Source: Pseudomonas brassicacearum subsp. neoaurantiaca
GTDB taxonomy: Bacteria > Pseudomonadota > Gammaproteobacteria > Pseudomonadales > Pseudomonadaceae
Direction of reading: 5' to 3'
NCBI RefSeq assembly: GCF_013608025.1
Contig: NZ_VDLV01000003.1
Coordinates: 62,001 to 126,000, forward strand
DNA: 64,000 nt
Below the pieces are notes generated by a model that had not been told where the DNA came from, did not search any database, and saw only the letters and a program-made list of their open reading frames with translations. Shown piece by piece: positions 1 to 64,000 of this stretch. How positions within the stretch are numbered: the stretch's first letter is position 1; the number at the start of each line of letters is the position of its first letter. A program made the translations under genes and the position numbers.

Positions 1-292
1 TGGCGAGCACATACCGGGAGTTAACGGTTGTCATAACCCAGAATCGCCCTTCACGCTCGACTTTCAACACGTCAGAAGTCCTGATCAGATGACCATCGCC
101 AAGCCGACCGTACTGATCTTTTCGGTTGTGGCCAAAAACCACACCGATACCTGCGCGCGAGCGGATGGAAACTCCACAAAGGTAAGCGGTCACCGGTTCA
201 TCGAAGCCCTGGGCCTGGGCCTTTATAATCCGCGTGAGATCGAAATCTGTATGGCGTTTCCCGTGCAGATTTACATCAATTGGGTTCAACAA
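1..292 (-). CDS. Hypothetical island protein, N-terminal part (runs off left edge)
   Basis: An open frame runs from a TTG at 292-290 off the left edge, about 97 codons. An AAGGA lies 8 nt before this TTG, and an in-frame stop upstream excludes a much longer start. The visible translation includes GKRHTDFDLTRIIKAQAQGF, then LCGVSIRSRAGIGVVFGHN, then RLGDGHLIRTSDVLKVEREG and ends near TTVNSRYVLA. I recognise no family. It is the third gene of a minus-strand set (1264-872, 829-383, 292-1). Its GD-x-RTS and T-x-NS-x-YVL elements resemble the C-terminus of the first gene in the set. Reading direction is supported by the neighbours and by the amino-acid composition; the plus-strand frame over the same stretch looks like a shadow. 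Confidence 0.55.
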   Translation of the reverse strand, partial: MLNPIDVNLHGKRHTDFDLTRIIKAQAQGFDEPVTAYLCGVSIRSRAGIGVVFGHNRKDQYGRLGDGHLIRTSDVLKVEREGRFWVMTTVNSRYVLA

Positions 293-382
293 AATTGTGT
301 TCCTTTCGCAGTCCCTATGGCGTTACCAGGAAGTCCTCACGGAACCATCTGTGTTGGTGTCGTGCAGAGCTCTTGGTAAATC

Positions 383-829
383 TCAGGCTGTACGAATCAT
401 GTTCGCGTGATAGACCGGACGAAGGTTGCGCAGCACATCACAGTTGAAGCCAGGTCGGTGAGAACTGTGATATTTGGAGCCCGTCTCCACCTGCAATAAA
501 CACACCACGCATTCGTTCTCGTCTTCACCAAGCGTCACCTTGATCAGAGTCTCCATTCGCCAGCCTCCCGTTCCGTTCATATGGGCGGGAGTGACTACTT
601 GTACCTCTGTGATGATCGTCTCAATGTCTTGGGAAATCAGCATCTGCTGCAGTCGAGGCTCACTGTCGATCATCAGAACAACCTCCGAGGTTCGCCCCTG
701 ATGCTTAGTCTGGACGGTGACGTGATACCAGTGAGTGCGAAGCACTTTCGAGATCTGATGCCATTGGTACTGTCCGGCACCGAACATGCCCGGCAGCCCG
801 AGCATGTCGGAGTCGTGTGTTCTAAACAT
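383..829 (-). CDS. Hypothetical island protein, 148 aa
   Basis: The ATG at 829 has AAGGAC a few bases upstream, so this start is well supported. The protein has no signal peptide or membrane segment. It has a central stretch with alternating hydrophobic residues (ETIITEVQVVTPAHMN) and a C-terminal half with two cysteines close together (ECVVCLLQVETG) and several histidines (KYHSSHRPGF). This could be a metal site, but that is a guess. It lies 42 nt downstream of the 130-aa gene at 872-1264 and upstream of the partial gene at the left edge, so all three are probably one transcript. No function is recognised. Confidence 0.6.
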   Translation of the reverse strand: MFRTHDSDMLGLPGMFGAGQYQWHQISKVLRTHWYHVTVQTKHQGRTSEVVLMIDSEPRLQQMLISQDIETIITEVQVVTPAHMNGTGGWRMETLIKVTLGEDENECVVCLLQVETGSKYHSSHRPGFNCDVLRNLRPVYHANMIRTA

Positions 830-871
830 CGTGTGTCCTTAGCCTGGAAGGGGCTCCGATACGGAGCGCAG

Positions 872-1264
872 TTAGAAGAGGGAGAAAACGTCTTTCAGGC
901 TCGCGGGTTGTTCATGACCTGGGCCAATCAAAACGTAAATCGTGTTTCTCGTTTCGAACACAACACCGTCGTGGAAATCGGTACACATGCTTGAACGAAC
1001 CCAGTCGCCCCTTTCGAAACGGCCTTGGCTGTCCTCGGCCACGTTGTGAGCAAACAGGATCATCGGAAGCTGGCCCGCTGCATGAAATTTGAAGAGCTCG
1101 TCGCGGGTGACTTCGATGCGAAATATTGTCCAGTCACGAACCAGGCAGTAAGGCTTTTTAGGAAATCGTTCGACTGCTAAAGCTCGGGCTTCGGAAGTCC
1201 CCGTCAGACCCTCGAGGGGCGTTCTAGGCCCTTTCATAAAATCGGGCTCTTGGACGCTAGCCAT
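872..1264 (-). CDS. Hypothetical protein, possibly DUF6957-like
   Basis: I place the start at the ATG at 1264-1262, because GAGGTG sits 6 nt before it. A TTG at 1300 in the same frame has no such site. The product is 130 aa with no membrane segment. The C-terminal half reads GDWVRSSMCTDFHDGVVFET followed by RNTIYVLIGPG. This reminds me of small Pseudomonas proteins labelled DUF6957, but I cannot verify the match. It heads a minus-strand set with the two genes to its left and is divergent from the HTH gene at 1491. The 36-bp palindrome between them may control both directions. Confidence 0.55.
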   Translation of the reverse strand: MASVQEPDFMKGPRTPLEGLTGTSEARALAVERFPKKPYCLVRDWTIFRIEVTRDELFKFHAAGQLPMILFAHNVAEDSQGRFERGDWVRSSMCTDFHDGVVFETRNTIYVLIGPGHEQPASLKDVFSLF

Positions 1265-1412
1265 AGGTTTCACCTCAATTAATAACCCGGAAATTGACAA
1301 TTCAATCCCGCTTGTTGGCGCTCGCCCCTCGCAAAGAGTCTCTCCGCACGCCAGTTGCGTTGGCTTAGAGACGTTAATCGGATCACGGGAAGCCAGCCAG
1401 AATGCAGCAAAT

Positions 1413-1448
1413 GCACCATAATACGGATGATAGCCCGTGTTATGGTGC
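1413..1448. promoter_or_regulatory. 36-bp palindrome upstream of HTH gene, likely autoregulatory operator
   Basis: The left arm GCACCATAATACGG (1413-1426) and right arm CCGTGTTATGGTGC (1435-1448) are inverted repeats matching at 13 of 14 positions, with an 8-bp spacer. The palindrome ends 42 bp before the ATG of the HTH regulator at 1491, in the divergent gap between that gene and the minus-strand set starting at 1264. The position fits an operator bound by the HTH protein itself. Binding is inferred. Confidence 0.55.
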
Positions 1449-1490
1449 GCCGCAATATGGCCTCATCCTCGATTTGCTTGGGGAAAATTC

Positions 1491-1982
1491 ATGGAGGCCG
1501 CACAAGCCCTAGCTGTAGTAGTACGCGCACTGCGTAGGAGAAAGGGTCTTACGCAGGAAAACTTGATCACGATTGACCGTTCCTACTGGGGTCAGATAGA
1601 GCGTGGGGAGGTAAACATCACGATTGATATTCTCATTCGTCTCGCAGCGCTGCTGGAAGTCGAGCCGGCCTCATTGATTCTCATGGCGACGTCCCTGCAA
1701 TCTAATGAGCCGTTCGGAGAGGGCCTCAAACGCATTTCCAAACAGCTGAACAGAATCAGAAAAGAAAGCGTCGATCAGGAGATGGAGTCACTGGCACGAG
1801 CCGGAAAGCTGCCGCCTGGTCGACCCGTCCGATCCGATGCGACACAAAAGGCGGCTGAAGCTGATCGCCTAAGCAGTGCCGGAGTACCGGTGTCCGAAAT
1901 CGCAGAGAGGTTGGGGCTGTCGAGATCAACCGTCCGCAGATATCTGAAAACAACCACGTCCGAGCAAACTGATTCCGAATGA
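1491..1982 (+). CDS. HTH regulator with XRE-type N-terminus and second C-terminal HTH
   Basis: The ATG at 1491 gives 163 aa. The upstream in-frame ATG at 1437 lies inside the palindrome and is unlikely. Residues about 10-60 form an XRE-type helix-turn-helix: an RRRKGLTQENL segment, then YWGQIERGEVNITIDILIRL. A basic linker follows, with LPPGRPVR near the middle. Residues about 125-155 hold a second HTH of the resolvase/HTH_7 kind (VSEIAERLGLSRSTVRRYLK). Two DNA-binding units in one small protein fit binding to long or paired palindromes. The gene is alone on the plus strand here and is probably autoregulated through the 1413-1448 palindrome. The target beyond itself is unknown. Confidence 0.8.
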   Translation: MEAAQALAVVVRALRRRKGLTQENLITIDRSYWGQIERGEVNITIDILIRLAALLEVEPASLILMATSLQSNEPFGEGLKRISKQLNRIRKESVDQEMESLARAGKLPPGRPVRSDATQKAAEADRLSSAGVPVSEIAERLGLSRSTVRRYLKTTTSEQTDSE

Positions 1983-1989
1983 TTTTTCA

Positions 1990-2094
1990 ATGAACAGCTC
2001 CCTGCTGGAAATGTCACGGGAAGGACTGCTGTGGGGAACTGCGGTAGCTACATTGCGCTGGGCTCGCCGTGAGCCTAGCGACTCAGAGAATTAA
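1990..2094 (+). CDS. Possible small ORF, 34 aa
   Basis: A short frame starts 7 nt after the HTH gene ends and reads MNSSLLEMSREGLLWGTAVA then TLRWARREPSDSEN. There is no clear ribosome binding site and no known family. It is listed only because it follows the regulator closely. Chance is a good alternative. Confidence 0.15.
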   Translation: MNSSLLEMSREGLLWGTAVATLRWARREPSDSEN

Positions 2095-2145
2095 CTGCCG
2101 TCTTGAAACCCAATGCAACGGACATGTCCGTATGACGTGTCAGGC

Positions 2146-2245
2146 TAATGTCCCCGATACGGCACATTAATCATCATTTTTGGGCTCAATGGCCCTATTC
2201 GGGCACATTACGCTGAGCGAGTAATGTGACCAATACGACGATTGC
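2146..2245. promoter_or_regulatory. Cluster of 24-bp palindromic operator-like sites before the GIY-YIG gene
   Basis: Two full copies lie at 2146-2169 and 2187-2210. Each has a left arm like TAATGTCCC (CAATGGCCC in the second) and a right arm GGCACATTA or GGGCACATTA, in the same 24-bp frame. A half-site TAATGTGACC is at 2222-2231. The same 24-bp design recurs at 10720-10774. The cluster fills the 355-nt gap between the HTH gene and the GIY-YIG gene at 2338, where I see no convincing gene. It looks like a multi-site operator. Confidence 0.6.
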
Positions 2246-2337
2246 CTCTGCTGCATACAGGGATACATCACCAGGGCAGACGACCTCTTTGCCTATACTT
2301 AAAGACAAGGACTCGCGGGCGTACGGAAGGAGCGGGA

Positions 2338-2679
2338 ATGATCTATTTTTTCATTGAAGATAGTAATGAGAAGGTGAAGATAGGTCGGGCCAAGGACATC
2401 GAGCGCCGTAGAAAAGGCCTCCAAACCGGGAACCCGAGGAAGCTTTTACTTCTGGGGTGGGTTCGTACAGATGATGACGTGCGGCTAGAAAAAGAGATTC
2501 ATCAGCAATTCTCTCATCTGCGTGGCACTGGTGAATGGTTCAGCCTGGATCCGGTGGATATTTTGCCCATCCTTGAGCACTTTGGCATCGATGGGTTTGT
2601 CGGTACGACCGAGGATTCCTTTGAGGTCACCAGCCATGACCGGGTTGGTGTGCCCGAGTACCTCGACGTATGGAGCTAG
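2338..2679 (+). CDS. GIY-YIG family protein (Mug113/T5orf172-like)
   Basis: The ATG at 2338 follows GGAAGGAGCGGGA, a strong ribosome binding site, and gives 113 aa. The N-terminus MIYFFIEDSNEKVKIGRAKD, then IERRRKGLQTGNPRKL, is the GIY-YIG core seen in the Mug113/T5orf172 branch, with the FFIE and KIG elements, the RR and the LQTGNP. A later LEKEIHQQFSHLRGTGEWF matches the second half of that fold. Some members are endonucleases, and the family is common on phages and defence islands. The frame stops at TAG (2677-2679). The same frame then continues into a zinc-ribbon-like segment, so the gene may have lost its C-terminus. The upstream palindromes at 2146-2245 probably regulate it. Confidence 0.75.
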   Translation: MIYFFIEDSNEKVKIGRAKDIERRRKGLQTGNPRKLLLLGWVRTDDDVRLEKEIHQQFSHLRGTGEWFSLDPVDILPILEHFGIDGFVGTTEDSFEVTSHDRVGVPEYLDVWS

Positions 2680-2823
2680 GGCAACCGGGAATGGCACGAG
2701 TGCTGCCCTTTCTGCGGAAGCTTTTGCGGTATGCGTTTCCAAAACGCCTCCGGCATGTATCACTGCCTCAACTGCGACACGCTGACAAGCTTTGATTTCC
2801 TAAGTCATCAGGAAGACGAGTGA
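2680..2823 (+). pseudogene. Zinc-ribbon-like C-terminal segment cut off by in-frame TAG
   Basis: Directly after the TAG of the GIY-YIG gene the same reading frame stays open for 47 codons to a TGA at 2821. It reads GNREWHECCPFCGSFCGMRF, then a segment with YHCLNCDTLTSFDFLSH. The CPFCG and CLNC pairs are a clear two-knuckle zinc ribbon. There is no start codon between the TAG and the first knuckle, so the segment cannot easily be translated alone. It is best read as the original C-terminus of the upstream protein, now lost or reached only by readthrough. Confidence 0.5.
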
Positions 2824-2868
2824 CGTCGTATAGGAAACGTCCCAACTACCGTTTCGGAGCTGAGCGTT

Positions 2869-4350
2869 TCAAAACGGCAGGTCTTCATCCCTGATTGGCT
2901 CTGGAGTCACTAAGGGCTTTGACGTCAGCGCTAGGTGAATACTCTCGAGTCGTGTCTGCAGCTCATCAAACGTAACCACCAAAACGTCTTTCAAGCTGTT
3001 TCGATATTGTTCAAAGGCTTCCTGCTTATCCTCATCTTCAGGAGTGCGCCCAATGATAACAATGGCCGCAACTGCATGGGCATGAACACGCTCTTTAAGG
3101 TCATGTGCAAGGCCGAAAATCTCGCGCTGAACATTGCCACGCTGACTGATGATCTGGCCAACCGAACCGCTGAGCTCGTAGGACGGAATATAGGTTTTAC
3201 GGTACGACTTCCCAAGCAGGTCATGCTGTGGGTGTTTGATCTCGATCAGGGCGATATTGCCGGTGGCTTTTGCAGCCATGAGGAAGTCCGAATACTGACC
3301 ACCTCGCCCACAGAAGTTTTTACCCCCTACGTAGGGTTGGTCGGCAATTTTCTTAACGGGATATCCAAAGGCCATGTCGAGTATGAATGGGTTTTCGCTG
3401 AGGAAGGTCTGCCATTTCGGTTCCGCAACGTTGCTTTCCATCATTTTTTTATAGACGCCAATAAGCTGGCCAAGGGTAACCAGTTCAATCTCTGCCTTCA
3501 GGCTGTAGAGAGTCTTTGGTGCGGATTTCACCAGGGTCGGGACGCTCTGTTGCGCCAGCTTGACTGCCTGCTGTTGATCTTTAGAGGAAAGAGTGGGCGT
3601 CGCCGACCCCAGTGCAACCAAGCTGGCAAGCAGATCCGGGGGCAGCTTTCGTGCTTGGGCTGGGTAAAGCTCCGGCGCTGCCTGATGCACCAAACTTGTG
3701 TAACAAACGAGTTTTTTGTCCGCAGCAGTCTCTCGCTGATGCCGCTGGGTCAATCGATCCAAGTTTTTCTTCAGATGCTCAAGACGATCAATGCCCAGGT
3801 AGAATTCGTTGCCTTTAATCTTCGCATCGTTGCTACCAGTTCCGCCGTGAAGGATGAGCGTGTCCACTCCCTCCAATTGACTCAGTGCGTTTGCTAGGTA
3901 TCGGTATTCGTAATGAAAACCTAGGCCATAGCGCCAGTCCTTTGATAATCCTGCTGGTATGCCGCTAAGCAGCTCATCGACTTCGTACTGGTCGGTTGGA
4001 TGTTTATAAGGCTGGTAAACGGGCCTGGCAATTATGATCGAAGTGACGGAGTCGTACTTGGGCTGGGCGTATTCAGGATGTTCAGACCGGGCATTGATGG
4101 GATAAAGCGTCAGGTACTCAGGATCCACCACCAAAATCAGATGCCAACCAGGCGCATCATCCGACAAAGAGATATCGCTGTAATAAACACGAGACGTTCC
4201 ATAGACCTCGTCGCTAATCAATTCATACCCATCTTCTGATTCAACGGCCTTGAGCTCCTCCTCGGTTAGCATCACTACATCACTAAGATCAATTCGAAGA
4301 AAAGGGCCTCCATCGGTGCGCTGTTGCATGGCGTATTGGGAGGGGCGCAT
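2869..4350 (-). CDS. Shedu-type anti-phage protein (SduA-like, DUF4263)
   Basis: This is a 493-aa protein from the ATG at 4350. Residues about 300-440 match the DUF4263 domain of the Shedu defence protein SduA. Asp355 (GGQYSDFLMA) and Glu370-x-Lys372 (GNIALIEIKHP) form a PD-(D/E)XK nuclease signature, followed by the typical YIPSYELSGSVGQI. The N-terminal 300 residues are a separate sensor-like region with a DTLILHGGTGSNDAK segment that I cannot assign. Shedu systems are single-gene phage defences whose nuclease cuts DNA. No partner gene is needed. The next gene upstream at 4446-5444 also has a nuclease signature, so the two form a defence pair by location. Confidence 0.85.
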   Translation of the reverse strand: MRPSQYAMQQRTDGGPFLRIDLSDVVMLTEEELKAVESEDGYELISDEVYGTSRVYYSDISLSDDAPGWHLILVVDPEYLTLYPINARSEHPEYAQPKYDSVTSIIIARPVYQPYKHPTDQYEVDELLSGIPAGLSKDWRYGLGFHYEYRYLANALSQLEGVDTLILHGGTGSNDAKIKGNEFYLGIDRLEHLKKNLDRLTQRHQRETAADKKLVCYTSLVHQAAPELYPAQARKLPPDLLASLVALGSATPTLSSKDQQQAVKLAQQSVPTLVKSAPKTLYSLKAEIELVTLGQLIGVYKKMMESNVAEPKWQTFLSENPFILDMAFGYPVKKIADQPYVGGKNFCGRGGQYSDFLMAAKATGNIALIEIKHPQHDLLGKSYRKTYIPSYELSGSVGQIISQRGNVQREIFGLAHDLKERVHAHAVAAIVIIGRTPEDEDKQEAFEQYRNSLKDVLVVTFDELQTRLESIHLALTSKPLVTPEPIRDEDLPF

Positions 4351-4445
4351 AGAAGGCGTTTGCTATCATCCGTTGTCGTAGGGCGTCGTTGTTGGTTCAT
4401 TTGGAACTGGGATGTACCCCACGGCAGGTGAGTGCACATCCGCAT

Positions 4446-5444
4446 CTAAAAGGGGATTGGATCGTCGAACTGGATAGGTGCTTTTGTCGGCACTTGCGGC
4501 GAAGTTAACGGCGACACCACGAAGAGGTTGACGATGTCCTCCCTGTCCATGAAGAGGATCTGACTCCGTTTGGACTGGTCGAGCTTGCCACCAATCCAGT
4601 TGCGTGCGGCCTTGGTGATTTCACCCCCGGCTACGATAAAGGCATGGTCGACCAGAACGCGCAGGCTGAGCTCTGAGTCGAAGATCTCGTGGCCTAGCAT
4701 CATTAGCACCTGGTTATGGATCTCCGCAACATTGGCTTGTCCTCCCTTCGTCACTCCGGAAGAGTCGAGTTTTCCTTTCTTCACCTGGATGCCAAAGTAG
4801 ATGACATGCTGGGTCGGCAGCGTGAACTTCATCCAGATGTCCTTCCCGTATTCCAAGGCTTTGTCTTGGTGCCCGGCAGATGTAATTCGTGTGAAACCGA
4901 GCTGCCTGAATAGAGGAAGCAGAAAATGCTCAATCAGATCATCTTCTGAGCACTGATCAAGGTACGAGATCAGTTGCTTTTTTTTCTCTATTTCTGCGGG
5001 AGAGAGAGGGCGGTGGGGGCTCGCGGATTCATTTCCTACCGCGCCGGTGCGGGAGTGGCGGAGATAGCACTGATCGTCATCTGCGAAAAATGCTTCAAAG
5101 CCCTCACGCTTGATCGCCCCGTTCAGCGCCTTGAGCGCATTCAGGCGAGGTGGCTTTACATTGAAGGCATCCTCACTATCGATCAGAAGACGAATCACAC
5201 GGAGCATGGCATCTGGTGGCATCAGCGGATTTGAGCTTGGCAGATCCAGAATTTTCTGCAGAACATCCGCGACCCAGAATCTCCGTGTTGAGCCGTCGTG
5301 GACGAATTCCGTGTCGGCATCCCTGAAGAAACGAGTCAGGTTTGGGCCGGTAAGGTAGCGAAAGTAGCCTTCCGTGTTGTCACCACAGATCAACTCCGCG
5401 ACTTGCTCCGTCGTGCGCGCTTTCCATTTCATCCTTCGCCTCAC
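4446..5444 (-). CDS. PD-(D/E)XK (Mrr/restriction-like) nuclease with Abi-like N-terminus
   Basis: This is a 332-aa protein. The C-terminal half has an acidic helix (SEDDLIEHFLLPLFRQLGF, about 166-184), then LEYGKDIWMKF with Asp202 and YFGIQVKKGKLDSSG with Gln220-x-Lys222. That is the E...GxD...QxK pattern of Mrr-type restriction endonucleases. The N-terminal 100 residues (AELICGDN, LTGPNLTRFF, GSTRRFWVADVLQ) resemble the N-terminal domains of some abortive-infection proteins, a loose comparison from memory. The ATG at 5432 (MKWKARTTEQ) is an alternative start. It is encoded just upstream of the Shedu gene on the same strand, about 95 nt away. The likely role is DNA cleavage in phage defence; the target is unknown. 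Confidence 0.65.
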   Translation of the reverse strand: MRRRMKWKARTTEQVAELICGDNTEGYFRYLTGPNLTRFFRDADTEFVHDGSTRRFWVADVLQKILDLPSSNPLMPPDAMLRVIRLLIDSEDAFNVKPPRLNALKALNGAIKREGFEAFFADDDQCYLRHSRTGAVGNESASPHRPLSPAEIEKKKQLISYLDQCSEDDLIEHFLLPLFRQLGFTRITSAGHQDKALEYGKDIWMKFTLPTQHVIYFGIQVKKGKLDSSGVTKGGQANVAEIHNQVLMMLGHEIFDSELSLRVLVDHAFIVAGGEITKAARNWIGGKLDQSKRSQILFMDREDIVNLFVVSPLTSPQVPTKAPIQFDDPIPF

Positions 5445-5498
5445 TTCTCAGCCCAATCCAGATTGTTGATCCGTGTTCCTAATCAGGATAACGTTCCC

Positions 5499-5950
5499 TC
5501 AGTTCACTGACGCAAACATGCCGGCAATAATCCTGGCGTCGTGCAACGCGTGGTGTGGTAGCTGTCCACCCTCGCTAGTCGAAGAAAGGGTCGTTGCATC
5601 AGTGGGGAAATTACGAACGATTCTGGGCCATCGTCCGTCCTCATAGACCTGGTCGAAAAAAAGCTCCCAATCGTACTGGGAGGCATCAGTGACAATCTCG
5701 ACCTCATTTTTGAACGACGTCAGAAACTTGAGCAGAGACAACCTGGCTTCAGCTGTGGGTAGCGAGTAGCTCCCACCCCACAGCTGCGGAAGCACGATCT
5801 CGTTTACCAAATCACTGCAGTCTTCTTCTTGCCAAGTATCGAGCAATTCGACGTAGAATTCGCGCCCATCCCCAGCCACCAATGCGAGTGATATCAGCTT
5901 CGCAGCTGCCGAGAGCCGGGTAAACTCGCAATCAAGAAAAAGAGTCTCAC
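5499..5950 (-). pseudogene. DEDD-type 3'-5' exonuclease, start region disrupted
   Basis: The frame contains TLFLDCEFTRLSAAAKLISL (exonuclease motif I, Asp-x-Glu) and ends with LPHHALHDARIIAGMFASVN, the HxxxxD motif III of RNase T/DEDDh exonucleases. The middle YDWELFFDQV fits motif II. However, a TAA lies four codons before TLFLD and no ATG, GTG or TTG falls between. A GTG at 5950-5948, 10 nt after AAGGAG, is in another frame. Deleting two bases (AG) after this GTG would give the usual M-TLFLDCEFT start; one extra T in the T5 run would also join the frames. As written, translation could begin only at the TTG at 5882, without motif I, giving an inactive 127-aa protein. Confidence 0.6.
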
Positions 5951-5967
5951 TTTGTTAGAGCTCCTTA

Positions 5968-6333
5968 ATGACTAGGGCTCGCCTAGATATGGCGCAGGAG
6001 GGTGAGCTATGGGAAATGGCCCTCAAGCATTTTGGTTCAGACGGGCTCCTCAAAGTAGTCATGGAGATGTGGAGTCAGGCCGCTCCTCCGCCCATACCAA
6101 TCGTTGAATACCTGTCCACCAAACTGGTGAGCCAAGAAGTCCTGAATATACTGAAAATTGCCCAAGAGCGAGTAGGTGCTTTCGTTGCGGATCGAACACC
6201 GGTTCCGGGCACAGTGATGCTGTACGCCCGGCACGCCAGTGACCTAGCGGACGGGCTCATTACATTACTGCCGAAGGGGCAACTTTCGCGAGCCTGGAGG
6301 GGTTCTTGTCTTGAAATTGAGCTGGGCATTTGA
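5968..6333 (+). CDS. Hypothetical island protein, 121 aa
   Basis: The ATG at 5968 begins 17 bp from the exonuclease start region, divergent from it. An in-frame ATG at 5989 (MAQEGELWEM) is an alternative start giving 114 aa. The protein looks soluble and mostly helical (LWEMALKHFGSDGLLKVVME), with a proline run (AAPPPIPIVEYL) and a basic C-terminus. No motif is recognised. Its end overlaps or touches the start region of the next plus-strand gene, suggesting a two-gene unit. Confidence 0.5.
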   Translation: MTRARLDMAQEGELWEMALKHFGSDGLLKVVMEMWSQAAPPPIPIVEYLSTKLVSQEVLNILKIAQERVGAFVADRTPVPGTVMLYARHASDLADGLITLLPKGQLSRAWRGSCLEIELGI

Positions 6334-6362
6334 AATCTCCTGCTGCTCCATTGAGACGTTTT

Positions 6363-6695
6363 ATGAAAGCTGATTTAACTGAAGAAGAAATGCGCCGCGC
6401 TTTGTTCGGTACGGCTAAGCCCGAAGAGGTTCTTGCACCTCCAGCACCGGAACCTGTGGCAGAAGTCGTCATCACCAAGCCGATAGCTGCATCTGCAGCC
6501 AAGAAGAAGCCGGCGAAACCGTTCACGCCTAGGCTCAGGGTCACGCTTCGGGTTGGAAACGAATTCGAGGGGACGATGCACGAGCTGATCCATGAGGCCG
6601 ACACGCTGAGTTCGTTGCTTGCTGAGCAAGATACCGTGAGGGCTGCCAGGCAGAAGTACAAGTACGTGGAAGTAGTATCGGTTAAGTCGATGTAA
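6363..6695 (+). CDS. Hypothetical protein with Ala/Pro/Lys-rich linker
   Basis: I choose the ATG at 6363 (MKADLTEEEMRRALFGT), giving 110 aa; a TTG at 6330 in frame would add 11 residues. The N-terminal helix is followed by a disordered Ala/Pro/Lys-rich linker (about 20-60) and a C-terminal part rich in beta-type residues (LRVTLRVGNEFEGTMHELIH), ending in EVVSVKSM. It follows the 121-aa gene closely and is probably co-transcribed with it. No family is recognised. Confidence 0.5.
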   Translation: MKADLTEEEMRRALFGTAKPEEVLAPPAPEPVAEVVITKPIAASAAKKKPAKPFTPRLRVTLRVGNEFEGTMHELIHEADTLSSLLAEQDTVRAARQKYKYVEVVSVKSM

Positions 6696-7131
6696 AAAAC
6701 GCGGCTGGGCTAATGAGGTAGCTGTCCATGTGCCTACACAAAACGTGAGGCCTCTGCTGGGCTACGGTGTCGCGTCTCTGCTCAATCATCGACATCAGAG
6801 GCCAAGGAAAGCGGCTGAATCAGATGCGAGCCCTGATTTCGAACATTTCCGACATCCCTACCAACCTTGTACCAATGAAAGTCTGTTGCTGGTCGGCAAT
6901 GTCCCACCGCTAATTCGCGCGCGCATGAGCCAGAGCTCTTGCGCGAAATTTAGCCTGTTGTGGTTGGCCGAAGCCAAGAAGTAGGTGAGATGTCCAAGCC
7001 AGCAAATAGCCGGCCAACCATGCGCCAGTGAGTCGCTCAAGAAATCCGATTTAATTGCGTCCGTTGATCAAATTTGATACGTTTGTGTGACAAGGGCCGG
7101 ATTTTATTTTCCCTTCTAAGAGGTTAATGCT
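6696..7131. other. Gap without a convincing gene
   Basis: There are short frames on both strands but none has a good start or protein-like composition. Two visible elements are an 8-bp inverted repeat GGCCTCTG/CAGAGGCC (6749-6756 and 6795-6802) and the 14-mer AATCCGATTTAATT at 7043-7056. The 14-mer recurs at 10635-10648 and may belong to the promoter of the gene at 7132. Confidence 0.4.
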
Positions 7132-7308
7132 ATGACCAACCGTACCGAGACACTGCGACCAGAGGTGAAAACCCTGGCAGAGCTGGGAAATGGTGTGGGC
7201 GGCATCAAAATTTGTCCCCAGGATCGGGCAGGCACTTTGGAAAAAATTCTAAAGGCGCTCGAGATTTCGAAGGAAAGAGCTCGCAATCATGCCCGAGTCG
7301 CCCATTGA
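7132..7308 (+). CDS. Small hypothetical protein, 58 aa
   Basis: The ATG at 7132 is preceded by AGAGG. The translation starts MTNRTETLRPEVKTLAELGN and has GTLEKILKALEISKERARNH near its end. It is soluble and helical. Its last 20 nt overlap the start of the 168-aa gene at 7289 in another frame, so the two are translationally coupled. The size and coupling recall the small first gene of toxin-antitoxin or immunity pairs, but no family match supports that. Confidence 0.5.
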   Translation: MTNRTETLRPEVKTLAELGNGVGGIKICPQDRAGTLEKILKALEISKERARNHARVAH

Positions 7309-7795
7309 CAGCACCATCATTCGACGTGACATTACCGGCGTCGAACTTAGTCATCTTTTTTTCGAAATCAGCAACGAAATCGGCTATACCCACGACATCG
7401 CTGGCACTTACGTAACCCACCTGCAAGATTTGATGGATCTATGGGCGAATCAGGGTTTCGTAGAAATTTACACCCAAGACCATGATCGAGCTTGGGGACG
7501 TGTCAAAGACTCCAATTCCACTCCTGGGTCTACGCCATGGTACATGGGCCTTTACCATGCTCGAATTCAGCGCGGCGGTGAGAATGATCCTTTAGCTGTG
7601 GTCGTTTTTGAGCAGCAGGTTCAAGATGGCGTGGCTGGCCATACCGCCAGTATCCGCTTTATGCTTGATCACGACGACATGTTCGGCGTGGGCGGCGAGA
7701 AGTTCAATCCAAAGCGGATGCGAGAGATTCGGGTTCGGATCTACGAATTCATCAAAGAGGCCGGCCTACCGTCTCTGATCGACGAAGCCTCCTGA
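7289..7795 (+). CDS. Hypothetical protein, 168 aa, coupled to the 58-aa gene
   Basis: The ATG at 7289 lies inside the end of the 58-aa gene. The protein is acidic and soluble. Its segments include ELSHLFFEISNEIGYTHDIA, an aromatic-rich middle (STPGSTPWYMGLYHARIQRG) and a C-terminal helix (MREIRVRIYEFIKEAGLPSL). I see no catalytic motif, signal peptide or membrane segment. It stands between the 6-kb hypothetical genes and the convergent minus-strand DUF4238-like operon. Function is unknown. Confidence 0.55.
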   Translation: MPESPIDSTIIRRDITGVELSHLFFEISNEIGYTHDIAGTYVTHLQDLMDLWANQGFVEIYTQDHDRAWGRVKDSNSTPGSTPWYMGLYHARIQRGGENDPLAVVVFEQQVQDGVAGHTASIRFMLDHDDMFGVGGEKFNPKRMREIRVRIYEFIKEAGLPSLIDEAS

Positions 7796-8014
7796 CCTCG
7801 ACTCCTGTCGGCCCTTGATACTCGGGGTAGTCACAGTTCGGCTCCCCTCCCTACCAAAATCATCGCCGTTCAAGATCACCTCCGGAGTTCTGAGCTTCGC
7901 ATATGTAACCTTTGCGTTCTCATCAAGTTGTGAAAGCAGCGAGCGCCGGCACGAAGTGCTTCAGGGGCCTGCTTGGCCGGCCATGACTTAGGTGCACGGC
8001 TCCTCGTGCGAGGG

Positions 8015-8821
8015 TCACTTGGGAGCCACGTGATAGCGAACTGACGACTCCAAGAACTTTTTGTTCAGGTACTCCGGTGTTAGTTGACCGGCCCCTTGGA
8101 GTTGAGCGCGCAGTTTCTCGTCCATCAATACAAGATCAGGACTCACAGGGATAGCGAGAAAGCGTGCGGTGAACAGTGCTACGTTTGAGTCGGGAAGAAT
8201 GAACTTCTCACCAGTCGTCGCGTAAGGCACCCACACTGTTTCTCTCAGCCGCTCTCTCCCCTGGATGAAAAACGATGTTAGAGCCATCGAGGCGACTTGG
8301 CGGGCGATTGCATGTGGGTTCCCAGCGCCTCTAAAAGAGCGGACTGTTTCATTAATCTGCCCTACCTCATCCTCCTCCAGCTCGACCTGAGATGGCATCC
8401 AGTGGGGCGACGTCAGGATGGAGTCGTAAAGTGGTCTTTCTTTGGCGGCAAGGTAAGCTCTTGCTGCCAGCATCACGAAATACTCTGTGATGAAGGGATG
8501 GCGGGCAATGCTCCCCTGCTTTCTCAAAGTCGTTATCTGCTGCTGATAATTATCTTCGTTCACTTTGATCATGCCTTGCTCGGCTGGCTGATCCCACAAC
8601 CTGGCAACTACGAACGCATCCTTCGGGGCTCGGTAGACTGGGTCGCCACCCTGCTTGCGGTATATTTTGATGAGGTGTTCCCCTCCCAGCCATTCCTTCA
8701 GGTGTTGCTGGGGAATCACGTGCTGATTAATCGTGATGCGATTCGGATTCTTCAGGCGATTGCCATTTTCATCCAGCATTTCGCTGGGAGCTTCGTGAGG
8801 ACAGTGGTCTTTCTGATACAT
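8015..8821 (-). CDS. DUF4238-like protein, 268 aa
   Basis: The segment INQHVIPQQHLKEWLGGEHL, followed by IKIYRKQGGDPVYRAPKDAF, has the layout of the DUF4238 N-terminus (HHxVPxxYLxxF, then a strand and Y-R). It matches the clearer DUF4238 protein at 13866 (KRHHFVPKAYLKAF, then VLVYRKDN). The middle is helical (FVMLAARAYLAAKERPLYDS), and a LPDSNVALFTARFLAIPVSP segment resembles the family's SDNPV region. The start may be this ATG or the internal one at MLDENGN. It is the last gene of a three-gene minus-strand operon with 465-aa and 86-aa proteins. DUF4238 proteins occur often on defence islands; their activity is unknown to me. Confidence 0.6.
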   Translation of the reverse strand: MYQKDHCPHEAPSEMLDENGNRLKNPNRITINQHVIPQQHLKEWLGGEHLIKIYRKQGGDPVYRAPKDAFVVARLWDQPAEQGMIKVNEDNYQQQITTLRKQGSIARHPFITEYFVMLAARAYLAAKERPLYDSILTSPHWMPSQVELEEDEVGQINETVRSFRGAGNPHAIARQVASMALTSFFIQGRERLRETVWVPYATTGEKFILPDSNVALFTARFLAIPVSPDLVLMDEKLRAQLQGAGQLTPEYLNKKFLESSVRYHVAPK

Positions 8822-8884
8822 ATCAGGGCCCGGATAGGTTTTTGGGTTAACCGGCCAGCAGCTATGCCGCCCGCCGTGCCATGG

Positions 8885-10282
8885 TTACAACTCGCCGCGC
8901 TTCAACAGCAGTGGCGTAAGCACATCCCATACGCCGCGAGTGAGGCTCTTCCACTGCGCCAGTGAAAGGTTATGCAGATTCGAGCGTATGTAGTGCATAT
9001 TTTGGCGCCGGCCATCCCCGTTGCACTGGGTGTGCGTCTCCAGCTTGTGAGGATTGAGCTCGTAGTGCTGATGGCTCCTGACCATCGTGTTCAGCTGTCG
9101 TTGTTGGTACATGATCCGAGTCAACGGCACCTGCTCGCCGCTCTTGATTTCGCGTCCATTGACGAGATCGAGATCTTTGACATCTGGCACTCTGAGGTCA
9201 TGCTTTTCGGCAGTGCAGTAGCTCCAGGCGAGGTGTAGGGCGCATATATTGAGCAGAACCTCCTTTTTTTCTTCGTGCTCCACGAAGTCAAGTTTTTCCC
9301 ATTGCAGAACCCAACCTGCTTGGGTGTAGAAGCGCTCAAGGTGTTGGGGCTTTAGCGCTCGCCACTCCGCCTCGCCTGGAAAGTCGTCCTGCGAGAACTG
9401 CTTTATCAGCCATTCCTTAAAAGCTTCCTTTTCGAGGTAAGCCGGAACAAGGCGGTTGCCCATCCGCTGAAGTCCACGGACAAGCCTGGAAAGGCTTTGG
9501 GTGGCTATCTGCTCCATGCGCTCGAATTCGAGAAGCTCCCAGTGCGAACGGTTCACCATGGTGGCCAGCATCAGTCTTGCAGCAAGCGAGTCCTTTTCAG
9601 GAGTTGCGGCGGACTCGAGCACACGCTGGACAGCGATGCTGGAAAGCTCAGTTGTACGTCGGTACGCTTTGGCGACGGCCTCCCCGATTTTATGTTCAGG
9701 TATGCTGTCCTGAGGTCTCACGAGCAGCTTGGCCCGGAAATTCCAAGCCAAATTCAGCCTATAGAAGGTCTCGTACAGCTGAAGATCTGGCATAGCGCAG
9801 AGTAAGGGGTCGCAGATTTGCAGCAGATCGCCATAGGTTGCTTTCTCTTCCTCACGCAGGTTCTTGTTAAGCTCAGTCAGGAAGCGGTGCTTGGCGTCTA
9901 CCAACCTCTTAATTTGGTTCGCTGCGCCGCGAAGGTTCTGAGGAACGGCTTCCCCAGGATTCTTCTCTAGGGCGTTTAGCAGTACGGCACCCATCGGCGC
10001 AAGAAGGCTAGACTGGTATGTGTTTTCAGACTCCACGCCCTCCGGAGCGGCGAGCAGCAGTTGACTCGACCACTGCACGTATTCAGCGGACATGATCGTG
10101 CAGGTCACCATGTACCACTCAACCTCCGCGTTGTGAGTCGCTCGTTCGTTTTCAGTCATGCTGTTAACCCATGACTGGTAGGTCTCGTCGGTGAGCCCCA
10201 GAATTTCCTTAATGCTCTGGAGCGCTCGACCCTTACGGGCCAGCTCACCCTCGGCAAGTTTTTTGGCTGCTTTGTCGTTCAT
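8885..10282 (-). CDS. Large hypothetical protein, 465 aa
   Basis: The protein is almost entirely helical, with no signal peptide or membrane segment and no nucleotide-binding or nuclease motif that I can find. Helical segments include NQIKRLVDAKHRFLTELNKN and MEQIATQSLSRLVRGLQRMG. The C-terminal third has several His residues (MVRSHQHYELNPHKLETHTQ). It sits between an 86-aa gene (19 nt upstream) and the DUF4238-like gene (63 nt downstream) on the same strand. The three probably act together. This is one of the unassigned large proteins of the island. Confidence 0.6.
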   Translation of the reverse strand: MNDKAAKKLAEGELARKGRALQSIKEILGLTDETYQSWVNSMTENERATHNAEVEWYMVTCTIMSAEYVQWSSQLLLAAPEGVESENTYQSSLLAPMGAVLLNALEKNPGEAVPQNLRGAANQIKRLVDAKHRFLTELNKNLREEEKATYGDLLQICDPLLCAMPDLQLYETFYRLNLAWNFRAKLLVRPQDSIPEHKIGEAVAKAYRRTTELSSIAVQRVLESAATPEKDSLAARLMLATMVNRSHWELLEFERMEQIATQSLSRLVRGLQRMGNRLVPAYLEKEAFKEWLIKQFSQDDFPGEAEWRALKPQHLERFYTQAGWVLQWEKLDFVEHEEKKEVLLNICALHLAWSYCTAEKHDLRVPDVKDLDLVNGREIKSGEQVPLTRIMYQQRQLNTMVRSHQHYELNPHKLETHTQCNGDGRRQNMHYIRSNLHNLSLAQWKSLTRGVWDVLTPLLLKRGEL

Positions 10283-10300
10283 GATGGCTTCTTGAAATAG

Positions 10301-10561
10301 TTAAAAAGCAGGGGCTTGTTGCGTTTGTGCTTCGAGGATCGCTCGAGTGCGCTTACCCAGCTCTTGGCCGCCGAGAGTGTATTTATCTACTGTGATGGCT
10401 TGGAGCATGGCGTCGCGGAAGCAGGTGCTTGGTTTCACGTCCTGGATACTTTGGGCGAGAGCGTTAAGGTAGTCAGGCTCGGAGAAATTTTCGCGGGTTT
10501 GCTGCAGGTGGTATGAGTCTTTAGGGGCTGACCAGCCAGTGAAAGCGGATTTACGGATCAT
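10301..10561 (-). CDS. Small hypothetical protein, 86 aa, first gene of operon
   Basis: The ATG at 10561 begins MIRKSAFTGWSAPKDSYHLQ. The rest is soluble and helical (FSEPDYLNALAQSIQDVKPS, LGKRTRAILEAQTQQAPAF). It ends 19 nt before the 465-aa gene. The ribosome binding site is weak. The gene heads a three-gene minus-strand operon whose promoter region holds the 24-bp palindromes at 10720-10774. No family is recognised. Confidence 0.5.
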   Translation of the reverse strand: MIRKSAFTGWSAPKDSYHLQQTRENFSEPDYLNALAQSIQDVKPSTCFRDAMLQAITVDKYTLGGQELGKRTRAILEAQTQQAPAF

Positions 10562-10719
10562 GGGAAAACTCAGGTTTTAGTGGTTGGGACTGCGAGGTAA
10601 GTCTCCAAGATCCACTACTCACCTTCGAGCAAGGAATCCGATTTAATTTTTTGGCGACTGGTGGAAGAGCCGTTTTCGCAACCCCTGCACAGTAAAGCGC
10701 CGTGATGATTCGCTAAGCG

Positions 10720-10774
10720 TAATGATCCCTAAATAGCACATTAGGGCTGTTTAGAGGCCGTAACGGGCAGATTA
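10720..10774. promoter_or_regulatory. Second cluster of the 24-bp palindromic sites
   Basis: Copies lie at 10720-10743 (arms TAATGATCCC and AGCACATTA) and 10751-10774 (arms TTAGAGGCC and GGGCAGATTA). They use the same 24-bp frame as the sites at 2146-2169 and 2187-2210. A further partial copy follows (TTAGGGGTACATAAG). The cluster lies about 160 bp upstream of the 86/465/268-aa operon, so one regulator may control this operon and the GIY-YIG gene. Confidence 0.5.
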
Positions 10775-11161
10775 GGGGTACATAAGCCAAGCGACAAGAA
10801 GGGAGTTTGCAGCCCTGAAGAGCCAGCGAAAATGGCAGTTCGGAAGTTATTCAAGCAAAGAAATGACGCCATTGAATTGTCATCTTTAAGTGCGTCAACG
10901 CGTGGTTTCAGGCGATTAAAAGATCATCAGTAGGGATAGTGTTTCAGATTGTGTCAGGTCGGCGGGGGCGCAGGCCGCGATCTAGAAGGGCCTGGGCATC
11001 CATACAGGGTAGGAATGGATCCAACTTAAAATTTGCCCACACGTTATCCACAGCTTTGCCATCTTGCAATGTCAAAGTGACCACATTATCTTGTGGGTCA
11101 TCTTGACATAAGCACTACATGTTGTGTTTTTTGGCGGGAGGCTGAGGTTTCAGTGAACACA

Positions 11162-11205
11162 GCGGGTATGCGTGCAAAGTTTGGTCGCCGCGCACACATA
11201 CCCGC
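11162..11205. repeat. Long hairpin, 14-bp stem
   Basis: The arms GCGGGTATGCGTGC (11162-11175) and GCACACATACCCGC (11192-11205) pair at 13 of 14 positions around a 16-nt loop. No T run follows, so it is not a typical terminator. It could be a structured leader, a recombination site or a protein-binding site upstream of the gene at 11345. Confidence 0.5.
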
Positions 11206-11344
11206 CTATCCCTGACCAATGCAGACACTGGTGGGACGCGCATTAGAGAAAAACCGACTTTGGATGTCAACCATTCAGCTCGGTTTTCCGCTCAAGGGGT
11301 TGCTCCTGCCTACTCAATTTTATTAGATACCGGAGCACCTAACC

Positions 11345-11599
11345 GTGCCTAAAAATACCAAAAAAACCTCGACCCCAGTGGCCAGCCTAGCCTCCAAAAT
11401 CCTGCGTAGCGATAGCTCCTCGGTTATTCAGAAAGAATTGGCAGGGTCGGCTATGGCTCAGGCCTCCAGCGGTAAACAAACCGGTGCCGACATGGAGACC
11501 AAGGCCAGTCATGTCCTCGACAGCAACAAGTACAACGCCACCACCAAGACCCTCGCGGCCTCGGTACTCGCCCAATCGAACAAAGAGCGGGGTGAGTAA
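11345..11599 (+). CDS. Small Ser/Ala/Lys-rich conserved island protein, 84 aa
   Basis: The start is GTG at 11345 with GGAG about 10 nt upstream. The sequence (MPKNTKKTSTPVASLASKIL, SSSVIQKELAGSAMAQASSG, KYNATTKTLAASVLAQSNKE) is low in aromatics and contains two similar halves ending AGSAMAQ and AASVLAQS. I recall near-identical small proteins in other gamma-proteobacteria beside the next gene's family, but could not check. It is the first of three small plus-strand genes before the TPR-HEPN gene. It may be a small helical DNA- or protein-binding factor; function is unknown. Confidence 0.6.
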   Translation: MPKNTKKTSTPVASLASKILRSDSSSVIQKELAGSAMAQASSGKQTGADMETKASHVLDSNKYNATTKTLAASVLAQSNKERGE

Positions 11600-11601
11600 A
11601 A

Positions 11602-11808
11602 ATGGCTCAGTATTTCGTCAACCGCAACGCACAGACCAACGGTGACCACGAGGTGCATACCAGTACGTGCATCTATTTGCCGGCAGTTCACAACCGCCTT
11701 GATCTTGGCTATCACACCACCTGTGCGACCGCTGTTCGCCAAGCTCGCAACACCTACCGGCAATCGAACGGTTGCCGGACGTGTTCCTCGGTGTGCCACA
11801 CCCAATAG
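11602..11808 (+). CDS. Small Cys/His-rich conserved protein, 68 aa
   Basis: The ATG at 11602 lies two bases after the stop of the 84-aa gene, so the pair is coupled. The translation begins MAQYFVNRNAQTNGDHEVHT and continues STCIYLPAVHNRLDLGYHTT, ending in SNGCRTCSSVCHTQ. Four or five Cys and several His suggest a metal-binding fold. I recall this NxNAQxNGDHEVHT...NGCxxCxxxCHT family as widespread on mobile elements but know no function. It precedes a Cas2-like small protein and the TPR-HEPN gene. Confidence 0.65.
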   Translation: MAQYFVNRNAQTNGDHEVHTSTCIYLPAVHNRLDLGYHTTCATAVRQARNTYRQSNGCRTCSSVCHTQ

Positions 11809-11902
11809 ATAGAGGCTAGACGGTAGGTCTCTGGGAGGGAGCCAGCCGCATAATTGGGCTGGCCCCATTTCATTGGTCACGAGGTTTCTAGGAGTTTGAG
11901 TG

Positions 11903-12199
11903 ATGAGCTACTTGGTTTATTGCACCTTTGATCTGAAAAACGCGTCTTCCAAAGACTATGAGAATGCGTATGCGGATCTTCAGCGGATCGGCTTAGCGAA
12001 GGTGGTCAAGGGAGACGACGGGCAGCATGTGGTCATTCCTACCACCTCTACGATGGGATTCTTTAACGGCACCAGCGTGGCGGCTGTACGGAACGATGTC
12101 CGTAACGCGGTACAAGCTGCCTTTCGAGCACGACTTTTCAAATCTGAGATCTTCGTTGTTGTCGGTGGTGATTGGGCTTGGGGCGCAGTGACGACGTAG
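11903..12199 (+). CDS. Small Cas2/SinR-like ferredoxin-fold protein, 98 aa
   Basis: I place the start at the ATG at 11903, 8 nt after TAGGAG; a GTG one codon earlier is possible. The pattern MSYLVYCTFDLKNASSKDYE, then ADLQRIGLAKVV, then GTSVAAVRNDVRNAVQAAFR and SEIFVVVGGDWAWG follows strand-helix-strand ... helix-strand. That is the ferredoxin-like layout of Cas2, VapD and the SinR family. No CRISPR array or other cas gene is in the window, so a CRISPR role is not implied. It is the third small gene before the TPR-HEPN gene. The fold assignment is my inference. Confidence 0.5.
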   Translation: MSYLVYCTFDLKNASSKDYENAYADLQRIGLAKVVKGDDGQHVVIPTTSTMGFFNGTSVAAVRNDVRNAVQAAFRARLFKSEIFVVVGGDWAWGAVTT

Positions 12200-12261
12200 A
12201 TACTCTGGATTTCCATTAAGTGGCCTCAGTTGTAACGCCCATATCAAAGAAGGCGTTTTGT

Positions 12262-13803
12262 ATGTTGAGCAAATTTTCGGAACTCTCATCACACCTCAAT
12301 TCCCTGGTGGATGCTGACCCCAACCTTGCGATACAAGAAGCTCGTGACCTCGTTCTAGATGGGCGGGATCGTTTAAATATGATGTCCCTCCGTGCGGCTA
12401 CTCTGGTCAATGCCGGCGCCTCGCTTGGTCGTAAAGATGCAATCGATGAGGGCCTTGAGCTATACCGCGAACTTTACGACTTGTATCCGACGGCAGACAT
12501 CACTTACAACTTAGCAAACGGGCTAGTTGAATCAGCGAGTTGTGGGAGCGCTGATTCTAAATGGTTAGATCATCAGGAACAGGCTCGGGCCTACAGAGCC
12601 GAAGCTCGACGATGCTATTGGAGGGTGGTGCAAGACGTAGATGCCGATGTGGAATTACGCACGCAAGCCTGGACGAACCTCGCTAATTTGTTCGCAAAAA
12701 CCTACCGGCTTTCTGAGGCTCATGATGCCCGCCTTTCTGCGCTAAAGGTTGATCCAAAAAACGGCGTCGCCGCATTCTGCGCAGCATTGGATCTAATGTG
12801 GCTTTATAGGCGTGGAGGCTGCTCAGAGCTAACGCACATGGAAGCCGTGATGTTAGCCAAGCAAGCGCTTCGACATAGGGAGCGAATTGTTCAGTATGCC
12901 GGTGAAAGCGTCGCAGCTAATGTTGAAGCGCTAGCCAGTGAGCTAGGCGATCCTCCCTCGCGCTCTCAGCACATCAATCCATTCACTAGGTGGGTTGAAG
13001 AGGAACGTCTTACGCTTGCCCCTGCGGTAGAACTCGTCGATCCATCCTTGGGCAAGCTCGACTGGCTTTCCCTTCCAGGTATTCTCGAGCGTGAACCAGA
13101 AATGGGCGGGAGGCCGCCGCCATTGTTCGCCATGTTCAATATGCTGAAGAGCGATTTTGTTCTCGCACGGGATTTGGCATGGCGTGCAAGTGATGGAAGC
13201 GTTTGGCCGAAAACAGGCCAGTATGCGGACACGCTCGACTACGCAATGTATGGCCCTGATACCTCGGCACTCATACTGGCGCATCGAACAGCCCTTGACC
13301 TGCTCGACAAGGTGGCCGTAACGGCGAACTATTATTTCGAGCTTGGAGCAGCTCCTAACAAGGTCAGTTTCGGAAGGCTGTGGAGAGATTCCGCAGACAA
13401 GAAAACAGGTACTCCGCTCGCAAAAAAAGTGGAGGCACTGATTCGTGCAGGCGTATACGCAATGTACGGCCTGGCCGAGCTGGCAGAAGACTATGACGGT
13501 ATAGATGGAATTCTCCGCTCACAGAAGGATCTGCGAAATTCGGGTACGCACCGATTCGTAGTGCTTCATGACCTTGGGGATCCCTCGCAAGCGAGGCAAG
13601 CCCCTGAAATCGAGCATCTCAACCGCTCAGATTTTATCGATGAGGCCTTGCGTGCCCTTCGGGTCGCGAGAGCTGCAATCCAGATGCTCGCACTGGCAAT
13701 TTCCCAGCAGGAGGAAATCCTGAGAAAGCAAACGGATGGCCTTATCGGAACAATGATCGTTCCTGATCACCACTGGATTCGCGGTGAAGATGAGGAACTC
13801 TGA
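12262..13803 (+). CDS. TPR-HEPN protein (LA2681-like HEPN ribonuclease)
   Basis: I place the start at the ATG at 12262, 8 nt after AGAAGG, giving 513 aa; a GTG at 12220 adds 14 residues. The N-terminal half is a row of TPR-like helices (LELYRELYDLYPTADITYNL, TQAWTNLANLFAKTYRLSEA). The C-terminal third is a large HEPN domain of the LA2681 kind with the RNase motif R425-N-S-G-T-H430. HEPN proteins with intact RNxxxH cut RNA in toxin-antitoxin, abortive infection and CRISPR-linked systems. A sensor-plus-RNase arrangement fits dormancy-type phage defence. The three small genes upstream may hold or sense its activity, which is inferred from order only. Confidence 0.75.
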   Translation: MLSKFSELSSHLNSLVDADPNLAIQEARDLVLDGRDRLNMMSLRAATLVNAGASLGRKDAIDEGLELYRELYDLYPTADITYNLANGLVESASCGSADSKWLDHQEQARAYRAEARRCYWRVVQDVDADVELRTQAWTNLANLFAKTYRLSEAHDARLSALKVDPKNGVAAFCAALDLMWLYRRGGCSELTHMEAVMLAKQALRHRERIVQYAGESVAANVEALASELGDPPSRSQHINPFTRWVEEERLTLAPAVELVDPSLGKLDWLSLPGILEREPEMGGRPPPLFAMFNMLKSDFVLARDLAWRASDGSVWPKTGQYADTLDYAMYGPDTSALILAHRTALDLLDKVAVTANYYFELGAAPNKVSFGRLWRDSADKKTGTPLAKKVEALIRAGVYAMYGLAELAEDYDGIDGILRSQKDLRNSGTHRFVVLHDLGDPSQARQAPEIEHLNRSDFIDEALRALRVARAAIQMLALAISQQEEILRKQTDGLIGTMIVPDHHWIRGEDEEL

Positions 13804-13865
13804 TCCCTTGGAGCAGCCGGAGCATTCGGTCAGCGTCGTATTCTTTATTGATATCTAGGTGAGCA

Positions 13866-14864
13866 GTGAACTCTACTCAGCAAAAAAAACGCCATCACTT
13901 TGTCCCCAAAGCGTATCTCAAAGCGTTCGCGAATCAGGGCGGCCAAGTTCTCGTTTACCGTAAAGACAACCCTGGTCGGGCGCTCCCTGCCAGGCCAGAT
14001 ACAACGCAGTTTGAGCGCTATTACTATTCGCAACCGCTACCCGAAGGCGGTCAGGACAATAACACCCTCGAAGACATCTTCTGTGAGGTAGAGTCCGCAT
14101 GGCCAGCCCTTGTTGAAAGGCTGGCTCGGAAAGACTCCATAAACGATGACATTGAGCCCTTCATCCAGTTTGTTGCGCTTCAGCGAGCTCGTGTGCCTGC
14201 GGCGCGAGATGCGTTTGAGGCGGGGTTGGCGGCAACCGTTAAGGACACGATGAAAGTGCTGGTGAGGAATGGAAGGCTCTCACCGCCACCCCTAGGTTTT
14301 GAAGACATCCTCGACAAGGTAGAGGTGTCCATCGACCCTCATCAAAGCCTTCATGCGATGCCTGGCCTTATCAAGAAGGTCGGCGAGCTTTTCGATACGG
14401 TTGGCCTGGCCATCATCCATAACACGTCAGACGTGCCGTTTCTCACAAGCGACAATCCAGTCGTTTGGTACGACCCATCAATTCCAATTGAAAGCCAGAA
14501 TCCCTATAGCATTTCCCCTGATGGGCCGATAGCGATCCAGTTCCCCATCAGTCCACACATGATGTTATTTGGAGTGAGAGAATACCGAGAGCGCTACTGC
14601 AGGGAGGGGCTTATGCATGGTGAGATACCTGACGTTGAATGGGTACATTATGTAAACACCCAAACCTGTCGCTTCGGCTATGGAGCTGTCATTGCCCAAA
14701 AACCAGGACAGGAGGAAGTTATTCAGGCGCATAGCGCGCTGTCCCCGGTGTTCGACCACTCCTCGCTGGAGTTCGGCGCCCAGACAGTCTCAATAGGTAG
14801 GTTCGTCTTCGGATCACGAGAAGCCAAGCCAAAGTGGATACCTCACAAAGATGAATCAGCCTGA
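13866..14864 (+). CDS. DUF4238 protein, 332 aa
   Basis: The GTG at 13866 follows TAGGTGA. The N-terminus KKRHHFVPKAYLKAFANQGG then VLVYRKDN is the DUF4238 signature. The family's later DVPFLTSDNPVVWYDPS region and a FPISPHMMLFG strand are also present. The middle is helical (IQFVALQRARVPAARDAFEA). The family is widespread on mobile elements, and its biochemical activity is not known to me. It follows the TPR-HEPN gene by 62 nt and probably shares its transcript. A second, more divergent DUF4238-like gene is at 8015-8821. Confidence 0.85.
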   Translation: MNSTQQKKRHHFVPKAYLKAFANQGGQVLVYRKDNPGRALPARPDTTQFERYYYSQPLPEGGQDNNTLEDIFCEVESAWPALVERLARKDSINDDIEPFIQFVALQRARVPAARDAFEAGLAATVKDTMKVLVRNGRLSPPPLGFEDILDKVEVSIDPHQSLHAMPGLIKKVGELFDTVGLAIIHNTSDVPFLTSDNPVVWYDPSIPIESQNPYSISPDGPIAIQFPISPHMMLFGVREYRERYCREGLMHGEIPDVEWVHYVNTQTCRFGYGAVIAQKPGQEEVIQAHSALSPVFDHSSLEFGAQTVSIGRFVFGSREAKPKWIPHKDESA

Positions 14865-14984
14865 ACTCGTGCGGCGTCCGGAGCTTTCTGCAGTCGATGG
14901 GACACGGCATTAAGAGGCATGAACATATTCTGAGTATCAGGATTATCTATTGGTGGCACCCCCTACAGCGCAAGCGGAGCGCGC

Positions 14985-15085
14985 CGGCCCGCGAAGGGCC
15001 AAAGGCTTGAGGATGGACGCCCGAAGGGCCAAAACCGGCGCAGACGGGGTTTGGTTCACGACAGCCGCACCCCGAAGGGGGCAAG
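14985..15085. repeat. GC-rich tract with repeated CGAAGGGC units
   Basis: GCGAAGGGCCAAA (from 14991), CCGAAGGGCCAAA (from 15021) and a shorter CCCGAAGGGGGC (from 15071) recur within about 100 bp. The tract is much richer in G/C than its surroundings and lies between the convergent DUF4238 gene and a small minus-strand gene. It may mark the join of two island modules. No gene is called here. Confidence 0.4.
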
Positions 15086-15118
15086 CCCAAAGCGGATGCA
15101 CTGTGAAACGACATCAAG

Positions 15119-15334
15119 CTACGGGGTAGGAAGGTGGCCGAATGCCTCGCGAAACAGGCTCTGCACCATGACCGAGGCAGAGCCGTGGAGAAAATACTCC
15201 TGACCGCTGATATCGAACCGCACTGGATTGACGTGAACGACAGTCGCCCCCGAAGCCCAAGGCACGTAGCGATGCTGAGCATCCTTCGATTGCTGAGCTA
15301 AGGTGCCGGTATCATGAACGTTGCGGATGCCCAC
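15119..15334 (-). CDS. Small hypothetical protein, about 71 aa
   Basis: The GTG at 15334 gives 71 aa. The C-terminal half GATVVHVNPVRFDISGQEYF, then SASVMVQSLFREAFG, looks like real protein, while the N-terminus is less certain. No ribosome binding site is obvious. It lies 82 nt downstream of the six-gene recombination operon and might be its last gene, or a truncated remnant next to the GC-rich repeat tract. No family is recognised. Confidence 0.35.
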   Translation of the reverse strand: MGIRNVHDTGTLAQQSKDAQHRYVPWASGATVVHVNPVRFDISGQEYFLHGSASVMVQSLFREAFGHLPTP

Positions 15335-15416
15335 TCAAATGAGGCTAACCGCAGGAGGCGCACACCGACTACCCAGCGCTCAGTCTTAATTGGGGGGGAG
15401 GGAGAGGGGATGGTTG

Positions 15417-16253
15417 TTATGGCCATTCACTATCCATCTTGAAGGCGAGGAGTTGATTTCGGATAGCTTGGTTCTGCATGAACAGCAGGATGTCGAAAAC
15501 CCGGCCAGGTGTGTCTTGCAGCCCCTTGTGGTTGCTCCCCTGAATCCCCTTTACGAACACTTCCTGGTGTAGCCTCCAGCAGTGCCCCAGATAAAATGGC
15601 AACTCGCAGATCCGACGGCCTGCGGCTTGCTGCGCGTTTCTGGGAAGTAGCTGTTGTCCGGTGAAGCCAGCTTTCCCTGCTCGGGTTAGGCCACCTCTCA
15701 CCCGACTATCCAGGGCCGGCAACAGTCCGGTGATGAGAAGCAGGGCTTTCATGGGATAAGTGACGCGGGTGTTGTTGATAAACAGCACATCCGCCAGCGT
15801 ATTCAGGATCTCCAGAATTTCCTGGTCGAAGGCTCCAACATCATTGAGTGGTGCATCGCTGTCCAAGAGACGATGCCCCTGTAGATTGAGGCTGAAGGAC
15901 GCAAGGCTCTGCTGGCTCAATCTGAGTAGGCGCCCATGAAGCTGTTTGTTCTTTAGAGCACTTTCGATTTGCGGGACGCGGCGAAGCATTGGGCTTCTCC
16001 GTCTGCAAGCGCCCCAGTTGCGCAAGGCTGTAGATAGCGCCTGGGCGAGTAGGGCTGCATTTGCGCTGCCCGACGGCGCATTGAGATATCGACGTGCAAT
16101 CGATTGCACGTTTGCGAAGTCCTTATGGTAGGACAGCCTGAAATCGTTGATGGCTGATGTGATATCGAGGGAGCTGCCAACCAGTCGAAGCATGTTTTCC
16201 ATCACAGCCGAAGGAGGAGAAACGAGTGTGTAATTTACCCTGTAGCTGGTCAA
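15417..16253 (-). CDS. Hypothetical protein of the recombination operon, about 278 aa
   Basis: The frame opens at a TTG (16253). Internal ATGs at MENMLRLVG are possible starts, so the N-terminus is uncertain. Another frame just upstream (MIMSPALNTDHLGLQLDQLQ) could be the real beginning if there is a frameshift. The protein is helical, with no catalytic motif seen; YPMKALLLITGLLPALDSRV and RICELPFYLGHCWRLHQE are its most protein-like segments. It follows the RecD2-like gene by 92 nt on the same strand. It probably serves the same mobile element, but its function is unknown. Confidence 0.55.
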   Translation of the reverse strand: MTSYRVNYTLVSPPSAVMENMLRLVGSSLDITSAINDFRLSYHKDFANVQSIARRYLNAPSGSANAALLAQALSTALRNWGACRRRSPMLRRVPQIESALKNKQLHGRLLRLSQQSLASFSLNLQGHRLLDSDAPLNDVGAFDQEILEILNTLADVLFINNTRVTYPMKALLLITGLLPALDSRVRGGLTRAGKAGFTGQQLLPRNAQQAAGRRICELPFYLGHCWRLHQEVFVKGIQGSNHKGLQDTPGRVFDILLFMQNQAIRNQLLAFKMDSEWP

Positions 16254-16345
16254 GCTGTAGCCCCAGATGATCAGTATTTAAGGCGGGCGACATGATCATG
16301 GATTGACGAAGATACCGTCTCTGCCTTCCCACTTCAGGCCGCATT

Positions 16346-18187
16346 CTATTCAACAGTTGGCGTGATCCGTTGCATCGAAACGCCCACTACTGAGGCCCCG
16401 GCATTTGACAGGTCATGTGCGAAGGCTCCCACCAAATCGACACCGTACTCTTCGACCGCCCGAGCAAGTCCCAACATTCGAGCCACGCCGGCAACCACCA
16501 TCGCGCGCCTTACCCCGGCGTGCAGCGCATCATCGATGGTCATGGCGGCTCCAAGGGCGCATACAGATTCCCTCACCGTCTCCGTGTCGATCCGCCAGTG
16601 TCTCCCCTGAGTCTCGACACGCAAGCCCCGGTCATCGGTCGAGACCAACCTGGCGTAGCTAACCCGTTTGGGAAGCGTCTGTTTGAGGAGCAGTCGATCT
16701 CCCTTTGAGTAGGTGTCCCACTGCGTTTCCAAGGCCACTGGTTTACCACGCTCGCGCACTAACTCGTTGATCACCTCGCAGAGTTGGTAGCTGTCGCATA
16801 TGGCGACAAGGTTGGGATCAGCCTGCAGTCCCGCGACAGCTTGATCCAGAGACGAATGACCTGACGGTAGGCTTGAGATAGCGCCAAGAGGCGGCTCAAT
16901 GTGGTGACTGGGGAAGTAGCCTTGGAGCTGATTAACAATGCGGCTATTCAAGCTGCCGTCGACTGCAGTTTTTTGGTTGCAAAGAAAGATGACCCGGTCA
17001 CAGGGGGTGAAGTGGCCTAGAAGCAGGGATACTTCCACCGCGCTGTACCATTGAAAGTCCCAGACAATAAAGGTTCGGTACTCGCCTCGTCCCGCAGGTA
17101 TAGATTCCCAATTTACCAGATGGCCTTCGGAGCCATACCGCCCAGATAGACCCTGATGAACAATACCCGGTTCAGAGCCTCCTAGAATCTGCAGAATGGA
17201 AGAAAACTCGTCACAGAACGACGAAGCCGATTCGTTACTTGAGTAAGTGAATATGGAAAACCGCGAATTAATCGCGTCACCAACAAGCTGGCCGTGGTCA
17301 GAGTCATTGAGGGCTCCGTATAAGCTGGAATACCGGACGTAGGCATACTCGATCTCGCGGTCGGAGTACGTAGGAAAAAAGGCATGAGTTAGCGTCTGGA
17401 GTTGCGAGCGTATTGAACTCTGGATCAGGTGGTGGCCCATGAGTTGAAAATTATCATGGTGTCCAACAACCAGATTCTTGTCCAAGCAATCAGGTAGCGC
17501 CGACCTGAGAGACGCCGGGAGATCTAAGGCATTCAGAACCGTTGCCCCCCGCTTGGCGTCGGTGAGCATCTTGGTGATTAGCTGATAACTGGGAGTGCTC
17601 GCGAGCTGGCTGGCGGTCGAGGAGTTGTCCTGCAAATGTCTAATACCCAGGAATGGAAACGCTTTGGCGGGTGTCTCAAATAGTGCACGAGTGCCTCCAG
17701 GGCCATGGAGGTGGCAGATATTAAGCGCCTGATAGTGACAAAAACCGGATTCAAGCATGAAGGTGGCTGCATCGAAGAGGCAAGATTGACGATGGAAATG
17801 ATAGGCCAGCTGACTTGCATACGGCTCAGAGATGTACATGCACAGAGCTCTGTGATCCTGCTGTTCCAACGCCAATAGTGCGGCTGAGATACCTTGGGTA
17901 CTCAAAGCCAGGAGCCTAACTTGCTCGCGCCTTGGTAAGTACAGTTCTGGCAAGTAGAAGTGGTGCTTGACCAGCAGGTGCCAATGAGCAGCAGAGGTCG
18001 ACGTAAGCGTAAAATCTATCCTTTCTTGAGAACGTCGCACGCCGTATGTTTTGCCTAGCAGGATTGCCGTCGTTGGTGCGCGTTCAAGCCTGAAGACCAC
18101 GCGCCGTTGATTCCATGGTAATACACCTTTGACGACTACAGTACCGTCAAGGCGGTGTATCACTTTAACGATCAAAGACGTCGCCAT
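16346..18187 (-). CDS. RecD2-like protein with degenerate helicase motifs, 613 aa
   Basis: Residues about 95-185 have the helix-hairpin-helix layout of RecD2: GISAALLALEQQDHRAL, then DAATFMLESGFCHYQALNIC and FETPAKAFPFLGI. The same slot in RecD2 reads as FLxxHGVS...IY..YG...ENPY...GIGF. The helicase core follows, but Walker A is replaced by FSIFTYSSNESASSF (about 310-324), Walker B by FIVWDFQWYSAVEVSLLLG (373-391), and the GDxxQL motif by VIFLCNQKTAV. A C-terminal LGAAMTIDDALHAGVRRAMV sits where RecD has YAxTxHKxQG. I read it as an SF1B helicase relative that lost ATPase activity and may serve as a DNA-binding factor. It starts 3 nt after the previous gene ends, so it is coupled to the recombinase operon. 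Confidence 0.55.
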   Translation of the reverse strand: MATSLIVKVIHRLDGTVVVKGVLPWNQRRVVFRLERAPTTAILLGKTYGVRRSQERIDFTLTSTSAAHWHLLVKHHFYLPELYLPRREQVRLLALSTQGISAALLALEQQDHRALCMYISEPYASQLAYHFHRQSCLFDAATFMLESGFCHYQALNICHLHGPGGTRALFETPAKAFPFLGIRHLQDNSSTASQLASTPSYQLITKMLTDAKRGATVLNALDLPASLRSALPDCLDKNLVVGHHDNFQLMGHHLIQSSIRSQLQTLTHAFFPTYSDREIEYAYVRYSSLYGALNDSDHGQLVGDAINSRFSIFTYSSNESASSFCDEFSSILQILGGSEPGIVHQGLSGRYGSEGHLVNWESIPAGRGEYRTFIVWDFQWYSAVEVSLLLGHFTPCDRVIFLCNQKTAVDGSLNSRIVNQLQGYFPSHHIEPPLGAISSLPSGHSSLDQAVAGLQADPNLVAICDSYQLCEVINELVRERGKPVALETQWDTYSKGDRLLLKQTLPKRVSYARLVSTDDRGLRVETQGRHWRIDTETVRESVCALGAAMTIDDALHAGVRRAMVVAGVARMLGLARAVEEYGVDLVGAFAHDLSNAGASVVGVSMQRITPTVE

Positions 18188-18190
18188 TAG

Positions 18191-18595
18191 TTAGTCCACT
18201 ATCAAACGCTGGTTGTAAAGATCCTTCCAGCGCGCCTGGCTTTTTAGTAGTTCCCTCTTGAGTTTTTCATTATCTGATAAAACCTTGTGGAGCGAAACGT
18301 TGAGTTTTCCAAGTTTTGGCGGAGTGGAGGATGACACGCAGTTTGCCAACACCGAAGCGTGGGTATTTAGAAGACTAACAATCGCTCGCATATCATCATG
18401 TCCTCGACCTGGATAAAAACACTGGCGCGTACAACCCACCAGCGCGGCGAGGGACGAAAGATTTACTTCGCCATGATGCAGCATCAGGCTTTGGCCGCTG
18501 CGTAAAATCTCAACTACGACCTTCTGGAGCTTTATAGCCTTTGTGTTCCCAACTGGCATTTTCAATAAGATTTCGATGAGAGTGTTAACGTCCAT
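18191..18595 (-). CDS. Small HTH/coiled-coil protein of the recombination operon, 134 aa
   Basis: The N-terminal half contains an HTH-like segment (LSSLAALVGCTRQCFYPGRG) and the C-terminus a coiled coil (KVLSDNEKLKRELLKSQARW). This resembles the small accessory proteins (TnpC type) that accompany paired tyrosine recombinases of the Tn554 kind. It overlaps the 185-aa gene by 11 bp and is followed after 3 nt by the RecD2-like gene. A role in assisting recombination is inferred from context. It could alternatively be the true GmtX. Confidence 0.6.
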   Translation of the reverse strand: MDVNTLIEILLKMPVGNTKAIKLQKVVVEILRSGQSLMLHHGEVNLSSLAALVGCTRQCFYPGRGHDDMRAIVSLLNTHASVLANCVSSSTPPKLGKLNVSLHKVLSDNEKLKRELLKSQARWKDLYNQRLIVD

Positions 18596-19142
18596 TTTTC
18601 CACTCCAGATAGACTTTGCAATTATTATTGGTTGATACTAGCTCATCTTCCTCCGAAAACGTCTCCAGGTTATATAGAGCGCCATCTTTGAATTGTAGGT
18701 TTCTCTGGCATTTCAAAATGTCATCAATAAACATGCAAAGGCTATCTAGGTCGAATTGCCTTGGATCGGACTTGGCAATTTTGGGTGCCACCAATGCCAG
18801 TTTGTTGTGCGGGGTTTTCAGCTCTTTTTCTAGGATGGAGACCTTTCGGGTGAGCTCAATATTCCGAATCTTAAGCGCATCGACTGAAGGTTCGTCGGTT
18901 TCCTTTCTGCCTCTTGAAACTAAATCCTTAATGTATTTGTTTAGTAGCTTTCGATGTTCGCTTGTAGGCTTGCGAAAGATAGAAGGATCAATGTCCAACT
19001 GCTTGCCAACTTCTAGCGTGAGCCGGTTAATCGAGGGGAACGGCTTCCCCTTTTTGAGAAGTATTAAACAGCTCTCGATGCCTCGGAGAGTATTGGCAAG
19101 CTGGTTTGCCTGGTAGGCAGCGCAGTTTGGTTTTCGCTTCAT
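18585..19142 (-). CDS. gmtX: Gamma-mobile-trio protein GmtX (probable)
   Basis: This is a 185-aa protein whose ATG overlaps the stop of the large integrase gene (TAATG). It has an N-terminal helical part (SINRLTLEVGKQLDIDPSIF), a basic LVSRGRKE segment and a coiled coil (LKIRNIELTRKVSILEKELK). In the GMT islands I recall, two tyrosine recombinases (GmtY, GmtZ) are followed by a small protein, GmtX. The size, order and overlap fit. No catalytic motif is seen, so a DNA-binding or bridging role is likely. The next gene (134 aa) has a similar HTH/coiled-coil layout. The assignment is from memory and order. Confidence 0.6.
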   Translation of the reverse strand: MKRKPNCAAYQANQLANTLRGIESCLILLKKGKPFPSINRLTLEVGKQLDIDPSIFRKPTSEHRKLLNKYIKDLVSRGRKETDEPSVDALKIRNIELTRKVSILEKELKTPHNKLALVAPKIAKSDPRQFDLDSLCMFIDDILKCQRNLQFKDGALYNLETFSEEDELVSTNNNCKVYLEWKNGR

Positions 19143-22100
19143 TAAAGGTGACTGCCGATTGGGAGTGAATTGGAGACGATGCGGTCGGCAATGTCCGCCA
19201 CGGACAGGTTCATAGTCTTCATGATTGAAAGGACTTGCCCAGCATATTTGTCCCGGTCAGAATCCTGAGCAATGGCCATCTTAAGTAAGTCAGGGTTCTT
19301 GGCGATTTTTTCAATCATGTAGGGATAGTTGTGCGATGTGAATTGAGGGTAATCCTGGCTGTCTAGCAATTGAGCTATCACGCGTTGTGCAGGATTGTTC
19401 ATGTCAATCTCATGAGATTGGAAGTCTTTCAGATCCCGCATTCTGGTGATCAGTCGTGGCCCAGTAGCGTCCTTCTCGAGACGATCTTTTAAAGCCTGCC
19501 TAACAAGGTGGTAGCTACCTAATTCAAGCTTCGCCACGGTCAGCTCGTGATGGACTGCATCGATTTCGTGTCTGTTTGCTTTGCTTGCCTTGAGGCTCTT
19601 AAGTTTGCCCACCAGGCTTTCCGATTCGCCAGTCAGTTTTCTGATCAGGCAGTTTATCGCAGGCAAATGGTCGATGCCGAAAGCGGCAATCGGGCACAGC
19701 CCACAGACTCTAGATCTGCCAGTGAAATCGATGAGGTTTTTAGGGCAATTCCCGTTTTTAAGGCAAATACAGTTTGAGTAAAAGCCCACGTCTGGATCTT
19801 TGTCTGAGGCAATAATTTGCATGCCAGTCTTTTCGTGCTCAATAACTGCTGAACTTACGCTGATAAAATTCTGATCTTGGGCCAGTTTGTTTCGGTCTAA
19901 GCGCCAGCCGGAGCTAATCGCATTGGGCGTCATATAGGTGCTGCTGGCAGCAGGCATCATCTGCGACCAAGCGCTATGCATTATAAGCTTGTTGGATTCC
20001 GAAATCGCCTTAATCGACTCGGAGATGTCCGGGATGGTGTAGTAATCCGTGGTATAAGCGTTTTTATGAGCGACTTGCTGCTGAGCAACTCGAATGTCAA
20101 GGTGGCCATAGATCCGAGCGTGGGTGAGCCAGGTAGCCCTCAGCGAGTGTGGTGTATGGACAGACTTCATTTGTCCGTGTTTGTTATAAGTAACGAATTG
20201 ATGATGGCGCTCTGTAGGAACTAGGCTGTTGTAAACATCCTGTACGCCATATAGTAATTGTGTCCATCTTTCGGAGTAGTTCGAGTCAGAAAAGGGCAGT
20301 GCATGGCGATTCCAAGGACTGCGGAATAGGGAGTGGATTTCTCCATACTCTTTAGGATCTGTAGGGTCATTTTCATAGTACGTCGGAAGCAGCGGGCTTT
20401 GGAAAACCTTGCGCTGAAAATGCCGCTCAGCGATCAAGGAGTCCATGACGTCATCGGGAATCACAACTGGACGATCTTGCCCGTCTTTATCTGTATTAAC
20501 ATAAAGAATGCAGGAGTTGAGTATTCGATGCTCAGGCTTGCTAAGTAGTCTGTCGAATGTATTGATATCGAGCCATTGGCAATTTTGAAGGCGCAAGCCA
20601 CCATGCAGGGCGATGGATAGCATCCTCACGACGCTTATCCAAGGCATGTAAACTTCGGTACTTGCGGCTCCATACAGGCCGGAATACCATGAGTAAACGT
20701 TGATGATGCGCGTAACTGGAATAACCAGCGCGTCATTTTCGTCGTCAGGATTACTGATCTGGATTTCGTGACTTAAACCTAGTTCAGATAGGTCGATCCA
20801 CTCTGCTCGTCGAACTTCATCCAGTTGATCGCCTTTAAGTTCGCCCTTGAGAATCTGCTGCTGGAGGGATAGGCCGACATGTTCAACCGCTTGGAGGTAC
20901 GCTTTAGCGATTACGGTTGAGTCGAGAGGCAGGGGCACCTTGTCGGTGCTCCCCCGTGCGCCGCTTCCTGAGCGATCAAACAGGAGGCTGACTGGATTCT
21001 CGAAACCTTTCTCGACCACCCATTCACCGTCGGCTTTAACGAACGCGTTGTTCTTTATTATAAGTTCAAAGAACTCATGAATTGTCGCGACGAAAGCTGA
21101 CTTGGTCTTGGGAGAGAAAGTCATATCGTATATCTGGGTAAGCGTGCATGGAAGAGTAATTCCGCTGATCGGGTGGCCAAAATCAAATAAGCTGCTGTTT
21201 AGTTCATCTTGAGAGATGGTGTTATTCCAAAAAAGAACTCGTTCGAATTCGGATGGGCGCAGAGGGAAGCACACCAGTGTGTCAGGGTTCTCTTCTAGCC
21301 ACATCGGTAAGTAGCAAAGCAGGTAGTCCAAAAGTAAGAAGATGGCCCTGATTTTACCTTTTCGCGTTTTGGTCGCGTGATTATGCTTGTCCAGATAAAC
21401 AAGATAATAATTTGCGGCAGCTAGCCAAAATTTGGATAGGTTGCAAATGTTAACGTGTTCACGGCCTGGATAATACGTGCTCTTGAGCCAGCTAAAATTT
21501 TTGGTGGTGCGCTCTGGTTTGGGCGTTAGCATGTAGCGCTGTTCGACCGTCAAATCTTGTTGTGTCGAGATTTGTTTGGCAATCGTTGCATCCTTTACGC
21601 GCCTTGTAATTGCCGTTGTTTTTTTTGCCCAGTCAGATTTGTAATTTCGTCTGGCACGCTCACGCTGTTTTGGCGTCATCTCCACCGCGTCCTCGAACGG
21701 GACTGCGAAATAGTCCTTGAACTCCTCAATGCTCATTTTGAAGTCGTGGGCGGAGATGGATGCAGTGGATTTTGCCTGTAGATATTGGTGGTATTTTTCT
21801 AGATTATAGGCATCTGCAGGCGATATGATCGTCGGGTGTCTGGCTGCAAAGGTTTTGATCCAGGGGAGGTAGCGGAAAACTTTCGGGTCGGGCACACGGT
21901 TGTCGCAAACACTGGGTGCAGCTTCCCATAGTTCTTCAAGGCTTACATCCTCAGCTTTAAGCCAGTTAGTTCTGTATTGAAAGACCCTGGAAGCTCTGAT
22001 GGTCTCTGGGAAACCCTGTGAGTGCTCGTAGATAAAGCCTTTACTTAGCGGTTCGAGGAGAGGGAATTTTGACCAAATACCTTGGAGTTCAAATGTATGA

Positions 22101-22492
22101 GGTAAGGTCGCTAGGCCTTTCGACCACAAGATCGCAAACATTGCCCGAAAAGATACCCGTAACCCTATAGCGTCTTCAATGATGATAGGTAGGCGTCCGG
22201 TAAGTTTTTCATAAAGCGTGCTTGCGCCGGAAGTGTCTTCTGTTTTAATTAGTGATAGGTCATACATCAAGTCGAGCTGGGTTTTGTTGATTTTTTTGAA
22301 GCCTGTTAAACTTTTAAGAATGAAAAGCGAAAACCTACTTCGATCTTGTCGGCTGGAGCTATCCAAGGCTTGATCAATTTTATTTCCATACTCCTGGCGC
22401 ATTTGTTCGCAAAGTGTATCAAAGGCCTCGCGCACCTCTTCCTGGATGTTCACGTTTGGAGCTAGGATGACTTTTTCGGAGGTGTTAATCAT
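19142..22492 (-). CDS. gmtZ: Gamma-mobile-trio integrase GmtZ (large tyrosine recombinase)
   Basis: This is an 1116-aa protein. The C-terminal half has tyrosine recombinase residues: Arg634 (LHGGLRLQNCQWLDI), His782-x-x-Arg785 (HTPHSLRATWL), His809 and a Tyr at 817 or 818 (VAHKNAYTTDYYTI). About residues 905-935 hold a Cys cluster (CICLKNGNCPKNL, RVCGLCP) that may bind zinc. The N-terminal 550 residues are a large helical region without known motifs, unusually long for an integrase. Its ATG overlaps the stop of gmtY by 4 bp and its stop overlaps gmtX. Length, order and motifs fit GmtZ of GMT islands, which carry defence and T6SS cargo. Confidence 0.75.
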   Translation of the reverse strand: MINTSEKVILAPNVNIQEEVREAFDTLCEQMRQEYGNKIDQALDSSSRQDRSRFSLFILKSLTGFKKINKTQLDLMYDLSLIKTEDTSGASTLYEKLTGRLPIIIEDAIGLRVSFRAMFAILWSKGLATLPHTFELQGIWSKFPLLEPLSKGFIYEHSQGFPETIRASRVFQYRTNWLKAEDVSLEELWEAAPSVCDNRVPDPKVFRYLPWIKTFAARHPTIISPADAYNLEKYHQYLQAKSTASISAHDFKMSIEEFKDYFAVPFEDAVEMTPKQRERARRNYKSDWAKKTTAITRRVKDATIAKQISTQQDLTVEQRYMLTPKPERTTKNFSWLKSTYYPGREHVNICNLSKFWLAAANYYLVYLDKHNHATKTRKGKIRAIFLLLDYLLCYLPMWLEENPDTLVCFPLRPSEFERVLFWNNTISQDELNSSLFDFGHPISGITLPCTLTQIYDMTFSPKTKSAFVATIHEFFELIIKNNAFVKADGEWVVEKGFENPVSLLFDRSGSGARGSTDKVPLPLDSTVIAKAYLQAVEHVGLSLQQQILKGELKGDQLDEVRRAEWIDLSELGLSHEIQISNPDDENDALVIPVTRIINVYSWYSGLYGAASTEVYMPWISVVRMLSIALHGGLRLQNCQWLDINTFDRLLSKPEHRILNSCILYVNTDKDGQDRPVVIPDDVMDSLIAERHFQRKVFQSPLLPTYYENDPTDPKEYGEIHSLFRSPWNRHALPFSDSNYSERWTQLLYGVQDVYNSLVPTERHHQFVTYNKHGQMKSVHTPHSLRATWLTHARIYGHLDIRVAQQQVAHKNAYTTDYYTIPDISESIKAISESNKLIMHSAWSQMMPAASSTYMTPNAISSGWRLDRNKLAQDQNFISVSSAVIEHEKTGMQIIASDKDPDVGFYSNCICLKNGNCPKNLIDFTGRSRVCGLCPIAAFGIDHLPAINCLIRKLTGESESLVGKLKSLKASKANRHEIDAVHHELTVAKLELGSYHLVRQALKDRLEKDATGPRLITRMRDLKDFQSHEIDMNNPAQRVIAQLLDSQDYPQFTSHNYPYMIEKIAKNPDLLKMAIAQDSDRDKYAGQVLSIMKTMNLSVADIADRIVSNSLPIGSHL

Positions 22493-23868
22493 GCGGCAAT
22501 TCGCTGCGAAAGATCATAGGCAAGCTCGGCGTATATAGCGGATCTGATCTGATCAATGTGAGGGTTTCGTCCCCATAAAGCTTTCATACGTTCTGCCGCC
22601 TCGATTTCAGCGATTACGGTTTCTTCGCTGAGTCGTGCGTACTTTTCCGTCGATCTTATGTCCTTGTGGCCCATCAAAAGCTTTATCTCGGACAAGGTAA
22701 GCCCCATCTGATTACGACCGGGGATGTAAACAAAGTTTCTTGCCCATACCCCGTAAAAATGCCTCAGGCTGTGAGAGGTATAAGGCGCCCCAGTAGCAGG
22801 TGAGATAGTGCCAAGATCCACCTGCGCCTTCCTCAAGGCCCTATTCAGATTCCTGTTGAGCGAATTCATATTCCTCAAGAGAAGCATGGACTCACCGTAT
22901 GTCTGTCTTTCGTTCGAAACGAATAGATAGTCACTGTCGGTCGTTGGCCGTACATCCAGATAGTCAGCCAGAGACTCAAAAAACAGGCTCTTGAAGGGCT
23001 CGAACATTACAATGGTCGCAAGTGTTCTGCCTTTGAATGGCAGCTTTCTCGCTGCTTTCTCCGCCGCAGGGTTGCGGTGGAAGTTAGGATCTTCAATCCG
23101 GATGGTACGCGAATCAATATCGATGTCCGACCGTCTAATCCCCCAAACTTCTGAATGGCGTAAGCCGCCTGCGGCAATCATTGCGGCAGCGCACCTGCAT
23201 TGAGGGTCTTCAATGCTATTGAGTAGCGTCAGAACATGTTCAGTGGGGAAATTCCGACTAACGTGAGAGCTTTTGACCTTACCGCCGGGAATGCCGCCAG
23301 GGGCGTAAGCATGGGCATCCTTAGGTGTATTGCCGAATGTCAACGTGTTGTTATGAATGTTGTCCATTTCGGCTTTGGTGCGCCGTCTGTCCTGCGTTTG
23401 GGGTAGAGACATGACGTTGGCGAATGCGTCGCTCTTGGTGAGGATCCGAATGAGGGATGCCAAGTCATTGAGCTTCATTTGGCTGGTGCGAAGGAAGTCA
23501 TTAACCCCGGCCAAATACTTTTGAGCACTCACAGTTTTGACTGGAGTCTTTCCCAGGGCTTTAGCAGCTCGGCGCACGATGAAGTCAGTGCTGTTAACCC
23601 CTTTGGTCAAAAACTCCCAGTACAGGTTAATGGTCTTTTGAGCGACTTCGGGTGGCATGGGCTGGCCCCCCATCACACCTGTTTCGTAGCAGTAGTCGAA
23701 GAAATGAGCTACCGAGCTGCAATATTGGTAGGGCACAGATTCACCAAACGCATGACCCACTTCTTTCGTCTTGTATCCCGCATACCTGTTGAAGGCGTCA
23801 ATCGGGCGTTCGGTGGCTACCTCGAATAGGCGGGGTGTGTCCATCTGAATGAGGTAAACATGCTTCAC
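22489..23868 (-). CDS. gmtY: Gamma-mobile-trio recombinase GmtY (tyrosine recombinase)
   Basis: This is a 459-aa protein with the complete catalytic set: Arg237 (AAGGLRHSEVWGIRRSDID), a beta-hairpin Lys (KLPFKGR), His366-x-x-Arg369 (SHSLRHFYG), His401 (LLMGHKDIRSTEKY) and nucleophile Tyr410. The N-terminal 200 residues form the core-binding domain. It is the first gene of a six-gene coupled minus-strand operon and stands about 680 bp from the tRNA-Gly site where the island ends. The GMT assignment rests on the pairing with a very large second recombinase and a small third gene. An ordinary phage-type integrase would normally be alone. Confidence 0.8.
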   Translation of the reverse strand: MKHVYLIQMDTPRLFEVATERPIDAFNRYAGYKTKEVGHAFGESVPYQYCSSVAHFFDYCYETGVMGGQPMPPEVAQKTINLYWEFLTKGVNSTDFIVRRAAKALGKTPVKTVSAQKYLAGVNDFLRTSQMKLNDLASLIRILTKSDAFANVMSLPQTQDRRRTKAEMDNIHNNTLTFGNTPKDAHAYAPGGIPGGKVKSSHVSRNFPTEHVLTLLNSIEDPQCRCAAAMIAAGGLRHSEVWGIRRSDIDIDSRTIRIEDPNFHRNPAAEKAARKLPFKGRTLATIVMFEPFKSLFFESLADYLDVRPTTDSDYLFVSNERQTYGESMLLLRNMNSLNRNLNRALRKAQVDLGTISPATGAPYTSHSLRHFYGVWARNFVYIPGRNQMGLTLSEIKLLMGHKDIRSTEKYARLSEETVIAEIEAAERMKALWGRNPHIDQIRSAIYAELAYDLSQRIAA

Positions 23869-24550
23869 AGGGCTCTCCTTCCGACCTGGAGGGCCCGAGC
23901 TGACAGCCGGTTATCTGCGCTTGGGAATGGAGAAGACTGACAATTCTGTGTAAAAACATTAAGCATATATTGACGCGCCAAGGCATGGTGGTGTATAAAT
24001 TAATGCCGAATTCTACGCATCTAGCATTTCAATTGTGTAATTCCTTTTTGGAATTAAAACTTTACTTTTGGCTGTGTTAAGGAATATAGGCGTTTCGAGC
24101 CTTCCGTCATTCGTAGATTTATGGGAAGTCGCTTATTCCCTCCGCAGTTTCTTTGGCAATAACTCCCACATCATTCGCGTCTCTTGTCCGGTTCCCTGTG
24201 CTCGATAAGCCAGACATCCGTCGGGCACGCTGCTGTGCGAATGCTGTATGGGCTTAGAGCTCTCAGTGGAGTTTTGTAGGTTGTCTTGGTCTGATGCGCG
24301 ACGGAGGTTCTCTATGATTTCCTGCCTCATGCAGGTCTCACTGCCTAGCGTGTATTCACTGCGTCCGATAGTTACCGTTTGGCGTGCGTTTCAGGGTTTC
24401 TTTATTCACAACTTGATGTGATCGCGGATGGTTGTTTATTGGCGCGGAGGGAAGGGGGTGTGCGATTGGAAAGTAGGTTGGGATGGAGGGAATGCTGATC
24501 AGGGATCAGGGAGGGGAAGTCCATATTTGCTGGGGCGTGGTGCTGTGTTG
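23869..24550. other. Island end region between gmtY and tRNA-Gly
   Basis: It holds the A/T-rich promoter region of gmtY. A plus-strand TTGACG and TATAAA pair 18 bp apart lies at about 23968-23997, and a short hairpin AATTCC-T5-GGAATT at 24039-24055. An unconvincing 65-codon minus-strand frame is at 24133-24330. Recombination sites are expected here, but no clear direct repeat is visible inside the window. Confidence 0.4.
24133..24330 (-). CDS. Possible small ORF, 65 aa
   Basis: The frame reads MRQEIIENLRRASDQDNLQN and ends MWELLPKKLRRE. It is charged and soluble, without a good ribosome binding site. Its place between the recombinase operon and the tRNA site is where an excision factor might sit, but nothing in the sequence shows that role. 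Confidence 0.2.
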   Translation of the reverse strand: MRQEIIENLRRASDQDNLQNSTESSKPIQHSHSSVPDGCLAYRAQGTGQETRMMWELLPKKLRRE

Positions 24551-24624
24551 TGGAGCGGGTAGAGGGAATCGAACCCTCAACTAAAGCTTGGGAAGCTTTC
24601 GTTTTGCCACTAAACTATACCCGC
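24551..24624 (-). tRNA. tRNA-Gly(CCC)
   Basis: The minus strand forms a full cloverleaf: acceptor GCGGGTA/TACCCGC, anticodon stem AAAGC/GCTTT around the loop TTCCCAA (anticodon CCC), T arm GAGGGTTCGATTCCCTC, discriminator T and an encoded CCA. It is intact. It lies 42 bp from a truncated second tRNA-Gly(CCC) with different D-arm and anticodon-stem bases. The intact copy is on the island side and may have been brought in to replace the disrupted gene. Confidence 0.95.
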
Positions 24625-24666
24625 ATTACACATATTTCTTTGCTCACAAAACGGGATGTCCTATAA

Positions 24667-24720
24667 GAACCCTCGTTATCAGCTTGGGAAGCTGGAGTAA
24701 TGCCATTATACGACACCCGC
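24667..24720 (-). pseudogene. Truncated tRNA-Gly(CCC), 5' part only (island junction)
   Basis: The minus strand reads as a tRNA-Gly from GCGGGTGTCG through the D arm, the anticodon stem-loop CAGC-TTCCCAA-GCTG and the variable loop. It stops being tRNA after GAGGGTTC in the T arm. The expected GATTCCC... and acceptor 3' strand are missing and replaced by unrelated sequence. This is the usual look of a tRNA gene used as an integration site, with the missing 3' part expected at the other island end. Confidence 0.8.
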
Positions 24721-24823
24721 TCAGAGCGGCTGACTTTGTACCAGATGTCGCCTTGGATTTGAAGTTTTTCTTTCCGGACGGTGAGGTTGTCCGTCTGCGC
24801 AGGCCTCAAAGCAGAGCGGTCTT

Positions 24824-24858
24824 CGCGGGCGAGCCTCGTTGTCGGAGGCTCGCTCGCG
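24824..24858. terminator. Hairpin downstream of phaG
   Basis: The arms CGCGGGCGAGCCTC (24824-24837) and GAGGCTCGCTCGCG (24845-24858) pair almost fully around a 7-nt loop, 8 nt beyond the phaG stop at 24867. There is no strong T run, so it may stabilise the 3' end or act as an imperfect terminator. Confidence 0.5.
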
Positions 24859-24866
24859 ATGACTTT

Positions 24867-25751
24867 TCAGATAGCCAGTGCATGGTAGTCCTGCACATAG
24901 CTGTAGCGCGGTCGGCTTTCGTGGCGGGTCGGCTTGAGGAAGCCCAGCAATGCGTCGCGGCTGTCGCGGCAAGCGGCTTTGTGTTCCATGTCCAGGAAAT
25001 GCCCGGTGGCTTGCAGCGTGGTGAAGGTGCTGTGCTGGACATGGTCGGCGAAGAGCCTGGCGTCGGTGGCAGAGGTGTACTCGTCCCATTCGCCGTTCAG
25101 GAACAGCACCGGAACGTTAACCTTCTTGGCGGCGTTGATGTAGCACTGCTGGTCGCTGTGCAGCACGTCGCTGATGTGGAAGTGCATCTGCCCGTATTCA
25201 TGCTCGGCCAGGCTGCTGACGTGGCGATAATTGAAACGCTTGAACAGCGGCGGCAGGTGCTTGCCGATCGTGTTGTTGACCAGGTGCCCGACACGGTCGC
25301 CGTCCAGGCTGCCCAGGTAGTCAACGCCGCGTTCGAGGTAGTCGCGCATCGGTGCGTTGAGCACCGGTGAGAACGAACTGATCACGGCTTTTTCGATGCG
25401 CCGTGGCCGTTGCGCCAAGGCGCTCAGCGTGGCGGCACCGCCCCAGGAAAACGACAACACATGCTCGGCGGCGAAGTGGTCGATCAACTCCAGGAGAATC
25501 TGCCCTTCGATTTCCTTCGTCAGCATTTTCTCGTGGCGGTTGTGGGCCTTGGACTTGCCCGCGTAGGGCTGGTCGTACAACACAACGTTGAATTGCGGGT
25601 AGAGGTTTTTCGCGGTCTGAGCAAACGACGCGGTGGTGGCCATCGAGCCGTTGACCAGGATAATGGTCTTTTGCGCGGCGTCTGCGCGATAGAACTCCGT
25701 GTAAACCCGATACTGACCCTGTATATCCAGCACAGCGATTTCTGGCCTCAT
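24867..25751 (-). CDS. phaG: PhaG, 3-hydroxyacyl-ACP thioesterase/transacylase-type alpha/beta hydrolase
   Basis: The ATG at 25751 (MRPEIAVLDIQGQYRVYTEF) gives 294 aa, the size of P. putida PhaG. That protein begins with the same residues, as I recall it. An alpha/beta hydrolase fold is shown by VNGSMATTASFAQ (oxyanion region), the nucleophile elbow LSFSWGGA (Ser102), GEWDEYTS (Asp) and TGHFLDME (His). PhaG links fatty acid synthesis to polyhydroxyalkanoate monomers in Pseudomonas by acting on 3-hydroxyacyl-ACP. It is related to RhlA. It is monocistronic, the first core gene next to the island boundary, with a hairpin after its stop. Confidence 0.9.
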   Translation of the reverse strand: MRPEIAVLDIQGQYRVYTEFYRADAAQKTIILVNGSMATTASFAQTAKNLYPQFNVVLYDQPYAGKSKAHNRHEKMLTKEIEGQILLELIDHFAAEHVLSFSWGGAATLSALAQRPRRIEKAVISSFSPVLNAPMRDYLERGVDYLGSLDGDRVGHLVNNTIGKHLPPLFKRFNYRHVSSLAEHEYGQMHFHISDVLHSDQQCYINAAKKVNVPVLFLNGEWDEYTSATDARLFADHVQHSTFTTLQATGHFLDMEHKAACRDSRDALLGFLKPTRHESRPRYSYVQDYHALAI

Positions 25752-26060
25752 GTCATAAGACTCCTGGCAAGCGGGTATGCGCGCAATGAGATTGCACGGG
25801 CAATGTGACAGGTAGGCATTCGCCTGGAAGATAAGGCCCATGTCGATCCATGACAGCCGGTCGACGGGTATTGTTATGGCGGGCAGTTTGCCGACGCATG
25901 AGGCGGAACCTGAGGGTTCCAGCCGGCAAAAAGTTTCTTAGAGGTATGGTGTGACTCGTCGGTCACATTTCGGCCGACGGTTTGATTCAAGCAGGGGGGC
26001 AGCCGTTGCGCAAGTGCTCATCGAAAATTGTTCGACACTTCTGCCCAGCGGTCATTTTCT
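25752..26060. other. Promoter region of phaG, no gene seen
   Basis: This 309-bp gap between rsuA and phaG holds no open frame with protein-like composition and no REP element. It presumably contains the phaG promoter and the 3' end of the rsuA transcript. No clear -24/-12 or other specific promoter motif was recognised. Confidence 0.4.
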
Positions 26061-26753
26061 TCAGACCAGACAGATTTCTTCCGGGCTCAGGGCGCGATAG
26101 CCACCAGGCTCCAGTTGGGCATCCAACACCAGCGGCCCCATCCGTTCGCGATGCAGGCGCAGCACCTTGTTGTTGAAGTGACCGAACATGCGCTTGACCT
26201 GATGGTAGCGGCCTTCAACGATGCTCAAGCGTGCGGACGTCGGCCCTAGCAGCGTCAGTTCCGCCGGTTGGGTGGTGAGGTCCTCGAACGCAAAGTACAG
26301 GCCTTGGGCAAAAGTGACGGCGTATTCGGCGGTGATGGTTTGCTCGGTCTCGACGTAGTAGACCTTCGGCAGCTTGGTCTGCGGTTGGGTCAGGCGTCGC
26401 GACCAACTGCCGTCGTTGGTGATCAGCATCAGCCCGGTGGTATTGAAATCCAGGCGACCGGCGATGTGCAGGTCATCCTTGTCCGGTTCGTCGAGTAAAT
26501 CGAGCACGGTCCGGTGCTGCGGATCGCGCGTGGCGCTGACGCAGCCGGGCGGCTTGTGCAGCATGAAATACCGCGCCGGTCGTCCTGCTTGCAGCACTTC
26601 GTCATCCACCTCGACGCGGCTGAATTCACGCACCTGTGCCTGCGGATCGATGACGGTCTGGCCGTCGATCCGTACGCGACGTTCCACTAACAAGAGGCGG
26701 ACCTGTTGGCGGTTGAAACGCGGCAGATTGCTGAGGAAGCGGTCAACGCGCAT
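26061..26753 (-). CDS. rsuA: 16S rRNA pseudouridine(516) synthase RsuA
   Basis: I choose the internal ATG at 26753 (MRVDRFLSNLPRFNRQQVRL), giving 230 aa. This places the catalytic Asp at 102 in AGRLDFNTTGL, as in E. coli RsuA; an ATG five codons upstream is possible. An S4 RNA-binding domain occupies about 1-60 (LLLVERRVRIDG). The synthase domain has YFMLHKPPG and EGRYHQVKRMFG. RsuA makes pseudouridine 516 in the small-subunit rRNA. The downstream end lies before the phaG promoter; the gene to its right is the CWC protein on the same strand. Confidence 0.9.
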   Translation of the reverse strand: MRVDRFLSNLPRFNRQQVRLLLVERRVRIDGQTVIDPQAQVREFSRVEVDDEVLQAGRPARYFMLHKPPGCVSATRDPQHRTVLDLLDEPDKDDLHIAGRLDFNTTGLMLITNDGSWSRRLTQPQTKLPKVYYVETEQTITAEYAVTFAQGLYFAFEDLTTQPAELTLLGPTSARLSIVEGRYHQVKRMFGHFNNKVLRLHRERMGPLVLDAQLEPGGYRALSPEEICLV

Positions 26754-26788
26754 GGACAATTCGGGCAAGGGAGCGGAGGGCGGGCATC

Positions 26789-27007
26789 TTACGCGATCGG
26801 TCGGGGCTTGGCGCGCAGTTGATCATCCACCCGGGCGCACTGCGGGCACAGGCAGGATTTGTCGCGCAGCTCGGCTGGCAATGCCTGGAGCACAGCCGGG
26901 TCGATGCTCACGCCGTAGCACCAGCAGGCGCGATCGGCGGTTTTCGGATTGGCCAGCGTGCAGTCATTGGCAGCACCGCAGGCCGGGCAGAGTTCAGGAT
27001 TATTCAT
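26789..27007 (-). CDS. Cysteine-rich CWC family protein, 72 aa
   Basis: The ATG at 27007 (MNNPELCPACGAANDCTLAN) gives 72 aa. The Cys pattern CPxC, C, CWC (ACWCYGVSID) and CLCPQC is the CWC zinc-binding signature. Its start overlaps the 3' end of the GGDEF-like gene by 8 bp, so it is translationally coupled. The family is conserved in Pseudomonas next to rsuA, but the role is unknown; a small metal-binding protein. Confidence 0.85.
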   Translation of the reverse strand: MNNPELCPACGAANDCTLANPKTADRACWCYGVSIDPAVLQALPAELRDKSCLCPQCARVDDQLRAKPRPIA

Positions 27008-27746
27008 AGCTGGAATGGGGCATTTCCACGCAGGTTCGATTGCTCCCGGTCTGTCGGGCGCGCTGCAGCGCATGATCGGCCCGGGACAGCAGGCTGTGCA
27101 AGGTGTCTTCATTCTGCAGCGTGGTGACGCCGATGCTGATGGTGACCCGCAATTGTTTTCCGCTGCAAAAATAGCGCTGCTGCTCGATGCGCTGGCGAAT
27201 CTTCTCGGCGATCTTCAGACCATTCTGGCCGTCGGTGTCCTTGAGCAGCAGGGCGAAGGCGTCGGAGCTCCAGCGGCAGATAATGTCCGAATGTCGCAGG
27301 TTATCGGTCAGGTCATGGGCGAGGCCGGTCAACAACTGATCGCTGGCGATGTGGCCATGGGTGGTGTCCAGTTGCTTGAAGTTATCCACTTCCAGCAACA
27401 GCGCGCTCAAGGGCTTGGGCTCGCGTTGGGCTTCGTGCAGGGCTTGTACCGCCAACAGGTCGAAACCTCGACGATTCGGCAGTTCGGTCAGGCCGTCGAG
27501 AATGGCTTGGGCGTCGATCCGGCGCTGGTAGCTGGCGATCAACCGATAGAGCACCACGAGTGCTGCCGCTGTCACCAGCAGGCCGATCAGCAGATTGAGG
27601 TAAAACGCCTTGAGGGCATTTTCCCGCAGCGAGGTGTTGGCGGCGTAATAGCCCAGCAACGAAGTCACCAGGAAGCCGGCCCCGAGCAAAATGGTCAACA
27701 GCAGCAATGGTGAGCGCTGGGAATACAACGGCGAGCGAAGCGACAT
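27000..27746 (-). CDS. GGDEF-domain protein with degenerate active site
   Basis: The ATG at 27746 (MSLRSPLYSQRSPLLLLTIL) gives 248 aa. Two membrane segments (about 13-33 and 47-69) anchor it in the inner membrane, and a GGDEF-family domain follows (DGLTELPNRRGFD, LEVDNFKQLDTTHGH). The signature motif is RWSSDAF (158-164) where active diguanylate cyclases have RW-GG(D/E)EF. Both glycines and the conserved Glu are replaced, so c-di-GMP synthesis is unlikely; it may be a binding or signalling remnant. No RxxD inhibitory site is seen before it. It shares a transcript with the CWC gene. Confidence 0.85.
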   Translation of the reverse strand: MSLRSPLYSQRSPLLLLTILLGAGFLVTSLLGYYAANTSLRENALKAFYLNLLIGLLVTAAALVVLYRLIASYQRRIDAQAILDGLTELPNRRGFDLLAVQALHEAQREPKPLSALLLEVDNFKQLDTTHGHIASDQLLTGLAHDLTDNLRHSDIICRWSSDAFALLLKDTDGQNGLKIAEKIRQRIEQQRYFCSGKQLRVTISIGVTTLQNEDTLHSLLSRADHALQRARQTGSNRTCVEMPHSSYE

Positions 27747-27827
27747 GGCGATTCCCTTGAAGTGACCCAATGGAATCAGTTTAGTGGCCTTGCGGAAAAA
27801 GGTATTTGGATTTGCGGTGTCTGGATG

Positions 27828-27859
27828 CTGTGGTGAGCGAGCGGGCTCCCCCACCACAG
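27828..27859. terminator. Imperfect hairpin after the guanidine operon
   Basis: CTGTGGTGAGCGAGC and GCTCCCCCACCACAG pair at 13 of 15 positions just past the allophanate hydrolase stop at 27868. It resembles a decayed REP half and probably protects or ends the operon transcript. Confidence 0.4.
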
Positions 27860-27867
27860 GTTCACCG

Positions 27868-29646
27868 TTATTTCAGACTAAGCAGATAAGTTCGCCAACC
27901 TCCCAGGTGACTGATGTCCTGCGCCCCCTCCAGGCCATACGGCTCGCAAATGAAACCGCTTTCCCAGCGCCCATCGGCCAGTTGCACCTTGCCCAGCCCA
28001 AGCGGCGCGGGAATACCGGTCAGGAACGAGCCCAACTCACTGCTCGGCAGCTCCCAGACTTCCACTTCGATTGCCACGCCGCCTTCATCGACGCGAAGCA
28101 TGCCGGGACGCAGTGGCGGGCCGCCGGCCAAGGCATAGAGGCGGTAATCCGGCGAGCTGTGGGTCGCCTCGATCAGCCGGGCGCCGCGTTGCTTGAGTTG
28201 CCAGTTCAATGCCAACCCATCCAGGTGCGCGCCGCACACCACCAATCGAGCCCGATCATGGCGCGCCGGATGGGCGGGTATTGGCAAGTCAGGCAGTTGC
28301 TGGCGTTGCAAGGCGTCGGCCACGCCCAGCAGGTATTGATCGGTGAAAGCCCGGCCAAACAGCGTCACGCCCCAAGGCAGACCGTTAGCCATGAAGGCGC
28401 TGGGCACGGCGACGGCGGCGTAGTCCAGCAGGTTCATGAAGTTGGTGTAGTAACCCAGCTCCGCATTGCGCAGCACGGGTTCGGCGGCGAGTTCGGCAAG
28501 CGTCACCGGGCGCCCGATGGTCGGGGTGAGCACGCAATCGAGCGCTTCCATCGCACGGTCGCACCGGGCCTTGAGCGCTTGCAAACGGTACTGGGCGCGG
28601 AAGGTTTCGACGCCCGTCACGGTAGGCGCTTTCGCCAATACGGCGCGGATCACTGGCAATACCGTGTCGGGTTCTTCCTCTATCAGCTCCCCGGCGACGC
28701 TGTAGCGCTCGGCGACCCAAGGCCCTTCATAGAGCAAGCGTGCGGCTTCGAGGAACGGCGACAAATCCAGCTCGACGGCTTCGCCGCCCAGGTGTTCGAG
28801 TCGCTCGATGGCTTCGCGAAACAACCGTGGGCCTTCGTCACAGCCGAAAAATTCGAGGTCTTGCCAACGAGGCACGCCGAAGCGAAAGCGCCTTGGTGCG
28901 CCGAACGCCGAGCCGTCGTTCCATTGCGGGTTGCGGCGGCTGTATTCGTCGCGCGGGTCGAGATGCGCAGTCAATGCCAACAGTTGGCTGGCTTCCCGCG
29001 CCGTCGCGGTGAATGTGGTCACGCAATCCAGCGTCCGGCAGGCCGGCACCACGCCTGCGGTGGAAATCAAGCCTTTGGTGGCTTTAAGTCCCACCAAGTT
29101 ATTCAGCGCCGCAGGCACACGGCCTGAGCCCGCAGTGTCGGTGCCCAAGGCAAAGCTTGCCACGCCCAGGGCCACCGCCAGCGGCGAGCCGGCACTCGAG
29201 CCACCCGACGGATAGTCCGCCAATACGCTGTTACGACAGGCACCGTAAGGCGTGCGGGTGCCGTTGAGCCCGGTGGCGAATTGATCGAGATTGGTCTTGC
29301 CCAGGGGAATGGCGCCCAGCGCCAGCAATTGCTCGACCACTGTGGCCGAACGCTGCGGCACGTAGGCGAACGCCGGGCAGGCGGCGGTGGTGGGAATGCC
29401 GGCCAGGTCGATGTTGTCCTTGATGGCGAACGGCACGCCGTACAACGGCAGACTTTCCAAGTCGCGGCTTTCCAGCGCGGTCAGGTAGGGCTCCAGCTCC
29501 TCGGGCGAGAGCAGGTGGATGAACAGGTGATAGTCCGGGTTGAGCGCAGCGGCTTTTTCCCGCAGGGCGAGCAAAAGTTCGCGCGGTGTCGTTTCGCCGT
29601 TGCGGTAGGCGTCACGCAGGTTGTCCAGGCGCAGAGAGAGGTTCAT
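27868..29646 (-). CDS. atzF: Allophanate hydrolase
   Basis: The ATG at 29646 (MNLSLRLDNLRDAYRNGETT) gives 592 aa. The N-terminal two thirds are an amidase-signature enzyme: Lys76 (VPFAIKDNIDLAGIP), the Ser-rich loop YPSGGSSAGS (about 145-154) and nucleophile Ser174 (TDTAGSGRVP). The C-terminal 150 residues are the AtzF-type domain. It hydrolyses allophanate to ammonia and CO2. It is the last gene of the operon, 22 nt after the carboxylase. In the guanidine route it completes nitrogen release after the carboxylase and deiminase steps. The same enzyme also serves urea amidolyase pathways. Confidence 0.93.
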   Translation of the reverse strand: MNLSLRLDNLRDAYRNGETTPRELLLALREKAAALNPDYHLFIHLLSPEELEPYLTALESRDLESLPLYGVPFAIKDNIDLAGIPTTAACPAFAYVPQRSATVVEQLLALGAIPLGKTNLDQFATGLNGTRTPYGACRNSVLADYPSGGSSAGSPLAVALGVASFALGTDTAGSGRVPAALNNLVGLKATKGLISTAGVVPACRTLDCVTTFTATAREASQLLALTAHLDPRDEYSRRNPQWNDGSAFGAPRRFRFGVPRWQDLEFFGCDEGPRLFREAIERLEHLGGEAVELDLSPFLEAARLLYEGPWVAERYSVAGELIEEEPDTVLPVIRAVLAKAPTVTGVETFRAQYRLQALKARCDRAMEALDCVLTPTIGRPVTLAELAAEPVLRNAELGYYTNFMNLLDYAAVAVPSAFMANGLPWGVTLFGRAFTDQYLLGVADALQRQQLPDLPIPAHPARHDRARLVVCGAHLDGLALNWQLKQRGARLIEATHSSPDYRLYALAGGPPLRPGMLRVDEGGVAIEVEVWELPSSELGSFLTGIPAPLGLGKVQLADGRWESGFICEPYGLEGAQDISHLGGWRTYLLSLK

Positions 29647-29668
29647 CGCATGAGTCCCTTGGTTGAGT

Positions 29669-32600
29669 TCAGTCACGTTCCAGCACCACGACACGCTGTC
29701 CGGCGCGCACCGCGGAACCGGGCTGGACGCGCACTTCGCGTACCACCCCGGCCATGGGCGCGATCACCGGGATCTCCATCTTCATGGACTCCAGAATCAC
29801 CAACACGTCACCGGCTGCGACTCGCGCGCCCACTTCTATCTGGACTTGCCAGAGATTGCCGGCGATGTGGCTATCGATGCTCAATTGGCCCTCGCCCAGC
29901 AACGCCTCTTCGCTCGGTGCGGGTGTCGGTTCCTCGCTGTCGAAATGTGCCTGGCCACTGGCGATCCAACGCTCACGCTCGGCACGGAACGCCTGTTGCT
30001 GTTGCTGGCGGAACGCGGCGATGCTGTCCGCTTCCCGGGTAAGGAAACCCTGGTAATCGGCGAGGTTGAGTTGGCTGTGTTCGATATTCAGGTCGAAGCG
30101 GCCCAGCGGAAAATCCCGCCGGATGCGCAACAGCTCATCGGCACTGACCGGGTAGAAGCGGATCTGGTCGAAGAACCGCAGTAGCCAGGGCTTGCCATCG
30201 AACGCGGCGACGTCCCGGTAGCGATTCCACATCTGCAACGTGCGCCCGACGAACTGATAGCCGCCCGGACCTTCCATGCCATACACGCACATATAGGCGC
30301 CGCCGATGCCCACCGAGTTTTCCGCGGTCCAGGTCCGGGCCGGGTTGTATTTGGTGGTCACCAGCCGATGCCGTGGATCGAGCGGGGTGGCGACCGGCGC
30401 CCCGAGGTAGACGTCCCCCAGGCCCATCACCAGATAGCTCGCGTCGAATACCGTGCGTTGCACTTCGTCGAGGTTCGGCAGGTCGTTGATGCGTCGGATG
30501 AACTCCAGGTTGCTTGGGCACCAAGGGGCGTCCTTGCGCACGGTGGTCATGTATTTTTCGATGGCCAGTTGGCAGGCCGGGTCGTCCCAGGACAGCGGCA
30601 GGTGGACGATGCGCGACGGCACCTGCAGGTCTTGCGCGGCGCAGACGGCATCCCATTCGCCAGCGACGATGGCCAGCAGGTCGGCCAGCGGCAGTTGCTC
30701 GGGTTGGTAATGCACTTGCAGCGAGCGAATGCCCGGCGTCAGGTCGATCACGCCGTGCAGGTGCTTTTGTTCCAGTGCCTGCATCAAGGCGTGGGCGCGG
30801 AAGCGCAGCACCAGGTCCAGTTCAGGGGCGCCGATTTCCAGCAGCAGATGGGTGTCGCCGGATAATCTTGCCACTAGACGCGTATCGTCCTGCCCGATAT
30901 CCAACACCACCGGCGACACCACTCCCTGTGGGAGCGAGCTTGCTCGCGATTGCGGCGGGACATCCAGAATCGATGGGACTGACAGACCGCTATCGCGAGC
31001 AAGCTCGCTCCCACAGGGGGGGCATTGCAGGACCAGTGATCGGGCGGTCGAGATATCCACCGGCACAAACCTGACCTTGTCCCCCGCCTTGAGCTGCCCC
31101 AATTGCCACAGGTCTGCCTCGATCACCGTCACCGGGCAGACGAAACCACCCAGGCTCGGGCCGTCGGGGCCGAGGATGACGGGCATGTCGCCGGTGAAGT
31201 CCACGGCGCCGATGGCATACGGGTTGTCGTGGATGTTGGATGGGTGCAGGCCCGCTTCGCCGCCGTCGGCCCGGACCCATTCCGGCTTCGGCCCGATCAG
31301 CCGCACGCCGGTTCGGCTGGAGTTGAAATGCACTTCCCATGACGTGTCGAAGAACGTCTGGATATAGCGCTCGGTGAAATATTCCGGTGCGCCGTGTGGA
31401 CCGTAGATGACGCGGATGTGCCGCACGGGTGGCAACAGGAGCGGCGGCGCGTCGATTGGCGGCAACGCGGCGTGCTCATCCAGCGCCGCCAGGTGCAGCA
31501 CATCGCCGGTGCACAACGCCCGTCCGCCGTGGCCGCCGAACTGGCCGAGGGTGAAGGTGCTTTTGCTGCCCAGGTAATCCGGCACTTGCAAGCCACCTTG
31601 CAGGCACAGGTAGCTGCGCGCCCCGGCGCCGCTGATGGTGCCCAGGGCGAGGGTGGATCCGGCGGCGATCGACAGCGGAGTGTTCATTGGCACCGCCTCG
31701 CCGTCCAGGGTCGGGGCAATTTGCGCACCAGTCACCGCCACTCGCGCGTCGCAGTTGAAGCGCAGCAGCGGCCCGCTCATGGTGATTTCCAGGGCCGCCG
31801 CGCCTTCGTCATTGCCCAACAGGCGATTGCCCAGGCGCAGCGAACGGCTGTCCATCGGACCCGACGGCGGTACGCCCACGGCCCAATAACCGAGGCGGCC
31901 AGGGTAATCCTGGACGCTTGTCTGGGTGCCGGGGCTGAGCACCTCGAAGGTGCTGGCGCGGTAGGCCAGGGTTTCCAGGCAGCGCGTCCAGGGCTGGCCG
32001 TTGGCGAAGGGCGCGTCGAGCAGAATCTGTTGCAGGTAGGTGCGATTGGTTTCCACGCCGTACAGCAGACTTTCGTCCAACACTTGGTACAGGCCCAGGC
32101 GCGCCAGCTCACGCGTCGGAGCCCAACGAATGACCTTGGCGATCATCGGATCGAAGTAGGGGGGGATCTGGCAGCCGGCCTCGACCCACGTGTCGATGCG
32201 CAGTTGTCGGCCGTCGGCCTTGGGGAATTTCACGGCAGTGAGCAGCCCTGGGCTTGGCTGGAAATCCCGGCCTGGGTCCTCGGCATACAGGCGCGCCTGG
32301 ATCGCGTGGCCGCAGGCTTTCAACCCCAGGCTCAGTTCGCTCAACGGCGGCAGTTCGCCGGCGGCCAATTGCACCATCCAGCGCACCAGGTCCACGCCCC
32401 ACACCTGCTCGGTGACGCCGTGCTCCACCTGCAATCGGGTGTTCACCTCCAGGAAGTAGAAGCGCCCGGCGTCACTGTCGTAGACGAACTCCACGGTGCC
32501 GGCACTGCGGTAATTCACTGCCCGGGCCAGTTTGATCGCCGCTGCGCAGAGTTCGTCGGCCATGCCTTCGGGCAGGTTGGGCGCGGGCGTCTCTTCGATG

Positions 32601-33310
32601 ACTTTCTGGTTGCGCCGCTGCACCGAGCAGTCGCGCACGCCGAGGGCAATCACCTGACCGTGGCCGTCGCCGAACACTTGGACTTCGAGGTGCCGCGCCC
32701 GCTCGATGTACTTCTCGATGAACACGCCAGCGTCACTGAAGTTGTTCTGTCCCAGGCGCTTGACCGCTTCGAAGGACTCGCTCAGTTCAACATCGCTGCG
32801 ACACACGCGCATGCCGATGCCGCCGCCGCCCGCGGTGCTTTTGAGCATCACTGGATAGCCGATCTGCCTTGCGGCCAGCAACGCCGCGTCGAGGCTGTCG
32901 AGCAATTCGGTGCCTTCGAGCAACGGCACGCCGTGCCGGCGGGCCAGGTCCCGCGCGGTGTGCTTGAGGCCGAACACGCGCAGTTGCTCCGGTGTCGGGC
33001 CGATGAAGGCGATATTGGCGGCCTCGCAGGCTTCGGCGAACGCGGCGTTTTCCGAAAGGAAGCCGTAGCCGGGATGAATCGCCGTCGCGCCGCTGTGCCT
33101 GGCGATCGCCAGGAGCTTATCCACCGCCAGGTAGGTGCCCGCCGCCGCGCCTTCGCCCAGGCAGTGGGCTTCGTCGGCCTGGAGGATATGCAGGCTGGCG
33201 GCGTCGGCTTGGGAATACACCGCGACGCCTTGGATCTTCAATTCGCGCAAGGTCCGCAGGATGCGGCAGGCGATGGCGCCACGGTTGGCGATGAGGATTT
33301 TTTCGAACAT
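29669..33310 (-). CDS. Guanidine/urea carboxylase (biotin-dependent)
   Basis: This is a 1213-aa protein. Residues 1-450 are a biotin carboxylase (MFEKILIANRGAIACRILRT, HPGYGFLSENAAFAE, LKSTAGGGGIGMRV). About 453-755 are an AHS2/KipA-type domain (TSVQDYPGRLGYWAVGVPPS), then AHS1/KipI (about 800-1020). A C-terminal biotinyl domain has ESMKMEIP, biotin lysine about 1177. It is usually annotated as urea carboxylase. With a guanidine-I riboswitch and the deiminase pair upstream, guanidine is the more likely substrate. Residues about 765-796 are encoded by a REP pair inserted in frame between the KipA and KipI domains. Such a linker may be tolerated; whether the enzyme is active is untested. Confidence 0.9.
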   Translation of the reverse strand: MFEKILIANRGAIACRILRTLRELKIQGVAVYSQADAASLHILQADEAHCLGEGAAAGTYLAVDKLLAIARHSGATAIHPGYGFLSENAAFAEACEAANIAFIGPTPEQLRVFGLKHTARDLARRHGVPLLEGTELLDSLDAALLAARQIGYPVMLKSTAGGGGIGMRVCRSDVELSESFEAVKRLGQNNFSDAGVFIEKYIERARHLEVQVFGDGHGQVIALGVRDCSVQRRNQKVIEETPAPNLPEGMADELCAAAIKLARAVNYRSAGTVEFVYDSDAGRFYFLEVNTRLQVEHGVTEQVWGVDLVRWMVQLAAGELPPLSELSLGLKACGHAIQARLYAEDPGRDFQPSPGLLTAVKFPKADGRQLRIDTWVEAGCQIPPYFDPMIAKVIRWAPTRELARLGLYQVLDESLLYGVETNRTYLQQILLDAPFANGQPWTRCLETLAYRASTFEVLSPGTQTSVQDYPGRLGYWAVGVPPSGPMDSRSLRLGNRLLGNDEGAAALEITMSGPLLRFNCDARVAVTGAQIAPTLDGEAVPMNTPLSIAAGSTLALGTISGAGARSYLCLQGGLQVPDYLGSKSTFTLGQFGGHGGRALCTGDVLHLAALDEHAALPPIDAPPLLLPPVRHIRVIYGPHGAPEYFTERYIQTFFDTSWEVHFNSSRTGVRLIGPKPEWVRADGGEAGLHPSNIHDNPYAIGAVDFTGDMPVILGPDGPSLGGFVCPVTVIEADLWQLGQLKAGDKVRFVPVDISTARSLVLQCPPCGSELARDSGLSVPSILDVPPQSRASSLPQGVVSPVVLDIGQDDTRLVARLSGDTHLLLEIGAPELDLVLRFRAHALMQALEQKHLHGVIDLTPGIRSLQVHYQPEQLPLADLLAIVAGEWDAVCAAQDLQVPSRIVHLPLSWDDPACQLAIEKYMTTVRKDAPWCPSNLEFIRRINDLPNLDEVQRTVFDASYLVMGLGDVYLGAPVATPLDPRHRLVTTKYNPARTWTAENSVGIGGAYMCVYGMEGPGGYQFVGRTLQMWNRYRDVAAFDGKPWLLRFFDQIRFYPVSADELLRIRRDFPLGRFDLNIEHSQLNLADYQGFLTREADSIAAFRQQQQQAFRAERERWIASGQAHFDSEEPTPAPSEEALLGEGQLSIDSHIAGNLWQVQIEVGARVAAGDVLVILESMKMEIPVIAPMAGVVREVRVQPGSAVRAGQRVVVLERD
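30925..31017. repeat. REP pair (REPIN) inside the carboxylase gene
   Basis: Two REP sequences in inverted orientation form a perfect 26-bp inverted repeat: 30925-30950, with core GTGGGAGCGAGCTTGCTCGC, and 30992-31017. The middle resembles the REPIN at 33430-33518. It lies wholly within the open frame and keeps it open, adding about 31 residues. Confidence 0.9.
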
Positions 33311-33429
33311 GGCATTGCCCCCTCAGGCCTGCGTGCTGCCTGAACTGGGATGCGGGCCGTCCCGCAGTTTTCGATGGCCGACGGGGTCGTCCCCGTGGGC
33401 GAAACTTTCTTAAAAACACCATCAGACCT

Positions 33430-33518
33430 TGTGGGAGCGAGCTTGCTCGCGATAGCGGCGGCACATCCAACCTCGATGCAGCTGACAGACCGCTATCGCG
33501 AGCAAGCTCGCTCCCACA
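33430..33518. repeat. REPIN between carboxylase and deiminase genes
   Basis: The arms 33430-33458 and 33490-33518 are a 29-bp inverted repeat with the GTGGGAGCGAGCTTGCTCGC core. It sits in the 230-nt gap between the small ORF at 33540 and the carboxylase start at 33310, on the operon transcript. Confidence 0.9.
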
Positions 33519-33539
33519 GGGCCGGTGGCGTTCAGCCGA

Positions 33540-33617
33540 TCATTTGATGCACTGCCCCGACCGGCTCTGGCACAACGCGAACAACCAGCGGCGCAGGCGC
33601 ACGAATTTCAGTTCCAT
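33540..33617 (-). CDS. Possible 25-aa ORF overlapping the deiminase stop
   Basis: The ATG at 33617 overlaps the TGA of the preceding gene by 10 bp (ATATGGAACTGA). The product starts MELKFVRLRRWLFALCQSRS and ends GQCIK. It is basic with two Cys. The overlap is what a coupled tiny gene would show, but chance is quite possible. Confidence 0.25.
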   Translation of the reverse strand: MELKFVRLRRWLFALCQSRSGQCIK

Positions 33618-34249
33618 ATCAGAAGCTCCGCTGGCGTGGGGTTGTAGGCGTTGCACGGGTTATTCAATTGCGGGCAATTGGAGATCAGGACGATCACGTC
33701 CATCTCGGCCCGCAGGTCGACGTATTTGCCCGGCGCTGAAATCCCGTCTTCGAAGGTCAGGCCGCCGTCGGCGGTTACCGGCACGTTCATGAAGAAGTTG
33801 ATGTTCGGTCCGATGTCGCCCTTGCCCAGCCGGCCATCGTGGGCGCAGGCCCGCAAGTAGTTGTCGCGGCAGCTGTGCATGTGGCGTTTTTCCAGGGCGT
33901 AGCGCACGGTGTTGCTTTCCTGGGCGCAGGCGCCGCCGAGGGTGTCGTGGCGCCCGCAGGTGTCTTCGATGATGGTCAGCATGGGGCGGCCGAGGTTGGA
34001 ATACAGTACGCTGCCGCTAGTCAGGTAGACGCTGTTCTGTCGGCGCAAGGTGCGTTGCACGTCATAGCGTTCCTTGGGGTTGGCCAGGCTGTAGAACAGC
34101 GTATCGACCGCCTGGTTGCCCTCCAGGTCGAGGATGCGCAGGGTCTGGCCGGCCTTGACCTCGGTCAGCCACGGCTCCCCGGCGGGAATCGTGGCGCGGT
34201 AGACGGCGGTATCGGGTTGCTTGGCTGTGGTGGCGATAGCAAGTGACAT
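33608..34249 (-). CDS. Carboxyguanidine deiminase subunit (UAAP2/DUF1989)
   Basis: The ATG at 34249 (MSLAIATTAKQPDTAVYRAT) gives 213 aa of the DUF1989 family, long annotated as urea amidolyase-associated protein 2. Conserved stretches are LDLEGNQAVDTLFYSLANP, TIIEDTCGRHDTLGGACAQE and GPNINFFMNVPVTADGGLTF. Published work showed that UAAP1 and UAAP2 form the carboxyguanidine deiminase CgdAB, which converts carboxyguanidine toward allophanate. I do not assign which subunit is A or B. It follows the sister gene by 11 nt and precedes the carboxylase. Confidence 0.88.
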   Translation of the reverse strand: MSLAIATTAKQPDTAVYRATIPAGEPWLTEVKAGQTLRILDLEGNQAVDTLFYSLANPKERYDVQRTLRRQNSVYLTSGSVLYSNLGRPMLTIIEDTCGRHDTLGGACAQESNTVRYALEKRHMHSCRDNYLRACAHDGRLGKGDIGPNINFFMNVPVTADGGLTFEDGISAPGKYVDLRAEMDVIVLISNCPQLNNPCNAYNPTPAELLIWN

Positions 34250-34260
34250 GGCGACGATCC

Positions 34261-34986
34261 TCAAGCGAACAGGCGGTCGGTGTTGATGAAGCCGCGCTGA
34301 TTTTCCGGGCGCGAAAGGCGGCAGTGTTCGGCGACGCTGGCATCAGCGTTCATCCAACTGAGCTTGAGCGGTTGCGGGGCGTATTGCGGGTTCGGGTCCA
34401 TCGGGTGTTGCAGCGCGGTCAGCACCACCAAGGTGTCCATCGGTGCATACAACTCGATGTAATCGCCGGCCTTGGAATTGCCCTCGACGAAGTGAAAGTG
34501 GCCGGCCGCGTCGACATCGACCCGGCTGAACAGGTTGAGGGTCATCAGCAGGTCGGACAGGCCCAAGCCCCATTTGCCCAGTTCTACCAGCAGGTTGTCG
34601 GTGCCGTTGCGAAAGAAGCCGTTGCGCAGTTCCTGGTAGCGGCCCTGGCCATATTTCTCGGCGACTTCCTCGGCGCAGAGCACACCGCCAAAACTGTCGC
34701 TCCAACCACAGGTGTCAGCGGTGATCGCCGCCAGCACTCGACCCATGTCCGAATACAGGCAATGGCCGGCGGTGAGCTTGGCGGTGTGTTGGCATTTGAG
34801 GCTGTCCGGAAGGTTCAGGCGTTCGGTTTTTTCGTTGGCGTTGAGCAGTGTCAGGCTCACGTTGGCGCCACCGCGCAGATCGGTCAGGCGCAGCAGTTGG
34901 CCGCGCTTGAGCACGAAGGAGCGGTGGCCGCCACCGGGTAGCAATTCTTCGGCGAAGGGGGGAAACAACTGGATCGAATCGGTCAT
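34261..34986 (-). CDS. Carboxyguanidine deiminase subunit (UAAP1/DUF1989)
   Basis: The ATG at 34986 (MTDSIQLFPPFAEELLPGGG) gives 241 aa of the same DUF1989 family as its neighbour. Related motifs are LTDLRGGANVSLTLLNANEK, ITADTCGWSDSFGGVLCAEE and DDLLMTLN-like NLFSRVDVDAAGHFHFVEGN. The first gene of the pair, it starts 13 nt after the ABC ATPase stop. Together with its partner it should deiminate carboxyguanidine; the two paralogues probably form a heteromer. The substrate assignment follows from the literature on CgdAB and from the riboswitch upstream. Confidence 0.88.
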   Translation of the reverse strand: MTDSIQLFPPFAEELLPGGGHRSFVLKRGQLLRLTDLRGGANVSLTLLNANEKTERLNLPDSLKCQHTAKLTAGHCLYSDMGRVLAAITADTCGWSDSFGGVLCAEEVAEKYGQGRYQELRNGFFRNGTDNLLVELGKWGLGLSDLLMTLNLFSRVDVDAAGHFHFVEGNSKAGDYIELYAPMDTLVVLTALQHPMDPNPQYAPQPLKLSWMNADASVAEHCRLSRPENQRGFINTDRLFA

Positions 34987-34999
34987 GGAAAAACTCCTC

Positions 35000-35788
35000 T
35001 CAAGCAATACGCAACGTGCCGGCCAAATCGGCGGGCAGGGCGTCGACGGCGGCACGGGCGGTGCGGCGGTCGCTGTTCAATGGAATGTCGTAGGTGATGC
35101 GCGCGCCGTAGGCGCCGGGGGCGTGGGGATCGACGCGCACCTTGTCGAACACCAGCAGGCGCGTGCCGAGGCTGAAACCTTCGGACAGGTCGTGGGTGAC
35201 CATGAACACCGTCAATCGGGTCTCGCGCCACAACGCCAGCAGCAGCGCGTGCATGTCCTTGCGGATGCCGGGGTCGAGGGCGCCGAAGGGTTCGTCCAGC
35301 AGCAGGACCCGCGGCTTCATGATCAAGGCCTGGGCAATCGCCAGTCGTTGCTGCATGCCGCCTGAAAGCTGCGCCGGGTATTTGTCCAGCGCGTGGCCGA
35401 GGCCGACCTTGTCCAACAGTTGCGCCGCCTCTTCGCGAGCCTGGCGCTTGGCACTGCCGAACAGACGGCCCAGCAAAGGCGAACGCGGCAACTCCAGGCC
35501 CAGGGCGACGTTGTCCAGCACCGTCAGGTGCGGGAACACCGAATAGCGCTGGAACACCACGCCCCGGCTGGCATCCGGCTCGCCCGCCAAGGGTTCGCCA
35601 TCCAGCAGGATCTGTCCGCGGCTGGTGCGCTCCTGGCCCAGCAACAAGCGCAGGAAGGTCGATTTGCCGCAACCCGAAGCACCCACCAGCGTGCAGAACT
35701 CACCCTCGGCGACGTTCAGGTTCAAGCGTTCCAGCACGACCTGGTCGGCGTATTGCTGCCAGACGTTGTTTACCGTGATGAAGCTCAT
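35000..35788 (-). CDS. ABC transporter ATP-binding protein (guanidine/urea-type importer)
   Basis: The ATG at 35788 gives 262 aa. Walker A is GASGCGKST, the signature is LSGGMQQRLAIAQ and Walker B is RVLLLDEPFGALD, followed by the His loop VFMVTHD. This is the NitT/TauT/SsuB type of import ATPase. Its start overlaps the permease gene by 4 bp (ATGA). It energises uptake by the permease and the binding protein encoded upstream. The cargo is inferred to be guanidine or a related amide because of the riboswitch and the enzymes in the same operon. Confidence 0.92.
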   Translation of the reverse strand: MSFITVNNVWQQYADQVVLERLNLNVAEGEFCTLVGASGCGKSTFLRLLLGQERTSRGQILLDGEPLAGEPDASRGVVFQRYSVFPHLTVLDNVALGLELPRSPLLGRLFGSAKRQAREEAAQLLDKVGLGHALDKYPAQLSGGMQQRLAIAQALIMKPRVLLLDEPFGALDPGIRKDMHALLLALWRETRLTVFMVTHDLSEGFSLGTRLLVFDKVRVDPHAPGAYGARITYDIPLNSDRRTARAAVDALPADLAGTLRIA

Positions 35789-36600
35789 GCTCTCGCCCCC
35801 TCGTACCAAGGGAACGCTCGAAGGGTCAGGCGCCTGAGCCCCCAGTCCATCAGCCAGGCGAGCAGCGTGATCCACACCACGTACGGCAGGATCACGTCCA
35901 TCGCCAGGTAGCGACGCACGAGGAAAATCCGATACCCGAGCCCGTCCGTGGAGGCGATGGCTTCGGCGGCGATCAGGAACAGCCAGGCCGAGCCCAGCAT
36001 CAATCTCAGGGAGATCAGCAGGCGTGGCAGCAGTTGCGGCAGCACCACCCGCAGCATTAGCGTCCAGGTCGAGGCCCCGAGGGTCTGGGCCTTGATCAGC
36101 AGTTCGGACGGAATCTCCCGGGCGCGCTGTTCCAGATCCCGCGCCAGGCACGGCGTGATGCCGATCACGATGAGCATCACTTTCGACAGTTCCCCCAAGC
36201 CGAAGACGATGAACAGGATCGGCAGGATCGCCAGGGGCGGCACCATCGAGACCACGGTAAGCAAGGGCGACAGCGGCGCGCCGAACAGCGGCAGCGTGCC
36301 GGCGGCAATGCCCAGGCACAGCCCTGCCAGGGCGCTGATGCCCAGGCCGATCGCCAGCCGACGCAGGCTCGACGCGGTGTCTTGCCAGAGCAGGTAGTCG
36401 CCGCTGCGGGCATCGGCGGTGAAGGCCAGGCGTTTCACCGCATCGACCATTTGCACGGCGCTGGGCAGCAGCTTGTCGTTGGGGTTCTCTGTCAGTCGTT
36501 CGGCCGAGCCCATGAAATAGGCGAACAGCACCAGCGCGAATGGCAGGATGACCAGCAGCAAGCGGCTGGGGCGATCCGGGTAGCGATTGATCAGGCGCAT
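35785..36600 (-). CDS. ABC transporter permease
   Basis: This is a 271-aa membrane protein with six predicted helices (LLLVILPFALVLFAYFMGSA near the N-terminus, several more after about residue 80). The EAA-type loop is at ARDLEQRAREIPSELLIKAQ-TLGAS. It belongs to the NitT/TauT-type permeases. It forms the inner-membrane channel with the ATPase, whose gene it overlaps, and receives substrate from the periplasmic protein encoded just upstream (15 nt). Confidence 0.92.
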   Translation of the reverse strand: MRLINRYPDRPSRLLLVILPFALVLFAYFMGSAERLTENPNDKLLPSAVQMVDAVKRLAFTADARSGDYLLWQDTASSLRRLAIGLGISALAGLCLGIAAGTLPLFGAPLSPLLTVVSMVPPLAILPILFIVFGLGELSKVMLIVIGITPCLARDLEQRAREIPSELLIKAQTLGASTWTLMLRVVLPQLLPRLLISLRLMLGSAWLFLIAAEAIASTDGLGYRIFLVRRYLAMDVILPYVVWITLLAWLMDWGLRRLTLRAFPWYEGARA

Positions 36601-36615
36601 GCCAGGTCCTCCGGT

Positions 36616-37683
36616 CTAGAGCTTGGCGTCGGCGGCGAGCTGCACGTAAGTGGGGTCGAAGCGCAGCTTGAGGTTGGCCTTGTCGCCGCGGGTCACGCCA
36701 TTGGCGAACGTCATGCCGACTGCGTCGGTGCTCTTGGCGCCTTCACCCAGCAAGCCGTGCTTGAACGAGAACTCGGCCACTTTGCCCATGGTGGCGGGCA
36801 GTTGATCGCTGGTGGCGAAGCCCAGCGCTTCCTTGGCCGTGGCGAACAATTTGGTGGTGTCCAGTTGCGCCTGGAAACCTTTGAGGTCGGTGCCCGACGC
36901 CTTGGCCATGTGTTCCAGCGCAGCGTTGGCGGCGGCATTCCTGGCATTCATCAGCGCCACGACTTCGAACCAGGCGCCAGTCAAAGCCTTGCCCAGGGCG
37001 GGGTTGTCCTGGAGGGTCTGGGTGTTGACCACCATCATGTCCATGATCTCGCCGGGCACCTGGCTGGAGTTGAACACTTCGCTCACGCCTGGCTGGGCTT
37101 TGATGTCCGAGAGCATCGGGTTCCAGGTGGTGACGGCCTTGACCTGGTCGGTGTTGAAGGCGGCGGAAATGTCGGCGTCTGAGGTGTTGATGACTTTCAG
37201 GTCTTTCTCGGTGAGATTGACCGAGTCCAGGGCGCGGGCCAGCAGGTAATGGGACACCGACAGCTCCACCAGGTTGACGTCCATGCCCTTGAGGTCGGCG
37301 ACTTTCTTGCCGTCGCCCTTGAGGACGATGCCGTCATTGCCGTTGGAGAAATCGCTGACGATCAGCGCAGTGCTGTCCACGCCACCGGCGGCGGGGATGG
37401 TCAGGGCGTCCATGTTGGTCATGGTGCAGCCGTCGAATTGGCCGGCGGTGTATTGGTTGATGGATTCGACGTAGTCGTTGAGCTGCACGACATCAATGGT
37501 GATGCCGTATTTTTTCGCCCACTTATCGACGATGCCTTGGCTGCCGGCGTATTCCCAGGGCATCCAGCCGGCGTAAATGGTCCAACACACGCTGAAGTGG
37601 TCTTTTTGCGCGGCGGCGGACGAGAAACTCACGAGACCGGCGAATGCGGCGAGGAGCAGGGCGGACAGACGAAGCTTGAACAT
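36616..37683 (-). CDS. ABC transporter substrate-binding protein, first gene of guanidine operon
   Basis: The ATG at 37683 gives 355 aa beginning with a signal peptide (MFKLRLSALLLAAFAGLVSF, cleavage near SSAAAQ). The mature protein is an ABC-type periplasmic binding protein (NitT/TauT fold) of the kind listed as putative urea transporter binding protein (CWTIYAGWMPWEYAGSQGIV, GQFDGCTMTNMDALTIPAAG). It is the first gene after the guanidine-I riboswitch. Its ribosome binding site CTGGAG is inside a 10-nt stretch complementary to the riboswitch, so translation is probably controlled by guanidine. Confidence 0.92.
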   Translation of the reverse strand: MFKLRLSALLLAAFAGLVSFSSAAAQKDHFSVCWTIYAGWMPWEYAGSQGIVDKWAKKYGITIDVVQLNDYVESINQYTAGQFDGCTMTNMDALTIPAAGGVDSTALIVSDFSNGNDGIVLKGDGKKVADLKGMDVNLVELSVSHYLLARALDSVNLTEKDLKVINTSDADISAAFNTDQVKAVTTWNPMLSDIKAQPGVSEVFNSSQVPGEIMDMMVVNTQTLQDNPALGKALTGAWFEVVALMNARNAAANAALEHMAKASGTDLKGFQAQLDTTKLFATAKEALGFATSDQLPATMGKVAEFSFKHGLLGEGAKSTDAVGMTFANGVTRGDKANLKLRFDPTYVQLAADAKL

Positions 37684-37738
37684 GGTGGTTCTCCAGTTGA
37701 TCAAGGGCGGACAGGAGCAACGCGGCACCGCGAACGGT

Positions 37739-37841
37739 GGCTTGTCTCCCGGGCTTTTGTCCCGCCGTGTAACCTCAACTGGAGGTCGCCAACTCTCGGA
37801 CCAGCCACTCGCCAAAGGCGAGCCGGAACCCTAGTCAGCCA
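37739..37841 (-). ncRNA. Guanidine-I riboswitch (ykkC/yxkD class)
   Basis: On the minus strand the leader shows the ykkC motifs in order: CTAGGGTTCCG, CTGGTCCGAGAG, ACACGGCGGGACAAAAGCCC and GGGAGA. It is closed by a 5-bp P1 helix TGGCT/AGCCA (37837-37841 and 37739-37743). It ends about 55 nt before the binding-protein ATG. A hairpin CCTC-CAGTT-GAGG inside the aptamer contains CTCCAGTTGA, the exact complement of TCAACTGGAG at the ribosome binding site (37691-37700). Ligand binding would keep the aptamer hairpin and free the site; without ligand the two can pair. The mechanism is inferred from complementarity. Confidence 0.93.
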
Positions 37842-37894
37842 TTGCAAATTGTGGTGCCGCGAACCTGTGATGACTCCTGCACGGGGATTGTTAA

Positions 37895-37910
37895 AGCGAG
37901 AGCCGTGCCA
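37895..37910 (-). promoter_or_regulatory. Sigma-54-type promoter of the guanidine operon
   Basis: TGGCACG-GCTC-TCGCT on the minus strand has the -24 GG and -12 GC at the required spacing (consensus TGGCACG-N4-TTGCW). It lies about 55 bp upstream of the riboswitch. It would place the operon under RpoN and probably NtrC, as expected for a nitrogen source. No clear NtrC site was found. Confidence 0.6.
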
Positions 37911-38149
37911 ATTCGGGCAAAGGCCCATGCCAGAGCGCGCGGGCGTCGGAGAGGGATGATCGAGGGCGGATTTGTGCTTGCTTGTGGTGCCATGGCGCAC
38001 CGGAAGAGGGCGACGAGTGACATGTTTCCAGTTGTTGCCAGGTCGCACCAGATTCCGATTTTGCTGTCTGAATATTCGTCAGTCACACAACGTTGACTGC
38101 CGCCCATCAGCGTCGCTGATGTGGCCCATTCGCGGTCCAGGAGGCCGCC

Positions 38150-38548
38150 ATGTATCGACGACTGCTCCTCATTGCGTTTCTTGGTCTGACTCTTTCGGCA
38201 TGCGTGCCTTACTACGACGGAGACTCGAGCTATTACCGTTCAGAGGTCTACACCTCGCCAGGGCCGGCCTACTACAGCGGAGGATATTATTCGGCACCGC
38301 GTGGCTATTACGCACCGCGGTATTACCAACCGGCGCCACGCTATTACTCGGCACCGCGGTATTACCAGCAAGGCCCGCGCTATTACTCGCCACCGCGAGC
38401 GTATCGGTCTTATCCGGATCGGGGTGGCTGGGGTGGCCGTGACCGGGGTGGTTGGAATGACGACCGAGGCGGTCGTGGCGGGCGGGATCATTGGGGACAC
38501 GGTGAGCGTGGACGTGGTGACCGCGATGGACGGGGTAACCACCGCTGA
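38150..38548 (+). CDS. Tyr/Gly/Arg-rich lipoprotein, 132 aa
   Basis: The signal sequence MYRRLLLIAFLGLTLSAC has a lipobox with Cys18, so the product is a lipoprotein. The mature part is low-complexity: repeated Tyr-Tyr units (RYYQPAPRYYSAPRYYQQGP) and then a Gly/Arg/Asp-rich tail (GGWGGRDRGGWNDDRGGRGG). No enzyme domain is seen. It may be an exposed, disordered or cell-envelope protein. It is monocistronic with a strong terminator after it, and divergent from the guanidine operon. Confidence 0.75.
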   Translation: MYRRLLLIAFLGLTLSACVPYYDGDSSYYRSEVYTSPGPAYYSGGYYSAPRGYYAPRYYQPAPRYYSAPRYYQQGPRYYSPPRAYRSYPDRGGWGGRDRGGWNDDRGGRGGRDHWGHGERGRGDRDGRGNHR

Positions 38549-38560
38549 TCCCCGGACAAC

Positions 38561-38590
38561 AAAAAGCGGCGCATTGAGCGCCGCTTTTTT
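38561..38590. terminator. Rho-independent terminator after the lipoprotein gene
   Basis: The stem AAAAAGCGGCGC/GCGCCGCTTTTTT closes a 5-nt loop and carries a T run on one strand and an A run on the other, so it can work in both directions. Confidence 0.9.
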
Positions 38591-38613
38591 GTGCCTGCCA
38601 TAAATCCATCCCC

Positions 38614-38701
38614 GTGGGAGCGAGCCTGCTCGCGAAGACGATGGCACATTCACGATTGTCGTAACCTGACCCACCGCTTTCGCGAGCAGGCTCGCTCCCA
38701 C
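38614..38701. repeat. REPIN (GTGGGAGCGAGCCTGCTCGCGAA type)
   Basis: Inverted 23-bp arms at 38614-38636 and 38679-38701. It lies between the lipoprotein terminator and the convergent enoyl-CoA hydratase-family gene. Confidence 0.9.
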
Positions 38702-38707
38702 AAAGGC

Positions 38708-39820
38708 TCACTCGTTGGATAAGTCCGCCAACGGATGCCGCCCCTCCCACACCTTGTGAAAATGCGCCTCGACCGCCGCTTCCGGCACACGATTGATGTC
38801 TGGCCAGTGCCAACGGGGCTTGTGGTCCTTATCGATCAACCGTGCCCGCACGCCTTCGCTGAACTCCGGATGACGGCAGCAATTCAGGCTCAAGGTGTAC
38901 TCCATGCGGAACACCCCGGCCAAGGAAAGATGCCGCGCCCGGTTGATCTGCTCCCAGACCAGGTGCGCCGTCAGCGGTGAACCTTCGGTCATGGTCTTGG
39001 CTGCCTTGGCGATCAGCGGATCGGGGTGATCCACCAGCAAACTCAGGGCTTTCCAGGCGCAGCGCACATCGCTGACATCCAGCCATTCGTCGATCTTCTC
39101 CCGGCGGGGCAGCCATTGGGCTTCGGGCAACTGGGCGAGGGCTTCTTGCTGCAAGGCCTTGAGCAGGCTGTTGAGCTGCATCTCGGTCTGTTCCTGCCAG
39201 TTAAGCTGCAGCAGGCCCTCGATCAAATCGTCCTGTTGACCGTCCAGGAGGAAACGGTCGGCCAGGCCAAGGTCGATGGCGTCACGGGCATTCATGTGGG
39301 CACCGGTCAGGCCGAGGAACAGCCCGAGCTTGCCCGGCAGGCGCGACAGGAACCAACTGGCGCCGACATCCGGATACAGGCCGATGCTGATCTCCGGCAT
39401 CGCCAGGCGACTGCTCGGCGTAACGATCCGTGTGCTTGCGCCTTGCAGCAAACCCATGCCGCCGCCCAGCACATAACCGTGGCCCCAGCACAGCAGCGGC
39501 TTAGGGTAGGTGTGCAGGTTGAAGTCCAGGCGGTACTCAGCCGCGAAGAACTGCGCGGCCAGCGGTGGCACCTCACCGGGATGAGCGCGGCAAGCCTCCA
39601 CCAGGCTGCGCACTTCGCCACCGGCGCAGAAGGCCTTGGCGCCGTTGCCGCGCAACAATACACAAACGATCTGCGGCTCCCTGGCCCAGGCATCCAGGCG
39701 ATCATGTAGGGCGTTGATCATCGGCAGCGTCAGGGCATTCAGGGATTTTTCCGCATCCAGGGTGGCGATGCCGAGCCGCGCACCATTGCTACCGGTAAGT
39801 TCTTCGAAGTGCAGATTCAT
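38708..39820 (-). CDS. Enoyl-CoA hydratase/isomerase family, 3-hydroxyisobutyryl-CoA hydrolase-like
   Basis: The ATG at 39820 gives 370 aa. It has the crotonase fold with oxyanion segments KAFCAGGEVRSL and WGHGYVLGGGMGLLQGAS. The active-site region AMPEISIGLYPDVGASWFL is the type seen in 3-hydroxyisobutyryl-CoA hydrolases (valine breakdown). The length of about 370 aa fits this ECH_2 group, longer than plain hydratases. It is divergent from ung and alone in its transcript. The substrate is inferred from family. Confidence 0.88.
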   Translation of the reverse strand: MNLHFEELTGSNGARLGIATLDAEKSLNALTLPMINALHDRLDAWAREPQIVCVLLRGNGAKAFCAGGEVRSLVEACRAHPGEVPPLAAQFFAAEYRLDFNLHTYPKPLLCWGHGYVLGGGMGLLQGASTRIVTPSSRLAMPEISIGLYPDVGASWFLSRLPGKLGLFLGLTGAHMNARDAIDLGLADRFLLDGQQDDLIEGLLQLNWQEQTEMQLNSLLKALQQEALAQLPEAQWLPRREKIDEWLDVSDVRCAWKALSLLVDHPDPLIAKAAKTMTEGSPLTAHLVWEQINRARHLSLAGVFRMEYTLSLNCCRHPEFSEGVRARLIDKDHKPRWHWPDINRVPEAAVEAHFHKVWEGRHPLADLSNE

Positions 39821-39951
39821 CGTGACCTCGATCAGAAATTTGAATGATCAGTATGACTGCTGTGGTGGAAAGTGTCGGATCAGCGTCAGATCAATTGACA
39901 AGCCTTGTAGGCTTTCCTAGGGTGCGCCCATTGTTTTTACCGGGTGTGCCC

Positions 39952-40644
39952 ATGACTGCTGACGACCGTATCAAACTCGAACCGAGCTGGAAGCAGGCAC
40001 TGCGTGCCGAATTCGACCAGCCCTACATGGCAGAGTTGCGCGAATTCCTGCGCCAGGAATTCGCCGCCGGCAAGGAGATCTACCCACCCGCGCCGTTGAT
40101 TTTCAATGCGCTCAATTCCACGCCGCTGGACAAGGTCAAGGTTGTGATCCTTGGCCAGGACCCGTATCACGGTCCGGGCCAGGCCCATGGCTTGTGTTTT
40201 TCGGTGCAGCCGGGCGTGCCGACACCGCCCTCGCTGGTGAACATCTATAAGGAATTGAAGCGCGACCTGAACATCGACATTCCCAACCACGGTTACCTGC
40301 AAAGCTGGGCCGACCAGGGGGTGTTGCTGCTCAACACAACCTTGACCGTGGAGCGCGCCAATGCCAACGCCCACGCCAAGAAGGGCTGGCAGCACTTTAC
40401 CGACAGGGTCATAGAGGTGGTCAGCGAACACCAGCCTCACCTGGTGTTCCTGTTGTGGGGCGCCCATGCCCAGAGCAAGCAGAAGCTGATCGATGCGACC
40501 AAGCATCTGGTGCTGACCTCGGTGCATCCGTCACCGCTGTCGGCCCATCGGGGATTCATCGGCTGCGGGCATTTCAGCCGGACCAACAAGTTCCTTGAGC
40601 AACATGGCGAGAAGCCGATCGAATGGCGGTTGCCGCCGGTTTGA
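39952..40644 (+). CDS. ung: Uracil-DNA glycosylase Ung
   Basis: The ATG at 39952 ([20 protein letters not shown]) gives 230 aa, normal for family 1. The water-activating loop [18 protein letters not shown] has Asp70, FNALNSTP and [10 protein letters not shown] are in place, and the Leu loop is [11 protein letters not shown]. It removes uracil from DNA to start base excision repair in the cytoplasm. The 131-bp gap to the divergent hydrolase gene presumably holds both promoters. REP sequences follow the stop. Confidence 0.96.
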
Positions 40645-40665
40645 TACGCCAACCAGACGGCCCCC

Positions 40666-40758
40666 ATCGCGAGCAAGCTCGCTCCCACACTGGATCTTCA
40701 GCGGCTATCAGATTCCTGTACGCCGCAAATCCCCTGTGGGAGCGAGCTTGCTCGCGAT
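40666..40758. repeat. REP pair between ung and the transporter gene
   Basis: Inverted REPs at 40666-40689 and 40735-40758 with the AGCAAGCTCGCTCCCAC core, in the opposite head-to-tail arrangement to the other REPINs in this window. Confidence 0.85.
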
Positions 40759-40772
40759 GAAGGCGACTCGGT

Positions 40773-41816
40773 TTAAGCGTTTGAATCCGGCCTGCGCATC
40801 CAATACCTGAACAACGGCTCCGCCAGAAACAGCACGAACAACAGCCGCATCACCTGCAACGCCGTGACCAACGGAACCGACAACTGCAGCGTTTCCGCCG
40901 TCAGGCTCATTTCGGCGATGCCACCGGGCATCATGCCCAGTGTCAGCGAACGCAAGTCCAGCTGGGTCAGGGTGCTCAGGCCCAGTGCCGCAAGCGTCGC
41001 GATCAGCATCGTCAATACCGTGCCAACCAGCGTGCGTCCCATGAACGACGGTGCCCGACGAAAGAACTGCCGGTTGAAATGGCAACCTAATCCACTGCCG
41101 ATCAACCACTGGCCGACTTGGCTGGCGCCGTGGGGCAGGCCGATGTGCAGATCCCAGCCAATGCTCACCGCCGCGCTGACCAGCAGCGGCCCGAATAACC
41201 ATGGGTTGGGTTGGCGCAAGCGTTCCCAGATCCAGGCGAGCAGGGCGCCAGCCGGGAACAGGATCGCCAGCCACATCCAGTCCACTGTCGTGGCGTGTTG
41301 CACCGGGGTTCCATCGCCCAGCAGATACTTGAACGCGGCCGGCACGCATAGCACCACCACCAGGACCCGCAAGCTCTGGCCCGCGGCAACATGGCTGAGC
41401 ATCGCACCGTTGCGGGCGCCAAGGTTGACCATCTCGCCGGAGCCGCCAGGCATGCTGGAGAAGAAAGCGGTGGCGCGGTCTTCGCCGGTGCGGCGCATCA
41501 GCCAGACACTCACCACGCTGGACACGCTGGTGATCAGCGCGCCGAAGAAAATCAGGCCGAAGTGGCTCAGGACTTGTTCCATCACCATCGGCGTAAAGTG
41601 CAAACCGATGCCGATGCCCACCACCCATTGGCCGCATTTGCGGCCGCCGGGGATTTCCATCAATTGCCACGGCGTCAGGCAGCGCACCAGGATGATCGCC
41701 AACAGCGAGCCGACCATCCAGGGCAAGGGCCAGCCGATCAGGCTGGCCAGATAACCGCCGGCCAAGCCGACCAGCGGTGTTCCCCACCAATGTCTGAAAG
41801 TTGTTGCCTCAGACAT
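40773..41816 (-). CDS. AbrB-family membrane transporter
   Basis: I choose the ATG at 41816 (MSEATTFRHWWGTPLVGLAG), 347 aa; an ATG 4 codons earlier is possible. The protein is almost all membrane helices in two similar halves. The repeated FFSSMPGGSGEMVNLGA and LGMMPGGIAEMSLTA are the signature of the AbrB (once called ammonia monooxygenase-like) family. The substrate is unknown. It overlaps the end of tctA by 8 bp and belongs to the tct operon. Confidence 0.85.
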   Translation of the reverse strand: MSEATTFRHWWGTPLVGLAGGYLASLIGWPLPWMVGSLLAIILVRCLTPWQLMEIPGGRKCGQWVVGIGIGLHFTPMVMEQVLSHFGLIFFGALITSVSSVVSVWLMRRTGEDRATAFFSSMPGGSGEMVNLGARNGAMLSHVAAGQSLRVLVVVLCVPAAFKYLLGDGTPVQHATTVDWMWLAILFPAGALLAWIWERLRQPNPWLFGPLLVSAAVSIGWDLHIGLPHGASQVGQWLIGSGLGCHFNRQFFRRAPSFMGRTLVGTVLTMLIATLAALGLSTLTQLDLRSLTLGMMPGGIAEMSLTAETLQLSVPLVTALQVMRLLFVLFLAEPLFRYWMRRPDSNA

Positions 41817-43323
41817 TGGCCAGGGCACGACGCTGGGCGCTGCGACGACGCCAGATTCGCAGCAGGGGCATGAACAACATGATCGCCGTCAGGATCCAGC
41901 AACCGAAGGTGATCGGGCTCGACCAGAGGATTTCCAGCGCACCGTTGGAGATCGACAGCGCACGGCGCAGGTTCTGCTCCATCAGCCCGCCGAGGATGAA
42001 ACCCAGCAAGACCGGCGACAGCGGGAAGTCCAGCTTGCGCAGGATATAGCCGAAGATACCGATACCGATCATCAGGAACAGGTCGAACGTGGTGGCGTGC
42101 ACCGCATAGACGCCGATGCCCGTGATGATTGCGATCACCGGCACCAGCGCCCAGTTCGGCACGGCCAGGATGCGGGTGAAGATACGGATCATCGGGATGT
42201 TGAGGATCACCAGCATGACGTTGGCGACGAACAACGAGGCGATCAGGCCCCAGACGATATCCGGTTGCTGCTGGAACAGCAGCGGGCCAGGGGTGATGTT
42301 GTAAAGCGACAGCGCGCCGATCATCACCGCCGTGGTGCCTGAGCCTGGAACGCCGAGGGTCAGCATCGGCACCAGTGCACCGCAGGCAGCGCCGCCAATG
42401 GCGGTCTCCGGCGCCGCGAGGCCGCGCTTGTCGCCCTGGCCGAACGTACCGCTGGCACCGGCGATGCGCTTCTCGGTCATGTAGGCCACGGCACTGGCCA
42501 GCGTCGCACCGGCACCTGGCAACACGCCCATGATGAAGCCCAGCACACCACAGCGCAGGTTGACGACAAATACCGACGCCGCTTCCTTGAAGTTGAACAT
42601 CATCCGCCCGGTGGCCTTTACCGCTTCCTGGCCACGGTGGGTTTTTTCCAGCAGCAACAGGATCTCGCTGATGGAGAACAGGCCCAGCACCAGTACGACG
42701 AATTGAATCCCGTCGGTCAGATGAATGTTATCGCCGGTGAAACGGTAGACACCGCTGTTGGCGTCGATGCCGACACTGGAGAGGAACAGGCCGATCAGCG
42801 CCGCGATAAAGGTCTTGAGCGGACGATCACCGGCCATGCCCCCAAGGCAGACAATGGCGAATACCATCAGGACGAAATATTCCGCCGGCCCGAAGGCAAT
42901 CGCCCATTTGGCGAGCAACGGTGCGAACAACACCATGCCGCAGGTGGCGATGAGCGCGCCGATGAACGAACTCCACGCCGACAGCGACAACGCCACCCCG
43001 GCCAGGCCCTGGCGAGCCATTGGGTAGCCGTCGAGGGTGGTCATCACGGTGGAGGCTTCGCCCGGGATGTTGAGCAGGATCGAGCTGATTCGCCCGCCGT
43101 ATTCACAACCCAGGTACACCGCCGCCAGCAGGATCAGCGCCGATTCCGGCGGCAGCCCCAGTGCGAAGGCAATCGGGATCAGCAGCGCCACGCCGTTGAT
43201 CGGACCCAGGCCCGGCAGCAGGCCGACCACGGTGCCGATCAAGGTACCGCTCAGGGCCGTGACGAGGTTGTAGGGGGTCAGTGCAACGCCAAAACCCTGG
43301 CCGAGATAATTCAGGGTATCCAT
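41809..43323 (-). CDS. tctA: Tripartite tricarboxylate transporter permease TctA
   Basis: This is a 504-aa integral membrane protein with about 11-12 helices. The conserved GLLPGLGPINGVALLIPIAF, with the Pro/Gly-rich PGEASTVMTTLDGYPMAR, and LGVPGSGTTAVMIGALSLYN loops are typical of TctA. It is the large channel subunit for citrate-type tricarboxylates with TctB and the binding protein TctC. It follows tctB by 1 nt and overlaps the AbrB-type gene. Confidence 0.95.
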   Translation of the reverse strand: MDTLNYLGQGFGVALTPYNLVTALSGTLIGTVVGLLPGLGPINGVALLIPIAFALGLPPESALILLAAVYLGCEYGGRISSILLNIPGEASTVMTTLDGYPMARQGLAGVALSLSAWSSFIGALIATCGMVLFAPLLAKWAIAFGPAEYFVLMVFAIVCLGGMAGDRPLKTFIAALIGLFLSSVGIDANSGVYRFTGDNIHLTDGIQFVVLVLGLFSISEILLLLEKTHRGQEAVKATGRMMFNFKEAASVFVVNLRCGVLGFIMGVLPGAGATLASAVAYMTEKRIAGASGTFGQGDKRGLAAPETAIGGAACGALVPMLTLGVPGSGTTAVMIGALSLYNITPGPLLFQQQPDIVWGLIASLFVANVMLVILNIPMIRIFTRILAVPNWALVPVIAIITGIGVYAVHATTFDLFLMIGIGIFGYILRKLDFPLSPVLLGFILGGLMEQNLRRALSISNGALEILWSSPITFGCWILTAIMLFMPLLRIWRRRSAQRRALANV

Positions 43324-43324
43324 A

Positions 43325-43786
43325 TCAATTCTCCAGGACGTCGAGCAGGCCCAAGGGCAGCGGCACGTCCATCACCTTGTCGAACAACAGATAAAGACCA
43401 ATGGCCATCAGGCTGATGATCACCACGCTCGGCACCCAGCGACCGCCGTACAGGCGCGCCATCGGCACACCGATGAGAATGCTGGAGAGGATGAACCCCA
43501 GGGGTTCGAACGTTCCGGCGAAGACCAACAGCAGCACCACGCAAATGCCGATTTTCTGCAAGGTCTCGCGGTCCAGTTGTGGGTCGTCATCGCTGTGCAC
43601 GATGGGCGCGGGTCGGAACACCATGTACAGCAGCGCCAGGCCCATCAGCCCCAGCATCAGCAAGGGGAAGGCGCGCGGGCCGACCGGCTCGTAGGAAAAA
43701 GGTGCCTGATACGGCCAGGCCATCAGCGCCAGGCCGATGCACGCCAGCAGCAGCACCGAGGCAAAAATACGTTGGATGGTGAGCAT
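43325..43786 (-). CDS. tctB: Tripartite tricarboxylate transporter small subunit TctB
   Basis: This 153-aa protein has four membrane helices (IFASVLLLACIGLALMAWPY at the N-terminus; LLMLGLMGLALLYMVF; two more in the second half). Size, order after tctC and layout are those of TctB. It helps the large permease TctA. It is encoded 57 nt downstream of tctC. Confidence 0.93.
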   Translation of the reverse strand: MLTIQRIFASVLLLACIGLALMAWPYQAPFSYEPVGPRAFPLLMLGLMGLALLYMVFRPAPIVHSDDDPQLDRETLQKIGICVVLLLVFAGTFEPLGFILSSILIGVPMARLYGGRWVPSVVIISLMAIGLYLLFDKVMDVPLPLGLLDVLEN

Positions 43787-43843
43787 GACAAACTCCTGGG
43801 TGACGCCGAGTTCAGCTCGGCGCCACCACGAGAACAGAGGCGA

Positions 43844-44836
43844 TTACTGAATCAGGCCAAACTCTTTGGCCAGCACCTTGTAGTCGGCTACCTGCTTTTT
43901 CACATAGGCGTCCAGCTCCGGGCCGGTCATGGCGAACGGGAACAGTTCGCGCTGGTCGCGCAGCTTGGCGAACTCTTCGGAGGCCAGCAGTTTGTCGAAG
44001 GCATTTTTCCACCAGGCGTATTCTTCATCGGTGACTTTCGGGCCCAGGTAGAAGCCACGTACCACCGGCCAGCGGATGTCGTAGCCTTGTTCCACGGCGG
44101 TCGGAATGTCTTTCATTTCCGGCTCGTCCAGGCGTTTGTCGGAGAACACCGCCAACAGACGCATGTCACCACTCAGGATATGTGGCATGGAGTCGGAGAT
44201 GTCGGTACTGCCCACTTGGATATGTCCGCCGAGCAACGCGGTGGCGATTTCGCCGCCGCCTTCAAGGGCCACGTAGCGCAGTTTGCGCGGATCAATACCG
44301 GCGGCCTTGGCGATCAATGCAGTCTGCATCCAGTCCTGGCTGCCGACGGTGCCGCCGGAACCGATGACCACGGAGCCCGGGTCTTTCTTCAGGGCTTGTA
44401 CGAGGTCGTCGAGATTCTTGTAGGGCGAATCGCTTTTCACCGCGATGGCGCCGTAGCTGGTGCCGACGGCAGCGAGCCAGCGTACGTTGGTTTCATCAAA
44501 ACGGCCGAACTTGCCTTGCGCCAGGTTCAACAGCGAACCGCTGGACCAGGCCACCAGCGTGCCGGCGTCAGCCGGGCGCTGGGCGACCACCGCGTTGTAG
44601 GCCACCGCGCCGACACCACCGGGCATGTAGGTGACACGCATCGGCTTGGTCAGCAGTTTTTCGTTGACCAGTGCGCTTTGCGCCAATTTGCAAGTCAAGT
44701 CGAAACCGCCACCCGGGGCGGCGGGTGCGATGCATTCCGGGCGCTTGGGCTCTTTGGAGGCGTCAGCGGCGAGCAACGGCCCCGCGAACACGAGGCATCC
44801 GACGGCCAGGGCTACTTTACGCAGTGATAGGTTCAT
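43844..44836 (-). CDS. tctC: Tripartite tricarboxylate transporter binding protein TctC
   Basis: The ATG at 44836 (MNLSLRKVALAVGCLVFAGP) follows GTGGAGAC and gives 330 aa with a signal peptide (cleaved near LLAADA). The mature part shows the Bug/TctC fold with ECIAPAAPGGGFDLTCKLAQ. It catches tricarboxylates in the periplasm for TctAB. The gene heads tctCBA and is divergent from tctDE, whose response regulator probably activates it. Confidence 0.94.
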   Translation of the reverse strand: MNLSLRKVALAVGCLVFAGPLLAADASKEPKRPECIAPAAPGGGFDLTCKLAQSALVNEKLLTKPMRVTYMPGGVGAVAYNAVVAQRPADAGTLVAWSSGSLLNLAQGKFGRFDETNVRWLAAVGTSYGAIAVKSDSPYKNLDDLVQALKKDPGSVVIGSGGTVGSQDWMQTALIAKAAGIDPRKLRYVALEGGGEIATALLGGHIQVGSTDISDSMPHILSGDMRLLAVFSDKRLDEPEMKDIPTAVEQGYDIRWPVVRGFYLGPKVTDEEYAWWKNAFDKLLASEEFAKLRDQRELFPFAMTGPELDAYVKKQVADYKVLAKEFGLIQ

Positions 44837-44914
44837 TTTTGTCTCCACAGGAGTTGTTGTTGTGTGTTGCAAAAAATATGGCCAAGGCCGGGCGAAGTTG
44901 ACCGGCACCGGCAT

Positions 44915-45055
44915 TCACGGGTGCGGCAGATCGCGCTGCGCGGATGCATCCTGACGTCGATGGACATCGGCGCGGGCAACGGCACAGGAAAGGGTAGTCT
45001 GGTTGGAGCTGGAAAGACGGGCGGGCATTGAAGCCTGAAGCTGTAGGGACAGCAT
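44915..45055 (-). CDS. Possible 46-aa leader ORF upstream of tctC
   Basis: The ATG at 45055 has GGAG 8 nt before it and reads MLSLQLQASMPARLSSSNQT, ending AQRDLPHP. It stops 78 nt before tctC. It could be a leader peptide linked to tctC expression. No homologue is known to me. Confidence 0.3.
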   Translation of the reverse strand: MLSLQLQASMPARLSSSNQTTLSCAVARADVHRRQDASAQRDLPHP

Positions 45056-45290
45056 GGTGGTGACTCCGCTTTATTGTTTTTATTTGGCGAAAACGCTTCG
45101 AGGCGTTTTTCGTTCGCGATCTGTTACGCGATCTACAGTCGTAACTGTTCGTATCGGGACTCTAGCCGGCCAACCTTTCGCTAACCTTTCAATAGCTTTC
45201 AGGATGCTTTTTGGCTTCACAGTTGCGGATGCGGCTGTAAACTCCGCGCCAAAGAATGGCGTCGGCCATCCCTTGAATCGAGGAAAAACC

Positions 45291-45962
45291 ATGCGTGTTC
45301 TGCTCGTCGAAGATCATCTGCAGCTCGCCGAAAGTGTCGCCCAAGCCCTCAAGAGCACCGGTTTGACCGTGGACGTGCTGCATGACGGCGTGGCCGCCGA
45401 CCTGGCCTTGGGCAGCGAGGAATACGCCGTGGTGGTCCTCGACGTCGGGCTGCCGCGCATGGACGGTTTCGAAGTGCTGGCGCGCCTGCGGGCCCGGGGC
45501 AAGACCACGCCGGTCCTGATGCTGACCGCTCGCAGCGACGTCAAGGACCGCGTCCATGGGCTGAACCTTGGCGCCGATGATTACCTGGCCAAGCCGTTCG
45601 AACTCACCGAACTGGAGGCCCGGGTCAAGGCGCTGCTGCGCCGTAGCGTGTTGGGTGGCGAACGCCAGCAGCGCTGCGGAGGACTGGTCTACGACCTGGA
45701 CACCCGGCGCTTTACCCTCGACGACGAATTGATGACGTTGACCTCCCGCGAACAGGCTGTCCTGGAGGCGTTGATTGCCCGGCCCGGGCGGGTGATGAGC
45801 AAGGAGCAGTTGGCAGCCCAGGTCTTCGGCCTGGACGAAGAAGCGAGCCCCGACGCGATCGAGATCTATGTGCATCGCTTGCGCAAGAAACTCGACGGCC
45901 ACGCCGTGGCGATCGTGACATTCCGGGGGCTGGGCTACCTGTTGGAAACCCGGGATGCATAA
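45291..45962 (+). CDS. tctD: TctD, OmpR-family response regulator
   Basis: The ATG at 45291 (MRVLLVEDHLQLAESVAQAL) follows AGGAAA and gives 223 aa. The receiver domain has phosphoacceptor Asp51 (VVLDVGLPRMDGFE) and Lys in AKPFELTELEARV. The C-terminal winged helix ends YVHRLRKKLDGHAV-type with GLGYLLE. It is paired with the kinase encoded 8 bp overlapping downstream. Divergent position to tctC fits activation of the tricarboxylate transporter. Confidence 0.92.
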   Translation: MRVLLVEDHLQLAESVAQALKSTGLTVDVLHDGVAADLALGSEEYAVVVLDVGLPRMDGFEVLARLRARGKTTPVLMLTARSDVKDRVHGLNLGADDYLAKPFELTELEARVKALLRRSVLGGERQQRCGGLVYDLDTRRFTLDDELMTLTSREQAVLEALIARPGRVMSKEQLAAQVFGLDEEASPDAIEIYVHRLRKKLDGHAVAIVTFRGLGYLLETRDA

Positions 45963-47346
45963 GCCCGACAGCCTGCGCTGGCGGCTGCTGCGCAACCTCG
46001 CATCGCTGCTGGTGGTGCTGATGCTCGCCAGTGGCCTGAGCGCCTATTGGAACGGCCGGGAGGCCGCCGATACCGCCTATGACAGGACGCTGCTGGCCTC
46101 GGCCCGGACCATCGCCGCCGGCCTTTCACAACGTGACGGTACGCTCAGCGCGGACGTGCCTTACGTGGCCTTGGACACCTTCGCCTATGACAGCGCCGGA
46201 CGTATCTACTACCAAGTCAACGATATCCACCAACAACTGATTTCCGGTTACGAAAATCTCCCGGGTCCGCCGCCCGGCACGCCGCGCACCGACGATTATC
46301 CGGCCTTGGCACGTTTCTACAACGCGCGTTACCAAGGCCAGGACGTGCGCGTCGTCAGCCTGCTCAAAGCCGTGAGCGAGCCGGAAATGAACGGCATGGC
46401 GGAGATTCGCGTGGCGGAAACCGAAGAAGCGCGGATCAGCATGGCCCGGGGCCTGATGGCCGACACGCTACTGCGGCTGGGCATGCTGGCCGTCGGTGCG
46501 CTGTTGCTGGTGTGGTTCGCGGTCAGCGCCGCGTTGCGTCCGCTGGAACGCCTGCGTACGGCGGTGGAAGAGCGTCAGCCGGACGATTTGCGGCCGCTGC
46601 CGTTGGTGGAAGTCCAGCATGAGCTGTGGCCGCTTGTCCGGGCGCTCAATCATTTCACCGAGCGCCTGCGTGGCCAATTCGAGCGTCAGGCGCAATTCAT
46701 TGCCGATGCCGCCCATGAACTGCGCACGCCCCTGGCCGCCCTCAAGGCGCGCCTGGAACTGGGCTTGCGCGCCAGCGAGCCGGCGACCTGGCGTGAGACC
46801 CTGGAAACCGCGGCCCAGGGCACCGACCGCCTGACCCATCTGGCGAACCAGTTGCTGTCACTGGCGCGAGTGGAAAACGGCGCCCGGGCGATTGCCGAGG
46901 GCGGTGCGCAATTGCTCGACCTGAGCCAATTGGCCCGTGAGCTGGGCATGGCCATGGCTCCCTTGGCACACGCCCGTGGCGTCGCGCTGGCGCTGGAAGC
47001 CGATGAGCCGGTCTGGTTGCGGGGCGAGCCGACCTTATTGAACGAGCTGTTGAGCAATCTGGTGGATAACGCGCTGGCCCATACACCGTCGGGTGGCAAC
47101 GTGATCCTGCGGGTCGTCGCGCCCGCAGTGCTGGAAGTCGAGGATGACGGCCCCGGTATTCCTGAAACTGAGCGGGAACGGGTGTTCCAGCGCTTCTATC
47201 GGCGAAACCAGCAAGTGGCCGGCTCGGGCCTGGGGCTGGCGATCGTCGGGGAAATCTGCCGTGCGCATCTGGCGCAGATCACGCTGCACGACGGTCAGGA
47301 CGGTGGGCTGAAGGTGCGGGTGAGTTTCATCCCGGGCTCAGAATAA
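45955..47346 (+). CDS. tctE: TctE, sensor histidine kinase
   Basis: This 463-aa kinase has an N-terminal membrane helix (about 10-27), a periplasmic domain, a second helix near residue 170-190 and a HAMP region. The H box is DAAHELRTPLAALKARLE with His254; the ATPase has NLVDNALAHTP, DDGPGIP and GSGLGLAIVGEI. It senses tricarboxylates and phosphorylates TctD, by analogy. It overlaps tctD by 8 bp. Confidence 0.92.
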   Translation: MHKPDSLRWRLLRNLASLLVVLMLASGLSAYWNGREAADTAYDRTLLASARTIAAGLSQRDGTLSADVPYVALDTFAYDSAGRIYYQVNDIHQQLISGYENLPGPPPGTPRTDDYPALARFYNARYQGQDVRVVSLLKAVSEPEMNGMAEIRVAETEEARISMARGLMADTLLRLGMLAVGALLLVWFAVSAALRPLERLRTAVEERQPDDLRPLPLVEVQHELWPLVRALNHFTERLRGQFERQAQFIADAAHELRTPLAALKARLELGLRASEPATWRETLETAAQGTDRLTHLANQLLSLARVENGARAIAEGGAQLLDLSQLARELGMAMAPLAHARGVALALEADEPVWLRGEPTLLNELLSNLVDNALAHTPSGGNVILRVVAPAVLEVEDDGPGIPETERERVFQRFYRRNQQVAGSGLGLAIVGEICRAHLAQITLHDGQDGGLKVRVSFIPGSE

Positions 47347-47382
47347 GCCCCAGTTGAATGCTGTCCTGGCGGGATACTTACT

Positions 47383-47498
47383 TGTGGCGAGGGGATTTAT
47401 CCCCGCTGGGTCGCGAAGCGGCCCCAAGATTTATTTATCGTTGCCCTTAGGCCGTGAGGAGCGCCTTGCGCCCAGCGGGGATAAATCCCCTCGCCACA
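47383..47498. repeat. Inverted repeat, 28 bp perfect arms (second REP-like family)
   Basis: The arms TGTGGCGAGGGGATTTATCC... (47383-47410) and its exact inverse (47471-47498) flank a 60-bp middle. The sequence differs from the GTGGGAGCGAGC REPs. It lies between the convergent tctE and HDOD genes and may end both transcripts. Confidence 0.85.
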
Positions 47499-47535
47499 GG
47501 GTTGATGCCAGGTTCAGGTTCGATGTCTGGGCTGT

Positions 47536-48357
47536 TCAGTAAAACATCGTCCGCGCTTCTTCAATGTCCGCGCAGCGATCCTTATCGTCGAGGTCGATGC
47601 CCAGCTTCTTGATTGCCGGCACTCCAAGCGCGTCGATCCGGCTCAACGGATGGTCGGTGTCCTTGTAGCAATACAGCGCGGCGACTTGCACCAGGTCGAC
47701 ATAATCGAGTTGTTTGGAGTCTCGGTTGAAATCCAGGTACAACCCCGGCAGCTTCACCAACCTTTCCGGAAACTCCCAGACACTGAGCAGCTTGTCGCCC
47801 AGCACCGGGTGAATCGTCTCGATGACGTGGTTGAGGCTGACGGGGTCCGACAGCAATTCATTATTGTCTTCGGCATACGTCAGGATCGGCAGGACGCCGA
47901 TCTGATGGACCAATCCGCCCAAGGCCGCCTGATCAGGCTTGAGGTGCGTGTAGCTGCGGCAGAGGGCGTAGCTGACACCCGCTATTTCCAGGCTCTTGCG
48001 CCAGACTTCGCGCATCTTCTGTTCCACGACCTCGGAGCGGGCATGGAAAATCTGCTCCATGACCAGGCCAATCGCCAGGTTGCTGCTGTAGTTGACGCCC
48101 AGCCGAGTGATGGCCGTGTGCAGGTCCGTCACTTCCTGCGTGGCGCGCAGCAACGGACTGTTGACGACTTTTATCAGGCGCGCCGAAAGGGCGGTGTCAC
48201 GGCCAATCACTTTGCTCAGGTTGCTGACGCTGATTTCCGGGTCTTCGGCGGCCCGGCGAATCTGCATGGCCACTTCCGGTAATGTTGGCAAGACCAGGTC
48301 ATCATTATCGATGGCCGCCACCAAATCCCGCTGGACCTTATCCGCCAAATCGCTCAT
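47536..48357 (-). CDS. HDOD domain protein
   Basis: This 273-aa protein is filled by an HDOD domain: LPTLPEVAMQIRRAAEDPEI, VIGRDTALSARLIKVVNSPL and LHTAITRLGVNYSSNLAIGL. The metal site of true HD phosphohydrolases is not complete, as is usual for HDOD proteins. These act in signalling and regulation. It is monocistronic, and its role is not known from the sequence. Confidence 0.88.
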   Translation of the reverse strand: MSDLADKVQRDLVAAIDNDDLVLPTLPEVAMQIRRAAEDPEISVSNLSKVIGRDTALSARLIKVVNSPLLRATQEVTDLHTAITRLGVNYSSNLAIGLVMEQIFHARSEVVEQKMREVWRKSLEIAGVSYALCRSYTHLKPDQAALGGLVHQIGVLPILTYAEDNNELLSDPVSLNHVIETIHPVLGDKLLSVWEFPERLVKLPGLYLDFNRDSKQLDYVDLVQVAALYCYKDTDHPLSRIDALGVPAIKKLGIDLDDKDRCADIEEARTMFY

Positions 48358-48393
48358 TTCGGTTCTCTAGGGTGTTGCGACAAAATGTTGCGA

Positions 48394-49335
48394 TCAACGC
48401 TGGATTTCGCGGTCGCGGTCCAGTTCGTAAGGCAAGTCCAGCAATTGTAGCGCGGGTCCTTCCAAAGCACCGAGGTGCAAATTGCCATCTTCTGCCGCTT
48501 CGGCCTGCAATACTGCCAGCAGTTCAATATTTCGTTCCGCGCGGGCGGCAATGACGACTTCGCCGATAGAGCTGCCATGGGTGGGAGAAAACAGCGGGGT
48601 GCCTGGCGCCGGCAGTTCGTCTGCGTCCAATTGCAGGCGATACAGGCGACGCTTGAGCTTGCCCAGGTACTGCATGCGCGCGACGATTTCCTGGCCGGTG
48701 TAGCAACCTTTCTTGAAGCTCACGCCGCCTACGGCTTGCAGGTTGAGCATCTGCGGAATGAACAATTCGCGCGTGGCCGCCATGACCTGGCCGATTCCCG
48801 CGCGGACCTGGCCCAGCAGCCAGCGGTTCAAGTCGCCTTCGGGCAGTTGCTCGCGCAGCTGTGTCAGTAGCGTATCGGCGTGTTCGGCGCGAGCCCAGAG
48901 TTCAGCGCGGCCGGGGGAGACGCGAATAGCGATCAGCGATTGCTGGCGAATCACACTGTCGGTTTCGGCTGGCAGCTCCAGGCCCAGCCCGCTCAGCACG
49001 GTGTCCGCGTTCTCCAATCCGAAGCGAACCCACGCCGGGCTTTCATCGGTGAGTTTGGATTTGGAGAACACCGCGTATTTCTTCAGGTCCGCCAGTTGCG
49101 GCTCCAGCAGCTCCGTGGCCATGGCCATCAGTACGCCGTCGCCTTCGAGGACGATCCGAAAGCTTGATTGCATCCGGCCTTTCTGAGTGCAACGGGCGCC
49201 CAGGCTGGCCCGGCTGTCGCTGAGGTAGTTGAGGTTGCAGGTCAATTGGCCTTGCAGGAATTTGCCGGCATCCACGCCGCGGACCGCGAGTATGCCTTCG
49301 TGGGACAGGGTGCAGAAAAATGCGGAATCAGCCAT
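48394..49335 (-). CDS. ygfZ: YgfZ, folate-dependent Fe-S cluster protein
   Basis: This 313-aa protein carries the YgfZ/CAF17 signature KKGCYTGQEIVARMQYLGKL and the N-terminal GKFLQGQLTCNLNYL segment of the aminomethyltransferase-like fold. It helps assemble or repair Fe-S proteins such as MiaB with tetrahydrofolate. It is divergent from sdhE, a common arrangement in gamma-proteobacteria. The start at 49335 is MADSAFFCTLSHEG. Confidence 0.93.
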   Translation of the reverse strand: MADSAFFCTLSHEGILAVRGVDAGKFLQGQLTCNLNYLSDSRASLGARCTQKGRMQSSFRIVLEGDGVLMAMATELLEPQLADLKKYAVFSKSKLTDESPAWVRFGLENADTVLSGLGLELPAETDSVIRQQSLIAIRVSPGRAELWARAEHADTLLTQLREQLPEGDLNRWLLGQVRAGIGQVMAATRELFIPQMLNLQAVGGVSFKKGCYTGQEIVARMQYLGKLKRRLYRLQLDADELPAPGTPLFSPTHGSSIGEVVIAARAERNIELLAVLQAEAAEDGNLHLGALEGPALQLLDLPYELDRDREIQR

Positions 49336-49484
49336 GGGTCATCGCAGGGTAAAAAGTCTGGTAGACATCATAAGGGGACGCCCATGAAATGGGTAGTTCA
49401 CAAAGGATTGACGGCGCCCGACCAAAGCCGTCTGTCACGCCACGGCGGGGCCTGTATACTTGCGCTCTATTTGAGGAGCGCTCC

Positions 49485-49739
49485 ATGGTCGAAGATGTTG
49501 AACTGAATCGCCTCTACTGGCATAGCCGCCGCGGCATGCTTGAGCTTGACGTGCTGCTGGTGCCGTTCGTGAAAGAGGTCTACCCCCACCTTAACGAGAT
49601 CGATCGTGCCTGCTACGTCCGTCTGCTCGAGTGCGAGGATCAGGACATGTTCGGCTGGTTCATGGAGCGCAGTGAATCCGAAGACCCGGAACTGCAACGC
49701 ATGGTCCGGATGATTCTGGATCGTGTCCAGCCCAAGTAA
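49485..49739 (+). CDS. sdhE: SdhE, FAD assembly factor for succinate dehydrogenase
   Basis: The ATG at 49485 ([20 protein letters not shown]) follows GAGGAGC and gives 84 aa. The RGMLELD motif (RGxxE) is the hallmark of SdhE/SDHAF2, which attaches FAD to succinate dehydrogenase. The second helix ([20 protein letters not shown]) fits. It overlaps ygfX by 17 bp and is divergent from ygfZ. Confidence 0.95.
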
Positions 49740-50175
49740 TCGCTTCGAATGCCGCTGGCAGGCCTCCGGGCAATTGCTGGCGGCGTACCTCGTAGCCCAG
49801 GCGTTCGCCCTGGGCTCGTTGCTGCTCCTGGCTGTCCCGTCCGGCTTCGCAGCCGTTGGCGTCATGCTGTGCCTGGGCCATGGCGCCTGGGTGTTACCGC
49901 GACATTTGCTGCTGACCCATCGACTGGCCTTTCGCGGCTTGCGTCGTGACGCCGATGGCTGGCAGCTCTGGCGCGTCGATGGCGGCTGGCAACCGGTGCA
50001 GTTGCGACCTGACAGCCTCGCATTGCCCATGATCGTGGTGCTGCGCTTTCGCCTTAAGGGCGAGAGGCGGATCCGCTCGTTATGCGTGCCTCGCGACGCG
50101 CTGGCGCCGGATGTCCATCGGCGCCTGCGGGTGCAGCTCCGGTTCAGCCGGCGTAGGTGGGCGGTACCAGGATAG
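49723..50175 (+). CDS. ygfX: YgfX-family membrane protein
   Basis: The GTG at 49723 lies inside the end of sdhE and gives 150 aa. It has two membrane helices ([20 protein letters not shown] and the next, about 43-60). It then has a soluble part with Trp-rich [20 protein letters not shown] and a basic C-terminus. This is the YgfX pattern, found after sdhE across gamma-proteobacteria. Its precise function is not settled. Its end overlaps the convergent nadB by 32 bp. Confidence 0.85.
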
Positions 50176-51760
50176 TATCCAGCGCCTCGGGCAACAGGTT
50201 CGGATAATCGAGCGTGTAATGCAGGCCCCGGCTTTCCTTGCGCTCCATGGCCGAGCGAATCATCAGTTCGGCCACCTGCGCCAGGTTGCGCAGTTCAATC
50301 AGGTCGCGGCTGACTTTATAGTTACTGTAGAACTCATCGATCTCATCGAGCAGCAGGCGCACCCGGTGCTGCGCCCGTTGCAGGCGCTTGTTGGTGCGTA
50401 CGATGCCGACGTAGTCCCACATGAAGCGCCGCAGTTCGTCCCAGTTGTGAGCGATGATCACGTCTTCGTCCGAGTCGGTGACCTGACTGGCGTCCCATGA
50501 GGGCAGGGCCGTCGGGATGGCGATCTGGGGTAATTGCTCAAGAATGTCGGCCGCCGCCGAGCGCGCGTAGACGAAACATTCCAGCAACGAGTTGCTGGCC
50601 ATGCGGTTGGCGCCGTGCAGGCCGGTGAAGCTGGTTTCGCCAATGGCGTACAGGCCGGGCACGTCCGTGCGCCCATGCTGGTCAACCATCACCCCGCCAC
50701 AGGTATAGTGCGCCGCCGGTACCACTGGGATCGGCTGCTTGGTAATGTCGATGGAGAATTCCAGGCAGCGCTCGTAGACCGTCGGGAAATGGCTCTTGAT
50801 GAACGCCTCGGGTTTATGGCTGATGTCCAGATAGACACAGTCGATACCCAGGCGCTTCATCTCATGGTCAATGGCCCGCGCGACGATGTCCCGGGGCGCC
50901 AATTCGGCGCGAGGATCGAAGCGCTGCATGAAGCGCTCCCCGTTGGGAAGCTTCAGATGAGCGCCTTCGCCACGCAGGGCTTCGGTCACCAGAAAACTCT
51001 TGGCCTGCGGGTGATACAGGCAGGTAGGGTGGAATTGGTTGAATTCCAGGTTCGCCACCCGGCAGCCCGAGCGCCAGGCCATGGCGATGCCGTCACCGCA
51101 GGCTCCGTCGGGGTTGCTGGTGTAGAGATAGACTTTCGCCGCGCCACCGGAGGCCAGTATCACGAAGCGCGCACCGTAGGTGTCGACTTCTCCCGTGCCG
51201 CGGTTGAGCACATAGGCGCCCAGGCAGCGATCACCCTCCAGGCCCAGGCGTTTCTCCGTGATCAGGTCGATCGCGACTCGCTGTTCCAGCAATTCGATGT
51301 TGGGGCGCTGGCGGGCTTGGGCCAGCAGCGTCTTGAAAATGGCCGCACCGGTTGCATCGGCGGCATGGATGATGCGCCGATGACTGTGTCCGCCCTCGCG
51401 GGTCAGGTGAAACTCAAAGCCGCCATCTTCGGTGCCGGATTGTTCGTCCCGAGTGAACGGTACGCCTTGGTCGATCAGCCATTGAATGGCCTCCCTACTG
51501 TGCTCGACCGTGAAGCGCACCGCTTCCGGGTTGCACAGCCCGCCGCCCGCATTCAGTGTGTCGTCGACGTGGGATTGGACGGTATCTGCATCATCCAGCA
51601 CGGCAGCCACGCCGCCCTGGGCCCAGAACGTCGAACCGTTGGCCAGGTCGCCTTTGCTCAGCACTGCGATGCGCAAGTGCGCGGGCAAGGTCAAGGCCAG
51701 GCTCAACCCGGCGGCGCCGCTGCCGATTACCAGAACATCATGTTGGAACTGTTGGCTCAT
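50144..51760 (-). CDS. nadB: L-aspartate oxidase NadB
   Basis: The ATG at 51760 ([20 protein letters not shown]) gives 538 aa. The FAD site is [11 protein letters not shown], with [34 protein letters not shown] and [20 protein letters not shown] as in the succinate dehydrogenase/aspartate oxidase family. It oxidises aspartate to iminoaspartate for NAD synthesis. It is divergent from algU and overlaps ygfX at its 3' end. Confidence 0.96.
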
Positions 51761-52037
51761 TCGAATGGTTTCCGCTTGAAGCGACCCGGGTCGGGGTTGG
51801 CGCCAGACACCGCTTCGACGGGTCAGGCAGCCACGCAGCCCACTAGTATATAGAGGGGGGGATCGGCACAATAGCCGGGCGTTCATGGCAATGTGAAACC
51901 AGTGTGACAGGAAAGCGATGCGCTTCGTCGGATCAAGGTTTCGATGAATGTGCGACAACGCGACCTTTTCGAGGACAGAACGCTGTTTATCTCGTCATGG
52001 TCGCTAAATCTTCGCGTTGAAGAGCGATAAATAGTGG

Positions 52038-52064
52038 GAACTTTTGCCAAGCGCGTACGTTCAA
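52038..52064 (+). promoter_or_regulatory. Candidate AlgU (sigma-E) promoter, upstream copy
   Basis: GAACTT at 52038-52043, then a 16-bp spacer and TTCAA. It resembles the sigma-E consensus GAACTT-N16/17-TCTGA. It is 250 bp before algU and is a weaker match than the second site. Confidence 0.4.
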
Positions 52065-52231
52065 TAGACGGTTGTCTGCAAAAGGGAACAGCGTCGGGTT
52101 GGTGCAGGAATTCATCTGAATCCTCGTCCGACAGGCCCGGCGACAGATTATTCGCGCGGCCGGGGAATCTCGTGCTGCGTTTTTCGTGCGTGCCGGATCA
52201 GAGCGCGCCGGAAACTTGCTTTGAAGGGGGA

Positions 52232-52258
52232 GAACTTTTGCGAAAAGCCCGAGTCTAT
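52232..52258 (+). promoter_or_regulatory. AlgU-dependent promoter of algU
   Basis: GAACTT (52232-52237) followed after 16 bp by TCTAT (52254-52258), near the consensus for the extracytoplasmic factor AlgU/sigma-E, 60 bp before the algU ATG. Autoregulation of algU is known in Pseudomonas. Confidence 0.7.
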
Positions 52259-52317
52259 GTTTGCAAGCCCGGTCAATTGGTAATGCAAGCCTCCTTCGAG
52301 CTCATCGAGGAGTGTTC

Positions 52318-52899
52318 ATGCTAACCCAGGAAGAGGATCAGCAGCTGGTCGAACGCGTTCAGCGCGGCGACAAGCGAGCTTTCGATCTGCTAGTGCTGAA
52401 ATACCAGCACAAAATTCTCGGGTTGATCGTGCGTTTCGTGCACGACACCCATGAAGCCCAGGATGTTGCCCAGGAAGCCTTCATCAAGGCCTACCGCGCA
52501 CTTGGAAATTTTCGCGGGGATAGCGCGTTTTACACGTGGCTTTACCGCATCGCCATTAACACGGCGAAAAACTATCTGGTTTCACGCGGCCGCAGGCCGC
52601 CGGATAGCGATGTGAGTTCCGAGGATGCCGAGTTCTACGATGGCGATCATGGCCTGAAGGATCTCGAATCACCAGAACGTGCATTGCTGCGGGATGAGAT
52701 TGAAGGCACCGTCCATCGAACCATCCAGCAACTGCCTGAAGATTTGCGTACGGCTTTAACTTTACGTGAATTCGACGGTCTGAGTTACGAGGACATTGCG
52801 AGCGTCATGCAATGTCCGGTGGGTACCGTGCGCTCCCGGATCTTCCGCGCTCGGGAGGCCATCGATAAAGCCCTGCAACCGTTGTTGCAGGAAAACTGA
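52318..52899 (+). CDS. algU: AlgU, ECF sigma factor (sigma-E)
   Basis: The ATG at 52318 (MLTQEEDQQLVERVQRGDKR) gives 193 aa. Region 2 has DTHEAQDVAQEAFIKAYRAL and FYTWLYRIAINTAKNYL; region 4 has the HTH YEDIASVMQCPVGTVRSRIF. AlgU directs envelope-stress and alginate genes. It is held at the membrane by MucA and released through AlgW/MucP cleavage. It is followed by mucA, mucB and mucD. Confidence 0.97.
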   Translation: MLTQEEDQQLVERVQRGDKRAFDLLVLKYQHKILGLIVRFVHDTHEAQDVAQEAFIKAYRALGNFRGDSAFYTWLYRIAINTAKNYLVSRGRRPPDSDVSSEDAEFYDGDHGLKDLESPERALLRDEIEGTVHRTIQQLPEDLRTALTLREFDGLSYEDIASVMQCPVGTVRSRIFRAREAIDKALQPLLQEN

Positions 52900-52929
52900 G
52901 ACAGCGGCGACAGCCAAGAGAGGAACGCC

Positions 52930-53517
52930 ATGAGTCGTGAAGCCCTGCAGGAATCGCTGTCCGCAGTGATGGATAACGAAGCGGACGAATTGGAATTGCG
53001 TCGGGTATTGAATGCCTTTGACGATGTTGAAACCCGTGAGACCTGGGCTCGTTACCAGATCGCCCGGGCTGTCATGCACAAGGATCTGCTGCTTCCGCGT
53101 CTGGACATCGCTGCGGCGGTTTCTGCTGCACTGGCTGATGAAGCCGTACCGGCGAAAGCCTCCCGCGGACCATGGCGCAGCCTGGGCCGACTGGCTGTTG
53201 CCGCTTCGGTCACCGTCGCCGTGCTGGCGGGTGTACGTCTGTACAACCAGGATGAGATAGCTGGCGTGCAAATGGCGCAGCAGTCCAACCAGCCAAGCCT
53301 GGCGACGCCACAGGTCAAAGGTCCTGCGGTTCTGGCCGGTTACAGCGAAAGTTCGGAAGCCGCAGGTCCCATGACCAACGGGGTTCTGCAAGGACAGCCT
53401 GGCTGGCACGATCAGCGTCTGCCCAACTATCTGCGCCAGCATGCTCAACAAGCTGCGTTGAAAGGTACTGAAAGCGCTCTGCCATATGCTCGTGCAGCCA
53501 GTCTGGAAAACCGTTAA
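52930..53517 (+). CDS. mucA: MucA, anti-sigma factor
   Basis: This 195-aa protein starts MSREALQESLSAVMDNEADE, the RseA-type sigma-binding N-terminus. One membrane helix is at about 87-103. The periplasmic C-terminus ends SLENR. It sequesters AlgU until proteolysis. It lies 30 nt after algU and 8 nt before mucB. Confidence 0.95.
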   Translation: MSREALQESLSAVMDNEADELELRRVLNAFDDVETRETWARYQIARAVMHKDLLLPRLDIAAAVSAALADEAVPAKASRGPWRSLGRLAVAASVTVAVLAGVRLYNQDEIAGVQMAQQSNQPSLATPQVKGPAVLAGYSESSEAAGPMTNGVLQGQPGWHDQRLPNYLRQHAQQAALKGTESALPYARAASLENR

Positions 53518-53525
53518 GGAGGACC

Positions 53526-54473
53526 ATGCGCGCCATACCTCTCGTTTCGCTTCTGCTCGGTGGCTGGTGTGTGGCTCCAGCCTATGCCGGTGAGGCTCAG
53601 GACTGGCTCAATCGTCTGAGTCAGGCCGAGCAACAGCAGAGCTTCCAAGGTACTTTCGTTTACGAGCGTAACGGTAGTTTTTCTACCCATAACATCTGGC
53701 ATCGCGTCCAGGATGGCAAAGTCCGCGAGCGGTTGCTCCAGCTCGACGGTTCGGCACAGGAGGTCATGCGCATTGACGGACATACTCAATGCGTCAGCGG
53801 CACCTTGATCGCCGGGCTGGGAAACGCGCCTGATGGCACTGCACGGACGCTCGATCCGCAAAAACTCAAGAATTGGTACGACCTTGCCGTCATTGGCAAG
53901 TCGCGCGTGGCCGGGCGTCAGGCTGTCATTGTCGCCCTGACCCCTAAAGACCAGCATCGCTATGGCTTCGAGCTGCATCTGGACAAAGAGACCGGGTTGC
54001 CGCTCCAATCCCTGTTGCTTAATGACAAGGGTCAGTTACTCGAACGCTTCCAGTTCACTCGTTTGAATACCTCTGAGCCTTCGGAAGGTGACCTTCAGGC
54101 GAGTGTCGAGTGCAAGGCTGTCATTCAGGATTCCAATAAAGCTACCGCCGTGAAGACTACCTGGCATTCAGACTGGCTTCCGCCTGGTTTTGAACTGACC
54201 AGCAGCGTGGCACGCAATGATCCGGATACCAAGATCCAGGTCAATAGCCTCATGTATGACGACGGGCTCGCTCGTTTCTCGGTATTCTTGGAAGCGCTGA
54301 ATGGCGCCACCGCAACCGACACTCGGACCCAGCTTGGTCCCACCGCTGCGGTATCCCGCAGACTGACCACGCCCCAAGGCGAAATGATGGTCACGGTGGT
54401 GGGCGAGATTCCTATCGGTACGGCGGAACGGATCGCATTGTCCATGCGCTCTGATGTCCCGGCAGCCCAATAG
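53526..54473 (+). CDS. mucB: MucB, periplasmic regulator of MucA
   Basis: This 315-aa protein has a signal peptide (MRAIPLVSLLLGGWCVAPAY-AGEA). The RseB/MucB fold follows: NRLSQAEQQQSFQGTFVYER in the N-terminal domain and a C-terminal DDGLARFSVFLEALNG. It binds the periplasmic part of MucA and protects it from cleavage until lipids or misfolded proteins are sensed. It is in the algU operon. Confidence 0.95.
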   Translation: MRAIPLVSLLLGGWCVAPAYAGEAQDWLNRLSQAEQQQSFQGTFVYERNGSFSTHNIWHRVQDGKVRERLLQLDGSAQEVMRIDGHTQCVSGTLIAGLGNAPDGTARTLDPQKLKNWYDLAVIGKSRVAGRQAVIVALTPKDQHRYGFELHLDKETGLPLQSLLLNDKGQLLERFQFTRLNTSEPSEGDLQASVECKAVIQDSNKATAVKTTWHSDWLPPGFELTSSVARNDPDTKIQVNSLMYDDGLARFSVFLEALNGATATDTRTQLGPTAAVSRRLTTPQGEMMVTVVGEIPIGTAERIALSMRSDVPAAQ

Positions 54474-54704
54474 TACTTTGCTCAGGTGGCTCGATTGCGC
54501 AAGAGGCCGATGACGCCAAGGCTTGATCGAAATGCCGAAACTTCCTGTCAGCATTTTCATTTGCAAAATAACCAATTTTTTTCTATTAGGTCAGAGCCGC
54601 TCGGCTCTGGCCTTGTCTGTTTGCGGAACAGTAATACCGGCGTATCGTTCTCCGGTAGTCCTTGCTCCATATCGCTTAACCATGCTCGTCGTAACGGGAG
54701 CCGT

Positions 54705-56135
54705 ATGTCGATACCACGCTTGAAAACCTATCTTTCCATAGTTGCCACCGTGCTGGTCCTCGGTCAGGCCGTTCCTGCCGTGGCAGTGGAATTACCGGAC
54801 TTCACACAATTGGTCGAACAGGCTTCGCCCGCTGTCGTGAACATCAGTACCACACAGAAGTTGCCGGATCGCCGAGTCTCGGACCAGCAGATGCCGGATC
54901 TCGAAGGCCTGCCACCGATGTTGCGCGAGTTCTTCGAGCGGGGGATGCCGCAGCAACCGCGTTCGCCGGGTGGCGGTCGCCAGCGTGAAGCCCAGTCCCT
55001 TGGGTCGGGCTTCATCATTTCGCCTGATGGCTACATCCTGACCAACAACCATGTGATCGCCGATGCCGATGAGATCCTGGTGCGCCTGGCCGATCGCAGC
55101 GAGCTGAAGGCCAAGCTGATCGGCACCGACCCGCGCTCCGATGTGGCGCTGTTGAAAATCGACGGCAAGGACCTGCCGGTGCTCAAGCTAGGCAAGTCCC
55201 AGGATCTGAAGGCCGGTCAATGGGTCGTCGCCATCGGTTCGCCGTTCGGTTTTGACCACACCGTGACCCAAGGTATTGTCAGTGCCATCGGGCGTAGTCT
55301 GCCGAATGAAAACTATGTGCCTTTCATCCAGACCGACGTGCCGATCAACCCGGGTAATTCCGGTGGGCCGTTGTTCAACCTCAACGGTGAAGTGGTGGGC
55401 ATCAACTCCCAGATCTACACCCGTTCGGGCGGCTTCATGGGCGTTTCGTTCGCCATTCCGATCGATGTCGCCATGGATGTATCCAACCAACTGAAAAGCG
55501 AGGGTAAAGTCAGCCGCGGTTGGTTGGGTGTGGTCATCCAGGAAGTGAACAAGGATCTGGCCGAGTCGTTCGGGCTGGAGAAACCCGCCGGTGCGTTGGT
55601 TGCGCAGATTCAGGAAGGTGGTCCGGCCGCCAAGGGCGGTTTGCAGGTGGGTGACGTGATCCTCAGCCTCAATGGCCAGCCAATCATCATGTCCGCCGAC
55701 TTGCCACATCTGGTGGGCGCGCTCAAGGCTGGCGCCAAGGCCAACCTGGAAGTGATCCGCGAAGGCAAGCGCAAGAATGTCGAGCTGACTGTCGGCGCGA
55801 TTCCGGAAGAGGGTAAGGAACTCGAATCTCAGCCCAAGTCCGGCGTCGAGCGCAGCAGCAATCGCCTCGGTGTTGCGGTGGTCGAGCTGACTGAAGAGCA
55901 GAAGCGGACCCTGGAGCTGCAGGGTGGCGTGGTGATCAAGGAAGTGCAGGACGGTCCTGCTGCGCTGATCGGCCTGCAACCAGGCGACATCATTACGCAC
56001 CTGAACAACCAGGCCATCGGCTCCGCCAAGGAGTTCACCGACATTGCCAAGGCATTGCCGAAGAACCGCTCGGTGTCGATGCGTGTCCTGCGTCAGGGGC
56101 GTGCAAGCTTCATCACCTTCAAGCTGGCCGAATAA
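54705..56135 (+). CDS. mucD: MucD, DegP-type periplasmic serine protease
   Basis: The ATG at 54705 (MSIPRLKTYLSIVATVLVLG) after GGGAG gives 476 aa with a signal peptide. The catalytic triad is His116 (LTNNHVIAD), Asp146 (SDVALLKID) and Ser219 (NPGNSGGPL); two PDZ domains follow (about 280-370 and 380-470). It degrades misfolded proteins and limits AlgU activation. The 231 bp to mucB hold no mucC; P. aeruginosa has mucC there. Confidence 0.95.
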   Translation: MSIPRLKTYLSIVATVLVLGQAVPAVAVELPDFTQLVEQASPAVVNISTTQKLPDRRVSDQQMPDLEGLPPMLREFFERGMPQQPRSPGGGRQREAQSLGSGFIISPDGYILTNNHVIADADEILVRLADRSELKAKLIGTDPRSDVALLKIDGKDLPVLKLGKSQDLKAGQWVVAIGSPFGFDHTVTQGIVSAIGRSLPNENYVPFIQTDVPINPGNSGGPLFNLNGEVVGINSQIYTRSGGFMGVSFAIPIDVAMDVSNQLKSEGKVSRGWLGVVIQEVNKDLAESFGLEKPAGALVAQIQEGGPAAKGGLQVGDVILSLNGQPIIMSADLPHLVGALKAGAKANLEVIREGKRKNVELTVGAIPEEGKELESQPKSGVERSSNRLGVAVVELTEEQKRTLELQGGVVIKEVQDGPAALIGLQPGDIITHLNNQAIGSAKEFTDIAKALPKNRSVSMRVLRQGRASFITFKLAE

Positions 56136-56144
56136 GCCGAGCTG

Positions 56145-56179
56145 AAAAAAAACCGCCTCGATGTCGAGGCGGTTTTTTT
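56145..56179. terminator. Bidirectional terminator between mucD and the M48 gene
   Basis: The stem ACCGCCTCG/CGAGGCGGT has a 4-nt loop, with a run of A's before and T's after, so it serves both convergent genes. Confidence 0.92.
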
Positions 56180-56194
56180 ATGCCTGATGGATAT

Positions 56195-57628
56195 TCAACC
56201 CATCATGTCCTTGACCATCCGCTCTTGTTCCATGAGCTCCCGCTGCCGGGCATCGATGCGCGACGACAACGGGAAATTGCTTCCCGCACGTCGTTTGGCG
56301 AAGTCCAGTTGTTGGATGGCTTGACGATAATCGCCGACCAACGCGAAGTACTCGGCGCGGGCCTGGTGCAAACCGATGATGTTGCCCGACAAGCCACGCG
56401 TCTCCGCGACCATGTACCAGACGTCCGGATCGTCCGGACGGCTCTTGAGCAGGGTCTCCAACGCTTTTTCAGCATCGGCGGGACGATTCTGCTTGAGTAG
56501 CAGGTCGACACGGACCTGGTTGAGTGGGTAATTGCCCGGGTACTGGGTCAGCAGGCGGTCGACGCGAGATTGAGCGTCTGGCAGTTTGTTGCTGGTGATG
56601 TCCAGATCCACCTGGGCCAGGTTATAGATGATCTCGTTGGGTGATTTGGCCAGCAGCGGCTTGAGGTTTTCACGGGCCTCATTCAGCTGGCCGCCCTTGA
56701 CCTGGGCAATTGCCAGGCCATAGCGGGCCACGTCGTTCTTCGGGTTTTCGTCGAGCAGCGCGCGGAAGCGCTTGGCGGCCAGCCCCGGGGTTTCTTCATA
56801 CGTCAACTGGACCCGCGCGCGAATCAGTTGATAGCGCATGCTGTCTTCTATGCCCCCCGGCTTGGCCTGTTCGGCGCGGTTACGGGTGTCGGCGATACGC
56901 GACTCGGTAACCGGGTGAGTCAGCAGGAACTCCGGAGGGCGGGCGTCAAACCGGTACTGGCGCATCAGGCGCTCGAACATGGTCGGCATGGACCGAGGAT
57001 CGTATCCGGCCTTTTCCAGGTTCTGGATGCCGATGCGGTCGGCTTCCTGCTCGTTCTGGCGCGAGAAGCGCCGTTGTTCCTGAATGGCCGCGGCCTGGGT
57101 CCCGGCGATGGCAGCAATCCCGGCATCACCGCCACCGGCGGCGGCAACCACGATGCCAGCCAGCAGTGCCGCCATCATCGGCACTTGCATGCGCTGTTGA
57201 GCTTCCACGCCGCGGGCGAAGTGGCGCTGCGACAAGTGCGCCAGTTCATGGGCCATGACCGAGGCATATTCGCCTTCGGTTTGTGCGTTGAGGAACAGGC
57301 CGCCGTTGACCCCGACGATTCCGCCGGGTGCGGCGAAGGCGTTGAGCTGTGGGCTGTTGATCAGAATGAACTCCAGGCGCCGGTCATTGACCTGGCTGGT
57401 TTCCACCAGCTTGTAGACGCTGGTTTCGACGTAATCCTTGAGCTGCGGGTCGTTGAGTTGCGAGACCTGGCTACGCAGCAGGGCCAGCCAGGCGCGGCCC
57501 AATTGGTGTTCCTGTTCCGGCGAGACGATGGCAGAACTGGCATCGCCAAGTGACGGCAGGTCGTCGGCGAAGCCCGGTGAGGCGAGCAGGCAAGCGAGCG
57601 TCAGCAGGGTGGGGCGCAGAAATGTCAT
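56195..57628 (-). CDS. BepA-like M48 metalloprotease with TPRs
   Basis: The ATG at 57628 (MTFLRPTLLTLACLLASPGF) gives 477 aa with a signal peptide. Zinc motif HELAH is at residues 127-131, with the third ligand in NEQEADRIG (about 191). The C-terminal half is TPR repeats (about 280-470). This is the layout of BepA/YfgC, which checks assembly of LptD and other outer-membrane proteins in the periplasm. It is convergent with mucD and divergent from tusA. Confidence 0.9.
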   Translation of the reverse strand: MTFLRPTLLTLACLLASPGFADDLPSLGDASSAIVSPEQEHQLGRAWLALLRSQVSQLNDPQLKDYVETSVYKLVETSQVNDRRLEFILINSPQLNAFAAPGGIVGVNGGLFLNAQTEGEYASVMAHELAHLSQRHFARGVEAQQRMQVPMMAALLAGIVVAAAGGGDAGIAAIAGTQAAAIQEQRRFSRQNEQEADRIGIQNLEKAGYDPRSMPTMFERLMRQYRFDARPPEFLLTHPVTESRIADTRNRAEQAKPGGIEDSMRYQLIRARVQLTYEETPGLAAKRFRALLDENPKNDVARYGLAIAQVKGGQLNEARENLKPLLAKSPNEIIYNLAQVDLDITSNKLPDAQSRVDRLLTQYPGNYPLNQVRVDLLLKQNRPADAEKALETLLKSRPDDPDVWYMVAETRGLSGNIIGLHQARAEYFALVGDYRQAIQQLDFAKRRAGSNFPLSSRIDARQRELMEQERMVKDMMG

Positions 57629-57726
57629 GCACGAAGCCTTAGTCGACAAAGACCTTACTGTAGCCGGACAGCGTGTCCGGGACCAGATATTCTAGGCGGC
57701 TCGACGACCTGTTGCGGAGTGAAGCA

Positions 57727-57966
57727 ATGACCGATGATGTAGCCCACGATGCCGAACTGGACGCCAGCGGCCTGAATTGTCCGTTGCCGTTGCTCAAGGC
57801 CAAGTTGGAACTCAATCGCCTTGCCAGCGGCGCCGTGCTCAAGGTAACCGCCACGGACGCGGGCTCCCAGCGTGATTTCCGCACCTTTGCCCGATTGGCC
57901 GGTCATACGCTGCTGCGCGAAGAGGACGAGAACGGCGTCTACCGTTACTGGTTGAAAAAGGCCTGA
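57727..57966 (+). CDS. tusA: TusA-family sulfur carrier
   Basis: The ATG at 57727 (MTDDVAHDAELDASGLNCPL) gives 79 aa. The CPLP motif with Cys18 is the active-site signature of TusA/SirA/YedF sulfur carriers, which pass persulfide sulfur for tRNA thiolation and cofactors. It is divergent from the M48 gene and 30 nt upstream of the PerM-type gene. Alternatively it is a paralogue of TusA with another target. Confidence 0.85.
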   Translation: MTDDVAHDAELDASGLNCPLPLLKAKLELNRLASGAVLKVTATDAGSQRDFRTFARLAGHTLLREEDENGVYRYWLKKA

Positions 57967-57996
57967 AAGCCCGCAGCCCTCCCATAAGGATTTTTA

Positions 57997-59067
57997 ATGT
58001 TCAAGGTGTTACGCGACTGGATCCAGCGCTACTTCTCGGATGAAGAAGCAGTGGTGTTGGCCGTGCTGCTGTTCCTGGGGTTTACCGCCGTCCTGACGTT
58101 GGGCGGCATGCTCGCACCCGTGTTGGCGGGGATGGTATTGGCGTACCTGATGCAAGGGCTGGTCACCACGCTGGAGCGTATGCGGCTGCCGGGGTCCTTG
58201 GCGGTGGGGCTGGTGTTCGCTTTGTTCATGGGGCTGCTGGTGGTGTTCCTGGTGGTGATCGTGCCCTTGCTCTGGCATCAGTTGGTGACCCTGTTCAACG
58301 AGTTGCCAGGGATGCTCGCCAAGTGGCAATCGCTGCTGCTGTTACTGCCTGAACGCTATCCCCATCTAGTTTCCGATGAACAGGTGCTGCAGACGATCGA
58401 AGTGGTGCGCGGCGAAATCGGCAAGTTCGGCCAGTGGGCGCTGACGTTTTCCTTGTCCAGTTTGCCGCTGCTGGTGAACATCATGATCTACCTGGTGCTG
58501 GTGCCGATCCTGGTGTTCTTCTTTCTCAAGGACCGCGAGATGATCGGGCGCTGGGTCCGCGGTTATCTGCCGCGCGAACGGGCGTTAATCACCCGGGTCG
58601 CCCAGGAAATGAACCGACAGATCGCCAATTACATCCGCGGCAAGGTCATCGAAATCTTCATCTGCGGCGGCGTGACTTACATCGGCTTCGTCGCCCTGGG
58701 CCTCAACTACGCTGCGTTGCTGGCCTTGTTGGTGGGTATTTCCGTGGTGGTGCCTTACGTCGGCACCGTGGTCGTGACGGTGCCGGTCGCGTTGATTGCG
58801 CTGTTCCAGTGGGGCTGGAGCGATCAGTTCATCTACCTGATGGCGGTCTACGGAATCATCCAGACGCTGGACGGCAACGTGCTGGTGCCGCTGCTGTTTT
58901 CCGAGGCGGTGAACCTGCATCCGGTGGCGATCATCTGTGCGGTGCTGTTGTTTGGCGGGCTGTGGGGATTCTGGGGCGTGTTCTTCGCGATTCCCCTGGC
59001 GACGCTGTTCAAGGCGGTGTTGGATGCGTGGCCGAGCAAGGAACCGGTGGTGGCGCCGTTACTATAG
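57997..59067 (+). CDS. AI-2E/PerM family membrane transporter
   Basis: This 356-aa protein has about eight membrane helices. The middle TFSLSSLPLLVNIMIYLVLV then FFLKDREMIG, and QTLDGNVLVPLLFSEAVNLH near the C-terminus, are signature regions of the PerM/UPF0118 (AI-2E) family. Members are exporters or antiporters; the substrate here is unknown. It is co-transcribed with tusA by position. Confidence 0.9.
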   Translation: MFKVLRDWIQRYFSDEEAVVLAVLLFLGFTAVLTLGGMLAPVLAGMVLAYLMQGLVTTLERMRLPGSLAVGLVFALFMGLLVVFLVVIVPLLWHQLVTLFNELPGMLAKWQSLLLLLPERYPHLVSDEQVLQTIEVVRGEIGKFGQWALTFSLSSLPLLVNIMIYLVLVPILVFFFLKDREMIGRWVRGYLPRERALITRVAQEMNRQIANYIRGKVIEIFICGGVTYIGFVALGLNYAALLALLVGISVVVPYVGTVVVTVPVALIALFQWGWSDQFIYLMAVYGIIQTLDGNVLVPLLFSEAVNLHPVAIICAVLLFGGLWGFWGVFFAIPLATLFKAVLDAWPSKEPVVAPLL

Positions 59068-59102
59068 TGGCCGAACTGTAAGTGGGTGAGGCTGCCGGCC
59101 CT

Positions 59103-59177
59103 TTCGCGAGCAGGCTCGCTCCCACAGGGGATTGATTAACGCCACTAATCCAGTGTGGGAGCGAGCCTGCTCGCGAA
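59103..59177. repeat. REP pair after the PerM-type gene
   Basis: Inverted 24-bp arms at 59103-59126 and 59154-59177 with the GCAGGCTCGCTCCCAC core, between the convergent PerM-type and bcp genes. Confidence 0.88.
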
Positions 59178-59203
59178 GAGGCCAGTGCTGACAGCGAAAA
59201 ACT

Positions 59204-59677
59204 TCAGGCCTTGTTCAGCGCCTGAGCCGCCGCCAACACCGCATCCACATGCCCCGGCACTTTCACGCCGCGCCATTCCTGGCGCAGCACACCGTTCTGG
59301 TCGATCAGGAATGTGCTGCGATCAACGCCCAGGTATTCCTTGCCGTACAGCTTCTTGAGCTTGATCACGTCGAACAACTGACAAACCGCTTCGTCCTTGT
59401 CGCTGATCAGCTCGAAGGGGAATTCCTGCTTGCACTTGAAGTTCTCGTGGGACTTGAGGCTGTCCCGGGAAACGCCGAACACTTCGGTGTTGGCGGCCTG
59501 GAACTGCGCGTATTGATCACGGAAACCCTGGCCTTCGGTGGTGCAGCCGGGGGTGCTGTCTTTCGGATAGAAGTAGATGACCACCTGCTTGCCTTTCAGG
59601 GCCGCGAGGCTGACGGTCTGCCCGCTGGTGGCGGGCGCTTGGAAATCGGTAACCGGCTGGTCGACGGCAACGGCCAT
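59204..59677 (-). CDS. bcp: Bcp/PrxQ-type peroxiredoxin
   Basis: This 157-aa protein has the peroxidatic Cys45 in PKDSTPGCTTEGQGFRD and the typical KQVVIYFYPKD strand. The resolving Cys five residues later in E. coli Bcp is absent (Gly-Gln-Gly), leaving Cys in FKCKQEF and AVCQLF. It reduces peroxides in the cytoplasm. It is 10 nt downstream of gcvR, so probably co-transcribed. Confidence 0.92.
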   Translation of the reverse strand: MAVAVDQPVTDFQAPATSGQTVSLAALKGKQVVIYFYPKDSTPGCTTEGQGFRDQYAQFQAANTEVFGVSRDSLKSHENFKCKQEFPFELISDKDEAVCQLFDVIKLKKLYGKEYLGVDRSTFLIDQNGVLRQEWRGVKVPGHVDAVLAAAQALNKA

Positions 59678-59687
59678 GAACGCTTCC

Positions 59688-60248
59688 TTACATTGGGTTT
59701 TGTGGACGCCACGGTTCGATCAGGGCATCCAGGTTCATCGCGTCGGCGAAATCCAGGAACTGATCGCGCAGCCAACTGATCTGGGTGCCGGCCGGCAGTG
59801 TCACGGTGAACGTGGCGTTGAGCATGGTGCCGCCGGTCTGCGGAGCCTGGTAGGTGTCGCAGGTCAGGTTCTCCAGCTCGACGTGATGATCCATGAAGAA
59901 CTGGCATAGCTCGTTGATGATGTCCGGGCGATAGGCCGAACTTACGTAGGCTACATAGGGCAGGGCCTGGGGACGATTTTCCAGCGCCGCGCTGCGTACC
60001 ACGTTGACGGTGAACGCGTGCTTCTTGGCCAGCAAGGGCAGGCTGCCCTCCAGGCGGGCCAGGGCGTCCCAACTGCCGGAGATTTCCAGCACGAGCGCGC
60101 TGCATTCGCCATGACGGGTCAGGCGTGACGTCACGACGGCGCAGCGATTCTCATGGCTGGCGCGGCACAGGACGTTAGTCAGCTCCATGGGGTTGGCGCC
60201 AAGGGCACTGATGACAAGGAATTGTTCGCGGACTGTGGGGGTGGACAT
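59688..60248 (-). CDS. gcvR: Glycine cleavage regulator GcvR (ACT-domain protein)
   Basis: This 186-aa protein has two ACT domains (VREQFLVISALGANPMELTN and the second near YVSSAYRPDIINELCQFFMD). The family is the GcvR-type regulators in the gap upstream of dapA in Pseudomonas. It is divergent from dapA and followed by bcp. It may sense glycine. The role is inferred from family. Confidence 0.85.
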   Translation of the reverse strand: MSTPTVREQFLVISALGANPMELTNVLCRASHENRCAVVTSRLTRHGECSALVLEISGSWDALARLEGSLPLLAKKHAFTVNVVRSAALENRPQALPYVAYVSSAYRPDIINELCQFFMDHHVELENLTCDTYQAPQTGGTMLNATFTVTLPAGTQISWLRDQFLDFADAMNLDALIEPWRPQNPM

Positions 60249-60563
60249 GCAGCATTCCTAAAGCGATGAGCGGTCGATACGTTTCAGCTCGGCGCGGTGA
60301 CAGCCTGGGAAACCGAACGGTTCAAGCCCTGTGCCTGGAGGGGGCAATGCGTTGCAGGACAACACAAATACACCCGGGATAAACGCAGGATCGGGGCTTG
60401 GAGCGACGAAAACGGAGGCTAGGAACCGGCGTATGAGCTTATCAGTACCGATCAAAGCCTGAAGGGTAGCGAAAACCATCGCCAAGGGGAATGGGAGTTC
60501 GCTTGTACAAGCATCTTGGCGCCAGTACCATTACCGCTCTCTTTTTCCGGCAGGAGCGGTTTC
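60249..60563. other. Divergent promoter region of gcvR and dapA
   Basis: This 315-bp gap holds no convincing gene. It must contain promoters for both directions and the dapA ribosome binding site (CAGGAG, 60551-60556). I see no repeat or clear motif. Confidence 0.5.
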
Positions 60564-61442
60564 ATGATTGCGGGCAGTATGGTGGCACTGGTCACTCCCA
60601 TGGATGCACAAGGGCGTCTTGACTGGGACAGCCTCAGCAAACTCGTGGACTTCCATCTCAAGAACGGCACCCATGCCATCGTCGCAGTCGGTACTACCGG
60701 CGAGTCGGCAACCCTTGATGTAGAAGAACACATCGCCGTGATCAAAGCCGTGGTCAAACAGGTTGCCGGGCGTATTCCGGTCATCGCCGGCACGGGCGCC
60801 AATTCGACCCGCGAAGCCGTCGAGCTGACCCGCAACGCCAAGGCAGCCGGGGCCGATGCCTGCCTGCTGGTCGTTCCGTACTACAACAAGCCGACCCAGG
60901 AAGGCTTGTACCAACACTTCAAGCATATTGCCGAAGCCGTCGACATCCCGCAGATCCTCTATAACGTTCCCGGCCGCACCTCCTGCGACATGCAGGCCGA
61001 GACCGTGATCCGCCTGTCCACCGTACCGAACATCATCGGCATCAAGGAAGCCACCGGCGACCTGAAGCGCGCCAAGGCCATCCTCGATGGCGTGGGCAAG
61101 GATTTCCTCGTGCTGTCCGGTGATGATCCGACCGCTGTAGAACTGATCCTGATGGGTGGCAAGGGCAACATCTCCGTCACTGCCAACGTTGCCCCGCGCG
61201 AAATGGCCGACCTGTGCGAGGCGGCGCTGAACGGCGACGCCGAGACCGCTCGGGCGTTGAACGAAAAACTGATGCCGCTGCACAAGGACCTGTTCGTCGA
61301 AGCCAACCCGATCCCGGTGAAGTTTGCCTTGGTCGAAATGGGCCTGATGCACGAAGGCATCCGCCTGCCACTGACCTGGCTGAGCACCCCTTGTCACGAA
61401 ACGCTGCGGCAGGCCATGCGCCAGTCCGGCGTCCTGGTTTAA
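60564..61442 (+). CDS. dapA: 4-hydroxy-tetrahydrodipicolinate synthase DapA
   Basis: The ATG at 60564 ([20 protein letters not shown]) follows CAGGAG and gives 292 aa. Schiff-base Lys161 is in [11 protein letters not shown], Tyr133 in [13 protein letters not shown], and GTTGESATL binds pyruvate. It makes the first committed step to lysine and diaminopimelate. It is 17 nt upstream of bamC. Confidence 0.97.
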
Positions 61443-61459
61443 TTGAGGAAGTACAACGC

Positions 61460-62575
61460 ATGAAGCGAATGGCCGGACTTTCCGCACTTGCCTTGATTAT
61501 CTCCAGCACCAGTGGCTGCGGATGGATCTGGGGACCGGATGGTTACTTCCGCGACCGTGGTAGCGATTACCTCCAAGCGCAACAGACTGCACCGATGCAA
61601 TTGCCGCCGGACGTCAGCGTCGCCAAGCGCCTGGATCCGCTGCTGCCGATCCCGCGCAACGTCGCCGACGACAGCGTCAAGGGCGAATACGTTGTCCCAC
61701 GTCCACAGCCGCTGGCGGCCGTGGCCGATGCCAGCGACTACACCCTGCAAAAGAGCGGCGATTCCAGCTGGGTCATGGGCCAGCACCCACCGGCCGAAGT
61801 CTGGCCCGTGGCAATCCAGTTCTTCCAGGACAACGGTTTCCGCCTGGACGAACAGCGCCCACAAACGGGCGAGTTCACCACCACCTGGCAGCGCTCGGAT
61901 GAACTGTCCGCCGCCATGGCCAAGCGCCTGAGCGCCGCCGGTGTCGCAGCCGACAGCGAAACCCGCGTGCGTGTGCGGATCGAGCCGGGCGTGCAGCGCA
62001 ACACCAGTGAAATCTACGTGGTCAGCGCCGAGCGTCCCGCCGGCAGCACCGCCGACGTGGCCTTCACCAACCGTTCGGTCAACACCGGCCTCGACGCCGC
62101 GTTGGTGGACGACATGCTCGCGAGCATGAGCCGCACCGCCGAGCAGGGCGGCTCGGTGTCGATGCTCGCCACCCGCGACTACGACACGCCAAGCCGCGTC
62201 AGCCTGAGCGAAGACGGCAGCGGCAACCCGGTGCTCAACGTCGGCTCCGACCTCGACCGTGCCTGGTCGAGCGTGGGCCGTGCGCTGGAGCAGGGCGAAT
62301 GGCGCGTTGAAGACATTAACCGCAGCCTGGGCCTGTACTACATCAACCTGGCCGAAAAAGCCGAGAAGAAAGACGAGAAACCTGGCTTCTTCAGTGGTCT
62401 GTTCGGCAGCAAGCCGGACAAGGAAGAAATCGAAGCCCGCGCCGAGCGTTACCAGGTTCGCCTGAGCAAGGTCGGCGACAACGTCCAGGTCACCGTCGAG
62501 AAGAACATCAACACCGTGGCGCCGGCCGATGTGGCTCGCAAGGTGTTGGGCGTGATTCAGGACAACCTGGGCTGA
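61460..62575 (+). CDS. bamC: Outer membrane assembly lipoprotein BamC
   Basis: The ATG at 61460 gives 371 aa. The lipobox LIISSTSGC places lipid at Cys20. The mature part is NlpB/BamC: an N-terminal region with PMQLPPDVSVAKRLDPLLPI and two helix-grip domains. BamC is an accessory of the beta-barrel machine in the periplasm. It follows dapA as in many gamma-proteobacteria and is followed by an MBL hydrolase after 4 nt. Confidence 0.93.
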   Translation: MKRMAGLSALALIISSTSGCGWIWGPDGYFRDRGSDYLQAQQTAPMQLPPDVSVAKRLDPLLPIPRNVADDSVKGEYVVPRPQPLAAVADASDYTLQKSGDSSWVMGQHPPAEVWPVAIQFFQDNGFRLDEQRPQTGEFTTTWQRSDELSAAMAKRLSAAGVAADSETRVRVRIEPGVQRNTSEIYVVSAERPAGSTADVAFTNRSVNTGLDAALVDDMLASMSRTAEQGGSVSMLATRDYDTPSRVSLSEDGSGNPVLNVGSDLDRAWSSVGRALEQGEWRVEDINRSLGLYYINLAEKAEKKDEKPGFFSGLFGSKPDKEEIEARAERYQVRLSKVGDNVQVTVEKNINTVAPADVARKVLGVIQDNLG

Positions 62576-62579
62576 TCCA

Positions 62580-63338
62580 ATGCGTTTCGCCGTTCTCGGC
62601 AGCGGTAGCCAGGGGAACGGCACGCTGATAGCCAGTGCTGGCACGTACGTGCTGGTCGATTGTGGTTTCTCCCTGCGGGAAACCGAGAAGCGCCTGTTGC
62701 GCCTGGGTGTGCACCCGGCGCAACTGAGCGCGATATTGGTGACCCACGAACATGCCGACCACGTGCATGGCGTGGGTTTGCTGTCTCGGCGCTACAATCT
62801 GCCGGTGTACCTGAGTCGTGGCACGCTGGAAGGCCTGCGCAAGCCCATCGAGCCAGCCGGTTTCGTGGCCGGTGGCGAACAACTGCGTATCGGTGCCCTG
62901 GACATCAGCGTGGTCAGCGTGGCCCACGATGCCCGGGAGCCGACGCAGTATGTTTTCAGCGACGGGGAGCGGCGCTTCGGATTGCTCACCGACCTGGGGT
63001 CGTATTGCAACAGGGTCATGGACAGCTACCGGGATCTCGATGCATTGATGATCGAGTCCAACCACTGCCGGGAGATGCTGGCGCGTGGGTTTTACCCCTA
63101 CTTTCTCAAGCAGCGGGTAGGTGGGGAACACGGACATTTGAACAACCACCAGGCGGCGTTCCTGGTGGCCGAGTTGGGCTGGCAAGGCCTGCAACACCTG
63201 GTCCTGGCCCATCTGAGCAGCAAGAACAACCTGCCGCAGCTGGCCCGGCAATGTTTTGTCGACACCCTTGGGTGCGACCCGGACTGGCTGCAACTGGCCG
63301 ATCAAGATTCAGGGCTCGACTGGCGACATATCGCCTAG
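62580..63338 (+). CDS. MBL-fold metallo-hydrolase (YycJ/WalJ-like)
   Basis: The ATG at 62580 (MRFAVLGSGSQGNGTLIASA) gives 252 aa. The metal motif is THEHADH (His56, His58, Asp60, His61), with VLVDCGFS and the later GEHGHLNNHQ and LAHLSSKNN. It resembles the YycJ/WalJ group of exonuclease-type MBL enzymes. It is encoded between bamC and purC in a tight operon. The substrate is not known from the sequence. Confidence 0.88.
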   Translation: MRFAVLGSGSQGNGTLIASAGTYVLVDCGFSLRETEKRLLRLGVHPAQLSAILVTHEHADHVHGVGLLSRRYNLPVYLSRGTLEGLRKPIEPAGFVAGGEQLRIGALDISVVSVAHDAREPTQYVFSDGERRFGLLTDLGSYCNRVMDSYRDLDALMIESNHCREMLARGFYPYFLKQRVGGEHGHLNNHQAAFLVAELGWQGLQHLVLAHLSSKNNLPQLARQCFVDTLGCDPDWLQLADQDSGLDWRHIA

Positions 63339-63366
63339 CCCATCTACTTAGCAAGCGGAGCCCATC

Positions 63367-64000
63367 ATGGAAAAACGTGAAGAACTCTACCGCGGCAAAG
63401 CCAAGTCGGTTTACAAGACCGACGACGCTGACCGCTTGATCCTGCTGTTTCGCAACGACACCTCGGCGTTCGACGGCAAGCGCATCGAACAGCTGGACCG
63501 CAAGGGCATGGTGAACAACAAGTTCAATGCCTTCATCATGCAGAAGCTCGAAGCAGCCGGCGTGCCGACCCAGTTCGACAAGCTGCTGGGCGACAACGAA
63601 TGCCTGGTCAAGAAGCTGGACATGATCCCGGTCGAATGCGTCGTGCGTAACTACGCCGCCGGCAGCCTGGTCAAGCGCCTGGGCGTGGAAGAGGGCATGA
63701 AGCTCAACCCTTACACGTTCGAGCTGTTCCTGAAGGACGACGCCAAGGGCGACCCGTTCATCAACGAATCCCACGTCGTGGCATTCGGTTGGGGCACCGC
63801 CGAGCAACTGGCGCGCATGAAGGAATTGTCCCTCAAGGTCAACGACGTGCTGAGCAAGCTGTTCGACGACGCCGGCCTGCTGCTGGTGGACTTCAAGCTT
63901 GAATTCGGCGTATTCAGCGATGGCTCCATCGTTCTGGGCGACGAGTTCAGCCCGGACGGCTGCCGCCTCTGGGACAAGGCCACCAAGAAGAAGATGGACA
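63367..64000 (+). CDS. purC: SAICAR synthetase PurC (3' end beyond window)
   Basis: The ATG at 63367 ([20 protein letters not shown]) is followed by 211 residues before the edge; the usual length is about 236. The [20 protein letters not shown] and LVDFKLEFG segments are PurC motifs, as is the [13 protein letters not shown] end part. It joins aspartate to CAIR in purine synthesis. It lies 28 nt after the MBL gene. Confidence 0.97.

Follow-up and report, generated by a model that had tools for sequence, protein, structure and literature searches.

Gamma-Mobile-Trio (GMT) modules carry defence cargo, as does the island described here. In the tRNA-dependent lysogeny described for actinobacteriophages, the phage replaces a whole host tRNA (PMC10865867). 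Tn552-II is described as carrying a copy resembling its target gene, which its authors suggest may rescue the disrupted target (PMC9345347, PMC10214605, PMC12486829). We analysed a 64,000-nt stretch of the Pseudomonas brassicacearum subsp. neoaurantiaca genome (the window), one locus of which appears to be where a 46.7-kb genomic island with defence cargo has its integration end. We consider it probable that a five-gene module inserts this island at a core within the host tRNA-Gly(CCC) gene, breaking that gene, and that the island supplies a replacement. The cargo of the island includes Gabija and Shedu genes, and its parts in the window are as follows.

1..24666, no strand assigned: right-hand part of the 46.7-kb island, which extends 22 kb left of the window
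2869..4350, minus strand: Shedu SduA, island cargo
12220..14864, plus strand: HEPN_LA2681 protein (12220-13803) and DUF4238 protein (13866-14864), island cargo

A five-gene recombinase module

All six open reading frames reported in the initial annotation are present on the minus strand.

22489..23868, minus strand: Y, 459-aa tyrosine recombinase, GTG start (from the ORF list, family models and alignment)
19142..22492, minus strand: Z, tyrosine recombinase of 1116 aa whose catalytic domain is followed by a conserved cysteine cluster (from the ORF and alignment)
18585..19142, minus strand: X, accessory protein of 185 aa occupying the gmtX position, without a GmtX match
18191..18595, minus strand: 134-aa accessory protein with a predicted helix-turn-helix and coiled coil
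16346..18187, minus strand: 613-aa protein with a RecD2/Dda-like SF1B helicase fold lacking Walker A (pseudo-helicase)
15417..16253, minus strand: 278-aa protein, TTG start; cargo, outside the module

As previously described, every junction but the last overlaps or touches: Y and Z overlap by 4 nt, Z and X by 1 nt, and X and the 134-aa gene by 11 nt, with 3 nt between the 134- and 613-aa genes. The gap between the 613- and 278-aa genes is 92 nt, and the sixth gene is therefore uncoupled. The proposed trio order, a pair of tyrosine recombinases followed by a small third gene, was also borne out. The catalytic motif of tyrosine recombinases is R-H-R-H-Y, which is fitted by R237/H366/R369/H401/Y410 of Y and R634/H782/R785/H809/Y818 of Z, each set invariant in a 12-sequence alignment of that protein. 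Pfam Phage_integrase matched Y at 48.0 bits (cut-off 27.1) and Z at 18.4 bits, under the cut-off.

The order of recombinase, large recombinase and small gene is that of GMT. Against the NCBIfam models for GmtY (NF040693, cut-off 340 bits), GmtZ (NF047926, 600 bits) and GmtX (NF040692, 40 bits), Y scored 34.1 bits and Z 50.3 bits, and X matched no family at E 0.001, GmtX included. The proteins tested from trio-only relatives likewise fell below the curated cut-offs. A genuine GMT in genome G515 passed all three (GmtY 508.9, GmtZ 765.1, GmtX 210.9 bits); it ends 3 nt before a greB gene, and the 19.9-kb stretch around this one example contains neither a 134- or 613-aa homologue nor a tRNA. Because Y, Z and X miss cut-offs that G515 passes, we rejected the GMT identity first assigned to the locus; by the curated models, the module appears to be a distant cousin of GMT. 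The GMT name is thus left nearly without a match, and the coupling of the 134- and 613-aa genes stands.

Among 398 Pseudomonas genomes, the order Y-Z-X-134-613 was found, with some exceptions, in 16 islands; because it is seen again in other genomes, it is not a chance arrangement. Each of these 16 islands carries both the 134- and the 613-aa gene, and none of the seven testable trio-only relatives has them; of 13 named GTDB loci, 12 have both, and the remaining one reaches the contig edge just after Z. The GTDB scan, which found at least 13 loci, used only two peptide patterns, so that this number is a lower bound, and ten of the 13 are apparently contigs already in the 398-genome set. Homologues of the 278-aa protein occur in 6/398 genomes, with the module in only one of these, P. 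brassicacearum subsp. neoaurantiaca itself. The 278-aa gene is absent beside the module in 14 other loci examined, and the 613-aa gene is absent from the five other genomes carrying a 278-aa homologue. On these grounds a six-gene module was rejected. The initial annotation had assigned all three extra genes to the recombination machinery; counting their homologues after X upholds this for the 134- and 613-aa genes and not for the 278-aa gene. As delimited by sequence comparison, the conserved module is five genes (Y, Z, X, 134 aa and 613 aa), not six. The 613-aa and Z proteins had no match in plasmids, Z alone and the Z profile had none in IMG/VR, and the module proteins had none in PADLOC and none in PHROGs apart from integrase matches of Y and Z. 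A Z profile at E 1e-8 found nothing in 228 other genomes of the class, where remote relatives may be missed since the queries were all from Pseudomonas.

The model of the 134-aa protein had no PDB match at E 0.001, and comparison of X with the 134-aa family gave a probability of 49%, which is suggestive only. For the 613-aa protein (model pLDDT 68), the best Foldseek match was RecD2 with an E value of 1.4e-9 but a TM-score of 0.19-0.22; VIA Z was 11.9 against Dda (rmsd 11.6, 275 aligned) and 11.1 against RecD2 (rmsd 11.8, 280 aligned). The modelled structure thus indicates an SF1B, RecD2/Dda-like fold. Unlike those helicases, the family lacks the Walker A pattern (0/15 members), and where we place the P-loop, the model has a two-residue turn between a strand (310-315) and a helix (318-334).

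Two other readings of the module were weighed against this evidence. That it is a divergent but true GMT module with three added genes, as first proposed, seems very unlikely: the Y-Z-X order and overlaps are the same as in GMT, and Y matches GmtY, as Z does GmtZ, weakly yet significantly, but the scores reach a tenth of the curated cut-offs or less, X has no GmtX match, conservation extends to just two of the three extra genes, and G515, the single genuine GMT examined, has neither these genes nor a tRNA in its stretch. The 613-aa protein might instead be an active helicase that unwinds DNA in island transfer or replication and not an accessory factor of recombination, as its SF1B fold and the presence of RecD2, RecD, TraI and Helitron helicases among its best structural matches would suggest; with Walker A missing in 15/15 members and a two-residue turn at the modelled P-loop position, we regard this as extremely unlikely.

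A split tRNA-Gly gene and its replacement

At its right-hand end the island adjoins a broken tRNA gene.

24735..24763, minus strand: TTCAAA - 17 nt - TACAAA, probable promoter of the host tRNA, picked out by eye
24667..24720, minus strand: host tRNA-Gly(CCC) nt 1-54, cut in the T-arm
24667-24673, minus strand: recombination core AGGGTTC, the last 7 bases of the host 5' part
24625..24666, minus strand: 42-nt island spacer from the break to the replacement tRNA, starting with the att arm TTATAGGACA
24551..24624, minus strand: complete replacement tRNA-Gly(CCC) with encoded CCA, island-borne
Outside the window, contig C50:39930-39956 (L036:17929-17955): host tRNA nt 48-74

The host gene is split after nt 54 at the 7-bp core, and neither island junction rebuilds a whole tRNA; for this reason, ordinary insertion with restoration of the tRNA 3' end was rejected. 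At empty sites in three relatives, the host flanks join with a 7-bp overlap at the tRNA. The replacement tRNA-Gly(CCC) differs from the host copy and lies 42 nt past the break, in line with the host leader. A strict consensus promoter scan did not report the putative host tRNA promoter.

That the tRNA-Gly(CCC) at 24551-24624 is a replacement beside the broken host gene had been missed in the initial annotation. No further CCC copy was seen in this genome, where the other matched tRNA-Gly carries anticodon TCC. Where tRNA-Gly(UCC) reads GGG, cells may manage without tRNA-Gly(CCC), and the need for a replacement is therefore uncertain.

The layout recurs in other islands

All 16 five-gene islands interrupt the host gene after nt 54, have a complete tRNA-Gly(CCC) 41-45 nt further on and show matching end motifs. 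L049 and L052 also show this layout; it was not seen in the examined stretch of L045. Both junctions were found in 15/16 islands (one junction in G263) and the orphan tRNA 3' part in 15/16 genomes (not found in G263), in four cases on another contig or the other strand (G166, G256, G325 and G390). The module lies within about 3 kb of the replacement tRNA in 10/16 islands, at about 7 kb in G390, 24 kb in G074, 37 kb in G112 and 39 kb in G358, and on a separate contig in G166 and G256. As the two are not always adjacent, the pairing of module and site rests on both sharing one island. Three trio-only relatives have the same layout at tRNA-Ser(UGA), and 5/8 have no split-plus-complete tRNA beside Y. 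A pattern scan of IMG/VR returned seven stretches, with a junction in three (L120, L123 and L125); the other four look like chance.

Island-type tRNA-Gly alleles occur in 176/368 Pseudomonas genomes. As a control for scars, we sampled 30 loci with an island-type tRNA-Gly, picked regardless of the module, and compared each score with 500 shuffles. One is a known island (L156, in G358). L138, in G037, is a clear scar (score 22, reached by 0/500 shuffles; spacing 96; arm motif present), in which the old 5' half has decayed and the replacement tRNA is intact at the same 96-nt spacing, with no module gene in the 39 kb downstream of it. L150, in G043, is a possible scar (score 16, 0/500 shuffles, spacing 90) without the arm motif. 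L159, in G344, was suspected by eye and rejected, 110/500 shuffles reaching its score. No trace of the old half was found at 27 of the 30 loci, L159 among them, so island-type alleles are also ordinary host alleles.

These observations bear on two further readings. The replacement tRNA could be mainly a landing pad, renewing the attachment site and letting islands accumulate at one locus, with tRNA function secondary or irrelevant. All 16 replacement tRNAs retain the GAGGGTTCGATTCCC T-arm, in 6/16 islands the interrupted host gene is already of the island type, and in G112 one more island left end abuts an island-type tRNA 3' part, as a tandem insertion would leave it. The T-arm alone would suffice for this purpose, yet all 16 islands carry complete tRNAs with CCA and an intact fold (judged by sequence, and by ARAGORN in the stretches to which it was applied), which represent several alleles and without exception are aligned with the host leader, and in G037 the replacement tRNA outlived the module; we therefore think this reading unlikely. 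Still less probable, and in our view very unlikely, is that the split and complete tRNAs were left by earlier insertions of phages or islands at a crowded hotspot, with no causal link to the module. tRNA-Gly(CCC) is indeed a hotspot: the tRNA 3' part from nt 28 lies behind foreign DNA in G038, the junction in three IMG/VR contigs (two with the same sequence at the site) lies behind only the last portion of the tRNA 5' half, and 7-39 kb separate module and tRNA in four islands, all of which would fit such a history; against it stand the recurrence of the layout in 16/16 five-gene islands with its 41-45 nt spacer and matching end motifs, its presence at another tRNA in three trio-only relatives, and the 30 module-blind loci, where the old half was seen only in the known island and in two genomes without it, one clear and one possible.

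A proposed mechanism

The DNA itself shows the order of the genes, the two junctions, the empty site, the short core and the replacement tRNA. In the mechanism we propose, recombinases Y and Z, with X, the 134-aa protein and the RecD2-like 613-aa pseudo-helicase as accessory components, would recombine the island att site, an inverted repeat TGTCCNNTAA / TTANNGGACA flanking a core of about 7 bp, with the identical 7 bp in the T-arm of host tRNA-Gly(CCC). Y and Z would catalyse integration, and X and the 134- and 613-aa proteins would assist the reaction. Because the island arms do not resemble tRNA, insertion would break the host gene, leaving it as nt 1-54 and nt 48-74. The replacement lies 41-45 nt inside the broken 5' end in the same direction, so transcription from the host promoter probably continues across the dead half into the replacement tRNA, which would make good the lost host gene. 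Because the replacement retains the T-arm core, it would also offer a fresh landing site.

More tentatively, and with slightly less than even confidence, we suggest that these islands form a Pseudomonas defence-island family in which a five-gene machine with a pseudo-helicase subunit destroys a single-copy tRNA gene and places its own tRNA behind the native promoter, so that the island is costly to lose, the next landing site is offered and decay leaves the tRNA permanently exchanged. If so, such islands would be one driver of tRNA-Gly(CCC) allele turnover across Pseudomonas.

The locus offers a testable case of a non-phage island taking over a host tRNA gene and apparently its promoter too, with anti-phage cargo (Gabija and Shedu) tied to an insertion that may be costly to lose. 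It may represent one mechanism of bacterial tRNA gene exchange, with the caveat that 27/30 sampled loci lack the old half. In the five-gene module, the recombinases gain two partners not assigned before, one of which has a helicase fold but no ATP site, and accessory genes of multi-recombinase elements become testable. Island finders relying on a restored tRNA at the junction may misinterpret islands of this kind.

Comparison with known systems

The module resembles GMT in its coupled pair of tyrosine recombinases and small third gene, with Y and Z matching weakly; it differs in scoring no higher than a tenth of the cut-offs, in lacking GmtX, in having two further conserved genes and in belonging to an island that splits and replaces a tRNA, whereas no tRNA lies in the stretch of the one genuine GMT examined, that of G515.

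The features of tRNA-dependent integration are found here: a short core (7-bp overlap), a broken host tRNA, no rebuilt junction and, in 16/16 islands, an element-borne complete tRNA of the same isotype. The actinobacteriophages, as described, likewise use a tyrosine recombinase and a core in a host tRNA (about 8-11 bp in the phages), leave a junction without a rebuilt tRNA and supply a tRNA of the same isotype (PMC10865867). They are described with one integrase, in contrast to the multi-recombinase, non-phage island here, and the tRNA of phage Fionnbharth has its own promoter (PMC10865867), whereas the island tRNA lies 41-45 nt behind the break, aligned with the host leader. Rhizobium phage vTRX32-1 is similarly reported to use a 12-bp core in tRNA-Leu and to carry a whole replacement tRNA-Leu; that replacement lacks the core motif, which its authors take to block further insertion (PMC8631192), whereas the core is retained in 16/16 islands here.

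SE, GInt and Tn554/Tn552-II elements share several recombinase genes with small accessory genes, inverted-repeat ends and a 6-7 bp spacer, and are set apart in their published descriptions by other gene sets and gene orders (intA-tfp-intB-srap for SE, ginA-D for GInt and tnpABC for Tn554); the word 'tRNA' is absent from the main texts on these elements (PMC9345347, PMC10214605, PMC12486829). Whole-tRNA replacement is thus known in phages, and its combination here with this machinery and layout looks like a new variant.

A five-gene recombination module in a defence island

The window carries a five-gene recombination module resembling the Gamma-Mobile-Trio (GMT; gmtY-gmtZ-gmtX); the defence island that houses it splits a host tRNA gene on insertion and supplies a replacement. 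All six minus-strand ORFs and their junctions have the coordinates and overlaps first described, the last junction (613-aa/278-aa), unlike the rest, being a gap of 92 nt. The initial annotation had added three genes to the trio; this holds for the 134-aa and 613-aa genes, both present at 15 of 15 loci, and fails for the 278-aa gene, whose protein has matches in 6 of 398 Pseudomonas genomes, with the module only in its own. This protein (window 15417–16253, minus strand) has no family match, and its relatives in five other Pseudomonas genomes lie outside the module; three of these five matches pass through one stop codon, so the real start may lie downstream of the TTG, or those copies may be broken.

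Relatives of the 613-aa protein occur in 15 of 398 Pseudomonas genomes, own genome counted. In the window and 14 other loci, homologues keep the order Y-Z-X-134-613, with four exceptions: L032 (genome G166), whose contig begins within the module, with Y and Z found on a separate contig (L093); L034, where X was not detected; L030, with broken Y and Z; and L033, with broken Z. The Z profile (A1) at E 1e-20 recovered 24 of the 398 genomes, namely the same 15, G051, which has all five genes, and eight weak ones. All 13 named relatives from a GTDB scan are Pseudomonas, and 12 of these loci carry all five genes, L054 ending 104 nt past Z; judged by their length, ten are contigs already counted, the new ones being L045, L049 and L052.

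Distinction from genuine GMT and trio-only relatives

The identification of the module as GMT was rejected: against the curated models GmtY reached 34.1 of 340 bits and GmtZ 50.3 of 600, far under the cut-offs, and GmtX had no match. Among 143 genomes of the class, one (G515) passed the GmtZ cut-off, with GmtY at 508.9, GmtZ at 765.1 and GmtX at 210.9 bits. Its 19.9-kb stretch contains no homologue of the 134-aa or 613-aa proteins and no tRNA. A complete greB (L134:12571–13656) begins 3 nt past its gmtX, and the G515 island is perhaps at, or carrying a copy of, its insertion gene.

The eight weak Z-profile loci, which we call trio-only relatives, have Y-like and Z-like ORFs followed by an ORF of 163–255 aa. 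The profile identified this ORF as X in four of the eight, L092 among them at no better than E 0.004, and L088 has a short Y ORF. With every filter switched off, no 613-aa homologue was found in any of them; matches to the 134-aa profile were weak (best E 0.025), and none was positioned after X. As the contig of L089 ends right after X, the extra genes are found in 0 of 7 testable loci.

Insertion splits and replaces tRNA-Gly(CCC)

The window corresponds to C50:62001–126000 in a genome of 6.17 Mb. GC content is 0.47–0.56 left of 24 kb in the window versus 0.57–0.66 right of 25 kb, and the low-GC stretch continues past the left end, where a further 60 kb was examined. In relatives G010, G005 and G002 tRNA-Gly(CCC) is whole. 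In the own genome, nucleotides 1–54 lie at window 24667–24720 and nucleotides 48–74 at C50:39930–39956 on the same contig, 46.7 kb off. Left- and right-side matches share exactly 7 bp, AGGGTTC (the core), in these three empty sites; in G010 the left side matches inside the tRNA alone, in the other two also over about 80 nt of host flank. The 5' part and the module are separated by a complete tRNA-Gly(CCC) that includes CCA and shares 77% identity with the split gene.

In all 16 five-gene islands the host tRNA ends at nucleotide 54; then come a spacer of 41–45 nt, starting with TTA, and a complete tRNA-Gly(CCC). TTANNGGAC stands directly past the break in 14 of 16 (absent in G051 and G366). The same break and complete tRNA occur in L049 and L052; none was seen in the L045 stretch. 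The tRNA 3' part was located in 15 of the 16 genomes (none in G263). In 11 it shares contig and strand with the 5' part, at a distance of about 29 to 68 kb; in G166, G256, G325 and G390 the contig or the strand is a different one. Module and replacement tRNA are no more than about 3 kb apart in 10 of 16 islands; the distance is about 7, 24, 37 and 39 kb in G390, G074, G112 and G358, respectively, and in G166 and G256 the two are on different contigs. The orientation of the module is reversed in G038 and G263.

At the left end, two TACAC copies precede the core by about 25–40 nt in 14 of 15 cases (TACAC and TACGC in G390). The right-end core equals the host core, and the left-end core departs from AGGGTTC in 11 of 15 (AGAGTTC, AAGGTTC, ATGGTTC, ACGGTTC, ACGGGTC). 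By analogy with Tn552-II and Tn554, which carry a core from their former site according to PMC12486829, these variants fit a core brought from a former site.

Several loci have other arrangements. One strand of G112 (L115 and L116, C1:716560–780089) carries a single split host tRNA-Gly, a single complete replacement and a pair of 3' parts 5.5 kb apart, one island-type (resembling alleles carried by islands) and one host-type, which looks like two tandem islands or a composite. L120, L123 and L125, filed as viral in IMG/VR, contain the island junction GAGGGTTC|TTATTGGACA together with a replacement tRNA-Gly. Upstream they have just the final portion of the tRNA 5' half, preceded by foreign DNA, an arrangement that would arise if the island had integrated next to another element's end. 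L117 (G038 C33:224214–224260), a tRNA-Gly(CCC) 3' part from nucleotide 28 behind foreign DNA, is the end of a different element, whose target seems to be the anticodon region of this same tRNA.

Trio-only relatives L085, L086 and L091 have tRNA-Ser(UGA) broken after GGGTTC (GAGTTC in L091), then TTATCTAA, with a complete tRNA-Ser(UGA) 62–64 nt past the break. Two of these three genomes (G337, G246) have the tRNA-Ser 3' part elsewhere; in a fourth relative (G015, L087) it adjoins the module. No junction of split and complete tRNA was seen in the stretches analysed for L088, L089, L090 and L092. Because trio-only relatives share this layout, it is independent of the 134-aa and 613-aa genes.

Origin and expression of the replacement tRNA

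Of 368 Pseudomonas genomes, 176 have an island-type tRNA-Gly(CCC) allele. Among 30 sampled loci, 27 have no trace of an older tRNA half and 26 have, by eye, a host-type leader just ahead of the tRNA, so these alleles are ordinary there, and islands may simply have acquired their replacement tRNAs from other lineages. The split gene itself is island-type in 6 of 16 islands (G026, G256, G325, G358, G385, G390); in G358 the 54 nt are identical to those of the G051 island's tRNA, itself a common host allele. The gene is strongly polymorphic genus-wide, G011 being island-type at the site where its close relatives G010, G005 and G002 are native type.

A host leader with TGGTACAAA or TGGTAAAAA lies upstream of the broken gene at 17 of 18 junctions read by eye (not L052); a strict consensus scan found no promoter. 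The own genome's other matched tRNA-Gly has a TCC anticodon. G037 still has the host leader and the arm TTATTGGACA. Its old tRNA half is decayed, scoring 22 against the native half where the best of 500 shuffles reached 16; the replacement tRNA is intact, with the 96-nt spacing unchanged, and a search of 39 kb downstream revealed no module genes. This state is expected if the replacement became the working gene.

The 134-aa and 613-aa proteins

An AlphaFold2 model built for the 613-aa protein from 11 sequences (pLDDT 68) matched RecD2, RecD, TraI and Helitron helicases by Foldseek (best E 1.4e-9), with TM-scores of 0.11–0.23 among the ten best matches. A second structural comparison gave Dda (Z 11.9, rmsd 11.6, 275 aligned) and RecD2 (Z 11.1, rmsd 11.8, 280 aligned), the domain packing of the model being untrustworthy. 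A Walker A pattern was found in 0 of 15 family members. The 134-aa protein, as we read its prediction, is a helix-turn-helix with a coiled coil, and had no PDB match at E 0.001. Both proteins would shape the Y–Z–DNA complex as architectural or directionality factors.

Island cargo

The cargo search covered 14 of the island's 41 non-overlapping ORFs of at least 100 aa, five of the 41 being the module (L035, one of the stretches analysed):
L035:950–4085, Gabija GajA (795 bits) and GajB (628 bits)
Shedu SduA (565 bits)
HEPN and DUF4238 proteins
L035:6302–8865, a 650-aa protein with a caspase domain and its 204-aa neighbour, left of the window and possibly a further defence system

Comparison with known systems

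We found no description of the split-and-replace tRNA layout in multi-recombinase islands in the open-licence literature. Whole replacement of a tRNA-Leu is described for Rhizobium phage vTRX32-1 (PMC8631192). The nearest principle to the split-and-replace insertion of the island is tRNA-dependent lysogeny, demonstrated experimentally for actinophages (PMC10865867).
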